This document shows positions 1 to 35,479 of a stretch of 35,479 bases of DNA, in pieces. The translations under genes and the position numbers were made by a program. The notes below the pieces were generated by a model. It saw only the letters and a list, made by a program, of their open reading frames with translations. It did no database searches and had not been told where the DNA came from. The stretch covers positions 1 through 35,479 of the forward strand of contig JANQJL010000105.1 of NCBI GenBank assembly GCA_028281675.1. Direction: 5' to 3'. Numbering within the stretch: position 1 is the first letter of the stretch; each line of letters starts with the position of its first letter. This stretch comes from Simkaniaceae bacterium (lineage in GTDB: Bacteria > Chlamydiota > Chlamydiia > Chlamydiales > Simkaniaceae).

Positions 1-99
1 CATCTGCTATTGCCGCTGCGGGGGTTACATTCCCACAAGTAATTCCTTTTGGAAATACAGCGTTAAATCCAAGTACCGCTACTGCTCAGTTTAACCAAG
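1..99. repeat. terminal direct repeat, left copy (circularity)
   Basis: Identical to 35381-35479. A reading frame entering from the right end continues through it without a break and stops at 188, so the two copies are one sequence seen twice. The simplest reading is an assembly overlap of a circular or circularly permuted genome; a true physical terminal repeat is possible but less likely beside a P22-like packaging set. Confidence 0.95.
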
Positions 100-188
100 C
101 TGAGTCTCAAGTGCGTCTGGGTACTAATGCCATTGGTGGCAACACTGATGTGATGGAATGGACAGCCTATAGAGCGCTCGAAATTTAA
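1..188 (+). CDS. 3' end of the FCCH-module structural protein that starts at 34597
   Basis: This is the C-terminal part of the gene that begins at 34597, and it is read in the same frame across the circular join. The joined protein is 323 residues. The tail ends MEWTAYRALEI followed by TAA at 186-188. It is followed at once by a strong stem-loop (196-218). It lies directly after the major capsid gene, so it is probably an abundant virion protein; the function is discussed under the 34597 entry. Confidence 0.85.
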   Translation, partial: SAIAAAGVTFPQVIPFGNTALNPSTATAQFNQAESQVRLGTNAIGGNTDVMEWTAYRALEI

Positions 189-195
189 AAAGAAA

Positions 196-218
196 GGCGC
201 AAGGGAGATCCTTGCGCC
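196..218 (-). terminator. stem-loop after the capsid cassette; terminator form on the minus strand
   Basis: Perfect 9-bp arms (GGCGCAAGG / CCTTGCGCC) around a 5-base loop. The A-rich run lies upstream on the plus strand, so only the minus strand has the hairpin plus U-tract (TTTCTTTTT) of an intrinsic terminator. On plus-strand mRNA it has no U-tract and may serve as a 3' stabiliser or processing point behind the highly expressed capsid genes. Confidence 0.55.
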
Positions 219-235
219 CTAATTAGGAAGTATAC

Positions 236-619
236 ATGACAGAGATTACTAAGGATTCAACATTATCGTCAAAGGAAAGACTAGCCAAACTCAAAAAAGA
301 AGAGAGCCGCATGGTGACTGGCATCTTTCGTTTTCACGAATGTCCGGGGGGTTCTTTAACCATCCCCATGAAAAAATATGCGGGTCCCATCTTTTCTAAG
401 ACTTTTAAGGATGGGGAGCAATATACGGTTCCTTTATGGGTAGCGCGTTGGCTAAATGGTTATGATGCCTCTGCGCGAGCTCTAGGGGGGAAGATCCATT
501 CGTGTGGAGTCCCTATCCATCAGAATAAGATAGATCCTGTGAGCGGCAAGAGTGTGGTAGAAATTGGCCAAGTGCGTCGACGAATGGCATTTGAGTCTAC
601 GGAATTCATGGCGGTATAG
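236..619 (+). CDS. conserved-looking phage structural-region protein, unknown function
   Basis: A 127-residue protein, not recognised. It has a lysine-rich N-terminus (about residues 10-25), then a compact Gly/Pro-containing domain with W68 and W72 and two cysteines. The start has AGGAAG five bases upstream. Its place between the capsid-associated gene and the gp4-like adaptor suggests a virion or head-completion role, but nothing in the sequence proves it. It is only 2 bases from the next gene, so the two are probably translated together. Confidence 0.8.
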   Translation: MTEITKDSTLSSKERLAKLKKEESRMVTGIFRFHECPGGSLTIPMKKYAGPIFSKTFKDGEQYTVPLWVARWLNGYDASARALGGKIHSCGVPIHQNKIDPVSGKSVVEIGQVRRRMAFESTEFMAV

Positions 620-621
620 TC

Positions 622-1593
622 ATGTCTGTACCCTCCACGCTGGGGGACATTCGCACAAAAGTAAGAAAGTTAACGGGTTCCCCTGATGCTACGCAATTAA
701 CTGATGCCGAGATAGATGAGTATGTCAACACGTACTATTCGTATGACATGCCTCAGCAGCTGCGCCTTTTCAATTTAAAGGAGGAATATGAATTTTATAC
801 TCAGCCTAACATTGATACTTACCCTTTTCCCCGAAACACTTATAGAACTGTCAACACGCCTGCTTTCATAGCGGGCTATCAATCTTTCTATAGTCAAAGT
901 GAAGAGCAATTTTATCGTATTTATCCTCAGCTTGAATTCATTGAGACTCTCACGTCTGGGAATGGAACCGCAGGTCCTTACTCTTTTACTTTTACAAATA
1001 CTCCTTTTCTTCGCGGTTATATAGCTCCTGGCAATCCGCTAGTCTATTCCCAAGTGTTAGTAAGTGGAGTGAATGGAGCCGGAGGCAATGAAATTGCGCG
1101 GGATGATGGAAATGGAGGATGGGTAGATGAAGCGGGCAATGCGTTAATTGGAACTGTTGACTATGTAAGCGGCGCGGCTACCGTAACCTTTGCTAATCCT
1201 GTCACAGGAGATATTAAGGGCCAAAACATTCCCTATCAGGCGGCACGCCCTCAAGCTATTCTCTTTTTTAATGATTTATTCTTTTTAAGACCTGTCCCTG
1301 ATCAAGCTTATAAAGTTCAGATAGAGGCTTTTCGCACTCCTACTCAATTGATGGCAGCCTCCCAAGAACCTCTTCTTAATGAATGGTGGCAATATCTTGC
1401 TTATGGAGCTGCTAAAAAGATCTTAGAAGATCGTTTAGATTTAGATGGTCTGCAACGCATTTTACCTTTTCTAGAAGAGCAGCAACGTCTTGTATTGCGT
1501 CGTACGCTGGTTCAGCAAACCGTAGAACGTACAGCGACTATTTATACCGAACAGGTGCAGTTCCCTTACAACAATGACTTTAACAGATTCTAG
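622..1593 (+). CDS. gp4-like head-to-tail adaptor (tail accessory factor)
   Basis: A 323-residue protein. The N-terminus reads TLGDIRTKVRKLTGS followed by the helix DAEIDEYVNTYYSYD, the pattern of P22 gp4-like adaptors (LxxIrxkVrrLTgrp..LtdaeLdeyIN). The C-terminal third is helical (LLNEWWQYLAYGAAKKILEDR) and ends in a basic and aromatic tail. The middle, about residues 105-200, is Gly/Thr-rich beta sequence and is longer than in P22 gp4 (166 residues), so it looks like an inserted domain. In P22 gp4 closes the portal after packaging and carries gp10. Here the gene is followed two genes later by a gp10-like protein, which fits. The family call rests on motif and position. Confidence 0.65.
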   Translation: MSVPSTLGDIRTKVRKLTGSPDATQLTDAEIDEYVNTYYSYDMPQQLRLFNLKEEYEFYTQPNIDTYPFPRNTYRTVNTPAFIAGYQSFYSQSEEQFYRIYPQLEFIETLTSGNGTAGPYSFTFTNTPFLRGYIAPGNPLVYSQVLVSGVNGAGGNEIARDDGNGGWVDEAGNALIGTVDYVSGAATVTFANPVTGDIKGQNIPYQAARPQAILFFNDLFFLRPVPDQAYKVQIEAFRTPTQLMAASQEPLLNEWWQYLAYGAAKKILEDRLDLDGLQRILPFLEEQQRLVLRRTLVQQTVERTATIYTEQVQFPYNNDFNRF

Positions 1594-1602
1594 GAGAATA
1601 TT

Positions 1603-2190
1603 ATGACTTATGATCCTACAGTTCCAGGCCCTACCCAAAGGATCTCAGATACTCAACTTCCTATTCAAACAAATTTTGATCAAGCCAATACGCTATTTGG
1701 AGTAGACCATTTTGAGTTTAATGCACCTTCAGAAAATGGAAAGCATAAAGCAGCTACAATGCCCGATCAATCGGGGTCTCCTCCTACGGTTGGAGCGGCT
1801 GAATTATCTATATATGCCCGTACTTCAGGAGGAGATACTTTCCCTTTTATGCGGCGAGATACAGGCACGACCGATATTCCGGTTCTTCCTTTAAAAGCCT
1901 TTGGAGAATGTTCGGTGCCTGGAGCGGTGGTAACTCCTAATTCTTTTAATATATCGAGTGTAACGCGGCTTGGAACAGGGCGTTATCAATTCAACTTCAC
2001 AACTGCATTTCCTGATACTGATTATGCCGTTCTCTGCTCGATGGCTTTTTCGGGAGCAACTGATGGACCTCTTGTAGCCTACAATAGCGCTAAGCTTACT
2101 ACTTCCGTGACAATCTTCTTAAGCCGAAGAGATGGAGGGGGCTTTTCGGATGCAGCGACGGCCATAACCATGAGCATTTTGAGGGCATGA
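1603..2190 (+). CDS. minor virion protein, unknown (tail or fibre-like)
   Basis: A 195-residue protein with ribosome site TAGGAG and an ATGA overlap into the next gene. Low-complexity Pro/Thr/Gly N-terminus, then a C-terminal domain (about residues 95-195) made of short beta strands, with TRLGTGRYQFNFTTAFPDTDYAVLC. The pattern G-(RK)-Y-x-F-x-F...PDTDYAV is common in small beta-sandwich C-terminal domains of phage tail fibres. Its place between adaptor and hub supports a tail location. Function is inferred only. Confidence 0.7.
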   Translation: MTYDPTVPGPTQRISDTQLPIQTNFDQANTLFGVDHFEFNAPSENGKHKAATMPDQSGSPPTVGAAELSIYARTSGGDTFPFMRRDTGTTDIPVLPLKAFGECSVPGAVVTPNSFNISSVTRLGTGRYQFNFTTAFPDTDYAVLCSMAFSGATDGPLVAYNSAKLTTSVTIFLSRRDGGGFSDAATAITMSILRA

Positions 2191-4070
2191 CAAATCAGAT
2201 TATTTCTATTACCGATTTCCGCATTGGGTTTGATACCTATAATCAAGCAGAGAATATGCCTCCCGATGCCTTCCCTCAACTTGATAATGCGCATGTTTTT
2301 CGAGGAGTACTTCAAAAAAGAAAGGGATATGAGTTACTAGGAATTCTCGGGGTAGAGATCACTAATATTACCCAAGCCAACCCAGGGCAAGTTACAACAG
2401 CTACCAATCATGGGCTTACCAATGGAGATCAAGTTACTATCGTCGATGTGGTAGGGATGACGGAGGTAAATAATGTCACTTTTACCATCACAGTTGTCGA
2501 TCCCACTAACTTTACCCTAGGAGTAGACACCACCCCATTTGGCGCTTATATAAGTGGGGGACGTGTTAATATATTGCTCCCCGTACAAGGATTATTTGTA
2601 CGTCAGACCGTAGGATTTCTTAAAGACCTGATTGCTTTCAATCCTACTCAAGCTTTCCTTTATGATACCGCGACCGATGTTTTTGACAATATTTCGGGAG
2701 CTACTTCTTGGACAGGAACAGAAACAGATTTCTTTTGGGATCTCAATTTTCAAGGTTCTTTTTGGGCTACTAACAATGTAGATCCCATTCGGTATAATAT
2801 TAGCGGATCCGTCTGGACAGATTTTACCCCCCTTATAACAGCTACGGATGAAATAAAAACAGGTCTTATGATCTTTGCCTATAAAGATCGTATGGTAATT
2901 CTCTCTCCTACGGAAGGACCCGTTGTAGGAGCCGGCACAGAATTTAGACAAAGAGCGCGCTTCTCTCAAAATGGGAGTGTATATGTAGGCGCGCCGGTTC
3001 CCCCTCCTTTTACTATCAATGTAGATGCTTGGCGCGAAGATATACCAGGAAGAGGAGGGTTTATTGATGCTCCTACAGATCAAAATATTGTAAGTGCGGG
3101 ATTTGTAAGAGATGTCTTAGTAGTAGTTTTTGAATTCTCAGCTTGGCGTCTGCGCTATACAGGAAATGAAACCCTTCCTTTTGTATGGGAACGTCTTCAT
3201 TCTCAATTGGGCGCAGAATCTACTTATTCCGTAGTGGGATTTGATGATGGGATTTTAACAATTGGCCGAGCCGGCGTCACTATTACCGATACCAATCAAC
3301 AAAGGCGTATTGATCAGATTATTCCCGATCAAGTCTATGAGATTAGCAATGTTAGCAATGCCCAAAGACGCGTGCATGGTATCCGCGATTATCAAAGACA
3401 ATTGGTGTATTGGACTTATCCCAGTCCCGATTCAGAAACATTTCCTGATAAAGTTCTCGTCTATAATTACATTGAGAAGAATTGGGCTACTTATACTCAA
3501 AGCTTTACTACATTTGGAGAATTCAGAAGAGATGATGCCCTTATCTGGCAAGATGCGGATCAACAGTGGCAAGAAGAAGATAGCTTTTGGGCTTCCGGTG
3601 ATTTATCTGCGGGCTTTCCTTCTATTGTAGCCGGAGATTCGCAAGGGAATGTGTTTCGGCTCGACCCCACTTTTTCTTCAGACAATGGAACTGGCTATAG
3701 TTTTGATATTCTTACTAAGAAATTTAATCCCTGGATTGATCAAGCTCTCCAAGCTAAAGCTATTTACATGTATTTGCTCATTACTGGCTCTAATGGAGGG
3801 CAAATCACCATTGAGCATTTCATTGATGAAGGAAATACAGGCCAAGCGATTGCTACTTATACAGTAGACATTTCTTCGGAAGGCCAAGAAAAAGTATGGA
3901 GACGGATTCAACTTTCAGCAGCCCAAGCCCAATATCATCAATTCCGATTCACTTTAAGTGAAGAGCAAGCTAACGATCCCGATCTTTCGGTTAAGGATAT
4001 AGAAATCTATCACATTCTTCTAGAAATGGCTCCTGCGGGCCGTTTGAATTATGGAGTATCCGAGATATGA
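2187..4070 (+). CDS. gp10-like tail hub (packaged-DNA stabilisation protein)
   Basis: A 627-residue protein. The N-terminus ITDFRIGFDTYNQAENMPPDA..LDNAHVFRGVLQKRKGYELLG is typical of P22 gp10-type and related tail-hub proteins (G(l/f)dt...p..l.n..pd.a..l.Nv....G.l.kR.Gy). An inserted beta module sits at about residues 58-118 (NPGQVTTATNHGLTNGDQV), the FCCH-like fold also seen in the 34597 gene. The rest is beta-rich with repeated tryptophans. P22 gp10 has 472 residues, so this protein is longer, partly because of the insert. It overlaps its neighbours by 4 bases on both sides, which indicates coupled translation. Confidence 0.7.
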   Translation: MTNQIISITDFRIGFDTYNQAENMPPDAFPQLDNAHVFRGVLQKRKGYELLGILGVEITNITQANPGQVTTATNHGLTNGDQVTIVDVVGMTEVNNVTFTITVVDPTNFTLGVDTTPFGAYISGGRVNILLPVQGLFVRQTVGFLKDLIAFNPTQAFLYDTATDVFDNISGATSWTGTETDFFWDLNFQGSFWATNNVDPIRYNISGSVWTDFTPLITATDEIKTGLMIFAYKDRMVILSPTEGPVVGAGTEFRQRARFSQNGSVYVGAPVPPPFTINVDAWREDIPGRGGFIDAPTDQNIVSAGFVRDVLVVVFEFSAWRLRYTGNETLPFVWERLHSQLGAESTYSVVGFDDGILTIGRAGVTITDTNQQRRIDQIIPDQVYEISNVSNAQRRVHGIRDYQRQLVYWTYPSPDSETFPDKVLVYNYIEKNWATYTQSFTTFGEFRRDDALIWQDADQQWQEEDSFWASGDLSAGFPSIVAGDSQGNVFRLDPTFSSDNGTGYSFDILTKKFNPWIDQALQAKAIYMYLLITGSNGGQITIEHFIDEGNTGQAIATYTVDISSEGQEKVWRRIQLSAAQAQYHQFRFTLSEEQANDPDLSVKDIEIYHILLEMAPAGRLNYGVSEI

Positions 4071-4546
4071 GCAGTGGAACAAATACTACTACTCGCATTG
4101 GAATCTTATCCCCAGACATTTATTTTCCAGTCGAAGATACTGAAATATTCCGAGAGGTATTAAATGAACGTGAACGTGAAACGGGAGTTATCCTTAATCA
4201 AAAGGAAAATGGAGTTTATCCACTGGTGGAAGTCCAAACTTCCCAACTTTGGTTTGACAGTGATCCTCAAAAAGATCGGGAAGGATTTCGCACAGTTTAT
4301 GAAACGGGGACTCTCACAACGGGGGCCAATAACATTCCGCATGGATTAACCATCACAACCTTTACATTTACTCATATTTTTGGGGTTATTACCGATGGGA
4401 CGGATCATGTACCTATACCCAATGGAGATGGGGGCACCGGAGATTCAGCAAATATTTTAATAGATGGAACCAACATCGTGATTACGATCACGGCGGGGTA
4501 TAATAACTATTCAGGGCATATTGTATTAGAATATGTGAAGACATGA
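4067..4546 (+). CDS. small tail protein, unknown function
   Basis: A 159-residue protein starting at an ATGA overlap. Residues 60-159 form a predicted beta domain (TLTTGANNIPHGLTITTFTFTHIFGVITDG), with an N-terminal part rich in charged residues. IPHGL...F.....G.I.D..... is a pattern I associate with beta-structured tail or fibre proteins of environmental podoviruses. No catalytic motif is visible. Its context is the tail cassette. Confidence 0.7.
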   Translation: MSSGTNTTTRIGILSPDIYFPVEDTEIFREVLNERERETGVILNQKENGVYPLVEVQTSQLWFDSDPQKDREGFRTVYETGTLTTGANNIPHGLTITTFTFTHIFGVITDGTDHVPIPNGDGGTGDSANILIDGTNIVITITAGYNNYSGHIVLEYVKT

Positions 4547-4677
4547 TTGGATTTAGAGAGATTGCTTGTATTTATGGCCTCGATGGAAACTTCTACTTTA
4601 GAGATTTCACTAACGAGATTTCCTTTATTTTAGTACGCAATATCGAAGAGGTTTCACTAGATTTCTTTGATTATTGA
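4543..4677 (+). CDS. small 44-residue protein coupled to the tail cassette
   Basis: An open frame of 44 codons beginning at the ATGA that ends the previous gene. The product (IACIYGLDGNFYFRDF ... FILVRNIEEVSLDFFDY) is balanced in composition and looks like a compact beta protein rather than random sequence. It fills the otherwise empty 160 bp before the next ribosome site. Function unknown. It could be non-coding, but the precise 4-base overlap argues for a gene. Confidence 0.55.
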   Translation: MIGFREIACIYGLDGNFYFRDFTNEISFILVRNIEEVSLDFFDY

Positions 4678-4707
4678 TGTTAAATTAAATTTTTAAAGAG
4701 GTGAAAT

Positions 4708-5217
4708 ATGAGCGTACCAGGTTACAGCCAAGTCCCCACTCAGACACGAGGACAACAAAATTTATTAGCGCAGTTAATAGAAATGCTCCAAGGAACGGGA
4801 GCGCAAGGATTTGAACAGGGTCTGCAATCTTTATTAGGACTCGTAACAGGCTCTCCCGAGAGTTTTGAGGCTTTTGAAGCGCCTCTTTTGCGTCAATTTG
4901 AAGAAGAAACCCTCCCTCAGATCACGGAAAGACTGACGGCTCAAGGAGCAGGAGGGGGAAGGTCTTCAGCAGCGCCCCAAATATTAGGAAGAGCAGGGGA
5001 AAGACTTACCGAGAATTTAGCAGCTCAAAGAGCGCAACTTCAACAAAGCGCTATTCAACGCTTAATAGATACTTATTTAAGAGGGACGCAAGGAGCATTC
5101 GGCGTACAACCTTTTGCTTATCAACAACAGGCGCCTGGTTTTGGAACGTCTGTAGGAAGTGGTGTAGGTTTAGGGGTGGGGAGTGCTCTTAGTCAATTGC
5201 TAAGGAGATTATTTTAA
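4708..5217 (+). CDS. candidate ejection protein A (gp7-like position)
   Basis: A 169-residue Gln/Gly/Ala-rich protein behind AAAGAGGTGAAAT. It has amphipathic helices (PQITERLTAQGAGGGRSSAA and ERLTENLAAQRAQLQQSAI) and a glycine-rich C-terminus (GSGVGLGVGSALSQLL). This type of short, Gln-rich helical protein precedes the large ejection proteins in P22-like phages. It is followed directly by two more helical proteins with TAATG overlaps. It probably leaves the virion with the DNA; that role is inferred from composition and order, not from a clear match. Confidence 0.55.
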   Translation: MSVPGYSQVPTQTRGQQNLLAQLIEMLQGTGAQGFEQGLQSLLGLVTGSPESFEAFEAPLLRQFEEETLPQITERLTAQGAGGGRSSAAPQILGRAGERLTENLAAQRAQLQQSAIQRLIDTYLRGTQGAFGVQPFAYQQQAPGFGTSVGSGVGLGVGSALSQLLRRLF

Positions 5218-6317
5218 TGGTTTCTGTATTACCCGCAGCTCCTACATTTGGATCAGAATTTGGACGGGGACTTGGCGCAGGCGTGGGGCAAACCCTTCCT
5301 CAAGTATTAGACCAATTTTATTCTAGAAAAAGAGAGGCGCGAGAACGCGAGCAACTTAAAGGAACTTTAGAACAATTGGGCCTCCCTACTGAATTGTCGC
5401 AACTCCCTACTGAATTACAAAGAGAATTCATTAAACAAAAATTTCAGGAAGATAAACTCAAGGATCTTTTACAGATTGTAGAAGGCTTTCAAACTGAAGC
5501 TACGCCTGTTGCTGATGAAGCCACTCAACCTTCAGTAAGAACCGCTCCTGCTCCTCCTCAGATTACCGATCAACAAATATTAGGGGCTTCCTTGATAGAT
5601 CCTACTTTAGGAAAAATGTTACAGTCTCAAAAAGAAGCAGGAATTCGATCTCTAGAGAAAAGAGAAGAGCGTGCTTTTCAACGAAGCAAAAAATATTTAG
5701 ACAATCTCTCGGAGATAGCTCAAGAATTACCTAAAGAAAGACTGGCTCTTCAACAAATGAGAGGCGCGCTAGATGTAGGGGATTTCGAATCAAAAAGAAA
5801 TGCAATTGCTGAAATTCTCGGATTAGACCTCCTTAAAACTGCGGGGCCTCAAGTAGTCAATAGCGCCTCTAAACAATTTTTAATGAGCTCTCTTGCGAGC
5901 TTACGCGGACGTCCTAACCAGTTTGTTGAGAGACAAATCACACGCGCGCTTATTAATCCTCTTTATCAAAAAGAAGCCAATGAATTGATTTATGAAGGGT
6001 TAGAAGGTCTTCACCGACTCAAGCAAAGAGAAGTAGAAATCGCTAATGAATTAGAAGAGAGATATACGGACCGCGGAGAAGAAATCCCTAGAAACTATCA
6101 AAAACAAGTAAGAGAAACCCTTCAAAAAGAAGCCGAAGAATTTGAAAAAAGGTATGAAGAGCGTGTAAGAACTCTTCTTTCTTCTAAAGAGCCTTTAAGA
6201 AAAGTCAAGAAAGGAACTCCCTTAACTCGGGAACGTGCTCAACATCTCCTCAATCAAGTGGGAGGGGATAAAGAAGAAGCGCGTAAATTAGCGCGTTCCT
6301 TGGGATACGAATTATAA
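5217..6317 (+). CDS. candidate ejection protein B, long helical internal virion protein
   Basis: A 366-residue, very charged, helical protein with ribosome site AAGGAG nine bases upstream and TAATG overlaps on both sides. The N-terminal 30 residues are Gly-rich (FGRGLGAGVGQTLPQVLD). Two long coiled-coil-like stretches follow, at about 130-200 and 255-320. A short C-terminal motif, PLTRERAQHLLNQVGGDKEEAR, recurs in phage virion proteins that act at DNA delivery. It sits second in a three-gene set after the tail hub, as in the gp7-gp20-gp16 order of P22. No enzyme motif seen. Confidence 0.55.
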   Translation: MVSVLPAAPTFGSEFGRGLGAGVGQTLPQVLDQFYSRKREAREREQLKGTLEQLGLPTELSQLPTELQREFIKQKFQEDKLKDLLQIVEGFQTEATPVADEATQPSVRTAPAPPQITDQQILGASLIDPTLGKMLQSQKEAGIRSLEKREERAFQRSKKYLDNLSEIAQELPKERLALQQMRGALDVGDFESKRNAIAEILGLDLLKTAGPQVVNSASKQFLMSSLASLRGRPNQFVERQITRALINPLYQKEANELIYEGLEGLHRLKQREVEIANELEERYTDRGEEIPRNYQKQVRETLQKEAEEFEKRYEERVRTLLSSKEPLRKVKKGTPLTRERAQHLLNQVGGDKEEARKLARSLGYEL

Positions 6318-7663
6318 TGGTAGATATTTTTGATGAAATAGAGAGCGCAACTCCTCAATCTATCCCTCAAGAGGACATTTTTGAAGAAGTCACATATGAA
6401 GCTCCTGAAAGAGGAAAAATATTTCAAGGACTTACTGGGAGGGTAGAGGAACAACCTTCCGGACTTACTCGCGTTGCGGGTCAATTAGGATTGAGAGGAT
6501 TAGAGTCTATTGTAGCTACCCCTCGAGAAGTAGGAGAATTTGCACAACGAATCGTCCCTAAAGAAACTCTTATCAAAGGAGCTGAAAAAATAGGATTAGG
6601 AGAAGGAGCACGTTCTCTTTTGGAGGCTACGGAAAAATATGCTCCTTACAAGCTTTTCCCCACCTATGAACAGACGCGTAAATTTACTCAAGATCTTTTT
6701 GGAGACGCTTTTGAGCCTAAAACAGAAGCAGAAAGAAAAATAGGAGAAACTTTTGGGGAGTTTTCTACTTTGGTTTTTCCCTTTTTAGGAGGAATAAAAC
6801 CGTTGCGTTCTTTTCTCTTAGCGACGGGGGCGAATGCAGCTAAAGAAAGCGGAGAATGGATGGGGTTATCTCGTAAGACCTCTGATCTTTTGAAAAGAGG
6901 AGTCTATACCGTCGGGGCTTTTATTCATCCTAAAGCGGCTGAAAATTTTTATAGAAGAAATTTCAAGGCGGCTCAAACTGTTCTTCCTGAAAATGCGACG
7001 GTTCCCTCCCGTCAAATAGAAAATAGTATTCAAGCGCTGGAAACGGATTTAAGAAAAGGTGGGATTTCGGCGGCGGATCGTCTCCCCTTAGAACAAACAA
7101 AAAATCTAAAAGAAGTGATGCAAGGGGCTCAAACTCCCATCGAGGGCTTAACAGCTTTCAAAAGAAAGTATAATATTGCGCGGGGGGAAATTTATAAACA
7201 GTTGGAAGGAAATAAAGTTGGGATAAAAACAGCTCATAGAAATATGGAGCGCGTAGGGAAAATTGCCGATAAAGCTTTAGAGGGTTATGCTAAACGCAAT
7301 CCCGAATGGGGAAAATATTATAAAGAAGCTAACAATGCTTTCGGAGCCATAGCAAATAGCAATCGGGCAGCGCGCTTCTTAAAAGCTCATTTACCTACTT
7401 TTGCGATTACTCATCTAGGATTGCATGCGCTCTTAGGTCAATTTGCAGGGTTAAAAGCTTTGGGGACTGGCTTAGCCGCGTCGGCTGCTTCGGTACCCCT
7501 ATATTATGCGACGCGTACTTTAAACCGAATCATGAAAAGCCCTCCTTTAAGACGGGAATATTTGAAATTAATGCAAGAATCAGTAAAAGGTAATGTCAAA
7601 GCTGTGGCTCGAAGCGTCCATTTGCTGGATCAAGGGCTTTCAAAAACCGAAAATGAAGATTAA
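6317..7663 (+). CDS. candidate ejection protein C, large internal virion protein
   Basis: A 448-residue protein with an acidic N-terminus (DIFDEIESATPQS, repeated in spirit at DIFEEV), a helical core, and a hydrophobic Ala/Leu/Gly segment at about 370-400 (FAITHLGLHALLGQFAGLKA). That segment could insert into a membrane, as expected for the protein that helps DNA cross the inner membrane. I see no lysozyme or transglycosylase signature. It closes the tail and ejection operon; an intrinsic terminator follows at 7822-7843. Confidence 0.55.
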   Translation: MVDIFDEIESATPQSIPQEDIFEEVTYEAPERGKIFQGLTGRVEEQPSGLTRVAGQLGLRGLESIVATPREVGEFAQRIVPKETLIKGAEKIGLGEGARSLLEATEKYAPYKLFPTYEQTRKFTQDLFGDAFEPKTEAERKIGETFGEFSTLVFPFLGGIKPLRSFLLATGANAAKESGEWMGLSRKTSDLLKRGVYTVGAFIHPKAAENFYRRNFKAAQTVLPENATVPSRQIENSIQALETDLRKGGISAADRLPLEQTKNLKEVMQGAQTPIEGLTAFKRKYNIARGEIYKQLEGNKVGIKTAHRNMERVGKIADKALEGYAKRNPEWGKYYKEANNAFGAIANSNRAARFLKAHLPTFAITHLGLHALLGQFAGLKALGTGLAASAASVPLYYATRTLNRIMKSPPLRREYLKLMQESVKGNVKAVARSVHLLDQGLSKTENED

Positions 7664-7731
7664 TCGAGGGTTTCTACAAAGAACCTAAATATTGCTAAAG
7701 ACAAAAGCATCATTCCTATATAGCCTAACAT
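7660..7731 (-). CDS. tiny 23-residue hydrophobic peptide gene on the opposite strand
   Basis: A 24-codon frame on the minus strand: MLGYIGMMLLSLAIFRFF then VETLD. It is one membrane-spanning segment. It has a near-perfect ribosome site (AAAAGGAGG, five bases, ATG), better than most genes here. It converges on the end of the ejection gene with a 4-base overlap. It could be a small membrane toxin or lysis peptide, or chance. The strong ribosome site is the main support. Confidence 0.4.
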   Translation of the reverse strand: MLGYIGMMLLSLAIFRFFVETLD

Positions 7732-7748
7732 ATTTTCCTCCTTTTGCT

Positions 7749-7776
7749 TTGAATATACTGTTTCCTCCCTTATAAT
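7749..7776 (+). promoter_or_regulatory. sigma70-like promoter before a short terminated transcript
   Basis: TTGAAT, 16-base spacer, then a perfect TATAAT at 7771-7776. A start near 7783 would give an RNA that ends at the terminator about 60 bases later. No gene lies in between. Confidence 0.5.
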
Positions 7777-7782
7777 GGAGAG

Positions 7783-7845
7783 GTAAACCCTGTTTGCATT
7801 AAATCAGTTGATCAATTTTGGAACGCCCTTCGGGGCGTTTTTTAA
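7783..7845 (+). ncRNA. candidate small RNA of about 60 nt
   Basis: Bounded by a consensus TATAAT promoter and a UUCG-loop intrinsic terminator, with no open frame of note. It contains the palindrome TTGATCAA. Its 5' region lies next to, and divergent from, the 23-residue peptide gene. The function is not known; the terminator alone could simply serve the ejection operon. Confidence 0.35.
7822..7843 (+). terminator. intrinsic terminator of the head-tail operon
   Basis: Stem AACGCCC / GGGCGTT with a TTCG loop followed by six T. The same hairpin sequence (ACGCCC TTCG GGGCGT) is used again at 24651-24672. Confidence 0.9.
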
Positions 7846-7898
7846 TATCTTATTGTAAGCATCTTACATATTCCATACTTTAAGGTCAACCCTTGCTT

Positions 7899-7927
7899 TT
7901 GTGTTAAATTAAAAAATTTAATACTAT
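7899..7927 (+). promoter_or_regulatory. possible promoter of the tailspike cassette
   Basis: TTGTGT, 17 bases, TACTAT at 7922-7927, inside a very AT-rich stretch that includes the inverted repeat TTAAATT/AATTTAA. It lies 20-50 bp ahead of the tailspike start and just after a terminator, so a promoter is expected here. The boxes are weak matches. Confidence 0.35.
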
Positions 7928-7948
7928 AAAAAGAAAACAGGTCACCTT

Positions 7949-9355
7949 ATGCCCTCTACCTTACCCAATAGCAACCCTCTAAGTTACTACGGCGTCCAAG
8001 CTGAAAATCCACCTAATGTTATTCGTGAGGCGCGCGCTCCCATGGGGACGGATACGCGAGGCCCGAATGGCCCTTTTCCAATTGGAACTATTTGGGTAGA
8101 TGTGGTCGCACGCAACTTTTATGGATTGGCTAACTCTTCCGCAGGAAATGCGGAATGGACGCAATTTGCCGCTTCAACAACGGGCGATGCTCCCATTTCC
8201 AAATACATTGTAGACCAAGGAGGGGAAGCCGATTACGTTACCATTCAAGCAGCGCTTGATGCAGCGAATGCGGATGGAGGAGGAACCGTCTATGTACGCC
8301 CTGCAACTTATACGGAAAATTTAACCCTCTATGATCAAGTTACAATAGTGGGAGCAACAAGTAGCGCGGAAGCTTCCCAAGTCCAAATCGTTGGCACACA
8401 CACTCCTCCTACTTCTGGAGTCATCGGATTTAGCACCCTGGAATTAACGGGTACGGCAGCTATTATTTCGAGTGCAGCCGCTGGAAGTACAGAAATCCAT
8501 ATGTTTGACTGTGTTTGTAATGTATCGAATGGGTATACCCTAGACTTAGATAATTGGACGGGACTCATTGACTGTTTTAATGTAGATGCGCGGGGAGCCG
8601 ATGATGGGTTTTTTAACAACAGTAGCGGAAGTTCCACTATAAATTTTATCAGTTCTCAACTTGGAGATGGATTTACTCAACCCATGCGGTTGGGTGGTAC
8701 AGGCTTTGCTATTAGTTGTCGCTTTGAAGGACTCATAGAGCTTATTGGGACTGCAAACATTGAGTTCCAATTTTGTGTAACTAGACAAACTATTGAACTT
8801 TTTTCAACTTCAACTATTCAATTAATCCAGTGTCATTGCTCCACCGGTTTCTTTGCGACTACTTTGGTTCTTAATGCCACTTCTATTGCGTCCGTTATTC
8901 ATACAGTTCTGGATGGTTTCGGTACGCCGGTAATCTCCGGCACGGGCACCCTTTTCATTGGGAATGTAAGTTTTCCAAATGGAGATACTTTAGATGCGGC
9001 TCTTACCATAAACTATGAAGGTTCCCTCTCGGGAGCTACTCAGTTGTATGGAAACTTATCTCTTCCTGAGCCAGCTACTCAATTACAAATTGAAGGGGGA
9101 GCAGCTACGGACTTTGTGGGCCAAGTAACGCTTGTAGCGGGAACGGCTACCGTAGCCAACACTAATATTGCGGCAACGGATCGAATTTTACTTCAACGGC
9201 AAACGCCTAATGGATCCAGTTCTATTGGCCTTCTTCGATATGGAATTAATGCAGGTGTTGACTTCACCGTGAGAGCTGTGCTTGCGAGCTCCCCTAATGT
9301 AAATGATTCAAATGATGTTTCGACTATAAATTATTTTATTTTTAGGGAGTTGTAA
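7949..9355 (+). CDS. beta-helix tailspike / receptor-binding protein
   Basis: A 468-residue protein. Residues 24-75 are an N-terminal module with RAP...G..WVD...FYGL...AEW, also found in two other genes of this window. Then GGEADYVTIQAALDAANADGGGTVYVRPATYTENLTL is the classic opening of a pectin-lyase-like right-handed beta-helix. Repeated short strands follow to about residue 350 (CHCSTGFF, SIASVIHTVLDG), then a C-terminal beta domain. This fold in podoviruses binds or cleaves surface polysaccharide. I cannot identify catalytic residues, so enzyme activity is open. Confidence 0.8.
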   Translation: MPSTLPNSNPLSYYGVQAENPPNVIREARAPMGTDTRGPNGPFPIGTIWVDVVARNFYGLANSSAGNAEWTQFAASTTGDAPISKYIVDQGGEADYVTIQAALDAANADGGGTVYVRPATYTENLTLYDQVTIVGATSSAEASQVQIVGTHTPPTSGVIGFSTLELTGTAAIISSAAAGSTEIHMFDCVCNVSNGYTLDLDNWTGLIDCFNVDARGADDGFFNNSSGSSTINFISSQLGDGFTQPMRLGGTGFAISCRFEGLIELIGTANIEFQFCVTRQTIELFSTSTIQLIQCHCSTGFFATTLVLNATSIASVIHTVLDGFGTPVISGTGTLFIGNVSFPNGDTLDAALTINYEGSLSGATQLYGNLSLPEPATQLQIEGGAATDFVGQVTLVAGTATVANTNIAATDRILLQRQTPNGSSSIGLLRYGINAGVDFTVRAVLASSPNVNDSNDVSTINYFIFREL

Positions 9356-9356
9356 A

Positions 9357-10115
9357 ATGACATTTCATAAATCTAGACGCGATGATTATCAAACTATACC
9401 TTTCAAATTTCGAGTGGCTTTGAACCAATTTCCTCGTTATCAACAAGATATCAAATTTGGCTATAATGCTACTGTTGGGACCACCCAAGAAGATATTTGG
9501 ACTACAGGTGGCATTTTAAGTTATTTAAGTTCAGCAGAATTAATGAGTATTGTTTCTACAGACGCAAATGATGCAGCTGCTGGAACGGGCGCTCAGACAA
9601 TCCAAATAGAAGGACTGGATGGTGCATGGGCTCCCATTACTGAAGTGGTTACAATGGATGGCTTAACACCTGTCTTGACTACTCAAGCTTTTCTTCGTGT
9701 TAATCGTATGTTTGTTTTAACCGCAGGCTCAGGAGCCGAAAATGCGGGTATAATTAGTGCGACCGCTCAAACATCAGCTACTGTACAAGCTGAAATTGCG
9801 GCTACCGAAAATCAATCTATGAAGATTCAATTTTCAGTCCCTTTAGGACAAACTGCATTTTTACTAGGGGGAGAAATGGGAATAGCAGCTGCGACAGATA
9901 CTTTATTTCGTACTAAAATACGGGAATTTGGAAGTGTTTTTCGAACAAAACATATTCTTGGGATTCAACTTGATGCTCAAGCTACTATATTACCCGTTCC
10001 AGAAATCATTCCTGCTCAAAGTGATGTTACAATTACTGCGCAAGCATCTGCTGGAACAGTCGATTGTAGTGCCACTCTTTTTTATTATTTCGTAGATGAA
10101 AGGGAAGGAGAATAA
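9357..10115 (+). CDS. virion structural protein of a type widespread in environmental phages
   Basis: A 252-residue protein one base after the tailspike. Residues 25-150 carry a distinctive run: TTQEDIWTTGG, then SSAELMSIVSTDANDAAAGTGA, QTIQIEGLDGAWAPITEVV and FLRVNRMFVLTAGS..NAG. I recognise this pattern from structural proteins of marine and other environmental tailed phages, where the role is not defined. Its context among tail genes supports a particle protein. Confidence 0.7.
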   Translation: MTFHKSRRDDYQTIPFKFRVALNQFPRYQQDIKFGYNATVGTTQEDIWTTGGILSYLSSAELMSIVSTDANDAAAGTGAQTIQIEGLDGAWAPITEVVTMDGLTPVLTTQAFLRVNRMFVLTAGSGAENAGIISATAQTSATVQAEIAATENQSMKIQFSVPLGQTAFLLGGEMGIAAATDTLFRTKIREFGSVFRTKHILGIQLDAQATILPVPEIIPAQSDVTITAQASAGTVDCSATLFYYFVDEREGE

Positions 10116-10906
10116 TGCCAGGATTTGACAACAATGTCATGAATGCCCAGCGCTCTGACGTAGGAGTGTTTCCCAATACAACTTCGAGCGACAATAGCAC
10201 CGAGTTTGATAGATCAGGAAGCGCCGTCACTTCCATTACTAATAACACTTCGGATACCGCTTCTTCAGATGCAACATCTGCTGTTCAAGTAGGAGGGACA
10301 AGCGGAGGGAATCCTCAAAATAAATGGATCATTCCGACGGGTCAAACTTATACAGCCGGCGTAGATAATGCTAATAATGATCGATGGGAGCTCGCTACTC
10401 AAGATGGGGTAGGAGCGAATGCAGCTATTACATCTACACCCGACGGCGAGATTACATTTCCTCAAACTCCGGCCTTTTTAGCCACTGGCAATATGGCCCA
10501 AAATAATGTAACGGGAGCAGCCACGGCTTATACCGTTAATTTTCAAAACGAAATTTTTGATCAGAACGGAGATTATGACGGAACCACCACTTTCACTGCG
10601 CCTATTACGGGGAGGTATAGATTTACAGCAGCCGTTTTGCTTCAAAATTTAGATGCAAGCGCTTTAGTAGTAGGCCCTAACGTAGTAACTTCTAACAGGA
10701 GTTATCGGGATATAGAATTTAATGGAGCGAATGCCCGTGTAAATACCAGCGATGAAGTAGTAGTGGGGACAAACTGTTTGGCTGATATGGATGCAGGCGA
10801 TACAGCCTTTTTTAATATTACCATCAATGGGATGGCCGGAGATACCGTCGACATTCCAGGAACTACCCCAGGCAGAGTTTATTTTTGTGGAGAACTAAGT
10901 TGTTAA
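10115..10906 (+). CDS. fibre protein with a C-terminal C1q-like domain
   Basis: A 263-residue protein starting at a TAATG overlap. The first 120 residues are Ser/Thr/Asn/Asp-rich. From about residue 125 the sequence NNVTGAATAYTVNFQNEIFD, then TTTFTAPITGRYRFTAAVLLQNL, and the end GRVYFCGELSC match the jelly-roll pattern of C1q/TNF-like domains (tP.aGvY.F...v.l). Such domains trimerise and bind receptors at the ends of phage fibres. It likely works with the tailspike. Confidence 0.7.
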   Translation: MPGFDNNVMNAQRSDVGVFPNTTSSDNSTEFDRSGSAVTSITNNTSDTASSDATSAVQVGGTSGGNPQNKWIIPTGQTYTAGVDNANNDRWELATQDGVGANAAITSTPDGEITFPQTPAFLATGNMAQNNVTGAATAYTVNFQNEIFDQNGDYDGTTTFTAPITGRYRFTAAVLLQNLDASALVVGPNVVTSNRSYRDIEFNGANARVNTSDEVVVGTNCLADMDAGDTAFFNITINGMAGDTVDIPGTTPGRVYFCGELSC

Positions 10907-10919
10907 AAACGAGGATTAT

Positions 10920-11240
10920 ATGAAGTTATCGGTAAATGATGAAGAAGTGAAAAATTTAGAAGCGTGGGAAATCAAAGTTTTAGAAAATGTTCTCCCTTCC
11001 GATACCTTGGAAGAAGATATGAAACGGCGTGCTCATTGGGTATGGCAACATAAGATTGATCGTTGTTTCGATCGTTTTATGCAGGAATGGGTAGATAGGC
11101 TAAGAGCCGATCCGTCCGTAAAAACTATTCCACTCGATCGCAAAGCCTTTGTAGAAATGGTAACTAAGCGTCCCGATTATAAAGACCGTCAAACGCGTGA
11201 TGAAGAAGAACTGGCGCAAAAGAAAGCTAAAGGAGATTAA
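10920..11240 (+). CDS. small helical protein of the tail cassette, unknown
   Basis: A 106-residue, charged, mostly helical protein (VKNLEAWEIKVLENVLPSD, then MKRRAHWVWQHKIDRCFDRF). Ribosome site CGAGGATT. No domain recognised. It lies between two receptor-region proteins and may be a chaperone or a minor tail part. The high Lys/Glu content contrasts with its Thr/Gly-rich neighbours, so a non-virion helper role is plausible. Confidence 0.7.
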   Translation: MKLSVNDEEVKNLEAWEIKVLENVLPSDTLEEDMKRRAHWVWQHKIDRCFDRFMQEWVDRLRADPSVKTIPLDRKAFVEMVTKRPDYKDRQTRDEEELAQKKAKGD

Positions 11241-12056
11241 ATGTTTTTCCCAGGTTCGCCTTTAAATTACCCTCCCAATTCTCTCTCTCCGATCAATCGG
11301 TATGAAGCTACACGCGCTCCTCTTACCACGGATATTAAAAACTTTCAAATTGGAGATGAATGGCTTGATACTTCGTCGGATGATTGGTGGAAGCTTGTTT
11401 CTAAAGCTAATAATTCGGCGTTGTGGTGTTTAATGTGCGGAACGGGGACAGCAGCCGAGGAAATCCTTCCCGATTCTGGAACTTCTCCCGTCGTTCCGAA
11501 TGCTTCTAATCAGTTTATTTTTACGGGGAACAATGGAATCACTACCATTGGAGGGCTCAATACTGTTACGTGGGATTTAACGGGGAACTATATAGGTTCC
11601 TGGACCTTTAATTGCATGGATAATGAGCTCGCATGGACTTGGGATTGCAGCGTAGGATGTACGCTCTTTAAAGGGATCGCGATGGGATTTGCGGGCTCCG
11701 AATGGACTACCTGTCAGGCCGGCGCACAGACATTGGACGCTACACCCACACAGATCGCCGCTATTACACTTTCTGATCTAAGAGCTACCATGGTACAGGC
11801 CAACTTCGTAGGAGCCCGTAGTGACCATTCTGCGGCCTTAGCGGGCGATTTGACCTATGGCGCTCGACGTGCAGGAGGGGGAGCTGTAGAAATGAGCCCT
11901 CCCGTTACCAATATTATGGACGATGGCGCAGCTTCCGTTAATATTGATGCGGATGTTTCAGGAAATGATTTGCGTCTACTTGTGACGGGAGAAGCAGCCA
12001 CTACATGGAATTGGGTGGTGACTTACAAATATCAAATTCTCAATACGAATGCTTAA
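11241..12056 (+). CDS. tail fibre-like protein with shared N-terminal module
   Basis: A 271-residue protein directly abutting the previous stop. Residues about 20-70 (RAPLTTDIKNFQIGDEWLD then WWKLVSKANNSALW) repeat the N-terminal module of the tailspike. A beta-rich middle contains a Cys/Trp-rich patch (NCMDNELAWTWDCSVGCTLF), and the C-terminal domain (about 175-271) ends VVTYKYQILNTNA. Three domains in one chain suggest an attachment module plus a binding domain. It is the last gene of the late operon. Confidence 0.65.
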   Translation: MFFPGSPLNYPPNSLSPINRYEATRAPLTTDIKNFQIGDEWLDTSSDDWWKLVSKANNSALWCLMCGTGTAAEEILPDSGTSPVVPNASNQFIFTGNNGITTIGGLNTVTWDLTGNYIGSWTFNCMDNELAWTWDCSVGCTLFKGIAMGFAGSEWTTCQAGAQTLDATPTQIAAITLSDLRATMVQANFVGARSDHSAALAGDLTYGARRAGGGAVEMSPPVTNIMDDGAASVNIDADVSGNDLRLLVTGEAATTWNWVVTYKYQILNTNA

Positions 12057-12058
12057 TC

Positions 12059-12092
12059 AAAAAAACCGAAGTAGCGGTTGAAACTACTTCGG
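12059..12092 (-). terminator. terminator of the minus-strand early operon
   Basis: Arms CCGAAGTAG / CTACTTCGG (9 bp) around a 9-base loop. Seven A precede it on the plus strand, so the U-tract is on the minus strand, 57 bp past the last minus gene. It lies between converging operons and may also slow late transcription coming from the left, though the plus strand has no U-tract. Confidence 0.85.
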
Positions 12093-12148
12093 AAAGAAAG
12101 TGACTAATTTTCTTTTTGAGGGAACATCATGAGATGTTTAAAATAAGG

Positions 12149-12331
12149 TTAAAAAGGTTCAAGTTCATTAATGATAGGATCTTCCCATTTATCTTCTACC
12201 ATAAATTGCTCTTCATAATCCTCTAATTCTTTAACAGCCACACGTTCCGCTTCTTCTTCATTCTCTATATCTTGGACTACTACACTATAAGTAGTGACCC
12301 GAGTAAAAAATACTTCATAATCCATTTTCAT
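12149..12331 (-). CDS. small acidic protein, paralogue of the next gene (copy 1)
   Basis: 60 residues starting MKMDYEVFFTRVTTYSVVV. It shares its plan with 12333-12512: YxVxxxRVxxYxVVxxxIE, an EAxxxA helix, and an ending W.DPII.E.E. This resembles a short beta-helix-beta-type protein. I chose the ATG at 12331 rather than the TTG at 12340 because GAAGAGG lies about nine bases ahead. Function unknown. Last gene of the early minus operon. Confidence 0.65.
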   Translation of the reverse strand: MKMDYEVFFTRVTTYSVVVQDIENEEEAERVAVKELEDYEEQFMVEDKWEDPIINELEPF

Positions 12332-12332
12332 C

Positions 12333-12512
12333 TTATTCAACCTCTTCTATAATAGGGTCCATCCAAGTTTCCGTTACTTCTATAGATTCTCTATCTTTTT
12401 GAAGAGCTGCATTGAACTTATCCAACGCGTGTTGTTCATTTACTCCTTCAATTCTCTTCTTATAAAATATAACTTTAGAAACTGATACTTCAAATTTATA
12501 AGTCTCATCCAT
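12333..12512 (-). CDS. small acidic protein, paralogue of the neighbour (copy 2)
   Basis: 59 residues starting MDETYKFEVSVSKVIFYKKR, with GAGGAG eight bases ahead of 12512; a longer frame exists upstream but lacks a ribosome site. The pattern KKRIEGVNEQHALDKF..AL and the ending TWMDPIIEEVE align with copy 1 (ENEEEAERVAVKEL and KWEDPIINELE). The two genes are almost contiguous, as expected after a tandem duplication. Function unknown. Confidence 0.65.
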   Translation of the reverse strand: MDETYKFEVSVSKVIFYKKRIEGVNEQHALDKFNAALQKDRESIEVTETWMDPIIEEVE

Positions 12513-12542
12513 CTTTTTTCTCCTCGTTATATACATCACGAT

Positions 12543-12770
12543 TTATACATCATTTTTATATACATCCAGTCCCCGTTGGAGTGTAGACAAAAGAGTCTGG
12601 AAAGCCACTATCTTATTCTGAGCACACCAAAAAGAAATAGAAGTAGCTACACACATTAAACTTTCAATTACCTCATAGGGAGGGAGAGCATCTTTATACT
12701 GCTCTACCACGGTCATAATCTCTTTAACAAGAGCCTCTGCTTTTTTCTTATCAACTTTCATTTTTTCCAT
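12543..12770 (-). CDS. MKVD-family small helical protein, copy 1
   Basis: 75 residues. It belongs to a three-member tandem family here, with plan MKVDxxK...E..xLV(E/D)x...LPxYE(L/V)(I/V)..L..V...IS..xAxNxLxxFQT(I/L)..S(L/I)..G. This copy reads KDALPPYEVIESLMCVATSI and NKIVAFQTLLSTLQRGL. Start 12770 follows AAAGG; the internal ATG at 12761 gives the conserved MKVD start. Predicted all-helical, cytoplasmic; function unknown. Confidence 0.65.
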   Translation of the reverse strand: MEKMKVDKKKAEALVKEIMTVVEQYKDALPPYEVIESLMCVATSISFWCAQNKIVAFQTLLSTLQRGLDVYKNDV

Positions 12771-12853
12771 TTTTCCTTTTCTCCTTTTCAAAATTTGTGG
12801 GTGGCGCCGGTCCATTTGCTACCGGTGCCAAAACGGTTTGGAAAGCTAAGATC

Positions 12854-13132
12854 TTATTCTGATAAGAGATCTCCGAATACCTTTCCCACCCCTTCATAGG
12901 GGTTTATCTCCTTTTCCGAACTTCTGTAATAGATCTTTATTCCATTTTCTATTGATGCAAAAATAGTCTGGAAACCGAGCAGTTCATTAGGTGCAGCTTT
13001 CAAAGAAATAGCAACTCCTACTCCTATCAAACCATTAATTAATTCATAGATAGGGAGAGAATTTATATTCTTATCCACCAGCTGCGCCAGTTCTGTATGA
13101 AAAGCTTTTATTTTTTCCTCATCAACTTTCAT
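12854..13132 (-). CDS. MKVD-family small helical protein, copy 2
   Basis: 92 residues starting MKVDEEKIKAFHTELAQLV. Core NSLPIYELINGLIGVGVAIS and PNELLGFQTIFASIENGI match the other copies. It has a 20-residue C-terminal extension (EINPYEGVGKVFGDLLSE) absent from them. The start codon lies inside the last codons of copy 3 (11-base overlap), with GAGGAG seven bases ahead. Function unknown. Confidence 0.7.
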   Translation of the reverse strand: MKVDEEKIKAFHTELAQLVDKNINSLPIYELINGLIGVGVAISLKAAPNELLGFQTIFASIENGIKIYYRSSEKEINPYEGVGKVFGDLLSE

Positions 13133-13364
13133 CTTCAATCTCCTCTTTATAATCGTATTCATATTCTACCATCCCATTTTCTAGAGAGCACACAATAGTT
13201 TTAAATGCTAGGAGAGAATTAGGAGCACAATATAAGGAAATAGCAACGGCTGAACATATTAATCGATTAACTAATTCGTAGGGAGGTAAGGCATTTCCAT
13301 ATTTTTCCAGCAAATCACTAAGCTCCGTTCCGAATTCATTTAATTTTTCTTGATCAACTTTCAT
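13122..13364 (-). CDS. MKVD-family small helical protein, copy 3
   Basis: 80 residues starting MKVDQEKLNEFGTELSDLL, core NALPPYELVNRLICSAVAIS and PNSLLAFKTIVCSLENGM, and an acidic tail ending EDES. Those last codons (GAAGATGAAAGTTGA) contain the start of copy 2. The longer frame beginning at 13391 has only lysines upstream and is not supported. Function unknown. Confidence 0.7.
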   Translation of the reverse strand: MKVDQEKLNEFGTELSDLLEKYGNALPPYELVNRLICSAVAISLYCAPNSLLAFKTIVCSLENGMVEYEYDYKEEIEDES

Positions 13365-13506
13365 CTTCTTCTTCCTTTGCTGCTTCTTCATCTAACCCAT
13401 CGAGGGTAAGATGACATTTCAGCGATTTTGCCTCTAGAAACTCTTTTATCTCTGCCACCGGCATTTCCGACAACCATTCCAAAATTTTTCCCTCATTAAC
13501 TTTCAT
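13354..13506 (-). CDS. small 50-residue protein of the early operon
   Basis: A 51-codon frame that starts MKVNEGKILEWLSEMPVAE and ends EEDES. AAGGAGG precedes the ATG by nine bases. Both ends overlap neighbours by 11 bases through the same GAAGATGAAAGTT junction used elsewhere in this operon, which strongly supports expression. A helix LEWLSEMPVAEIKEFLEAKS makes up most of it. Function unknown. Confidence 0.65.
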   Translation of the reverse strand: MKVNEGKILEWLSEMPVAEIKEFLEAKSLKCHLTLDGLDEEAAKEEEDES

Positions 13507-13723
13507 CTTCTTTTTCCTCCTTTTTGATTTGGTGAAAGCTTTCTTTTAAAGAATCTAACATTTCATCCCCTAGTGCGGTGGAGACATTGTGCTCGCTTAA
13601 TATAGCTAGGATCACACTTCCTAACCCTTGCACGGCCGTGCTGGCCTGTGTTTTATTTATTAGTAATGTTTCTAATAAGAGATGCGCCACTCTTTTAATC
13701 TCTTCTTCAGCTTCTCGCTCCAT
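13496..13723 (-). CDS. small helical protein, paralogue of the next gene upstream
   Basis: 75 residues (EEEIKRVAHLLLETLLINKT, then GLGSVILAILSE, LGDEMLDSLKESFHQIKKEE). It aligns along its whole length with 13707-13934, giving a second tandem family: A.LL.ETL..N...A.(S/T)(I/V)Q..G...(V/L)A(I/M)LSE.......DSLKE......KKEE. AGAGGAAGAAG precedes the start. Its EDES end overlaps the next gene by 11 bases. Function unknown. Confidence 0.7.
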   Translation of the reverse strand: MEREAEEEIKRVAHLLLETLLINKTQASTAVQGLGSVILAILSEHNVSTALGDEMLDSLKESFHQIKKEEKEDES

Positions 13724-13934
13724 CTTCTTCCTCTTTTTTGAGTTCTCTTAATCTTTCTTTTAAAGAATCTAATGCTTCGTAGCCACGGGGGAGAGAAACC
13801 GCCTCGGATAACATAGCCACCAGCAGCTTTCCCGCTGCTTGGATACTCGTTGCTTGCTTTATTCCATTTGTCTGTAATGTTTCGAATAATAGAAGAGCGG
13901 CTTTTGCACTTTCTTGTTCGGTTATTTCATCCAT
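13707..13934 (-). CDS. small helical protein, paralogue of its downstream neighbour
   Basis: 75 residues (AKAALLLFETLQTNGIKQAT, then AAGKLLVAMLSE and YEALDSLKERLRELKKEE). It aligns with 13496-13723. AGGAGGAGTAAAAG precedes the start, three bases after the stop of the annealing-protein gene. Overlaps its partner by 17 bases. Its place right behind Bet could mean a role in recombination, but that is only context. Confidence 0.7.
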   Translation of the reverse strand: MDEITEQESAKAALLLFETLQTNGIKQATSIQAAGKLLVAMLSEAVSLPRGYEALDSLKERLRELKKEEEDGARS

Positions 13935-13937
13935 CTT

Positions 13938-14744
13938 TTACTCCTCCTCTTCAATTTGTAGTTTTGCATTCCATTTATGAAAAGCTTTCCAAAAGGTCTC
14001 GGGCTTTTCGTTTACCCACTTCTTCATCACGGGAATGGGCTGTTCATAATGAGTGCTAAGAAATTCTAAGTAAAGAGTTACTTTGTCTTTGTCGACCTCT
14101 TCAGGAATTTCTATTTCCACCTCATCTTCGGGAGAGATTCCCACTACTTCAGCAGTCAAGAACTCATCTTCATCGGGCTTTTTATTCATGCCATTTGCCA
14201 TCTCTTCAGAACTATAAAGGCCTCCTAGCTCAAAAGGAAAAGCTTTGCGAAGCGCATTAGATTCCGCGCATTTAGCCAGCATGATATGAGGCATTTTCTG
14301 CCAAAACTTTGAAACATAGGGGCGCTTTTTTTCATCTAGGAAGCTTTGAACATACTCCTTAAAATAAGCAGTCGCCGCCACTGTGTGCCACGTTCCATCG
14401 GGAGTCATTTTATTAACATAGGCTGTTGCACTTAGGAGCTCATTATTGGAGTTATAAGTATATTTAGGTTCAGCTCCAGGGGCATAACGTCCCGTTCTTT
14501 CTGCAATTGTGCGTAAACCATCAATGGAAAGTTGAATAGTCATTACTCCTTTACGCTTCACAGCATAGATTTGCTTCAAAAGAGGATCTACGCCAGCATG
14601 TTTGCAAGTATAAAGAAAGAGTTGGAGCTCATTATCAGTCGCCCCTTTACAGACCGTCTGTTTGATTAGATCAATTTGAGCAGGGGTAAAGGACTCAAAG
14701 ATAGAGCCCAAAGGTTCTGTGTTAGTTTTTGTTAAGGCACTCAT
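13938..14744 (-). CDS. bet: Red-beta/RecT-family single-strand annealing protein (Bet)
   Basis: 268 residues. FTPAQIDLIKQTVCKGATDN, the run ELQLFLYTCKHAGVDPLLKQ, IYAVKRKG then MTIQLSIDGLRTIAERTGRY, FWQKMPHIMLAKCAESNALRKAFP and ELGGLYSSEEM are the signature blocks of phage Bet proteins. The lambda protein has 261 residues, so length is normal. It coats single strands made by the exonuclease encoded at 15291-15887 and anneals them, giving recombination and concatemers. Ribosome site GAAGGAGAAGAAAA. The acidic C-terminal third (EDEVEIEIPEEVDKDK) resembles the partner-binding tail of this family. Confidence 0.92.
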   Translation of the reverse strand: MSALTKTNTEPLGSIFESFTPAQIDLIKQTVCKGATDNELQLFLYTCKHAGVDPLLKQIYAVKRKGVMTIQLSIDGLRTIAERTGRYAPGAEPKYTYNSNNELLSATAYVNKMTPDGTWHTVAATAYFKEYVQSFLDEKKRPYVSKFWQKMPHIMLAKCAESNALRKAFPFELGGLYSSEEMANGMNKKPDEDEFLTAEVVGISPEDEVEIEIPEEVDKDKVTLYLEFLSTHYEQPIPVMKKWVNEKPETFWKAFHKWNAKLQIEEEE

Positions 14745-14756
14745 TTTTCTTCTCCT

Positions 14757-14924
14757 TCAAATTGTGGTTAATTCTTCGTAAAAAGGACTAAGATAATCGG
14801 GATCTCCCAAAATATAATCCTCAAGACGCCGACGAGCCCATTCTATTGAAATACTTTCTAAGTCAGCGATTTCTTCAGCAGCCATTTCATAGGCCTCTTC
14901 ATATAAATGTGGGTCAACATTCAT
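14757..14924 (-). CDS. small acidic helical protein, unknown
   Basis: 55 residues beginning MNVDPHLYEEAYEMAAEEIA and containing SISIEWARRRLEDYILGDP. AAGGAG lies eight bases ahead of the ATG at 14924. A longer frame upstream has no ribosome site and would overlap the real gene at 14914-15084. The start sits inside the last codons of that gene (11-base overlap), the same junction type as in the MKVD cluster. Function unknown. Confidence 0.65.
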   Translation of the reverse strand: MNVDPHLYEEAYEMAAEEIADLESISIEWARRRLEDYILGDPDYLSPFYEELTTI

Positions 14925-15084
14925 CTTCTTTTCTCCTTGCTTGATAGATTTTTTCATAAAGCTCTTGGTAAAGATAGATCTCTTTCCATCTTTCAGGTTT
15001 AATGTGCGGGGAATTTTCCCGTTGAAACTCATAGGACTTATACATAAGCCAGTTTACCTCTTTCTCACAGATCGTAATCTTCAT
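14914..15084 (-). CDS. small 56-residue basic protein, easily missed
   Basis: A 57-codon frame, MKITICEKEVNWLMYKSYEF, then ERWKEIYLYQELYEKIYQAR and the end KEDEC. AGAGGAG lies seven bases before the ATG, and the gene overlaps both neighbours (20 bases with the one before, 11 with the one after). Aromatic-rich helices; function unknown. The end GAAGATGAATGTTGA mirrors the GAAGATGAAAGTTGA junction of the MKVD genes. Confidence 0.65.
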   Translation of the reverse strand: MKITICEKEVNWLMYKSYEFQRENSPHIKPERWKEIYLYQELYEKIYQARRKEDEC

Positions 15085-15307
15085 AAGATGGCTCCTCTAT
15101 AAACTTTTCTATATTGTTTTCAACATACTCGTAAAGGACCGTAAGGAGTTCCTCGGCATCTCCATTAAGTTTAGAAGAATGCACGCCATGCCGCGTTACA
15201 GCTTCACAAAAATCGCTAATGGTAGAATAGATGAAACGATTGCGCTCTTCTTCTAAGGGGTAAATATTGGGGCTTAAACAAGCCTTGGATCTAAGATAAC
15301 TCAACAT
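15065..15307 (-). CDS. small protein downstream of the exonuclease, unknown
   Basis: 80 residues beginning MLSYLRSKACLSPNIYPLEE and ending EEPSYEDYDL. AAGGAGG is four bases ahead of the ATG at 15307, which overlaps the exonuclease gene by 17 bases; the earlier in-frame start lies deep inside that gene and has no ribosome site. Mostly helical with an acidic C-terminus. Function unknown. Confidence 0.65.
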   Translation of the reverse strand: MLSYLRSKACLSPNIYPLEEERNRFIYSTISDFCEAVTRHGVHSSKLNGDAEELLTVLYEYVENNIEKFIEEPSYEDYDL

Positions 15308-15887
15308 TTTTCTCCTCCTTTTTGGTTGCTTTCTTTTTAGGGCGCTCTTCAATCAATTCGGTATAAAGAGAACGCGCATACTTGAATAAAGGTAAATAAA
15401 CATGAGGGTTATAGGTTCTGGCGTTAGGGTTTTTTAAGGTTTTTGGAATGTGTAGAATACAAGTTGAATCTACTTTCAGCTCATTGGCGTTACAGAGCTG
15501 CCAGTACGCGGAGAGTTGCACAGGATACGTCCGATAAATCTGAGAAGAAGTCTTGATATCCAACAAAACAAGAGCGCCCGTCTCTTTTATCTTTACGATG
15601 AGATCAGGCTTACCACAATATTTAAGCGCGTGCTCAAAGAGGCGTGTTTCAGAGAAAATGAGCTCTTCAACATTCTCATCGTACCATTTTTTAAAGTGAT
15701 CAAAATAGGGCGCGAACTCTTCATTGATAGAAGGGACAAAATCTCCCCGCGCATACGCTACACAATATTGATGAAGGATTGTGCCCCTAGAAGCAGCATG
15801 TTCTAGAGCGTCCGCAGGGACATTCGCCAGACCGATAGATGAATAAGGAGATAATATCTCACTTACGCGTGGGTACTTAAATTCCAT
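15291..15887 (-). CDS. PD-(D/E)XK nuclease, RecB/lambda-exonuclease-like
   Basis: 198 residues. The active-site frame is visible: E80 in FSETRL, D95 in GKPDLIV, D110-x-K112 in VLLDIKTSS, and Q124-x-x-x-Y128 in QLSAYWQL, the order of RecB-like nucleases. Early blocks VSEILSP and AASRGTILHQ are also typical. The nuclease would cut back 5' ends so that Bet can load. First gene of the minus operon; TAGGAGACAAACCC precedes the start. It ends in a Lys-rich tail (KKKATKKEEK). It could alternatively act as a Cas4-like nuclease, but the Bet pairing favours the exonuclease. Confidence 0.85.
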   Translation of the reverse strand: MEFKYPRVSEILSPYSSIGLANVPADALEHAASRGTILHQYCVAYARGDFVPSINEEFAPYFDHFKKWYDENVEELIFSETRLFEHALKYCGKPDLIVKIKETGALVLLDIKTSSQIYRTYPVQLSAYWQLCNANELKVDSTCILHIPKTLKNPNARTYNPHVYLPLFKYARSLYTELIEERPKKKATKKEEKNVELS

Positions 15888-15918
15888 GGGTTTGTCTCCT
15901 AGATTGGGGTTTTCTTAA

Positions 15919-15938
15919 ATCATACGCTGTTGTATGAT
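15919..15938. promoter_or_regulatory. inverted-repeat operator in the divergent early control region
   Basis: ATCATAC, six bases, GTATGAT: perfect 7-bp arms with a dyad typical of a HTH repressor site. It is midway between the start of the minus recombination operon (15887) and the HTH gene (15991). On the plus strand TTGAAG and TATTTA 16 bases apart lie just downstream (about 15941-15968). The HTH protein encoded at 15991 is the likely ligand. Confidence 0.6.
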
Positions 15939-15990
15939 GATTGAAGCATAACATGAAGGCAATATTTATTCCAAGGGAAAAAGTAAATTT

Positions 15991-16266
15991 ATGGAACTAA
16001 AAGATTATCTTGTCAAAAATGGCCTAAAGCAGAAATGGTTTGCCGAAAAAATAGGGATAAGACCCGAAAGACTTTCCGACTTTTTGAAGGAAAACCGTCC
16101 CCTTCCTCTTCAATATTTTAACAAAGTGGTGAGATTAACGAACGGGAAGGTCACACTGTTAGAACTCTTAAAACAAAACGAAAGGTATTACAAAAAAAAT
16201 GACAAGCGAAAGCACAAAAACCGTAAATGGAAAGATGTACACGTGGAAAATTCAGGTAATCGCTAA
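15991..16266 (+). CDS. Cro/C1-type helix-turn-helix regulator
   Basis: 91 residues. Residues 3-62 form a HTH_XRE-like domain: ELKDYLVKNGLKQKWFAEKI, then GIRPERLSDFLKENRPLP and LTNGKVTLLELL, where the NGKVTLLELL ending matches small Cro-like repressors. The C-terminal 25 residues are very basic. It sits directly behind the inverted-repeat operator and faces the minus operon, as in lambdoid control regions. It probably represses one or both early promoters. There is no integrase, so its presence alone does not show lysogeny. Confidence 0.75.
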   Translation: MELKDYLVKNGLKQKWFAEKIGIRPERLSDFLKENRPLPLQYFNKVVRLTNGKVTLLELLKQNERYYKKNDKRKHKNRKWKDVHVENSGNR

Positions 16267-16645
16267 CTATCCTCTTATTCCCAAGCGCGGGAAAAAGCCA
16301 AAATGTGAAAGCGGGACCCTCCACATTAAATGGACGATTGATGAACTCGAGCTTGAGCTTAGAGGAATTTTCTATTCAGCTCAGCGAAAAAACAAAAAGA
16401 TATGGGTGCGAATGCCCGACAAAAGAGGAGAAATTGAAGGAGAACGGTGTGACTTTCCCATCGTCGCGTTGACAAATAAAGAGGAGCGAAATTATTTTAA
16501 TAAAATCTTAAAAAAAGCTTTTAAAGAATTTATGAAGACATCAAAGTTTACTACGTCGGCATCTTCAGAAAAAAAAGAAAGAAAAAAACGAGCACTTAAA
16601 GGAATGGTGTTTAAAACTTTGAGCACCCCGCGGTTAAAAAGATAG
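16199..16645 (+). CDS. basic protein next to the regulator, unknown
   Basis: 148 residues if it starts at 16199, overlapping the regulator by 68 bases; an in-frame ATG at 16235 (MYTWKIQVIANYP) is the other choice and fits better as a domain start, though neither has a good ribosome site. Central hydrophilic beta/alpha sequence (WTIDELELELRGIFYSAQRK), and a C-terminal half full of Lys and Arg (EKKERKKRALKG). Likely nucleic-acid binding. Family not recognised. A terminator follows at 16754. Confidence 0.6.
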   Translation: MTSESTKTVNGKMYTWKIQVIANYPLIPKRGKKPKCESGTLHIKWTIDELELELRGIFYSAQRKNKKIWVRMPDKRGEIEGERCDFPIVALTNKEERNYFNKILKKAFKEFMKTSKFTTSASSEKKERKKRALKGMVFKTLSTPRLKR

Positions 16646-16690
16646 ATAAAAAGTATTCTTTTATTCTATCGTAAAAAGAGCTGCGGGGGT

Positions 16691-16765
16691 ATGGTGACAA
16701 AAAAAAAAGCACTTCATCTCAAAGACAAAGTGCCTCACCCCACCCTACCGAGCAAGAGAGGCTAA
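16691..16765 (+). CDS. possible 24-codon leader peptide before the initiator gene
   Basis: The frame MVTKKKALHLKDKVPHPTLP then SKRG ends in a TAA that lies in the loop of the terminator at 16754-16781. A GGGGG run is just upstream of the ATG. The arrangement resembles a translated attenuator: a ribosome at the stop would block the terminator and let transcription reach the initiator. Could be chance. Confidence 0.3.
   Translation: MVTKKKALHLKDKVPHPTLPSKRG
16699..16733 (-). terminator. minus-strand intrinsic terminator in the initiator leader
   Basis: GCACTT / AAGTGC with a 13-base loop, followed on the minus strand by ten T. No minus-strand gene ends here, so it may end an antisense RNA over the leader of the initiator gene. 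No clear minus-strand promoter was found. Confidence 0.55.
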
Positions 16766-16781
16766 ATGCCCTCTTTTTTTT
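16754..16781 (+). terminator. plus-strand terminator/attenuator before the initiator gene
   Basis: Stem AAGAG-(A bulge)-GGC / GCC-CTCTT with loop TAAAT and eight T. It is nested in a wider inverted repeat (CGAGCAAG 16749-16756, CTTGCTCG 16795-16802) whose left arm overlaps the stem, so the two structures may be alternatives. Confidence 0.6.
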
Positions 16782-16836
16782 AACACTAGCGCTCCTTGCT
16801 CGATAAGGAGACAAACCCCCAATAGGAGGTAGAATC

Positions 16837-17778
16837 GTGGGAAGCATACAAGACAGCCACAATAACGACAACCATTTTGTTCTTTTTTGCCCTTCTAAAC
16901 TTGCAGAGGATGAAAAAATATCCGATGGGGCTATTCGCACCTATCTTTTAATCTCAAACTTTCTCAATCGCGACGGCTACGCTTTTTGTTCTAATGAGTG
17001 GCTGGCTGAACGCCGAAAAACTACAGTTCGCGAAATTCAACGCCAACTTGAAGAACTGGAAAAGGGAGGGTATCTCTATCGCGAGATTTATTCTAAAGGC
17101 TTCCACAAACAAAGGCGCATTTGGGAAGCGGGCGCCTATGCTAAATATCTCCTAGGAATAGGCAAAGAAGACGAAGAATTCAAAAAATGTTTACGAGACG
17201 ACCATATGGTCACCTCCGACACGACCACACGGTCGCCTCCGATTACGACCACACGGTCGCCTATAATAAATAAGTATAATAGCAAAGAAGAAGCAACAAG
17301 CAGCGCTGCCGTTTCTCTTTCACCCCCTAAAGAAGAAAAAAAAGCACCTACCCCAAGCTTTTCTGAAGAGGAGCTTTCTTTGTTTGACCCTAGGCGTTCT
17401 TACCTAAAGGGCAAAAGCGCGGATGAGATTAGGCGCATTAAGATTTATTACGAGAAGAAGAAGCATACGATTTCTAACCCGACGGGATGGCTTATCAAAT
17501 GCATTGAAGGCCAATGGTATGCAAGCGATACATTATCAGACGCAGATTTGCAGAAGAACTTCAAATATGCACGGGATTTTGAAGAAAAGTTTAACAAAGA
17601 TCACAGCTGTGCTTACACCTATGTGGATGTCTCGGCTTCTCAAATTGTTATCGTGAAGGCCGGAGAAGAAATACATGCGCCTGTCCTCGAAATGAATCAT
17701 GAAAGGTTTAAAGCTCAGTTTAAGGAAACCATCAAGGAGAATTTTAATTATGAGAAAGTTTTGGCACTTTTGGCCTAG
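16837..17778 (+). CDS. phage replication initiator (lambda-O-like organisation)
   Basis: 313 residues with a GTG start six bases after AGGAGGT. N-terminal winged-helix domain at about residues 15-100: GAIRTYLLISNFLNRDGYAF, then NEWLAERRKTTVREIQRQLE and LEKGGYLYREI, the pattern of helix-turn-helix_36 replication proteins. A low-complexity linker (120-175) is encoded by DNA repeats. The C-terminal part (180-313) has DEIRRIKIYYEKKKHTISNP and TGWLIKCIEGQWY, as in initiators that recruit the helicase. No helicase or loader gene is seen, so host DnaB/DnaC would be used. First main gene of the plus early operon. Confidence 0.75.
   Translation: MGSIQDSHNNDNHFVLFCPSKLAEDEKISDGAIRTYLLISNFLNRDGYAFCSNEWLAERRKTTVREIQRQLEELEKGGYLYREIYSKGFHKQRRIWEAGAYAKYLLGIGKEDEEFKKCLRDDHMVTSDTTTRSPPITTTRSPIINKYNSKEEATSSAAVSLSPPKEEKKAPTPSFSEEELSLFDPRRSYLKGKSADEIRRIKIYYEKKKHTISNPTGWLIKCIEGQWYASDTLSDADLQKNFKYARDFEEKFNKDHSCAYTYVDVSASQIVIVKAGEEIHAPVLEMNHERFKAQFKETIKENFNYEKVLALLA
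17198..17262. other. iterons inside the initiator gene, candidate replication origin
   Basis: Three repeats start at 17198, 17221 and 17245 (spacing 23 and 24). Copies 2 and 3 share ACGACCACACGGTCGCCT exactly, and copy 1 is ACGACCATATGGTCACCT. Each holds an interrupted palindrome CGACC-4-GGTCG (one mismatch in copy 1). They lie between the DNA-binding and C-terminal domains and are followed by an AT-rich stretch (17263-17285), the layout of lambda ori inside gene O. Confidence 0.75.
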
Positions 17779-17803
17779 GTGCTCATTTGCGAAGGGGGTC
17801 TAA

Positions 17804-18076
17804 ATGATTGAAGTAAAAGAATTTGTTGATGAAGGCTGCGGGAAAATAGTGGCTCACTGTGAGCACCATATAAAGATTATTTTTCGGAGGGAAAATGTCC
17901 TCGAGGGAAGCTTCTCTTTTATAGAGAACGAGGGGAAAAGATTTGCGGATATTCGCGTTTCTCCTAACTGTTATTTGAGAGCGAGGTGCAGAGAATGTGA
18001 AGGACTCAAAGACTTTATGAAGAGCCTTTTAAGAGAATGGCACCAGCTAACAGATTTAGAAGAAGAAGAGTATTAA
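17804..18076 (+). CDS. small early protein, unknown (cluster member 1)
   Basis: 90 residues starting MIEVKEFVDEGCGKIVAHCE, ribosome site GAAGGGGGTC. Alternating hydrophobic beta strands (HIKIIFRRENVLEGSFSFIE), then a Cys-containing helix (CRECEGLKDFMKSLLREW). The plan of an N-terminal beta half and a final helix ending with a hydrophobic run is shared with the next two genes, hinting at an old duplication. No known family recognised. Confidence 0.7.
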   Translation: MIEVKEFVDEGCGKIVAHCEHHIKIIFRRENVLEGSFSFIENEGKRFADIRVSPNCYLRARCRECEGLKDFMKSLLREWHQLTDLEEEEY

Positions 18077-18090
18077 AAAGGAGAAGGCAA

Positions 18091-18363
18091 ATGCTTAAGA
18101 TAGAGAAGATTGAAATGTCCTCGGATTTTGAAACAATTTCCGTAAGGACAGACGAAGACGCGGAAGTGACTTTTAAGAGCGAGAGCATCGTATCTATTCG
18201 TATTTCTCTTGGAACCGACCTAACAGCCCCTTTTCTCACAGCCGTAGAGATATCTACTCACACATTTTTGTTGGAAGGAAGCTTGCTAGACTCGGAAGGG
18301 CTGTCAGAGTTTATAAAAAGATTTTGTGAATACCGTCTGGTCAAACCCATAGCGATAAAGTAA
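18091..18363 (+). CDS. small early protein, unknown (cluster member 2)
   Basis: 90 residues starting MLKIEKIEMSSDFETISVRT. I place the start at 18091 because AAGGAG lies seven bases ahead; the frame is open further back but only inside the previous gene. Beta-rich, ending with helix DSEGLSEFIKRFCEYRLV. Its 5' leader and first codons closely match those of 18718-19023, pointing to duplication. Function unknown. Confidence 0.7.
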   Translation: MLKIEKIEMSSDFETISVRTDEDAEVTFKSESIVSIRISLGTDLTAPFLTAVEISTHTFLLEGSLLDSEGLSEFIKRFCEYRLVKPIAIK

Positions 18364-18377
18364 AAAGGAGAAGACAA

Positions 18378-18725
18378 ATGATCGATATAAACAAAATGGA
18401 AGTGAGTGACCCTTACCACATTCAAGTTGGTAAAGTGTCCATTCGCGAAGGGATTGAACCCATTACTGACTGTGACACAATCCTCGCATATCATTCTCCT
18501 ACCGTATGGATTTCATTTGGTATTAATGACATACGTGAAATCACTATTTCAGCGTTTGAAGAGGGTGAGCCCCACTGTTTTATGACCCTTTCTTATAACC
18601 TTACTCTTAAAGTTTACTTTAAAGAATGTGAGCTTCTACGTTTACTTATTAGCACTTTTTTAGGATCTACTCAGCTTTTACCTTTTGAGGAAAAGATAAA
18701 ACATAAGGAGAAGATAAATGATTAA
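18378..18725 (+). CDS. small early protein, unknown (cluster member 3)
   Basis: 115 residues starting MIDINKMEVSDPYHIQVGKV, with AAAAGGAGAAGACAA before the ATG. Beta strands in the first 90 residues (TVWISFGINDIREITISAF, then LTLKVYFKECELLRLLI) and a short final helix. Overlaps the next gene by 8 bases. Same general plan as members 1 and 2. Function unknown. Confidence 0.7.
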   Translation: MIDINKMEVSDPYHIQVGKVSIREGIEPITDCDTILAYHSPTVWISFGINDIREITISAFEEGEPHCFMTLSYNLTLKVYFKECELLRLLISTFLGSTQLLPFEEKIKHKEKIND

Positions 18726-19023
18726 GATAGAAAAGATTACACCGGTGGTCAGAGGCTGCGTAACGGCCGAGATAGACATCAGCGTTGAGAAATGGAAGCT
18801 CACCATCCGTAAGATTCAAGAATGTGTTAAGGATGGTCGCCGTTGGTTTAACTGGCCCTCCTTCTCTGAAGAGGTGGATGGCAAGAAGGTTTGGGAGCAC
18901 TACATGGTTTTTCATGAGCAAGAGCATCACAAGCAGTTCTTTGAGACCATTCGCCAAAAGGTAGACGAGATGAGAGCCAATAACCGCACAAACTTTTCCG
19001 ATGATGAAGGAGTGCCATTTTGA
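18718..19023 (+). CDS. small early protein, unknown (cluster member 4)
   Basis: 101 residues starting MIKIEKITPVVRGCVTAEID. The upstream AAGGAGAAGATAAATG and the first codons nearly repeat those at 18091. The middle, VKDGRRWFNWPSFSEEVDGK, with an aromatic Trp-Phe-x-Trp-Pro core, resembles the central part of transcriptional coactivator p15 / SpoVG-like single-strand-binding proteins (R.WFN.PS). A nucleic-acid role is therefore possible but unproven. The C-terminus contains HEQEHHKQFFETIRQ. Confidence 0.65.
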   Translation: MIKIEKITPVVRGCVTAEIDISVEKWKLTIRKIQECVKDGRRWFNWPSFSEEVDGKKVWEHYMVFHEQEHHKQFFETIRQKVDEMRANNRTNFSDDEGVPF

Positions 19024-19289
19024 AAAGCATGACAGTAGAAGAATACATCCACCTTCTTCATGAAGCCTTCCCTGAGAAGTACTTTGCTTCGTATGACTCC
19101 TTCAACTTCTCAAAGGGCGCAATTGAGGATGGTTTAAACCGCATAGAGGAGAATTGCGTAGAGGGAGAAGTCTTAATTGAGGAAAACCATCTTTTCCCTT
19201 CTGAAGTGCAGCATTTGCTTCGCCAAACCCAAGCTATCGCCAATATATTAAAAATTTCATTAAGAGAGTTTTCCCTTAAAAAAAAGTAG
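19020..19289 (+). CDS. small early protein, unknown, TTG start
   Basis: 89 residues. The start is taken as the TTG at 19020, which overlaps the previous TGA (TTGA) and has AAGGAG seven bases ahead; the ATG at 19029 would be 16 bases from that site. Two helices (VEEYIHLLHEAFPEKYF and VQHLLRQTQAIANILKISLR) with a short beta part between them. Function unknown. Confidence 0.65.
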   Translation: MKSMTVEEYIHLLHEAFPEKYFASYDSFNFSKGAIEDGLNRIEENCVEGEVLIEENHLFPSEVQHLLRQTQAIANILKISLREFSLKKK

Positions 19290-19297
19290 GATAATAG

Positions 19298-19642
19298 ATG
19301 GATAAAACCTTAAGAGAAGTGCTGGAAACCACCCAAAAAATAGTTCCCGAGTTTGATATGAGGCTGGGGCAGCTCAATGAAGAAGACCACCGCGTCTTCA
19401 TTCCCCCTATCTCTTCATGGTATCTTTACATAGATGCGATGCTGAGCATTTGCGATCAAATTATGGGCCGTTTAGAGGAGCTTCCCGATATTCCTGAGGT
19501 TGAGGAGATCTATACGCGAGGTTCCGATCTCTTGTGCCTTGTGGGAGCTTTTAAGGCGTTTTGCTGCTGCACTGTTGATAGGCTCAAACAAGAAGAAGAG
19601 ATTCACGAGGAAAGATTAAGAAAATACAGAAAAGACTTTTAA
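19298..19642 (+). CDS. early helical protein, unknown
   Basis: 114 residues, helical throughout (LREVLETTQKIVPEFDMRLG, then YIDAMLSICDQIMGRLEELP). A cysteine cluster FKAFCCCTVDRLKQEEE lies near the C-terminus. It starts eight bases after the previous gene; ATAATAG precedes, so the ribosome site is poor. Function unknown. Confidence 0.65.
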   Translation: MDKTLREVLETTQKIVPEFDMRLGQLNEEDHRVFIPPISSWYLYIDAMLSICDQIMGRLEELPDIPEVEEIYTRGSDLLCLVGAFKAFCCCTVDRLKQEEEIHEERLRKYRKDF

Positions 19643-19651
19643 GGAGGCTGT

Positions 19652-20320
19652 ATGAAATGTTATGAAGAGAAAACAGTAAATACTTTTTTGGAGGTAATCG
19701 ATAATCTCCAGAAAGACATCGAGAGGTTTAAAGAAGCCACAAAGAAAGAGGTGCAAATGCCCCCCGCTGTGTGCAGAGGAAATGGAGAAGATATTCTATC
19801 TAAAAAAGAAAAGAAACGCGACGCGCGCCCACCCACCAATGCCATCGCAAAAGCTCTTGATGGAGCTCCTCACTTCCTTACAAGTATGGACCTTATAGAT
19901 CTAAAATTAGCAGAACACACAGGGCAGCTTTCTTTAGAGAGACGGATGAAGGTGGGGATTCCTTACATCCAAATAAAAAATCTCTATCGTTATCCTCGTT
20001 CTTTAGTAAAGATTTATTTAAACAAGCTCCAAGCGGACCACAGTGTTGTTTTGTTACAATCTGAGAAAGAAGACCTTATTAAAGACCAACTATCGAGAGC
20101 TCTTAACTTTTTTAGCGGTTTTCCCTCTAAAATTTCGAGCGCTTCCTTAGCGGCAACGGGGCTTGCATCAAAAAGTTTTCTCTGTACGATTTTTCCCGAA
20201 CATGTTCAATATAAATTTGAAAATAAAAAATTTATGTTCCTTAAAGAAAACTTAACACGCTTTTTGAGAAACCACCTTCATCTGTGTGGGTTAGAGCCGT
20301 ATGCTCAAGATTTAAAGTAA
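19652..20320 (+). CDS. protein with an excisionase-like DNA-binding segment, unknown
   Basis: 222 residues, ribosome site AAGGAGG. N-terminal coiled coil (about 5-35), Lys/Arg-rich linker (50-62), then DLIDLKLAEHTGQLSLERRM and KVGIPYIQIKNLYRYPRSLV. The stretch GIPYIxIxxLYRYPRxxVxxYL matches the wing of MerR/excisionase-type helix-turn-helix domains (G.P.ikig...r...ed...yl). The helical C-terminal half (130-222) is unknown. A DNA-binding regulator is the best guess. It is the largest gene in this part of the operon. Confidence 0.6.
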   Translation: MKCYEEKTVNTFLEVIDNLQKDIERFKEATKKEVQMPPAVCRGNGEDILSKKEKKRDARPPTNAIAKALDGAPHFLTSMDLIDLKLAEHTGQLSLERRMKVGIPYIQIKNLYRYPRSLVKIYLNKLQADHSVVLLQSEKEDLIKDQLSRALNFFSGFPSKISSASLAATGLASKSFLCTIFPEHVQYKFENKKFMFLKENLTRFLRNHLHLCGLEPYAQDLK

Positions 20321-20338
20321 AATAGGAGAAATTATCCA

Positions 20339-20572
20339 ATGAATAACAATAGCCAAGAAGTTTACTGGGAAAACACCATTCATTTTGCTCGAGAATTCAT
20401 AAAAAGAGTAGAAAACTGGTGGGAAAGAGACTATTGCCCTCCCTTTGAAGTAGAAGGCATCAATCACATTTTTGAGGGTTATCTTAATCTTCTAGTAGAA
20501 AATGCTCAAAAATACTTAGAATGCTGTAAAAAAAATAAGGACACTCAAGAAGAAGAGGAGGTAAGTAAATGA
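20339..20572 (+). CDS. small early protein, unknown
   Basis: 77 residues, helical with many aromatics (VYWENTIHFAREFIKRVENW, then EGYLNLLVENAQKYLECCKK) and an acidic end (KDTQEEEEVSK). TAGGAG is present 10-15 bases ahead. Overlaps the next gene by four bases (ATGA). It recalls hydrophilic helical phage proteins of the early region; no function can be assigned. Confidence 0.65.
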   Translation: MNNNSQEVYWENTIHFAREFIKRVENWWERDYCPPFEVEGINHIFEGYLNLLVENAQKYLECCKKNKDTQEEEEVSK

Positions 20573-20832
20573 CACCGATGGGATGGCGATATGTGGATGA
20601 TGAATGGATAAATTTTTCAAAGCTCACCTCTATTGTAATCGTTCCCTATGATAATTGCTATCACAATGTAGGATGGATAATACAGGGAAACTTTAGGAAA
20701 GATCACGAGCATCGCTTCCAATTATTTAATCGAGTATTTAAAACTCAAGAAAATGCGAAAGCCTTTTTAGAAGTTTTTATGATAGAGGGTGATTTAGGGG
20801 TTAATCCTCATATTTACACCCCTACTATATGA
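20569..20832 (+). CDS. WRYVDDEWINF-family small protein, copy 1
   Basis: 87 residues starting at an ATGA overlap. GWRYVDDEWINFSKLTSIVI, then W(I/E)I...., FQLFNRVFKTQENAKAFLEV. The gene at 22436-22711 has the same plan (NWIFIDGRWVNFSTIGQVW, then VFKLFEEAFDTHEAAQEFLD), so they are paralogues. Small beta strands followed by one helix. Function unknown. Confidence 0.65.
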   Translation: MTPMGWRYVDDEWINFSKLTSIVIVPYDNCYHNVGWIIQGNFRKDHEHRFQLFNRVFKTQENAKAFLEVFMIEGDLGVNPHIYTPTI

Positions 20833-20842
20833 GGTGAGGCCA

Positions 20843-21133
20843 ATGAGTGAATATAGTGATTTTATAAAGGATGAATTAGGATTTTCTCAAGAAACAGTGG
20901 AGGAGCTTAAAAAATATTCGGAATTAGATTTACAGATGTGCAAATTTCTGCACGAGTGTGCGCGAGATTTTTCTCCTGAGCTCGTTTTTAGAGTTTTGAA
21001 AGATTGGGTAGAAAGACTAGAAGAATCTTACCAACGAAGTCTTGTCAATTCTATTCAGAAACCTCCGAAGCCTCCTAAAATTTTTCCCAACTGTGCGAAT
21101 TGCGCAGATTATATGGATTGTGATAATGAGTGA
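20843..21133 (+). CDS. small early protein with a C-terminal Cys cluster
   Basis: 96 residues. The ATG at 20843 follows GAGGTGAGG closely; a GTG at 20834 is in frame but poorly placed. Helical body (FSPELVFRVLKDWVERLEES), then a short linker with PPKPPK and the end FPNCANCADYMDCDNE, where three cysteines (C-x2-C-x5-C) could bind a metal or be part of a small knuckle. Overlaps the next gene by eight bases. Confidence 0.65.
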   Translation: MSEYSDFIKDELGFSQETVEELKKYSELDLQMCKFLHECARDFSPELVFRVLKDWVERLEESYQRSLVNSIQKPPKPPKIFPNCANCADYMDCDNE

Positions 21134-21404
21134 AGATGAGGATTTTTTAGAAAAAGAATGGGGATTTGCCACAGAACCAGTACGTATTTGTACGGTAAGA
21201 AAGAATTATCCTAAAGAAGGCGATAAGGGATGGGTTTTTGCTTCCTCTTCTAAAGCGTGGACTAAAATAATCGTCCGCTCTCTTGTCAATGAAGAAGGAG
21301 AAAAATTTTTAGGATGGGTGCGTGCAGACCGGGAAGGATTAGCTCAATGTACCCCTGTTTTAAAAGATGATGTGTGGGTCAAAGATGAAGAAGAGGAAAC
21401 ATAA
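21126..21404 (+). CDS. small early protein, unknown
   Basis: 92 residues starting MSEDEDFLEKEWGF. The ATG at 21126 lies in the last codons of the previous gene (8-base overlap); the frame upstream is within that gene and has no start signal. Mixed beta content with many tryptophans (GDKGWVFASSSKAWTKIIVR, FLGWVRADREGLAQCTPVL), and an acidic end. Could be a small SH3-like barrel; unproven. Confidence 0.65.
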   Translation: MSEDEDFLEKEWGFATEPVRICTVRKNYPKEGDKGWVFASSSKAWTKIIVRSLVNEEGEKFLGWVRADREGLAQCTPVLKDDVWVKDEEEET

Positions 21405-21766
21405 TGAGTGAAAGACTTCTCATCTGCTACGAAAAGAATATTGAAGAAGATGATGATTTTTTTGACTGTATTTACACAGAGAAAGGTACTTTACAGTTGT
21501 TGTTGGATGACTGGCTAAATTATGATGCCCATACAGGAACATTTTTTAATTTATTACGCATTCAAGTGAGAGATAAAGAATTACTCCCTTTATTTATGAA
21601 AGATTTCTGTCAGTTAAAACATTATGTTCCCATTGATACGTTGATGGATTGCGTTTCCCTTTCCATGGATGGAGTCAAAATTCAAGAAAACAAAAAATAC
21701 AAAGAATTTGTAGAAAATCTTATCCATGTAAGTTTGTGTACAAGTTTGGTAAAGGAGAAAAGATAG
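21404..21766 (+). CDS. small early protein, unknown
   Basis: 120 residues at a TAATG overlap. N-terminal beta/acidic section (LLICYEKNIEEDDDFFDC), then helices (LLRIQVRDKELLPLFMKDF and KEFVENLIHVSLCTSLVKE). It resembles the two-part plan of the 17804-18725 genes, with a beta half and a helix, but similarity is too low to call it a paralogue. Confidence 0.65.
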   Translation: MSERLLICYEKNIEEDDDFFDCIYTEKGTLQLLLDDWLNYDAHTGTFFNLLRIQVRDKELLPLFMKDFCQLKHYVPIDTLMDCVSLSMDGVKIQENKKYKEFVENLIHVSLCTSLVKEKR

Positions 21767-21916
21767 ATGAGACCTGATCAAAAGCTTTTTTATGTTTTTG
21801 CCGATCGCGTGTTAGGTCATATAACAGAGAGGTATAGGGACACGTTTGCTGAGAGCGAGCTAGAAGATTTGCTTCTTTTGATTGACGTCATATACTATTT
21901 GAAGGCTGCAACATAA
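21767..21916 (+). CDS. small 49-residue protein closing the early sub-operon
   Basis: A 50-codon frame beginning the base after the previous stop, with AAAGGAGAAAAG ahead. MRPDQKLFYVFADRVLGHIT, then ESELEDLLLLIDVIYYLKAA. Helical, with a strongly hydrophobic C-terminal half. The ribosome site and tight spacing support it. Function unknown. Confidence 0.6.
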   Translation: MRPDQKLFYVFADRVLGHITERYRDTFAESELEDLLLLIDVIYYLKAAT

Positions 21917-21972
21917 TGGATATTATCGGACGGTGAACAAGAAGGCCTTTGAAATTGTAATATTTGGAAAAG

Positions 21973-22013
21973 CTACCAATTTCTACCAATCTCTACCAAA
22001 TTGGTAGAAACAT
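21973..22013. repeat. CTACCAA iteron cluster 1
   Basis: CTACCAA starts at 21973, 21983 and 21993, an exact 10-bp period, and is followed by the inverted copy TTGGTAG at 22001-22007. One helical turn between copies would place bound proteins on the same DNA face. Bases 21982-22013 recur at 22325-22356. Confidence 0.8.
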
Positions 22014-22027
22014 CCTATCGAGGTTAC

Positions 22028-22089
22028 CCCGTTATATAAGGCGTTTGTATGAGGGGTTACCCCCCCAGATAAACCCCTTATATAACGGG
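22028..22089. repeat. long inverted repeat, cruciform or hairpin
   Basis: Perfect 14-bp arms: CCCGTTATATAAGG (22028-22041) and CCTTATATAACGGG (22076-22089), 34 bases apart. A second, inner pair GGGGTT / AACCCC lies between them. No U-tract follows, so it is not an ordinary terminator. Confidence 0.8.
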
Positions 22090-22220
22090 TTAATATGAAA
22101 TGAAGAAAATGAAGGGGAAAAATGTTAGCCGTTTCCATAATTCAAAAAATCTATAAAGTGGTGGGAACGTCTCTTTGTGGGGATATGAAGCGATGCTCAT
22201 TTATGAGCTCCCTTAAAAGA

Positions 22221-22247
22221 AAAAACCCGAGTTTGCTGACTCGGGCT
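22221..22247 (-). terminator. minus-strand intrinsic terminator
   Basis: CCCGAGT / ACTCGGG, 6-base loop, then TTTTTTCTTTT on the minus strand; flanking bases extend the stem by two weaker pairs. No minus-strand protein gene precedes it within 10 kb. Confidence 0.75.
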
Positions 22248-22279
22248 CTTGTGAAAACCTTTCGGCATTCATACGTTTT
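22221..22279 (-). ncRNA. candidate minus-strand small RNA of about 58 nt
   Basis: Predicted from a promoter at 22286-22315 and an intrinsic terminator at 22221-22247. Besides the terminator hairpin, the first half can pair AAAAC with GTTTT. No gene on this strand. It lies between the two CTACCAA clusters. The call depends on the promoter being active. Confidence 0.35.
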
Positions 22280-22285
22280 AGCCTG

Positions 22286-22315
22286 ATTATGTCATTTATA
22301 TGAAGTAAAAGGCAA
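22286..22315 (-). promoter_or_regulatory. possible minus-strand promoter
   Basis: On the minus strand TTGCCT (22315-22310), 18 bases, CATAAT (22291-22286). The -10 box has five of six consensus bases. It points at the terminator about 40 bp further on. Confidence 0.4.
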
Positions 22316-22324
22316 GAGAAAAAA

Positions 22325-22356
22325 TCTACCAATCTCTACCAAATTGGTAGAAACAT
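22325..22356. repeat. CTACCAA iteron cluster 2
   Basis: A 32-bp exact copy of 21982-22013: CTACCAA at 22326 and 22336 and inverted TTGGTAG at 22344-22350. It lies 80 bp before the next gene, so it may also control that gene. Confidence 0.8.
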
Positions 22357-22435
22357 GTATAAAAATTCAGAAAAAATGAACATGAGGGGCTTCTCATGTA
22401 TAAAAAAATGAAGAAAATGAACATAAGGAGAACCT

Positions 22436-22711
22436 ATGGGTAATTGGATTTTTATCGACGGGCGCTGGGTGAATTTTAGTACAATTGGTCAGGTCTGGAC
22501 AACTAATCAATCTTTTTCTGAGGAAGGGCCGTGGGAAATATGGGCCGAAAGTCCAGGAAAAGATGGAGAGGTTTTTAAATTATTTGAGGAAGCCTTCGAT
22601 ACCCATGAAGCAGCTCAAGAATTTTTGGATGAACTTATAGTTCAAAATGAACTCTCCTTAAAAATCATGAAGAAGAACGAGAAAGAGTTGAAAAAAGTGG
22701 GGAAAACATGA
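22436..22711 (+). CDS. WRYVDDEWINF-family small protein, copy 2
   Basis: 91 residues, ribosome site AAGGAG. NWIFIDGRWVNFSTIGQVW, EGPWEIWAESPGKDGEVF and KLFEEAFDTHEAAQEFLDEL align with 20569-20832. The C-terminal tail is a Lys-rich helix not shared with copy 1. First gene after the repeat block, overlapping the next by four bases. Function unknown. Confidence 0.65.
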   Translation: MGNWIFIDGRWVNFSTIGQVWTTNQSFSEEGPWEIWAESPGKDGEVFKLFEEAFDTHEAAQEFLDELIVQNELSLKIMKKNEKELKKVGKT

Positions 22712-23052
22712 CAATAGAATGGTTAGATGAAGAAGATGAAGAAATAGTGGAACTTTTAAAGGAGATGGAGGGAAAAGAAGTAGAACTCTTGAACCAAGGA
22801 GGCGCTATGCTCCACGAGTTTCATGGATGTATTTTAAGAAAGATTGATACAAGGTTTTCTCACTGGAAAAGGCTGGCGGTTTCTATCTCTATTCTAGAGG
22901 AGCTTTTTTCGGTCTATTTAGCCATTGCTCTCCGCAGGAGCGAGCCATTCGGGCTGCAAACAGATATCCAAAAGTGGATAGAAATTCATAGGGAGACCTT
23001 GTTAAAAGCTTATGAAAAAGAGGGAGAGAAGATCTCTAAAGAAAAGTCATAA
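22708..23052 (+). CDS. small early protein, unknown
   Basis: 114 residues at an ATGA overlap. Acidic N-terminus (EWLDEEDEEIVELLKEMEGK), then a longer helical part (LAVSISILEELFSVYLAIAL). The middle, AVSISILEELFSVYLAIALR then PFGLQTDIQKWIE, recalls the MKVD family of the minus operon (AISL..AP..LLAFQTI), so a distant relation is possible. Confidence 0.65.
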   Translation: MTIEWLDEEDEEIVELLKEMEGKEVELLNQGGAMLHEFHGCILRKIDTRFSHWKRLAVSISILEELFSVYLAIALRRSEPFGLQTDIQKWIEIHRETLLKAYEKEGEKISKEKS

Positions 23053-23117
23053 AAATATATTGTAAAAATATTTCAAAGATTTGATAGTGGGCTTCTTTTA
23101 CTCATCAAGGAGGTGTT

Positions 23118-23477
23118 ATGAGTCATCAAACTATAACCCGTTCTCCCGCTCCTCAACCAAACCCTAAATATCTCAGTGTCCCAGACCAAGAAAGAGCTGA
23201 TCATGAAGAGCGCGGGATCAATTCTTTTGAAACAACCAGCAGTTATCTAGACAGTGAAGAGTTTCGTAAGATAAAGAAAACCCAACGCATTTGGAACGCT
23301 TTTTTTAAATTGGTGGCTTTCCTTTTTCTTGCGTGGGCCGTTGCTTCCGCGCATGGGATGATATTTTCTAATACTTTTAGCAAAATGTGGGCCATTCAAG
23401 GAGGGGTGAGTGGGGTGATTGGACTTGTTGTGTTTTTATGGAAAGAGAGGCATAGTTATCAATATGGTTTGGATTAG
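23118..23477 (+). CDS. two-span membrane protein, unknown
   Basis: 119 residues, ribosome site AAGGAGG. A 58-residue hydrophilic N-terminus, then membrane segments at about 61-79 (AFFKLVAFLFLAWAVASA) and 92-108 (AIQGGVSGVIGLVVFLW), with a short charged end. Two spans and a small size are compatible with a holin, but the long N-terminal part is unusual for one. It may instead alter the host membrane early. The next gene is a single-span peptide. Confidence 0.7.
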   Translation: MSHQTITRSPAPQPNPKYLSVPDQERADHEERGINSFETTSSYLDSEEFRKIKKTQRIWNAFFKLVAFLFLAWAVASAHGMIFSNTFSKMWAIQGGVSGVIGLVVFLWKERHSYQYGLD

Positions 23478-23541
23478 CATTTTATTTGTAGGGGGAGTCT
23501 TAATCACTATGGAGATTTTGAAAAGAGGAGGCCATATATGA
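23464..23541 (+). CDS. 25-residue single-span membrane peptide
   Basis: A 26-codon frame that overlaps the previous gene by 14 bases and the next by four (ATGA), exactly filling the gap. Product MVWISILFVGGVLITMEILK then RGGHI: one hydrophobic span with positive residues at the end. Its tight coupling suggests a real gene. Possible partner of the two-span protein. Confidence 0.5.
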   Translation: MVWISILFVGGVLITMEILKRGGHI

Positions 23542-23759
23542 CGACCAAGTGGCTATACCTAGAACAGAGTAATGAGTTAATCAATTGTGATTTTATTACT
23601 TACATTAAATTTCTGGATTCTAACGGAGATTCTCTTGTGTTTGAGTTTTCAGATCGACCGGCCATTTCTTATAAATCTAAGAAATATAAGACTCGAAGTA
23701 CTTTTGAGGAAATTTTTTGTTTCCTAGAAACGAGCTATAATCATACATTGAGGTTATAA
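23538..23759 (+). CDS. small early protein, distant member of the WRYVDDEWINF group
   Basis: 73 residues, GAGGAGGCC ahead of the ATG. TTKWLYLEQSNELINCDFIT, then YIKFLDSNGDSLVFEFSD and TFEEIFCFLE. The order W-x-Y/F-strand, IN/VN motif, strand, final helix matches 20569 and 22436, but identity is low. Function unknown. Confidence 0.6.
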   Translation: MTTKWLYLEQSNELINCDFITYIKFLDSNGDSLVFEFSDRPAISYKSKKYKTRSTFEEIFCFLETSYNHTLRL

Positions 23760-24055
23760 TGACGATACACACACGAGAAGAGGATGAAGGCCCTCACCCT
23801 TATGTTGAAGAGGATACCGATATTCACCATTATTATGGAGAATGGGCATCTTATAATGATGAAAAAGAAAAAAAAGAAATACGCACGTATCTCGAATTAT
23901 GGAAAAAATATTTTTTGCGCAAGCTTCCTTCCACATTATCGTTTGTAGAAGAACAATGGATTGACGGGCCCACCGATCCCTACAGTCTGAATCTTCCTAC
24001 CTTGGGATTGAAAATAAAAATGAAGGGAATCCTTGAAGATGAGGAAGAAGAATAA
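23759..24055 (+). CDS. small acidic protein, unknown
   Basis: 98 residues at a TAATG overlap. Acidic and His/Tyr-rich start (EEDEGPHPYVEEDTDIHHYY), then a helix (KKEIRTYLELWKKYFLRKL), and an acidic end. No family recognised. Confidence 0.6.
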   Translation: MTIHTREEDEGPHPYVEEDTDIHHYYGEWASYNDEKEKKEIRTYLELWKKYFLRKLPSTLSFVEEQWIDGPTDPYSLNLPTLGLKIKMKGILEDEEEE

Positions 24056-24301
24056 ATGGTTTTAAAAAAACACCAGTCCCCTTCAGGGGGGCTATCAGAG
24101 GCAGGCAGAAAATATTATAAACGGACTACAGGAGCCAATCTCAAAAAACCTGTAACGGGCAAAGTAAAAGCGGGGGGTAAGGCTTCTAAAAGACGCAAGA
24201 GCTTTTGTGCACGAATGTCAGGAGTAAAAGGCCCTCTCAAAGACACCAAAGGAAGACCCACGCGAAAAGCTCTTGCTTTAAGAAAATGGAAATGTCCATG
24301 A
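24056..24301 (+). CDS. DUF6321-like small basic protein
   Basis: 81 residues. GGLSEAGRKYYKRTTGANLK, the block KPVTGKVKAGGKASKRRKSF, CARMSGVKGPLKDTKGRPTR and KALALRKWKC are a highly conserved series that I recognise from a widespread small basic domain in phages and large algal viruses (DUF6321 in Pfam). About one third of residues are Lys or Arg. The role is not known; nucleic-acid binding or virion packaging is possible. It abuts the previous gene and overlaps the next (ATGA). Confidence 0.8.
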   Translation: MVLKKHQSPSGGLSEAGRKYYKRTTGANLKKPVTGKVKAGGKASKRRKSFCARMSGVKGPLKDTKGRPTRKALALRKWKCP

Positions 24302-24552
24302 AGTGGATCAAAGTTAAAGAGAAGCTCCCTGAAAAAACAGGCCTCTATCTTTGTGTGATTACTTTTGATCGAGAGGGGCTCGGACTTCCTGAAGATAGTG
24401 AGTTTGTCCTTGAGCCCCCTCAAGATTATCTTATTTGCGAGTTTTTCAATGAGAATGACAACTATTTTCATCATCGGTATTTTGGATATAAGGTCACTCA
24501 TTGGATGCCTTTAGAGCCTCTCCCAGATGCTTCTTTTCCATGTTATGCTTGA
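24298..24552 (+). CDS. DUF551-like protein
   Basis: 84 residues starting MKWIKVKEKLPEKTGLYLCV, with HWMPLEPLPDAS near the end. WI.V.E.LPE...YL.....(46 residues)...THWMPLPEPP is the DUF551 pattern, common in phage and prophage early genes, function unknown. I chose 24298 (ATGA overlap); an earlier in-frame ATG lies inside the previous gene. Last gene of the early operon. Confidence 0.8.
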   Translation: MKWIKVKEKLPEKTGLYLCVITFDREGLGLPEDSEFVLEPPQDYLICEFFNENDNYFHHRYFGYKVTHWMPLEPLPDASFPCYA

Positions 24553-24650
24553 AGAAAAATCTTCTCTTCAAGTAAAAGGAAAGAACATACTCCTCATGGT
24601 TAAATGATCGTTTTCATTTTCATTTAATTTTGTAGTTATTATTCATCGCG

Positions 24651-24672
24651 ACGCCCTTCGGGGCGTTTTTTT
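24651..24672 (+). terminator. intrinsic terminator of the plus early operon
   Basis: ACGCCC TTCG GGGCGT followed by seven T. Same hairpin as 7822-7843. Another hairpin (CTTGAAGA / TCTTCAAG, 24548-24572) lies just after the last gene, with no T-run. Confidence 0.9.
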
Positions 24673-24673
24673 A

Positions 24674-24702
24674 TTGCGGCACATTTCAAAAATCTTTATA
24701 TA
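24674..24702 (+). promoter_or_regulatory. promoter of the RusA-packaging operon
   Basis: TTGCGG, 17 bases, TATATA at 24697-24702, directly after the terminator. The start point would be near 24708-24710, at the second ATG of the RusA gene, so the mRNA may have almost no leader. Confidence 0.5.
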
Positions 24703-25217
24703 TGGAAATGTGTTCAGAAATATTTTTATGCATTCCTGGAAAGCCTATCGCTAAGAAAACCCATCGTGAAGAGGTTCGCGTAAATTGGGGAAAGAGAACC
24801 GTTAAAAGATGGAGGCGTTCTCCTCAAACTGAAGAAGTAGCCCAAACGAGGGCTCTTATGCAGGCCCAATATAAGGGAAAGCCTATAGACTACGGGGTTT
24901 TTATTTTATTTGAATTTTTTGTCCCTATCCCCGAGAAATGGACAAAAAAAATAAAAGAGAAGGCTTTGAGCGGGGAACTTTATCCTCTTGCGAAGCCCGA
25001 TAGCTCTAATTATGCAAAATATTATGAAGATTGTATGAAGGGGATTGTGATAGAGGATGATTGTAAAGCGGTATGGATATCGCCCTCCAAGCATTTTGCT
25101 AAAAACAATGATCCTAGAACAGAAATTTTAATTAAACCGTTTGATTATGAAACCTATACCCTATTTAAACACTATTTCGGACGAGAGTGTACACGAACTC
25201 AGGAAGAAGTTGCATGA
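24702..25217 (+). CDS. rusA: RusA-type Holliday junction resolvase
   Basis: 171 residues from 24702, or 169 from the ATG at 24708, which fits the promoter better. CIPGKPIAKKTHR is the family start. The block at 96-124 (LAKPDSSNYAKYYEDC then MKGIVIEDDCKAV) holds the acidic residues D100, D110 and D119/D120 of RusA (PD.DN..K...D.L.....DD..V). RusA cuts four-way junctions, here to resolve concatemers before packaging. E. coli RusA has 120 residues, and the extra 25 at the C-terminus overlap the next gene. No ribosome site is visible before either start. Confidence 0.88.
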   Translation: MEMCSEIFLCIPGKPIAKKTHREEVRVNWGKRTVKRWRRSPQTEEVAQTRALMQAQYKGKPIDYGVFILFEFFVPIPEKWTKKIKEKALSGELYPLAKPDSSNYAKYYEDCMKGIVIEDDCKAVWISPSKHFAKNNDPRTEILIKPFDYETYTLFKHYFGRECTRTQEEVA

Positions 25218-25572
25218 AGGCAAGTGCACCGAAGAAGAGAAAAGGTTGCTTGTTTTAGATATGGCTTATCATGGGTGTACCTGGAACGAGATTGGTACCC
25301 TCTTAGAGGTAAATCCCCGCACTATAGAGCGTAATTACAGAGATGTTATCAACATCGCTCAAAGCAAGTTTAAACATGATTTGCGTCGTTTACAGCTCAA
25401 GAGTGCTCGCGAGGGCAAAGGGAACTGTACCATGTTAATTTGGCTTGGAAAGCAATATCTTTCTCAACAAGAATCTCCGCAGATGGATGTGAAAAAGGAA
25501 CAATTTGATAAGTTCATTGAATGGATAGATGCGCAGACAGTCCCATCATCCCTCCCAGCTTTAAGCAAATAA
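25147..25572 (+). CDS. terminase small subunit-like DNA-binding protein
   Basis: 141 residues from the ATG at 25147, overlapping RusA by 71 bases. A TTG at 25210 with AGGAAG close ahead is an alternative (120 residues). Helix-turn-helix at about 41-66: MAYHGCTWNEIGTLLEVNPR then TIERNYRDV, followed by NIAQSKFKHDLRRLQLKSA and the TMLIWLGKQYLSQQ helix, a common run in small terminase subunits. It recognises viral DNA for packaging, with the large subunit gene starting inside its end. Position and domain plan support the call. Confidence 0.75.
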   Translation: MKPIPYLNTISDESVHELRKKLHEGKCTEEEKRLLVLDMAYHGCTWNEIGTLLEVNPRTIERNYRDVINIAQSKFKHDLRRLQLKSAREGKGNCTMLIWLGKQYLSQQESPQMDVKKEQFDKFIEWIDAQTVPSSLPALSK

Positions 25573-26831
25573 GAAGCATTCAAGAGAGCAATGCTCGCAT
25601 GAATCTCTGGGTAGGTTCAGTACGCTCAGGGAAAACCTGGGCTGCAAATGCACGTATAATCAAAGAAATCCGTTCCGATATTCTTGGCGAAGCGATGCTA
25701 CTCGGAACCTCCCGCGATGCTCTTCAAAGAAATGTCGTCACTCCTCTTTGTGAATTTATAGGCATTCCTACACCGGCGGATAGAGCCAATAAGATGGTTC
25801 TCTTCGACCGTGTGATTCATCTTTTAGGAGCTCCCGATGAAAGGGCACAGAGGGCGATTACAGGCTCTACATTGGCATTAGCGGGTATTGATGAGGGAAC
25901 TCTTATGCCCTATGGGCTTTTTAAAATGCTGCAATCCAGGCTCTCTAAAAAAGACGCTAAATGTTTTATCACTACAAACCCAGATAGCCCCTTCCATTGG
26001 CTTAAAAGAGAGATTATCGACAACAAAGAGATCGATGTGAAGGTTTTTAACTTTCGCCTCGAGGATAACCCTACTCTGGACCCCCAATTTGTAGAAAATA
26101 TTAAGAAGGAATATACCGGCATTTGGTATAAACGCTATATTCTCGGCCAGTGGGTATTAGCGGAAGGCGCGGTTTATGACTTTTTTGATGAAGATCTCCA
26201 CACGATTCTAGCGCCTCCTACTCGAGCGCGGGAATATATTGTAGGGATTGATTATGGAACTACTAACCCTTGTGTTTATGTCCTTATTGGAATTGATACC
26301 TCTCAATTCCCCAATATGTGGTGTGAAAAAGAATATATCTTCGATTCTTCTATTCAAAACCGCCAAAAAAGTGATAGTGAATACGCTGAAGATTTAGCCC
26401 ATTTTATAGACGGATACAATGTGACGGCAATTTATGTTGATCCATCTGCCGCTTCTTTTAAATTAGAATGCCGAAAAGCAGGGATTACCAATCTCTTTGA
26501 TGCTGAGAATGATGTGCTTAACGGCATTAGGTTTCAGACGCAACATTTACAAAATGGTAGCTATAAAATATGCAAAAATTGTACACGTACAATAGAAGAG
26601 TATGGAAACTATTTGTGGGATATTAAAGCTGCCAAAAATGGAGTGGAACGCCCTTTAAAATTGCATGATCATACTAAGGATGCGGAACGCTATGCACTAT
26701 TTACTCATCTATTTAACCGATCTCCCGAACGACTACACCCTGAACAAATCGACCAGTGGCATGCAGAAGGTCAAGGATATGATTCTGCTAATCTCCCTCC
26801 CTTTTTTAGAGGTTCTCCATACCTTTCTTAA
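25521..26831 (+). CDS. terL: terminase large subunit (packaging ATPase-nuclease)
   Basis: 436 residues. Walker A GSVRSGKT at 32-39, Walker B region LALAGIDEGTLM, coupling motif FITTNPDSPFHW, then the RNase H-like nuclease with D in GIDYGTTNPCVYV, VDPSAASFKLEC and HDHTKDAERYAL. The layout matches the PBSX-type Terminase_3/6 family, of normal length. It pumps DNA into the prohead and cuts it; headful cutting would explain the circular map. Starts 52 bases inside the small-subunit frame. Confidence 0.93.
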   Translation: MDRCADSPIIPPSFKQIRSIQESNARMNLWVGSVRSGKTWAANARIIKEIRSDILGEAMLLGTSRDALQRNVVTPLCEFIGIPTPADRANKMVLFDRVIHLLGAPDERAQRAITGSTLALAGIDEGTLMPYGLFKMLQSRLSKKDAKCFITTNPDSPFHWLKREIIDNKEIDVKVFNFRLEDNPTLDPQFVENIKKEYTGIWYKRYILGQWVLAEGAVYDFFDEDLHTILAPPTRAREYIVGIDYGTTNPCVYVLIGIDTSQFPNMWCEKEYIFDSSIQNRQKSDSEYAEDLAHFIDGYNVTAIYVDPSAASFKLECRKAGITNLFDAENDVLNGIRFQTQHLQNGSYKICKNCTRTIEEYGNYLWDIKAAKNGVERPLKLHDHTKDAERYALFTHLFNRSPERLHPEQIDQWHAEGQGYDSANLPPFFRGSPYLS

Positions 26832-26855
26832 TTGAATTTTAACAAAGGAGTTTAA

Positions 26856-27410
26856 ATGTGTAGCAATGTTCTTTTTCTTACGAATACGCTTACCCAAAAA
26901 AAACTGTGCCTATCTGTGTGTTGGGAAGGGATATGGGTTCCGATGGAAGATATGCAGAAGAGGTATGATCAGTTTTTAGAAGAGCAGCGCCGAGAAAATC
27001 CCGAAAGCTCTTTGAAATCGTGTGTTTTAGATTATGAGCATCCCTTTTCCTTCACCACTAAAAGCTATCAAGAAAATTATTTACGTAGAAAATTTAAAGA
27101 GGCTTCTCTAAAGTCGGCCGAGGGATTGGAATCCCAAACTCAAAAACAGGAGTTAATGATGAATTTTCAACAAGCGACCTTAGCGGCAAAAGCGGGAGCG
27201 CGTCTTACACGTCCCTCGTGGGAACCCAATATGTATATGTGGTGGGATGGAAGTTATTTTGTCCATTCTCATCCCTATTTTCCTTTTCAACCCAAATCTC
27301 CTTCTCTTGCGGGCTACTTCTATGTTGTCGAAAAAGATGACGCGGAAGCTAATGACTGGAAAATTGTAGCCCCCGATCCTAAAATTTCAACTCAATCTCT
27401 TTCTTCTTAA
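26856..27410 (+). CDS. Tad2-like (DUF2829) anti-defence candidate with N-terminal extension
   Basis: 184 residues, ribosome site AAAGGAG. Residues 102-173 match DUF2829/Tad2: MNFQQATLAAKAGARLTRPS, W122, MYMWWDG, GYFYVV and DDAEANDWKIV (family: F..Al...k.Gk...R.gW....mY......D..A.DW.vv). Phage Tad2 proteins bind the Thoeris signal gcADPR and block that defence; whether this one does is inference. The first 100 residues match nothing I know. AGGAG six bases before M102 could start a separate 83-residue domain-only product at 27159. Placed between terminase and portal. Confidence 0.7.
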   Translation: MCSNVLFLTNTLTQKKLCLSVCWEGIWVPMEDMQKRYDQFLEEQRRENPESSLKSCVLDYEHPFSFTTKSYQENYLRRKFKEASLKSAEGLESQTQKQELMMNFQQATLAAKAGARLTRPSWEPNMYMWWDGSYFVHSHPYFPFQPKSPSLAGYFYVVEKDDAEANDWKIVAPDPKISTQSLSS

Positions 27411-27416
27411 AAAAAT

Positions 27417-27436
27417 CCCCCTGCTTCGGCAGGGGG
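27417..27436 (-). terminator. very strong UUCG stem-loop between the packaging and portal genes
   Basis: CCCCCTGC TTCG GCAGGGGG, 8-bp stem with a C(UUCG)G loop. The flanking run of A is upstream on the plus strand, so the terminator form (one A, then TTTTTTT) is on the minus strand. On plus-strand RNA it would be a stable block with no U-tract. Confidence 0.6.
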
Positions 27437-27561
27437 TCAACAAAATAAGGACGGGATGCTTTTGTTATAAAACAACCCTCCATACATCTCAACCCCTTTT
27501 CTTTCAGTTGATCCTTTTGCATTAATGCGTTAATGTAAAGTAAATATTTTATTTTACAGCT

Positions 27562-29619
27562 ATGACGCTTTTTCCTCAGCTAGACCTTAATTACTACATT
27601 CCTCAAGACGATAAGAACCTTCTAGAAATGATGGATCGTGCTTATACTGAGGCGATTACTATTAACCAAAGCTTTTGGGCTGAATCTGATATAGATGTTA
27701 GATTCAGAGAAGGAGATCAAACGCTTTGGAACGATATTTACGGCAATTTACCCGCTTTTCGTCGACGCCAATTCAATTTCAATAGGATTCGGCGCGTTTG
27801 TAATATGATTACCGGCTTTCAAAGAAGGCATCGGAAATCTATCACGGTAGTTCCTAGGGAGAATTCGGATAATGTAACCGCGTCTCAACTTACGAAGTTG
27901 ATGTTTTGGGCTCTCCAAGAGAGTAATGGCTTAGAAGTTTTATCGGATTGCTTTGATGGAGCCGTTACAACAGGCTTAAATCTCCTCAATATTTGGTGGG
28001 ACTGGCGCGAAGATCCCGTCAATGGCTCTCCCAGGATAGATAAAGTCGCCTATAATTCCTTTCTCATCGATCCCTTTTTCCGAAAACATGACCTTTCGGA
28101 TTGTAATTTTGTTTGGCAACGGCGCTATTATACCAAAAAAGAGGTGATGTCCTTACTTCCCCATAAAAAAGAAGAGATTGAAGGGCTTTTCGCGGGAGGA
28201 TATCGAGATGGTAAATTCCAATATCTTCCCGAATCTTACCAATACGGCATGCGAAACCTTATGACCTACGATGAATATTGGTATCGGGACTATCGTGAAC
28301 AGAAGCTTCTTGTAGATACCACGAATGGAAGCACTTTAGAATGGAAAGGAGAGGAGAAAAATCTTGAAGAATTCCTTTCTCAAAACCCTGAGATAGATGT
28401 TATAACCCATCAAATCCCCACAGTTAGGCTTGGGATTGTAGTTCAAGGACGGGTGATGTATGAAGGACCTAATCCCCTAGGCATTGATCGTTACCCGTTC
28501 GTTCCGGTTTTTTGTTATTTTAACCCTGATATGCCCTATTTTCCCTGGCGAATTCAAGGGGTAGTAAGAGGGATTCGGGATGCTCAATATCTCTATAACC
28601 GACGTAAAGTCATTGAGCTCGATATTCTTGAATCTCAGGTTAACTCAGGAATCAAATATAAAGAAGATAGTTTAGTCAATCCTAAAGACATTTATCTTCA
28701 AGGTCAAGGAAGAGGCTTAGCTCTTAAGCGCGAAGCCGATATGAATGATGTTCAACCGATTCCTCCTCCCCAAATTCCTCCTTCTATTCTTCAACTCTCT
28801 GAAATTTTAGGACGGGAGATATCAGAAATTTCCGGTGTAAATGAGGAGCTTTTAGGCAGTGCCGAGGATGATAAAGCGGGAATTTTATCGATGCTGCGTC
28901 AATCGGCCGGCCTCACCACTCTTCAACTTCCCTATGATGAGCTAGATTATTCTCAAAAACTCTGCGGACAGATTTTGATGGAAATTTTCCAAGCTAATTT
29001 CACCCCAGGTAAAGTGCAAAGAATCATCGGAGAAACTCCCACTTCTGAATTTTTTAACAAGAATTTTGGAAAATATGACTGTGTTGTAGAAGAGGGCCTC
29101 AATACTTCTACTCAGCGGCAGCTTCAATTTGCTCAATTGCTCCATTTACGAGAAACAGGCGTCCCAGTACCTGCGTCTGTTCTTATTGAAAACTCTACAC
29201 TTACAAATAAAGAGCAGCTCGTAGAAGCAATCAGCCAAGAACAGAAACAGCAAGAACAGCTTCAAAACCAGCAAATGCAAATGCAGATTGAACTTTTGAA
29301 AGCTCAAATTGAGAAATTACAATCCTCAGCCGTAGCGGATGCAGGGCTTGGCATGGAAAGAGCCTCTCGGGTTCAAGAAAACCAAGCTTTAGCGGTGGAA
29401 AGAATGGCCGAAGCTCAAAAAGACCGTCAACTCGGCGCCCTTCATATTGCTTCTGCTTTAAAAGATCTCGATTCTGTAGATCTCGATAATCTACAAAAGC
29501 TCTGGACAATTCTAGAAGCCGTTAAAGCCTCTCAAAAACAAGAAGAAATTGTGGAAGAAAGAGCCGTTACGGGGATTTCTCCTACCGAAACAGTTGAAGA
29601 AATAGAAGAAAACATATAA
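27562..29619 (+). CDS. portal protein, P22 type
   Basis: 685 residues, near P22 gp1 (725). FRREGDQ-type start (RFREGDQTLWNDIYGNLPAF), FNRIRRVCNMITGFQRRHRK then SITVVPRE, the NIWWDWREDP strand, DPFF...DLSDCNFVWQRRYYTK, a YPFVPVFCYF segment, then the long C-terminal helix (about 560-670) rich in Gln and Glu (QEQLQNQQMQMQIELLKAQI) that forms the barrel in P22. It makes the dodecameric DNA channel at one vertex and binds terminase and gp4. There is no ribosome site upstream, only TTTTACAGCT, which is unusual here. Confidence 0.9.
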   Translation: MTLFPQLDLNYYIPQDDKNLLEMMDRAYTEAITINQSFWAESDIDVRFREGDQTLWNDIYGNLPAFRRRQFNFNRIRRVCNMITGFQRRHRKSITVVPRENSDNVTASQLTKLMFWALQESNGLEVLSDCFDGAVTTGLNLLNIWWDWREDPVNGSPRIDKVAYNSFLIDPFFRKHDLSDCNFVWQRRYYTKKEVMSLLPHKKEEIEGLFAGGYRDGKFQYLPESYQYGMRNLMTYDEYWYRDYREQKLLVDTTNGSTLEWKGEEKNLEEFLSQNPEIDVITHQIPTVRLGIVVQGRVMYEGPNPLGIDRYPFVPVFCYFNPDMPYFPWRIQGVVRGIRDAQYLYNRRKVIELDILESQVNSGIKYKEDSLVNPKDIYLQGQGRGLALKREADMNDVQPIPPPQIPPSILQLSEILGREISEISGVNEELLGSAEDDKAGILSMLRQSAGLTTLQLPYDELDYSQKLCGQILMEIFQANFTPGKVQRIIGETPTSEFFNKNFGKYDCVVEEGLNTSTQRQLQFAQLLHLRETGVPVPASVLIENSTLTNKEQLVEAISQEQKQQEQLQNQQMQMQIELLKAQIEKLQSSAVADAGLGMERASRVQENQALAVERMAEAQKDRQLGALHIASALKDLDSVDLDNLQKLWTILEAVKASQKQEEIVEERAVTGISPTETVEEIEENI

Positions 29620-29674
29620 AAATAATTTTAAGCAGGTATGCTTTACCTTAACAGCAACTCCAAGGAGGAGAAAA

Positions 29675-30085
29675 ATGGCTAGACACTATAGACAAACAAG
29701 GCGCGATCGGGAACACGAATCTCGAGGAATGCGTCGCTATGAAAGACGGCATCACCGTCGTCATCACCATCGAGAACATCATGCAAGAGTGCGTCATCAC
29801 GGAAGACATCATGATCATCATCACTATGATGAAATGATGATGCCCCACGATGCTTCGGAGCATATGGGAGAAGAAACCCAACTCTATCATATGGGAAGGG
29901 CTTATTACGGACCTGGATATGGTCATCCTTCTAACTTGCCGCCTCATGTGGATATGAAACACTATCCTAAAGAGAAAGAGTATTTGGATAACTACGATTA
30001 TCCAGACACCCTTCGAGAGATTGATGGGGATGAAGAACATAATATGGATAATTTGGAGCGTCAGCCTCCAAGTTCGATGTATTAA
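29675..30085 (+). CDS. His/Arg-rich small protein, motif relative of the next gene
   Basis: 136 residues, ribosome site AAGGAGG. The first 60 residues are dominated by His and Arg (RRYERRHHRRHHHREHHARV), with RQTRRDREHESRGMRR at the start. The C-terminal half is acidic and Tyr/Pro-rich (EEHNMDNLERQPPSSMY). A metal- or nucleic-acid-binding role is possible. The minus strand also has a long open frame here, but that is a consequence of the repeated CAT/CGT codons. Confidence 0.7.
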   Translation: MARHYRQTRRDREHESRGMRRYERRHHRRHHHREHHARVRHHGRHHDHHHYDEMMMPHDASEHMGEETQLYHMGRAYYGPGYGHPSNLPPHVDMKHYPKEKEYLDNYDYPDTLREIDGDEEHNMDNLERQPPSSMY

Positions 30086-30156
30086 TCATGGCTATGATAC
30101 GACCGCGGGGGAAAGCCTCGCGGATTTATAAAGAAATATTTTCATTAGAGGAAAAA

Positions 30157-30291
30157 ATGGCAAAGAGACAGACACGTAAAGATCGGTTAGATGAATCTCT
30201 TGGAATGAGAAGAGGAGCTGAGCGTAAGAAAAAACAAAGCTACAAAGATAGACGGCATGAATCTCATGGCAGTAGACGTAAAAAAAAATGA
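30157..30291 (+). CDS. very basic 44-residue protein
   Basis: I start at 30157 because GAGG lies five bases ahead; an upstream ATG at 30088 is in frame but has no ribosome site. It reads MAKRQTRKDRLDESLGMRRG, then AERKKKQSYKDRRHESHGSR and ends RKKK. The motif (R/K)DR..ES.G.RR occurs twice here and once in the His-rich neighbour. Likely binds DNA or another virion part; not recognised otherwise. Confidence 0.65.
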   Translation: MAKRQTRKDRLDESLGMRRGAERKKKQSYKDRRHESHGSRRKKK

Positions 30292-30360
30292 ATCTTCTGA
30301 TCTCAAGAACAGATAGTTTAAACCCTAATGTAAGAAATTATTAAATGCAGAGAGGAAAAA

Positions 30361-30864
30361 ATGGTTAGATTAAACCAAAGTTATGGACTCGAAACCCCCA
30401 TTAGCAATGACTATCCGCTGCCCGTTATTTCTAGAAGAGCTCCTACAGTAAACGATAGAAATTATATTGCGGGTCAACTGTGGCTCGATCAAGAGAATTC
30501 TCAGTTTTATTTGTTAGGAAGCGTAAATGCTGCTAGCGCCAACTGGCTTCCTACGGGCCGCGACGCGCTCCAATCAGGATCAGCAGCGAGTCCTACTACT
30601 ACTCTTACCCTGAATGCCCGTGTAGGACGCGCTACTTTTACAGGATTCACAACTGCTTCAGCAGCTTCGGAAGAATTTACTATAAATAATTCTTTTGCGA
30701 CTGCGGGAATGGCTATTCTCGCAACTGTAAACAATACAGGAAACGGAGCGATGGGATTAGATAGTATCGAAACCGGTACCGCTGGAACGATGATAATCAA
30801 TACTACTAATAATGCCGGTGTTCCTTTAAGTGGGGATATCGTCATCACGTGGTGGATTTTGTAA
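30361..30864 (+). CDS. virion protein with the shared N-terminal attachment module
   Basis: 167 residues, ribosome site AGAGGAAAAA. Residues about 20-65 (ISRRAPTVNDRNYIAGQLWL, then FYLLGSVNAASANWLPTG) repeat the module of the tailspike (7949) and the 11241 fibre. The rest is a Thr/Ala/Gly-rich beta domain ending GVPLSGDIVITWWIL. It is probably a small fibre or decoration protein that uses the same docking fold, though encoded 12 kb from the tailspike. Sits before the capsid genes. Confidence 0.65.
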   Translation: MVRLNQSYGLETPISNDYPLPVISRRAPTVNDRNYIAGQLWLDQENSQFYLLGSVNAASANWLPTGRDALQSGSAASPTTTLTLNARVGRATFTGFTTASAASEEFTINNSFATAGMAILATVNNTGNGAMGLDSIETGTAGTMIINTTNNAGVPLSGDIVITWWIL

Positions 30865-30867
30865 AAG

Positions 30868-30978
30868 ATGAGAAAAAAACATTGCTGCACCCAGTGTGCG
30901 CATGGGGAAAAGTGCAAAGGAAAGAAAAATGGCAAGAATAGGAAAAGGGCTAAAAGTAAAGCGCGGCAAAGAAAGTAA
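30868..30978 (+). CDS. possible 36-residue Cys-containing basic protein
   Basis: MRKKHCCTQCAHGEKCKGKK, then NGKNRKRAKSKARQRK. Four cysteines (CC-x2-C-x5-C) may bind a metal, and the rest is Lys/Arg-rich like its neighbours. It overlaps the next gene by 50 bases in another frame and has no clear ribosome site, so the call is tentative. Confidence 0.4.
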   Translation: MRKKHCCTQCAHGEKCKGKKNGKNRKRAKSKARQRK

Positions 30979-31204
30979 AATGCGCAAAAAACCTGGAGGT
31001 TCGAATGTTGGGAAATATAAAGGAGTCGCTAAAGGCTCATTTTGCGGCCCTTCCGGAGGCGCTCCACAGGGATCTTATCCGGTTAATACTAAAAAACGTG
31101 CGAGAGCCGCATTAGCCTACGCAAGGAATGCTCCAAATCCTGAAGGCATTAAACGGTGTGTACGGCGAAAATATCCCGAAATGGGGAAAAGAAAGAAAAA
31201 ATAA
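30929..31204 (+). CDS. small basic protein of a family seen in phages and algal viruses
   Basis: 91 residues from the ATG at 30929 (AAAGGAAAGAAAA ahead). It has a basic start, then PGGSNVGKYKGVAKGSFCGP, SGGAPQGSYPVNTKKRARAA and LAYARNAPNPEGIKRCVRRK. The series FCGP.GG.P.GSYPVNT.KRARAAL.YA.NAPNPEGI...V is strongly conserved in small viral proteins. Function unknown; probably nucleic-acid or virion associated. Overlaps the next start by one base. Confidence 0.7.
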   Translation: MARIGKGLKVKRGKESKMRKKPGGSNVGKYKGVAKGSFCGPSGGAPQGSYPVNTKKRARAALAYARNAPNPEGIKRCVRRKYPEMGKRKKK

Positions 31205-31653
31205 TGGAATATTGGGTACGTAGTTGTCCTCCTTTAGCGGTTCGAAAGGTATATTTAAAGAATTTTGAGCAAGTTTTGGAATGGATGGAATATGTATTAG
31301 CTCAAACCCAAAAAATCTATGAAGAAAAGGGAGAAATTTTCGTTATTGAGGAAGAGAAAGATCTCTTTAAGAAATGTTTTGTTCTGGTTGAAATAGATCT
31401 GGAAAGAAATCCAGCCGCTAAAAAAATATTCTGCGAAGATTCCGAGTCCAAAAAATGGAAAGAAGAAAATAAGATCCAGATTCCCAAGATGGAAGAGCTC
31501 TTTAAAAAGATGTTTTCTCATGCAATAGTCAAAACCATCCCTAAAAAAAGGAAAAAATATAAAGATGTGTCCCTTCAAAAGCGAAGCTCAACGGGCGTTC
31601 ATGTATGCAGTCAATCCCAAACTCGCAAAAGAATTCGAAAAGCACACCCCTAA
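31204..31653 (+). CDS. protein of unknown function in the basic-protein cluster
   Basis: 149 residues from the ATG in TAATG at 31204; the earlier in-frame ATG is within the previous gene. Helical, Lys/Glu-rich, with Trp/Tyr near the start (MEYWVRSCPPLAVRKVYLKN) and KKMFSHAIVKTIPKKRKKYK later. The last 29 codons overlap the small conserved gene at 31565 in another frame, so the end of this protein may be of little functional weight. Confidence 0.6.
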   Translation: MEYWVRSCPPLAVRKVYLKNFEQVLEWMEYVLAQTQKIYEEKGEIFVIEEEKDLFKKCFVLVEIDLERNPAAKKIFCEDSESKKWKEENKIQIPKMEELFKKMFSHAIVKTIPKKRKKYKDVSLQKRSSTGVHVCSQSQTRKRIRKAHP

Positions 31654-31705
31654 AGGCAAAAAACTTCCTAAACGGGTAAAAAAGAAATCGCGCAAAAGAA
31701 AATAG
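31565..31705 (+). CDS. conserved 46-residue basic phage protein, hidden by overlap
   Basis: MCPFKSEAQRAFMYAVNPKL, then AKEFEKHTPKGKKLPKRVKK and KSRKRK. The pattern PFKS.AQR.FMYA..PK.A..(W/F)E..TPKGKKLP..V is one I recognise from many short phage proteins, usually near portal or capsid genes. Short and overlapping the 31204 frame by 89 bases, so it is easily missed. Function unknown; basic, perhaps DNA or capsid binding. Confidence 0.75.
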   Translation: MCPFKSEAQRAFMYAVNPKLAKEFEKHTPKGKKLPKRVKKKSRKRK

Positions 31706-32014
31706 TTAAATGCAGCGTATGCACCAAAGCACGCCTGCGGTAACGCCACTCACTATACCAGCAATTATCCATTCTCCTTGGCAGATCATTTTACAAAATT
31801 CATGGGAAGAAGGTTCTTGATTAGTTCCATAACAGCCTTCTTCAGCACAACTCATAATCATTAAGCCCGAAATCATGGTCCCTCCGGTAAAAAGCCATCT
31901 TGCGCAAGTAGTGCATCTATCATCTGTAGTTCTTCTTCTTGGGTTAGGATGGATTAAAAGATTTTGTTGAGCATTTTGCATCCCTTCTCCCACACTTTGA
32001 GCACCTGCACTCAT
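31706..32014 (-). CDS. two-span membrane protein on the minus strand, holin-like candidate
   Basis: 102 residues, strong ribosome site AAGGAGG five bases before the ATG at 32014. Two hydrophobic segments, about 41-57 (LFTGGTMISGLMIMSCA) and 82-98 (WIIAGIVSGVTAGVLWC), separated by a Cys-rich loop (CAEEGCYGTNQEPSSHEFC); eight cysteines in all. Short, with two spans, this is a shape seen in class II holins, though the Cys content is odd. It faces against the late genes, beside the spanin-like gene at 32487. No plus-strand gene competes here. Confidence 0.6.
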   Translation of the reverse strand: MSAGAQSVGEGMQNAQQNLLIHPNPRRRTTDDRCTTCARWLFTGGTMISGLMIMSCAEEGCYGTNQEPSSHEFCKMICQGEWIIAGIVSGVTAGVLWCIRCI

Positions 32015-32082
32015 ATGACCTCCTTGGTTAATTTTGTTAAAGGATGATAAAGGCACGATTTAATGGCAACTAAAATTATTTC

Positions 32083-32111
32083 TTTACAATCTCTTCTTCT
32101 CATGCTATTCA
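32083..32111 (+). promoter_or_regulatory. possible promoter of the 32138 gene
   Basis: TTTACA, 17 bases, TATTCA at 32106-32111; AT-rich stretch follows. The minus gene at 32014 begins 70 bp away, so the region is divergent. Confidence 0.4.
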
Positions 32112-32137
32112 AATATTTAATATATATAGGAGATGAG

Positions 32138-32551
32138 ATGACGAACGTCGGCCAAGCTGCTTATGAACTCCAGAAAAAATCCGCGGAGATTATCAATGTC
32201 ATTGACATGCAACGAGAAATGCAAAAAAAGGTTGCGGAGCAAATTGAAGAGATTATAAAAAACCATCGGGACTATGCGCCTGAATATTACATTGTCTATA
32301 TGCTTCAAAAAAATCGCGTTATCCCCAATTGCCTTAAACAATTTTTCATAACGCGAAAGACGCGCCCTGTTCCTAACTATGATTGCTCGCTCTTTTCCTA
32401 TAACAATAAGAAAGAGGAGCTAAAGTTTCATTGGGCTATTCCCGATCAAGATACTTGTGAATATCTCCTTCATAACCAAGATAAGCTTAGCACGGAGGAG
32501 CAGGAGCTTTTACAGTTCGTGGAGAAGTTCGCTTCGGGGACTTTGGTTTAG
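32138..32551 (+). CDS. conserved-looking phage protein, unknown
   Basis: 137 residues. The ATG at 32138 follows AGGAGATGAG; the upstream extension (from 32063) has no ribosome site. N-terminal helix (YELQKKSAEIINVIDMQREM), then NYDCSLFSYNNKKEELKFHW, AIPDQDTCEYLLHNQDKLST and ELLQFVEKFASGTL. The ending P..Y..SLF.Y......L.FHWAIPD..TC.YL......L...E..LL.FV..F..G.L recurs in phage proteins next to scaffold genes. Role unknown. Confidence 0.7.
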   Translation: MTNVGQAAYELQKKSAEIINVIDMQREMQKKVAEQIEEIIKNHRDYAPEYYIVYMLQKNRVIPNCLKQFFITRKTRPVPNYDCSLFSYNNKKEELKFHWAIPDQDTCEYLLHNQDKLSTEEQELLQFVEKFASGTLV

Positions 32552-32765
32552 AGATTTCTTGGAGCCTCTCATTAAGAGAATTTTTACAATCCATTATTTC
32601 TTGTTGAGAGCATCTCCCAATTCTCTCCATTTCTTTTTCTACTCTTCTTTCAAAGGTAATGATTTTTTTTTCTAAAGTCTTCTCAACACTCTTGAGCTGA
32701 TCGTGAAGCCAAATAATAATCAAAATATCTAGAATTACAACCGATAAAAATAGAGCTAATATCAT
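32487..32765 (-). CDS. signal-anchor/coiled-coil protein, i-spanin-like candidate
   Basis: 92 residues from the ATG at 32765 (AGAGAGG ahead; the first 12 codons upstream have no signal). A single hydrophobic N-terminal span at 2-20 (ILALFLSVVILDILIIIWL) precedes a coiled coil (21-72: DQLKSVEKTLEKKIITFERR and VEKEMERIGRCSQQEIMD), and the end is basic and Pro-rich (SPRTVKAPAPPC). This is the layout of an inner-membrane spanin (Rz). It overlaps the converging plus gene by 65 bases. A partner lipoprotein was not found, so the call is tentative. Confidence 0.55.
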   Translation of the reverse strand: MILALFLSVVILDILIIIWLHDQLKSVEKTLEKKIITFERRVEKEMERIGRCSQQEIMDCKNSLNERLQEISKPKSPKRTSPRTVKAPAPPC

Positions 32766-32817
32766 CTTTTTTTTCCTCTCTGAGTCACTTTCTCTTACCA
32801 TACACTAAAAATATTTT

Positions 32818-32846
32818 TTGACAATCTTTACCAAAATGTGTTAAAT
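32818..32846 (+). promoter_or_regulatory. strong promoter of the scaffold-capsid cassette
   Basis: A perfect TTGACA, 17 bases, TTAAAT at 32841-32846. The -35 box reads TTGTCA on the other strand, where TATGGT follows after 16 bases, so divergent promoters for the spanin-like gene and the capsid cassette may share this point. Confidence 0.65.
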
Positions 32847-32856
32847 AAAAATTTAA

Positions 32857-32888
32857 CTTGATACGCGAGTCCGCGTAAGGACATCAAG
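32857..32888 (+). promoter_or_regulatory. structured leader RNA before the scaffold gene
   Basis: CTTGAT-ACGCG-AGTC-CGCGT-AAGGAC-ATCAAG: a 6-bp outer and 5-bp inner stem with a six-base bulge AAGGAC on one side. It lies in the roughly 75-nt leader between the strong promoter and the scaffold start. The bulge looks like part of a ribosome site, so a control or 5'-stability role is possible. Confidence 0.5.
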
Positions 32889-32927
32889 ATTGGCAGAAAA
32901 GGTACTCGCCATACCACGGGAAAGAGA

Positions 32928-33608
32928 ATGTCAGAAGAAACACAAACGGTCGTTGAAGAGGTTGTGGCCGACGCACAGCAACAAGAGACATCTCAAGAGG
33001 CTTCTCCAGTTTCGGAAGTAAAAGCCGACGAGTCGCAGGATCGCAATTGGCGTGAAATGCGGAATGTAATGGAAGAGCTTAAAAACCGTAATCAGGCATT
33101 GGAAGCAGAAGTAGCGCGCATGCGTGAACCTCCTCCGCAGCCAGAACCGCAGGAATCCTATACCGATGAAGATATTTCAACAGTAGGGATGACTAAAAAG
33201 CTCATTGAAAAACGAGCTGCGGAAATTGCTAAGGAAGTGGTGAAACAGCGCGAAGCTCTAACGGTAGAAGACCGTGTGCGCCAGAAGTTCCCTGATTACG
33301 ATGCCATTGTGAATAAGGAGAATTTAGAACGCCTTTACACAACGGCTCCCGAATTGGTGAAGATGCTGAAAGCCAATCAGGATGACCCCTATGAGCAAGC
33401 GGTCGGGGCTTACAAACTTATGAAGAAGTTTGGAACCAATGAAGAAGACGCAGCGAAGCTCAAGGAGAATCAGGAGAAACCTCGATCGGTAAATTCTGTA
33501 GGCCAAACGTCAGCTCTTTCACAAGCAAACACCTTTTCACGGGGATTAACCCCTGAGTTAAGGAAGCAGCTTTTCGAAGAGATGAAGGAAGCTGCCAAAA
33601 GGGCTTAA
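32928..33608 (+). CDS. scaffold-like protein
   Basis: 226 residues. Acidic, Glu/Gln-rich start (EETQTVVEEVVADAQQQETS), then a coiled coil (EMRNVMEELKNRNQALEAEV), a helical middle (EDRVRQKFPDYDAIVNKENL), and a basic helical end (RKQLFEEMKEAAKRA). Highly charged, helical, directly before the capsid gene and ending in a basic helix that could bind coat, this is the usual profile of phage scaffolds. The identity comes from position and composition. Confidence 0.75.
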   Translation: MSEETQTVVEEVVADAQQQETSQEASPVSEVKADESQDRNWREMRNVMEELKNRNQALEAEVARMREPPPQPEPQESYTDEDISTVGMTKKLIEKRAAEIAKEVVKQREALTVEDRVRQKFPDYDAIVNKENLERLYTTAPELVKMLKANQDDPYEQAVGAYKLMKKFGTNEEDAAKLKENQEKPRSVNSVGQTSALSQANTFSRGLTPELRKQLFEEMKEAAKRA

Positions 33609-33635
33609 GAAGCTAACAATACGAGGTAGAATCAA

Positions 33636-34586
33636 ATGTCAATTACAACTACTAGCGTACTGCCAGCACCGGTTCAGCAAAGCTTTAGCTATAAGCTACT
33701 TAGCGTGCCGACGCCATATTTTATCCATAAAATTCCGGCTATGCTCAAGCAGATGCCGAGAAACGGCGGTACTACATTAAGAATGCGGCGTTATAACCCG
33801 CTCCCAGTGGCGAAAGTGCCTCTAGGAAACTCTGGGGTTAACCCTCCACCAGTTCAGCTCACCGCGGTAAACATCGATGCTCAGATGGACTTCTACGGGC
33901 AATACATCTTATTGAACGAACAAGTCACTCTTCAAAACCAAGACCCAGTTCTTAACGAGGCTGCACAACGTCTTGGGGTTAGTTTACGTCAAACGGAAGA
34001 TGAACTGACGAGAGACCTCCTTGCGGCAACAGCTGCGTTTATTAATTGCACGGGAGGTACTAATGGTGATAATCCAACTGAAATTACCCGTGCCGATATA
34101 GATGAAGTAATTCGCACTTTAGTTAACAATAATGCATATACAATTGCAGATAATATTGAAGGCGAAGACAAATTTGGCACGGCGCCGGTACGTGACTCAT
34201 ATTTTGGAATGGGAAGCTCTCAATTGATTGGAGACTTAGAAAACGTACAAGGATTTATCGCGAAAGCTCAGTATCCGAGCCCAATGCACGCCCTTCGTCC
34301 AGAATGGGGATCTATTTCCAACCTCCGGTTCTTACTTTCAAGTATTGGAAGTATTACACAGAACGCTTCTCTTAATGGAGCCGATGTTTTCAACGTCTTC
34401 TGTACTGGACTTGAGGCCTATGCTTGCGTCGAACAGGATGGATATTCAGCGCAATTTATTTATCGCCCACCGATTTATGACTCACCTTTAGCTCTCAATG
34501 CTTCCGTGGGTTACAAATTCGCGGAAGTTCCAAGAATAACCAATGACGCTTGGGTGATCAACCTAAGATGTACTCTCAGCGTATAA
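33636..34586 (+). CDS. major capsid protein, N4-gp56 type
   Basis: 316 residues. An N-terminal region with LSVPTPYFIHKIPAMLKQMP, RNGGTTLRMRRYNPLPVAK and VPLGNSGVNPPPVQLTAVNI, then DAQMDFYGQYILLNEQVTLQ, NQDPVLNEAAQRLGVSLRQT and EDELTRDLLAATA. The chain of R(R)YNPLP, P.....T......YG.Y......v.....DP.L.EA...LG......D.LTR..L matches the N4-gp56 family of HK97-fold capsid proteins. Ribosome site weak (ACGAGGTAGAATCAA). Expected to be the most abundant protein of the particle. Confidence 0.85.
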   Translation: MSITTTSVLPAPVQQSFSYKLLSVPTPYFIHKIPAMLKQMPRNGGTTLRMRRYNPLPVAKVPLGNSGVNPPPVQLTAVNIDAQMDFYGQYILLNEQVTLQNQDPVLNEAAQRLGVSLRQTEDELTRDLLAATAAFINCTGGTNGDNPTEITRADIDEVIRTLVNNNAYTIADNIEGEDKFGTAPVRDSYFGMGSSQLIGDLENVQGFIAKAQYPSPMHALRPEWGSISNLRFLLSSIGSITQNASLNGADVFNVFCTGLEAYACVEQDGYSAQFIYRPPIYDSPLALNASVGYKFAEVPRITNDAWVINLRCTLSV

Positions 34587-34596
34587 GGAGGAAAAG

Positions 34597-35479
34597 ATGA
34601 GTTTATCTACTAATCAGTCAATTATACGCAATAGGTTTACCTCTAACGGCGTATCTCAAACTTTGGTGCTCCCTTGGTTTCCTACCAAACTTGAGCTTTT
34701 AAATATTACTCAGTTTGGATCTGCAGCTGCGGCTACTCCTGTGATCACTGCGGAATGGCGTGAAGGCATGCCTAATAATTCCGTACTTACAGGGACTAAG
34801 ACAAATGGCGCGGCTACTATTGACATTCCTACAATGAACCTAACTCAAGGGGTGCGGCTAATTAATACTGCCGATCAAACTCCAGGACCTGAGTTGACAG
34901 GAACTTCGGTGACAAATGCGAACCCCGCAGTTGTGACCATTCCTAACCACGGTTTAAGTGTGGGAGACTCTGTGCGTCTCTATAACACTACCGGAATGTT
35001 ACAGATTGCTGGTCTGGACTTCAGTGTAACTGCGGTTCCAACTGTCAATACCTTTGAAATTAGCACTTTGGATGCGAGCGGCTTTGCAGCTCCTGCAACT
35101 GCTGTTAATGCGCGTGTGACACCATTTACCCTTTACTATCCACGGTTTATGTATATCACAGGCATTACACAAGCAACCCAAGCGGTTATTCAAACGAGCT
35201 TTGTAGATGTCACCACCGATCTTTTCTCTATTGGTCAAGAAGTGCGTCTCATCATTCCACCTGAGTTTGGAATGGTAGAAGCCAACAACCAAAGAGCAAC
35301 GATTGTAGCCTTTAGCAATGCCAACGGAACCTTGACTGTAGATCTAGATACCACTGGATTCACAGCCTTTAGCTTCCCAACATCTGCTATTGCCGCTGCG
35401 GGGGTTACATTCCCACAAGTAATTCCTTTTGGAAATACAGCGTTAAATCCAAGTACCGCTACTGCTCAGTTTAACCAAG
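34597..35479 (+). CDS. FCCH-module structural protein, 5' part (continues at 100-188)
   Basis: Ribosome site AAGGAGG six bases before the ATG. It runs off the window and continues after the repeat to 188, total 323 residues. At about residues 106-165, TNANPAVVTIPNHGLSVGDS, then FSVTAVPTVNTFEIS, is the FCCH-like beta module (t.......HgL..GD.V.i......ln....f.v......tF.l). The same module is inserted in the tail hub. Just behind the capsid gene, it is probably a decoration or head-vertex protein. The split is only an effect of where the circle was cut. Confidence 0.85.
   Translation, partial: MSLSTNQSIIRNRFTSNGVSQTLVLPWFPTKLELLNITQFGSAAAATPVITAEWREGMPNNSVLTGTKTNGAATIDIPTMNLTQGVRLINTADQTPGPELTGTSVTNANPAVVTIPNHGLSVGDSVRLYNTTGMLQIAGLDFSVTAVPTVNTFEISTLDASGFAAPATAVNARVTPFTLYYPRFMYITGITQATQAVIQTSFVDVTTDLFSIGQEVRLIIPPEFGMVEANNQRATIVAFSNANGTLTVDLDTTGFTAFSFPTSAIAAAGVTFPQVIPFGNTALNPSTATAQFNQ
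35381..35479. repeat. terminal direct repeat, right copy
   Basis: Identical to 1-99; see that entry. Removing one copy gives a closed circle of 35,380 bp. Confidence 0.95.

What the first reader, a model, noticed from the sequence alone, without database searches (positions are those of the whole stretch)
17198..17285. Lambda-O-like replication origin inside the initiator gene
Seen: three 23/24-bp-spaced repeats, each an interrupted palindrome CGACC-N4-GGTCG, in the middle of the initiator gene, followed by an AT-rich stretch. They encode the linker between the winged-helix and C-terminal parts. Known: lambda ori has palindromic iterons in the linker region of gene O. Inferred: the product binds these copies and opens the AT-rich part. 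The repeat sequence differs from lambda, so this could be an independent case of the same design.
Basis: partly seen in the sequence, partly recalled or inferred. Interest (0 to 1): 0.8.

Follow-up and report, generated by a model that had tools for sequence, protein, structure and literature searches.

The report
Phage replication origin inside initiator gene
A phage found with a chlamydia-type bacterium carries three mirror-symmetric DNA repeats inside the gene for its replication starter protein, most likely the landing sites for that same protein and so the place where copying of the phage genome begins; the design is known from other phages.

Summary
No other such close pair is in the 1.88-Mb assembly. 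They encode residues ~121-142, a predicted disordered linker after a winged helix; an AT-rich stretch follows. The contig is a ~35.4-kb tailed phage with identical ends in a Chlamydiota bin.
Relatives show what it is. Of 131 nonredundant related phage initiators, 57 carry dyad arrays in their own gene, 121 of 123 spacings being 21-24 bp, with arms differing between lineages. Arms co-vary with the recognition helix: Arg at window position 69 predicts G at half-site position 4. Written down in advance, this held in 15 of 16 Arg versus 0 of 8 non-Arg held-out initiators. So the product very probably binds these repeats. It works like the lambda origin, but the protein matches HTH_36 (as BK5-T and phage 77 do), not Phage_rep_O. 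In-gene origins are published; the recognition rule did not appear in the listings.

The parts
16837..17778 (+). replication initiator gene (313 aa, GTG start)
   Evidence: HTH_36 E 3.7e-7; PHROG replication-initiation families phrog_428, 678, 186, 270 at E 5.5e-7 to 3.2e-5
16918..17076 (+). codons 28-80: HTH_36 winged-helix DNA-binding domain
   Evidence: 10-residue pLDDT means 80, 82, 59, 77, 85, 75 over residues 21-80
17029..17043 (+). recognition-helix codons Arg65 to Arg69, the two residues whose counterparts co-vary with half-site positions 6 and 4
17199..17212 (.). iteron 1, CGACC-ATAT-GGTCA (dyad 17200-17211)
17222..17235 (.). iteron 2, CGACC-ACAC-GGTCG (dyad 17223-17234)
17246..17259 (.). 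iteron 3, CGACC-ACAC-GGTCG (dyad 17247-17258)
17263..17290 (.). AT-rich stretch next to iteron 3, presumed unwinding element
   Evidence: 3/25 GC at its lowest; in 11 of 11 initiators with arrays the 40 nt 3' of the array are lower in GC than the ORF

Best explanation
It is the phage's replication origin, embedded in the gene of its own initiator. The winged helix of the initiator binds each GACC-N4-GGTC dyad, probably as a dimer. Three bound units about 23 bp apart form a nucleoprotein complex that strains and opens the AT-rich DNA at about 17263-17290, and the C-terminal part recruits the host replicative helicase. Shown here: the anatomy, its recurrence in relatives, and the co-variation of recognition helix and repeat. 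Inferred: dimer binding, strand opening, helicase recruitment and start of replication at this place.
For: Repeats beyond chance and unique as a close pair in the assembly. Same anatomy in relatives: with one detector, 33 of 77, 19 of 40 and 5 of 14 nonredundant initiators carry arrays, against 2 of 385 shuffles and 10 of 205 control ORFs. 121 of 123 spacings are 21-24 bp; the array starts a median 27 nt after the wHTH match; the 40 nt 3' of the array are lower in GC than the ORF in 11 of 11. Half-site similarity follows recognition-helix identity more than the rest of the domain (Spearman 0.28 v 0.11; partial Mantel p 0.001), and the recognition helix is the best window in a scan of the whole domain (p for the maximum 0.014). 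Arg69 column to G4: training 16 of 19 v 1 of 14, held-out 13 of 13 v 0 of 6, second set 2 of 3 v 0 of 2. The residue state changes about 12 times on the tree; 17 of 20 matched pairs fit, 0 the reverse. The BK5-T record marks a repeat region at the same place. In-gene origins are reported for TP901-1 and Tuc2009 (passages of PMC8965321), for SPP1 and, as a suggestion, 80alpha (passages of PMC5499656), and lambda (passages of PMC5043065 and PMC7466680).
Against: No binding or replication data for this phage. 74 of 131 nonredundant relatives show no array by my detector. Control ORFs fire at 10 of 205 (of the 8 printed, one is antisense to an initiator, the others unexplained). G115:C388, the one phage found with both a close portal (55%) and this initiator, has only two dyads. 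The last 129 residues have no Pfam match up to E 0.1 and are modelled poorly, so helicase recruitment is unsupported by sequence. The local cumulative GC-skew minimum (windows within 13501-15750) lies 1.5 kb or more away and is confounded by a gene-strand switch.
Confidence: 0.88

Rival explanations
1. The dyads are an operator by which the protein represses or times its own gene (autoregulation), and the origin lies elsewhere.
For: Dyads bound by winged helices are often operators (recalled); the co-variation argues for binding, not for replication.
Against: The array lies about 360 nt inside the gene and no copy lies elsewhere in the phage or, as a close pair, in the assembly. The only two promoter-like sites in 15800-18000 are at 16469 and 16808, not at the repeats, though this is no more than shuffles give. 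The DNA 3' of the array is AT-rich relative to the ORF in 11 of 11. Published cognates are origins.
Confidence: 0.08
2. The repeats are kept for the peptide (a repetitive linker such as TTTRSP), and the DNA symmetry is incidental.
For: Copies 2 and 3 are in the same frame and both encode TTTRSP.
Against: Copy 1 is in another frame. Of 73 spacings in relatives, 54 (22, 23 or 25 bp) are not multiples of 3. Dyad arms co-vary with the DNA-contacting helix. Collagen-type peptide repeats do give GACC-N4-GGTC triples, but with 27-bp spacing.
Confidence: 0.02
3. The array is a packaging or partition site.
For: Iteron-like arrays also occur in partition sites (recalled).
Against: No partition family appeared among the 50 window proteins searched against PHROGs, though most of these had no match at all; and the same layout is tied to initiator genes in many phages.
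Confidence: 0.02

Closest known systems
HTH_36-type phage initiators with repeats in their own gene: Lactococcus phage BK5-T ORF49, Staphylococcus phage 77 initiator
   Same: HTH_36 domain in the N-terminal part; dyad array after it at 22-24 bp; AT-rich DNA 3' of it; BK5-T record annotates the repeat region
   Different: Other dyad arms (TTACA, TTGAC), other C-terminal parts (phage 77 has Phg_2220_C); phage 77 has a DnaC-like helicase loader next door, none was recognised in the window
Lactococcal TP901-1 ORF13 and Tuc2009 Rep2009 replisome organizers
   Same: Reported to bind repeat-rich DNA within their own genes that serves as origin (passages of PMC8965321)
   Different: Not compared by sequence here
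Phage lambda O and ori-lambda
   Same: Four inverted repeats bound by O dimers, followed by a 40-bp AT-rich region (passages of PMC5043065), in the middle of gene O (passages of PMC7466680)
   Different: Window protein does not match Phage_rep_O; repeats differ; lambda uses a separate protein, P, to bring in the helicase (passages of PMC5499656)
A Phage_rep_O protein in IMG/VR (L026)
   Same: Same dyad core GACC-N4-GGTC, three copies, in-gene
   Different: Lambda-O family by Pfam, so the shared core is probably convergent (inference)

Membership tests
HTH_36-type phage replication initiators | N-terminal HTH_36 winged helix above the curated cut-off | tested here: met
   E 3.7e-7, 30.3 bits against a cut-off of 25
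HTH_36-type phage replication initiators | Match to phage replication-initiation profiles | tested here: met
   phrog_428, 678, 186, 270 and weaker ones
HTH_36-type phage replication initiators | In-gene dyad array after the wHTH at 21-24 bp (present in 57 of 131 relatives, so not a strict criterion) | tested here: met
HTH_36-type phage replication initiators | Residue at the Arg69 column predicts half-site base 4 | tested here: met
   window has Arg69 and G4, but the window was in the training set, so this is not independent
Phage_rep_O (lambda O) family | PF04492 match | tested here: not met
   only HTH_36 reported up to E = 1; PHROG 'O-like' matches are weak (phrog_678 E 8.2e-7)
Lambda-type origin (way of working) | Dyad iterons inside the initiator gene followed by AT-rich DNA | tested here: met
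Lambda-type origin (way of working) | Initiator binds the iterons and opens the AT-rich part | not testable with these tools
   binding supported indirectly by co-variation; opening not at all
Lambda-type origin (way of working) | Phage-coded helicase loader next to the initiator | tested here: inconclusive
   no loader or helicase profile matched any of the 18 ORFs searched from 17804 to 24301, but 17 of the 18 matched nothing at all

The most novel reading that the evidence does not exclude
Because each of these initiator genes carries the binding sites of its own product, sequence alone pairs a DNA-reading helix with its target. From such pairs a recognition code can be read: the residue at the Arg69 column sets half-site base 4 (Arg to G) and the residue at the Arg65 column sets base 6 (V/I/F/L to T, Arg to C). 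Large numbers of uncultured phage initiators could thus have their origins and specificities read off from sequence, and an in-gene origin would be a self-consistent unit that changes specificity by co-evolving helix and repeats inside one gene.
Probability: 0.7. Interest if true: 0.65.

Novelty: new member of a known kind. Interest (0 to 1): 0.5.

Why it matters
The origin itself is a further case of a known design, here in a tailed phage from a Chlamydiota bin. The gain is general: 57 of 131 nonredundant relatives carry the same readable layout, and protein-DNA co-variation gives a testable recognition rule for winged-helix initiators, which would let origins be located and initiator specificity be predicted in uncultured phages.

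Tried and rejected
Searching for exact repeats: 71 stretches of viral contigs hold triples of GACC-N4-GGTC, mostly collagen-like coding repeats with 27-bp spacing. L010 and L026 are initiators with such arrays by family search. L014 looks alike but matched no family, so I do not count it. In L007, L042, L071 and L065 no ORF of 60 aa or more holds the whole triple; no family search was run on their neighbours.

Close relatives: for the window protein, tblastn gave 1 weak hit in INPHARED and none in PLSDB, IMG/VR none, distant blastn in INPHARED none; the L107 protein found none in IMG/VR.

Of 4 RecT-related IMG/VR loci, L074 and L075 hold this initiator profile, L077 another initiator with two dyads 45 bp apart, L076 none found.

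Portal-bearing relatives in the phylum mostly carry other or unseen replication modules: 3 of 232 genomes match the initiator profile, one of them (G058) only over a 106-aa frame, while 10 of 232 match the portal; several of those contigs are fragments. The genome of L139 (51% portal) has no initiator match.

Structure: only the wHTH is modelled with confidence (mean pLDDT 44.8), so no fold search was run. A PDB sequence search found nothing better than E 0.03.

Statistics against the reading: in the training set alone the best residue-by-base cell (column 59, base 4) is only just above the 95% level of the permutation maximum (z 5.4 v 5.3), and in the first held-out set alone 7.5 v 5.7 with a permutation maximum of 7.9. 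The column-55 rules were first seen in all 52 arrays together, so their counts in the first held-out set (V/I/F/L to T6: 7 of 7 v 0 of 12; Arg to C6: 3 of 3 v 6 of 16) are not clean. The second set gave no case for the former, 3 of 3 v 1 of 2 for the latter, and 2 of 2 for Arg+Arg to GTC. Rows dropped before counts: 118 to 77 as redundant; 80 to 40, of which 17 as training-like; 79 to 14, of which 56 as like earlier sets.

Full report
1. What is there. The window is contig C102 of a 1.88-Mb, 108-contig assembly. Its first and last 99 bases are identical, so it is probably a circular or terminally redundant molecule of about 35.4 kb. It encodes terminase, portal and major head protein, a RecT-like annealing protein and an exonuclease and a RusA resolvase: a tailed phage. 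The gene 16837-17778 encodes 313 residues with an HTH_36 domain and weak but consistent matches to phage replication-initiation profiles. Within it lie three dyads GACC-N4-GGTC at 17200, 17223 and 17247. The next 25 bases are among the most AT-rich 0.43% of the window's 25-mers.

2. Where it sits in the protein. The repeats encode residues about 121-142. The predicted model (9 sequences) is fairly confident only for the winged helix (10-residue pLDDT means of 59 to 85 over residues 21-80); residues 123-179 have no predicted secondary structure and pLDDT near 30. Copy 1 is read in another frame than copies 2 and 3. The DNA, not the peptide, is the repeated thing.

3. Relatives. No close relative of the gene was found. 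Through the neighbouring RecT gene, 2 of 4 IMG/VR loci were found to hold a related initiator with its own array: L074 with CCGCA-N4-TGCGG-type dyads three times at 23 bp, L075 with TCGC-N3-GCGA. The L074 protein then matched 101 of 50,697 INPHARED records, of which I fetched 16. In the first survey (38 initiator ORFs, many of them near-identical), 11 carry arrays by the rule 'two perfect 5-nt-arm dyads or three perfect 4-nt-arm dyads', against 2 of 157 control ORFs. One of the two control hits is an antisense ORF of an initiator, the other is itself an initiator by PHROG (phrog_428). The 40 nt 3' of the array are lower in GC than the ORF in 11 of 11. The Lactococcus phage BK5-T record annotates a repeat region at this place.

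4. Larger survey. With one detector fixed throughout (perfect 5-nt-arm dyad, further copies with up to 2 mismatches at 19-27 bp, score 18 or more), arrays were found in 33 of 77, 19 of 40 and 5 of 14 nonredundant initiators, together 57 of 131. Controls: 2 of 385 mononucleotide shuffles and 10 of 205 other ORFs. Of 123 spacings, 121 are 21-24 bp (71 of 73, 39 of 39, 11 of 11), although 19-27 was allowed. The array starts a median 27 nt after the wHTH match. Arms differ from lineage to lineage. The 74 initiators without an array by this detector count against universality; some ORFs are cut by contig ends or end soon after the wHTH, and some may have imperfect or other repeats.

5. Does the protein read the repeats? 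If so, the DNA-reading helix should co-vary with the dyad arms. On the first 33 arrays, half-site similarity correlates with identity of the recognition helix (Spearman 0.28, Mantel p 0.0015), also given the rest of the domain (0.26, p 0.001), and less with the rest (0.11). Sliding an 8-residue window over the whole domain, the recognition helix is the best window (p for the maximum 0.014; 0.012 after dereplication to 27). The best single residue is the column of window Arg69. I then wrote down the rule 'Arg here means G at half-site position 4' and fetched new sequences. Training set: 16 of 19 Arg against 1 of 14 non-Arg; held-out: 13 of 13 against 0 of 6; second held-out: 2 of 3 against 0 of 2. 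The residue state changes about 12 times on a tree built without the helix, and in 20 disjoint matched pairs of closest Arg/non-Arg relatives, 17 have G only in the Arg member and 0 the reverse. Over all 52 arrays the two strongest residue-by-base cells are column 55 with base 6 and column 59 with base 4 (z 9.3 and 9.2; permutation 95% level 5.3, maximum 8.1): residues i and i+4 of the recognition helix, as a helix in the major groove would have it. Window Arg65 and Arg69 and its half-site (A T G G T C G from the axis outward) fit the common Arg+Arg pattern G-T-C. Caveats: the dyad axis is assigned by rule and a few registers may be off (e.g. L193), related sequences are not independent, and neither sub-set alone is far above its permutation maximum.

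6. Mechanism. Best supported: initiator dimers bind the three dyads, the complex opens the adjacent AT-rich DNA, and host helicase is brought in. The first step is supported by co-variation; the others rest on analogy with lambda (inverted repeats for O dimers followed by a 40-bp AT-rich region, passages of PMC5043065; origin in the middle of O, passages of PMC7466680). No loader or helicase was recognised among the 18 downstream ORFs searched, 17 of which matched nothing, so recruitment may fall to the C-terminal part, which has no Pfam match up to E 0.1.

7. What is known. Passages read: TP901-1 ORF13 and Tuc2009 Rep bind repeats in their own genes that act as origin (PMC8965321); 80alpha ORF20 is suggested to contain the origin, as SPP1 gene 38 does, with lambda O called unrelated (PMC5499656). 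Passages of PMC4887207 describe a helicase loader of phage 77; those shown say nothing of its origin. So an origin inside an initiator gene is established in several families, and this one is a new member. The listings showed no recognition code or survey of such arrays, but most subscription journals are not in the library; that lambdoid phages differ in O/ori type specificity is known to me from memory.

8. Host. The one titled Simkaniaceae (G011) is in the same family as the window's assembly. Portal relatives occur in 10 of 232 genomes of the phylum, the window's own included, but of the 10 named loci five bear other titles (Methylococcaceae, Verrucomicrobia, Myxococcales, Acidobacteria, Deltaproteobacteria). 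Binning error cannot be excluded; a chlamydial host is likely, not proven.

Noticed in passing
window 1-99 and 35381-35479: Identical 99-bp ends: apparently a complete tailed-phage genome binned with a Chlamydiota (Simkaniaceae-family) assembly; portal matches in 10 of 232 genomes of the phylum, the window's own included. Tailed phages of chlamydiae are little described as far as I recall.
   Followed up: partly
window 26856-27410: Protein with a Tad2-like (Thoeris anti-defence 2-like) domain at residues 102-171 of 184, E 1.1e-9, between terminase and portal.
   Followed up: no
window 17804-24301: Run of small ORFs downstream of the initiator; of 18 searched, 1 matched any PHROG family. The proteins at 20569-20832 and 22436-22711 are paralogous (25.7% over 74 aa, E 1.8e-7).
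   Followed up: partly
L121, L123, L135 and others, 3' of the arrays: In several Gram-positive phages the AT-rich part repeats TAATAATACAAG-like 12-mers (seen by eye), which could be a second, shared origin element.
   Followed up: no
L026:9086-9946: A Phage_rep_O protein with three in-gene GACC-N4-GGTC dyads, the same core as in the window: possible convergence on one half-site by two initiator families.
   Followed up: no
window 7949-9355: Protein with a match to a polysaccharide deacetylase family over residues 353-447 (phrog_24355, E 1e-8).
   Followed up: no
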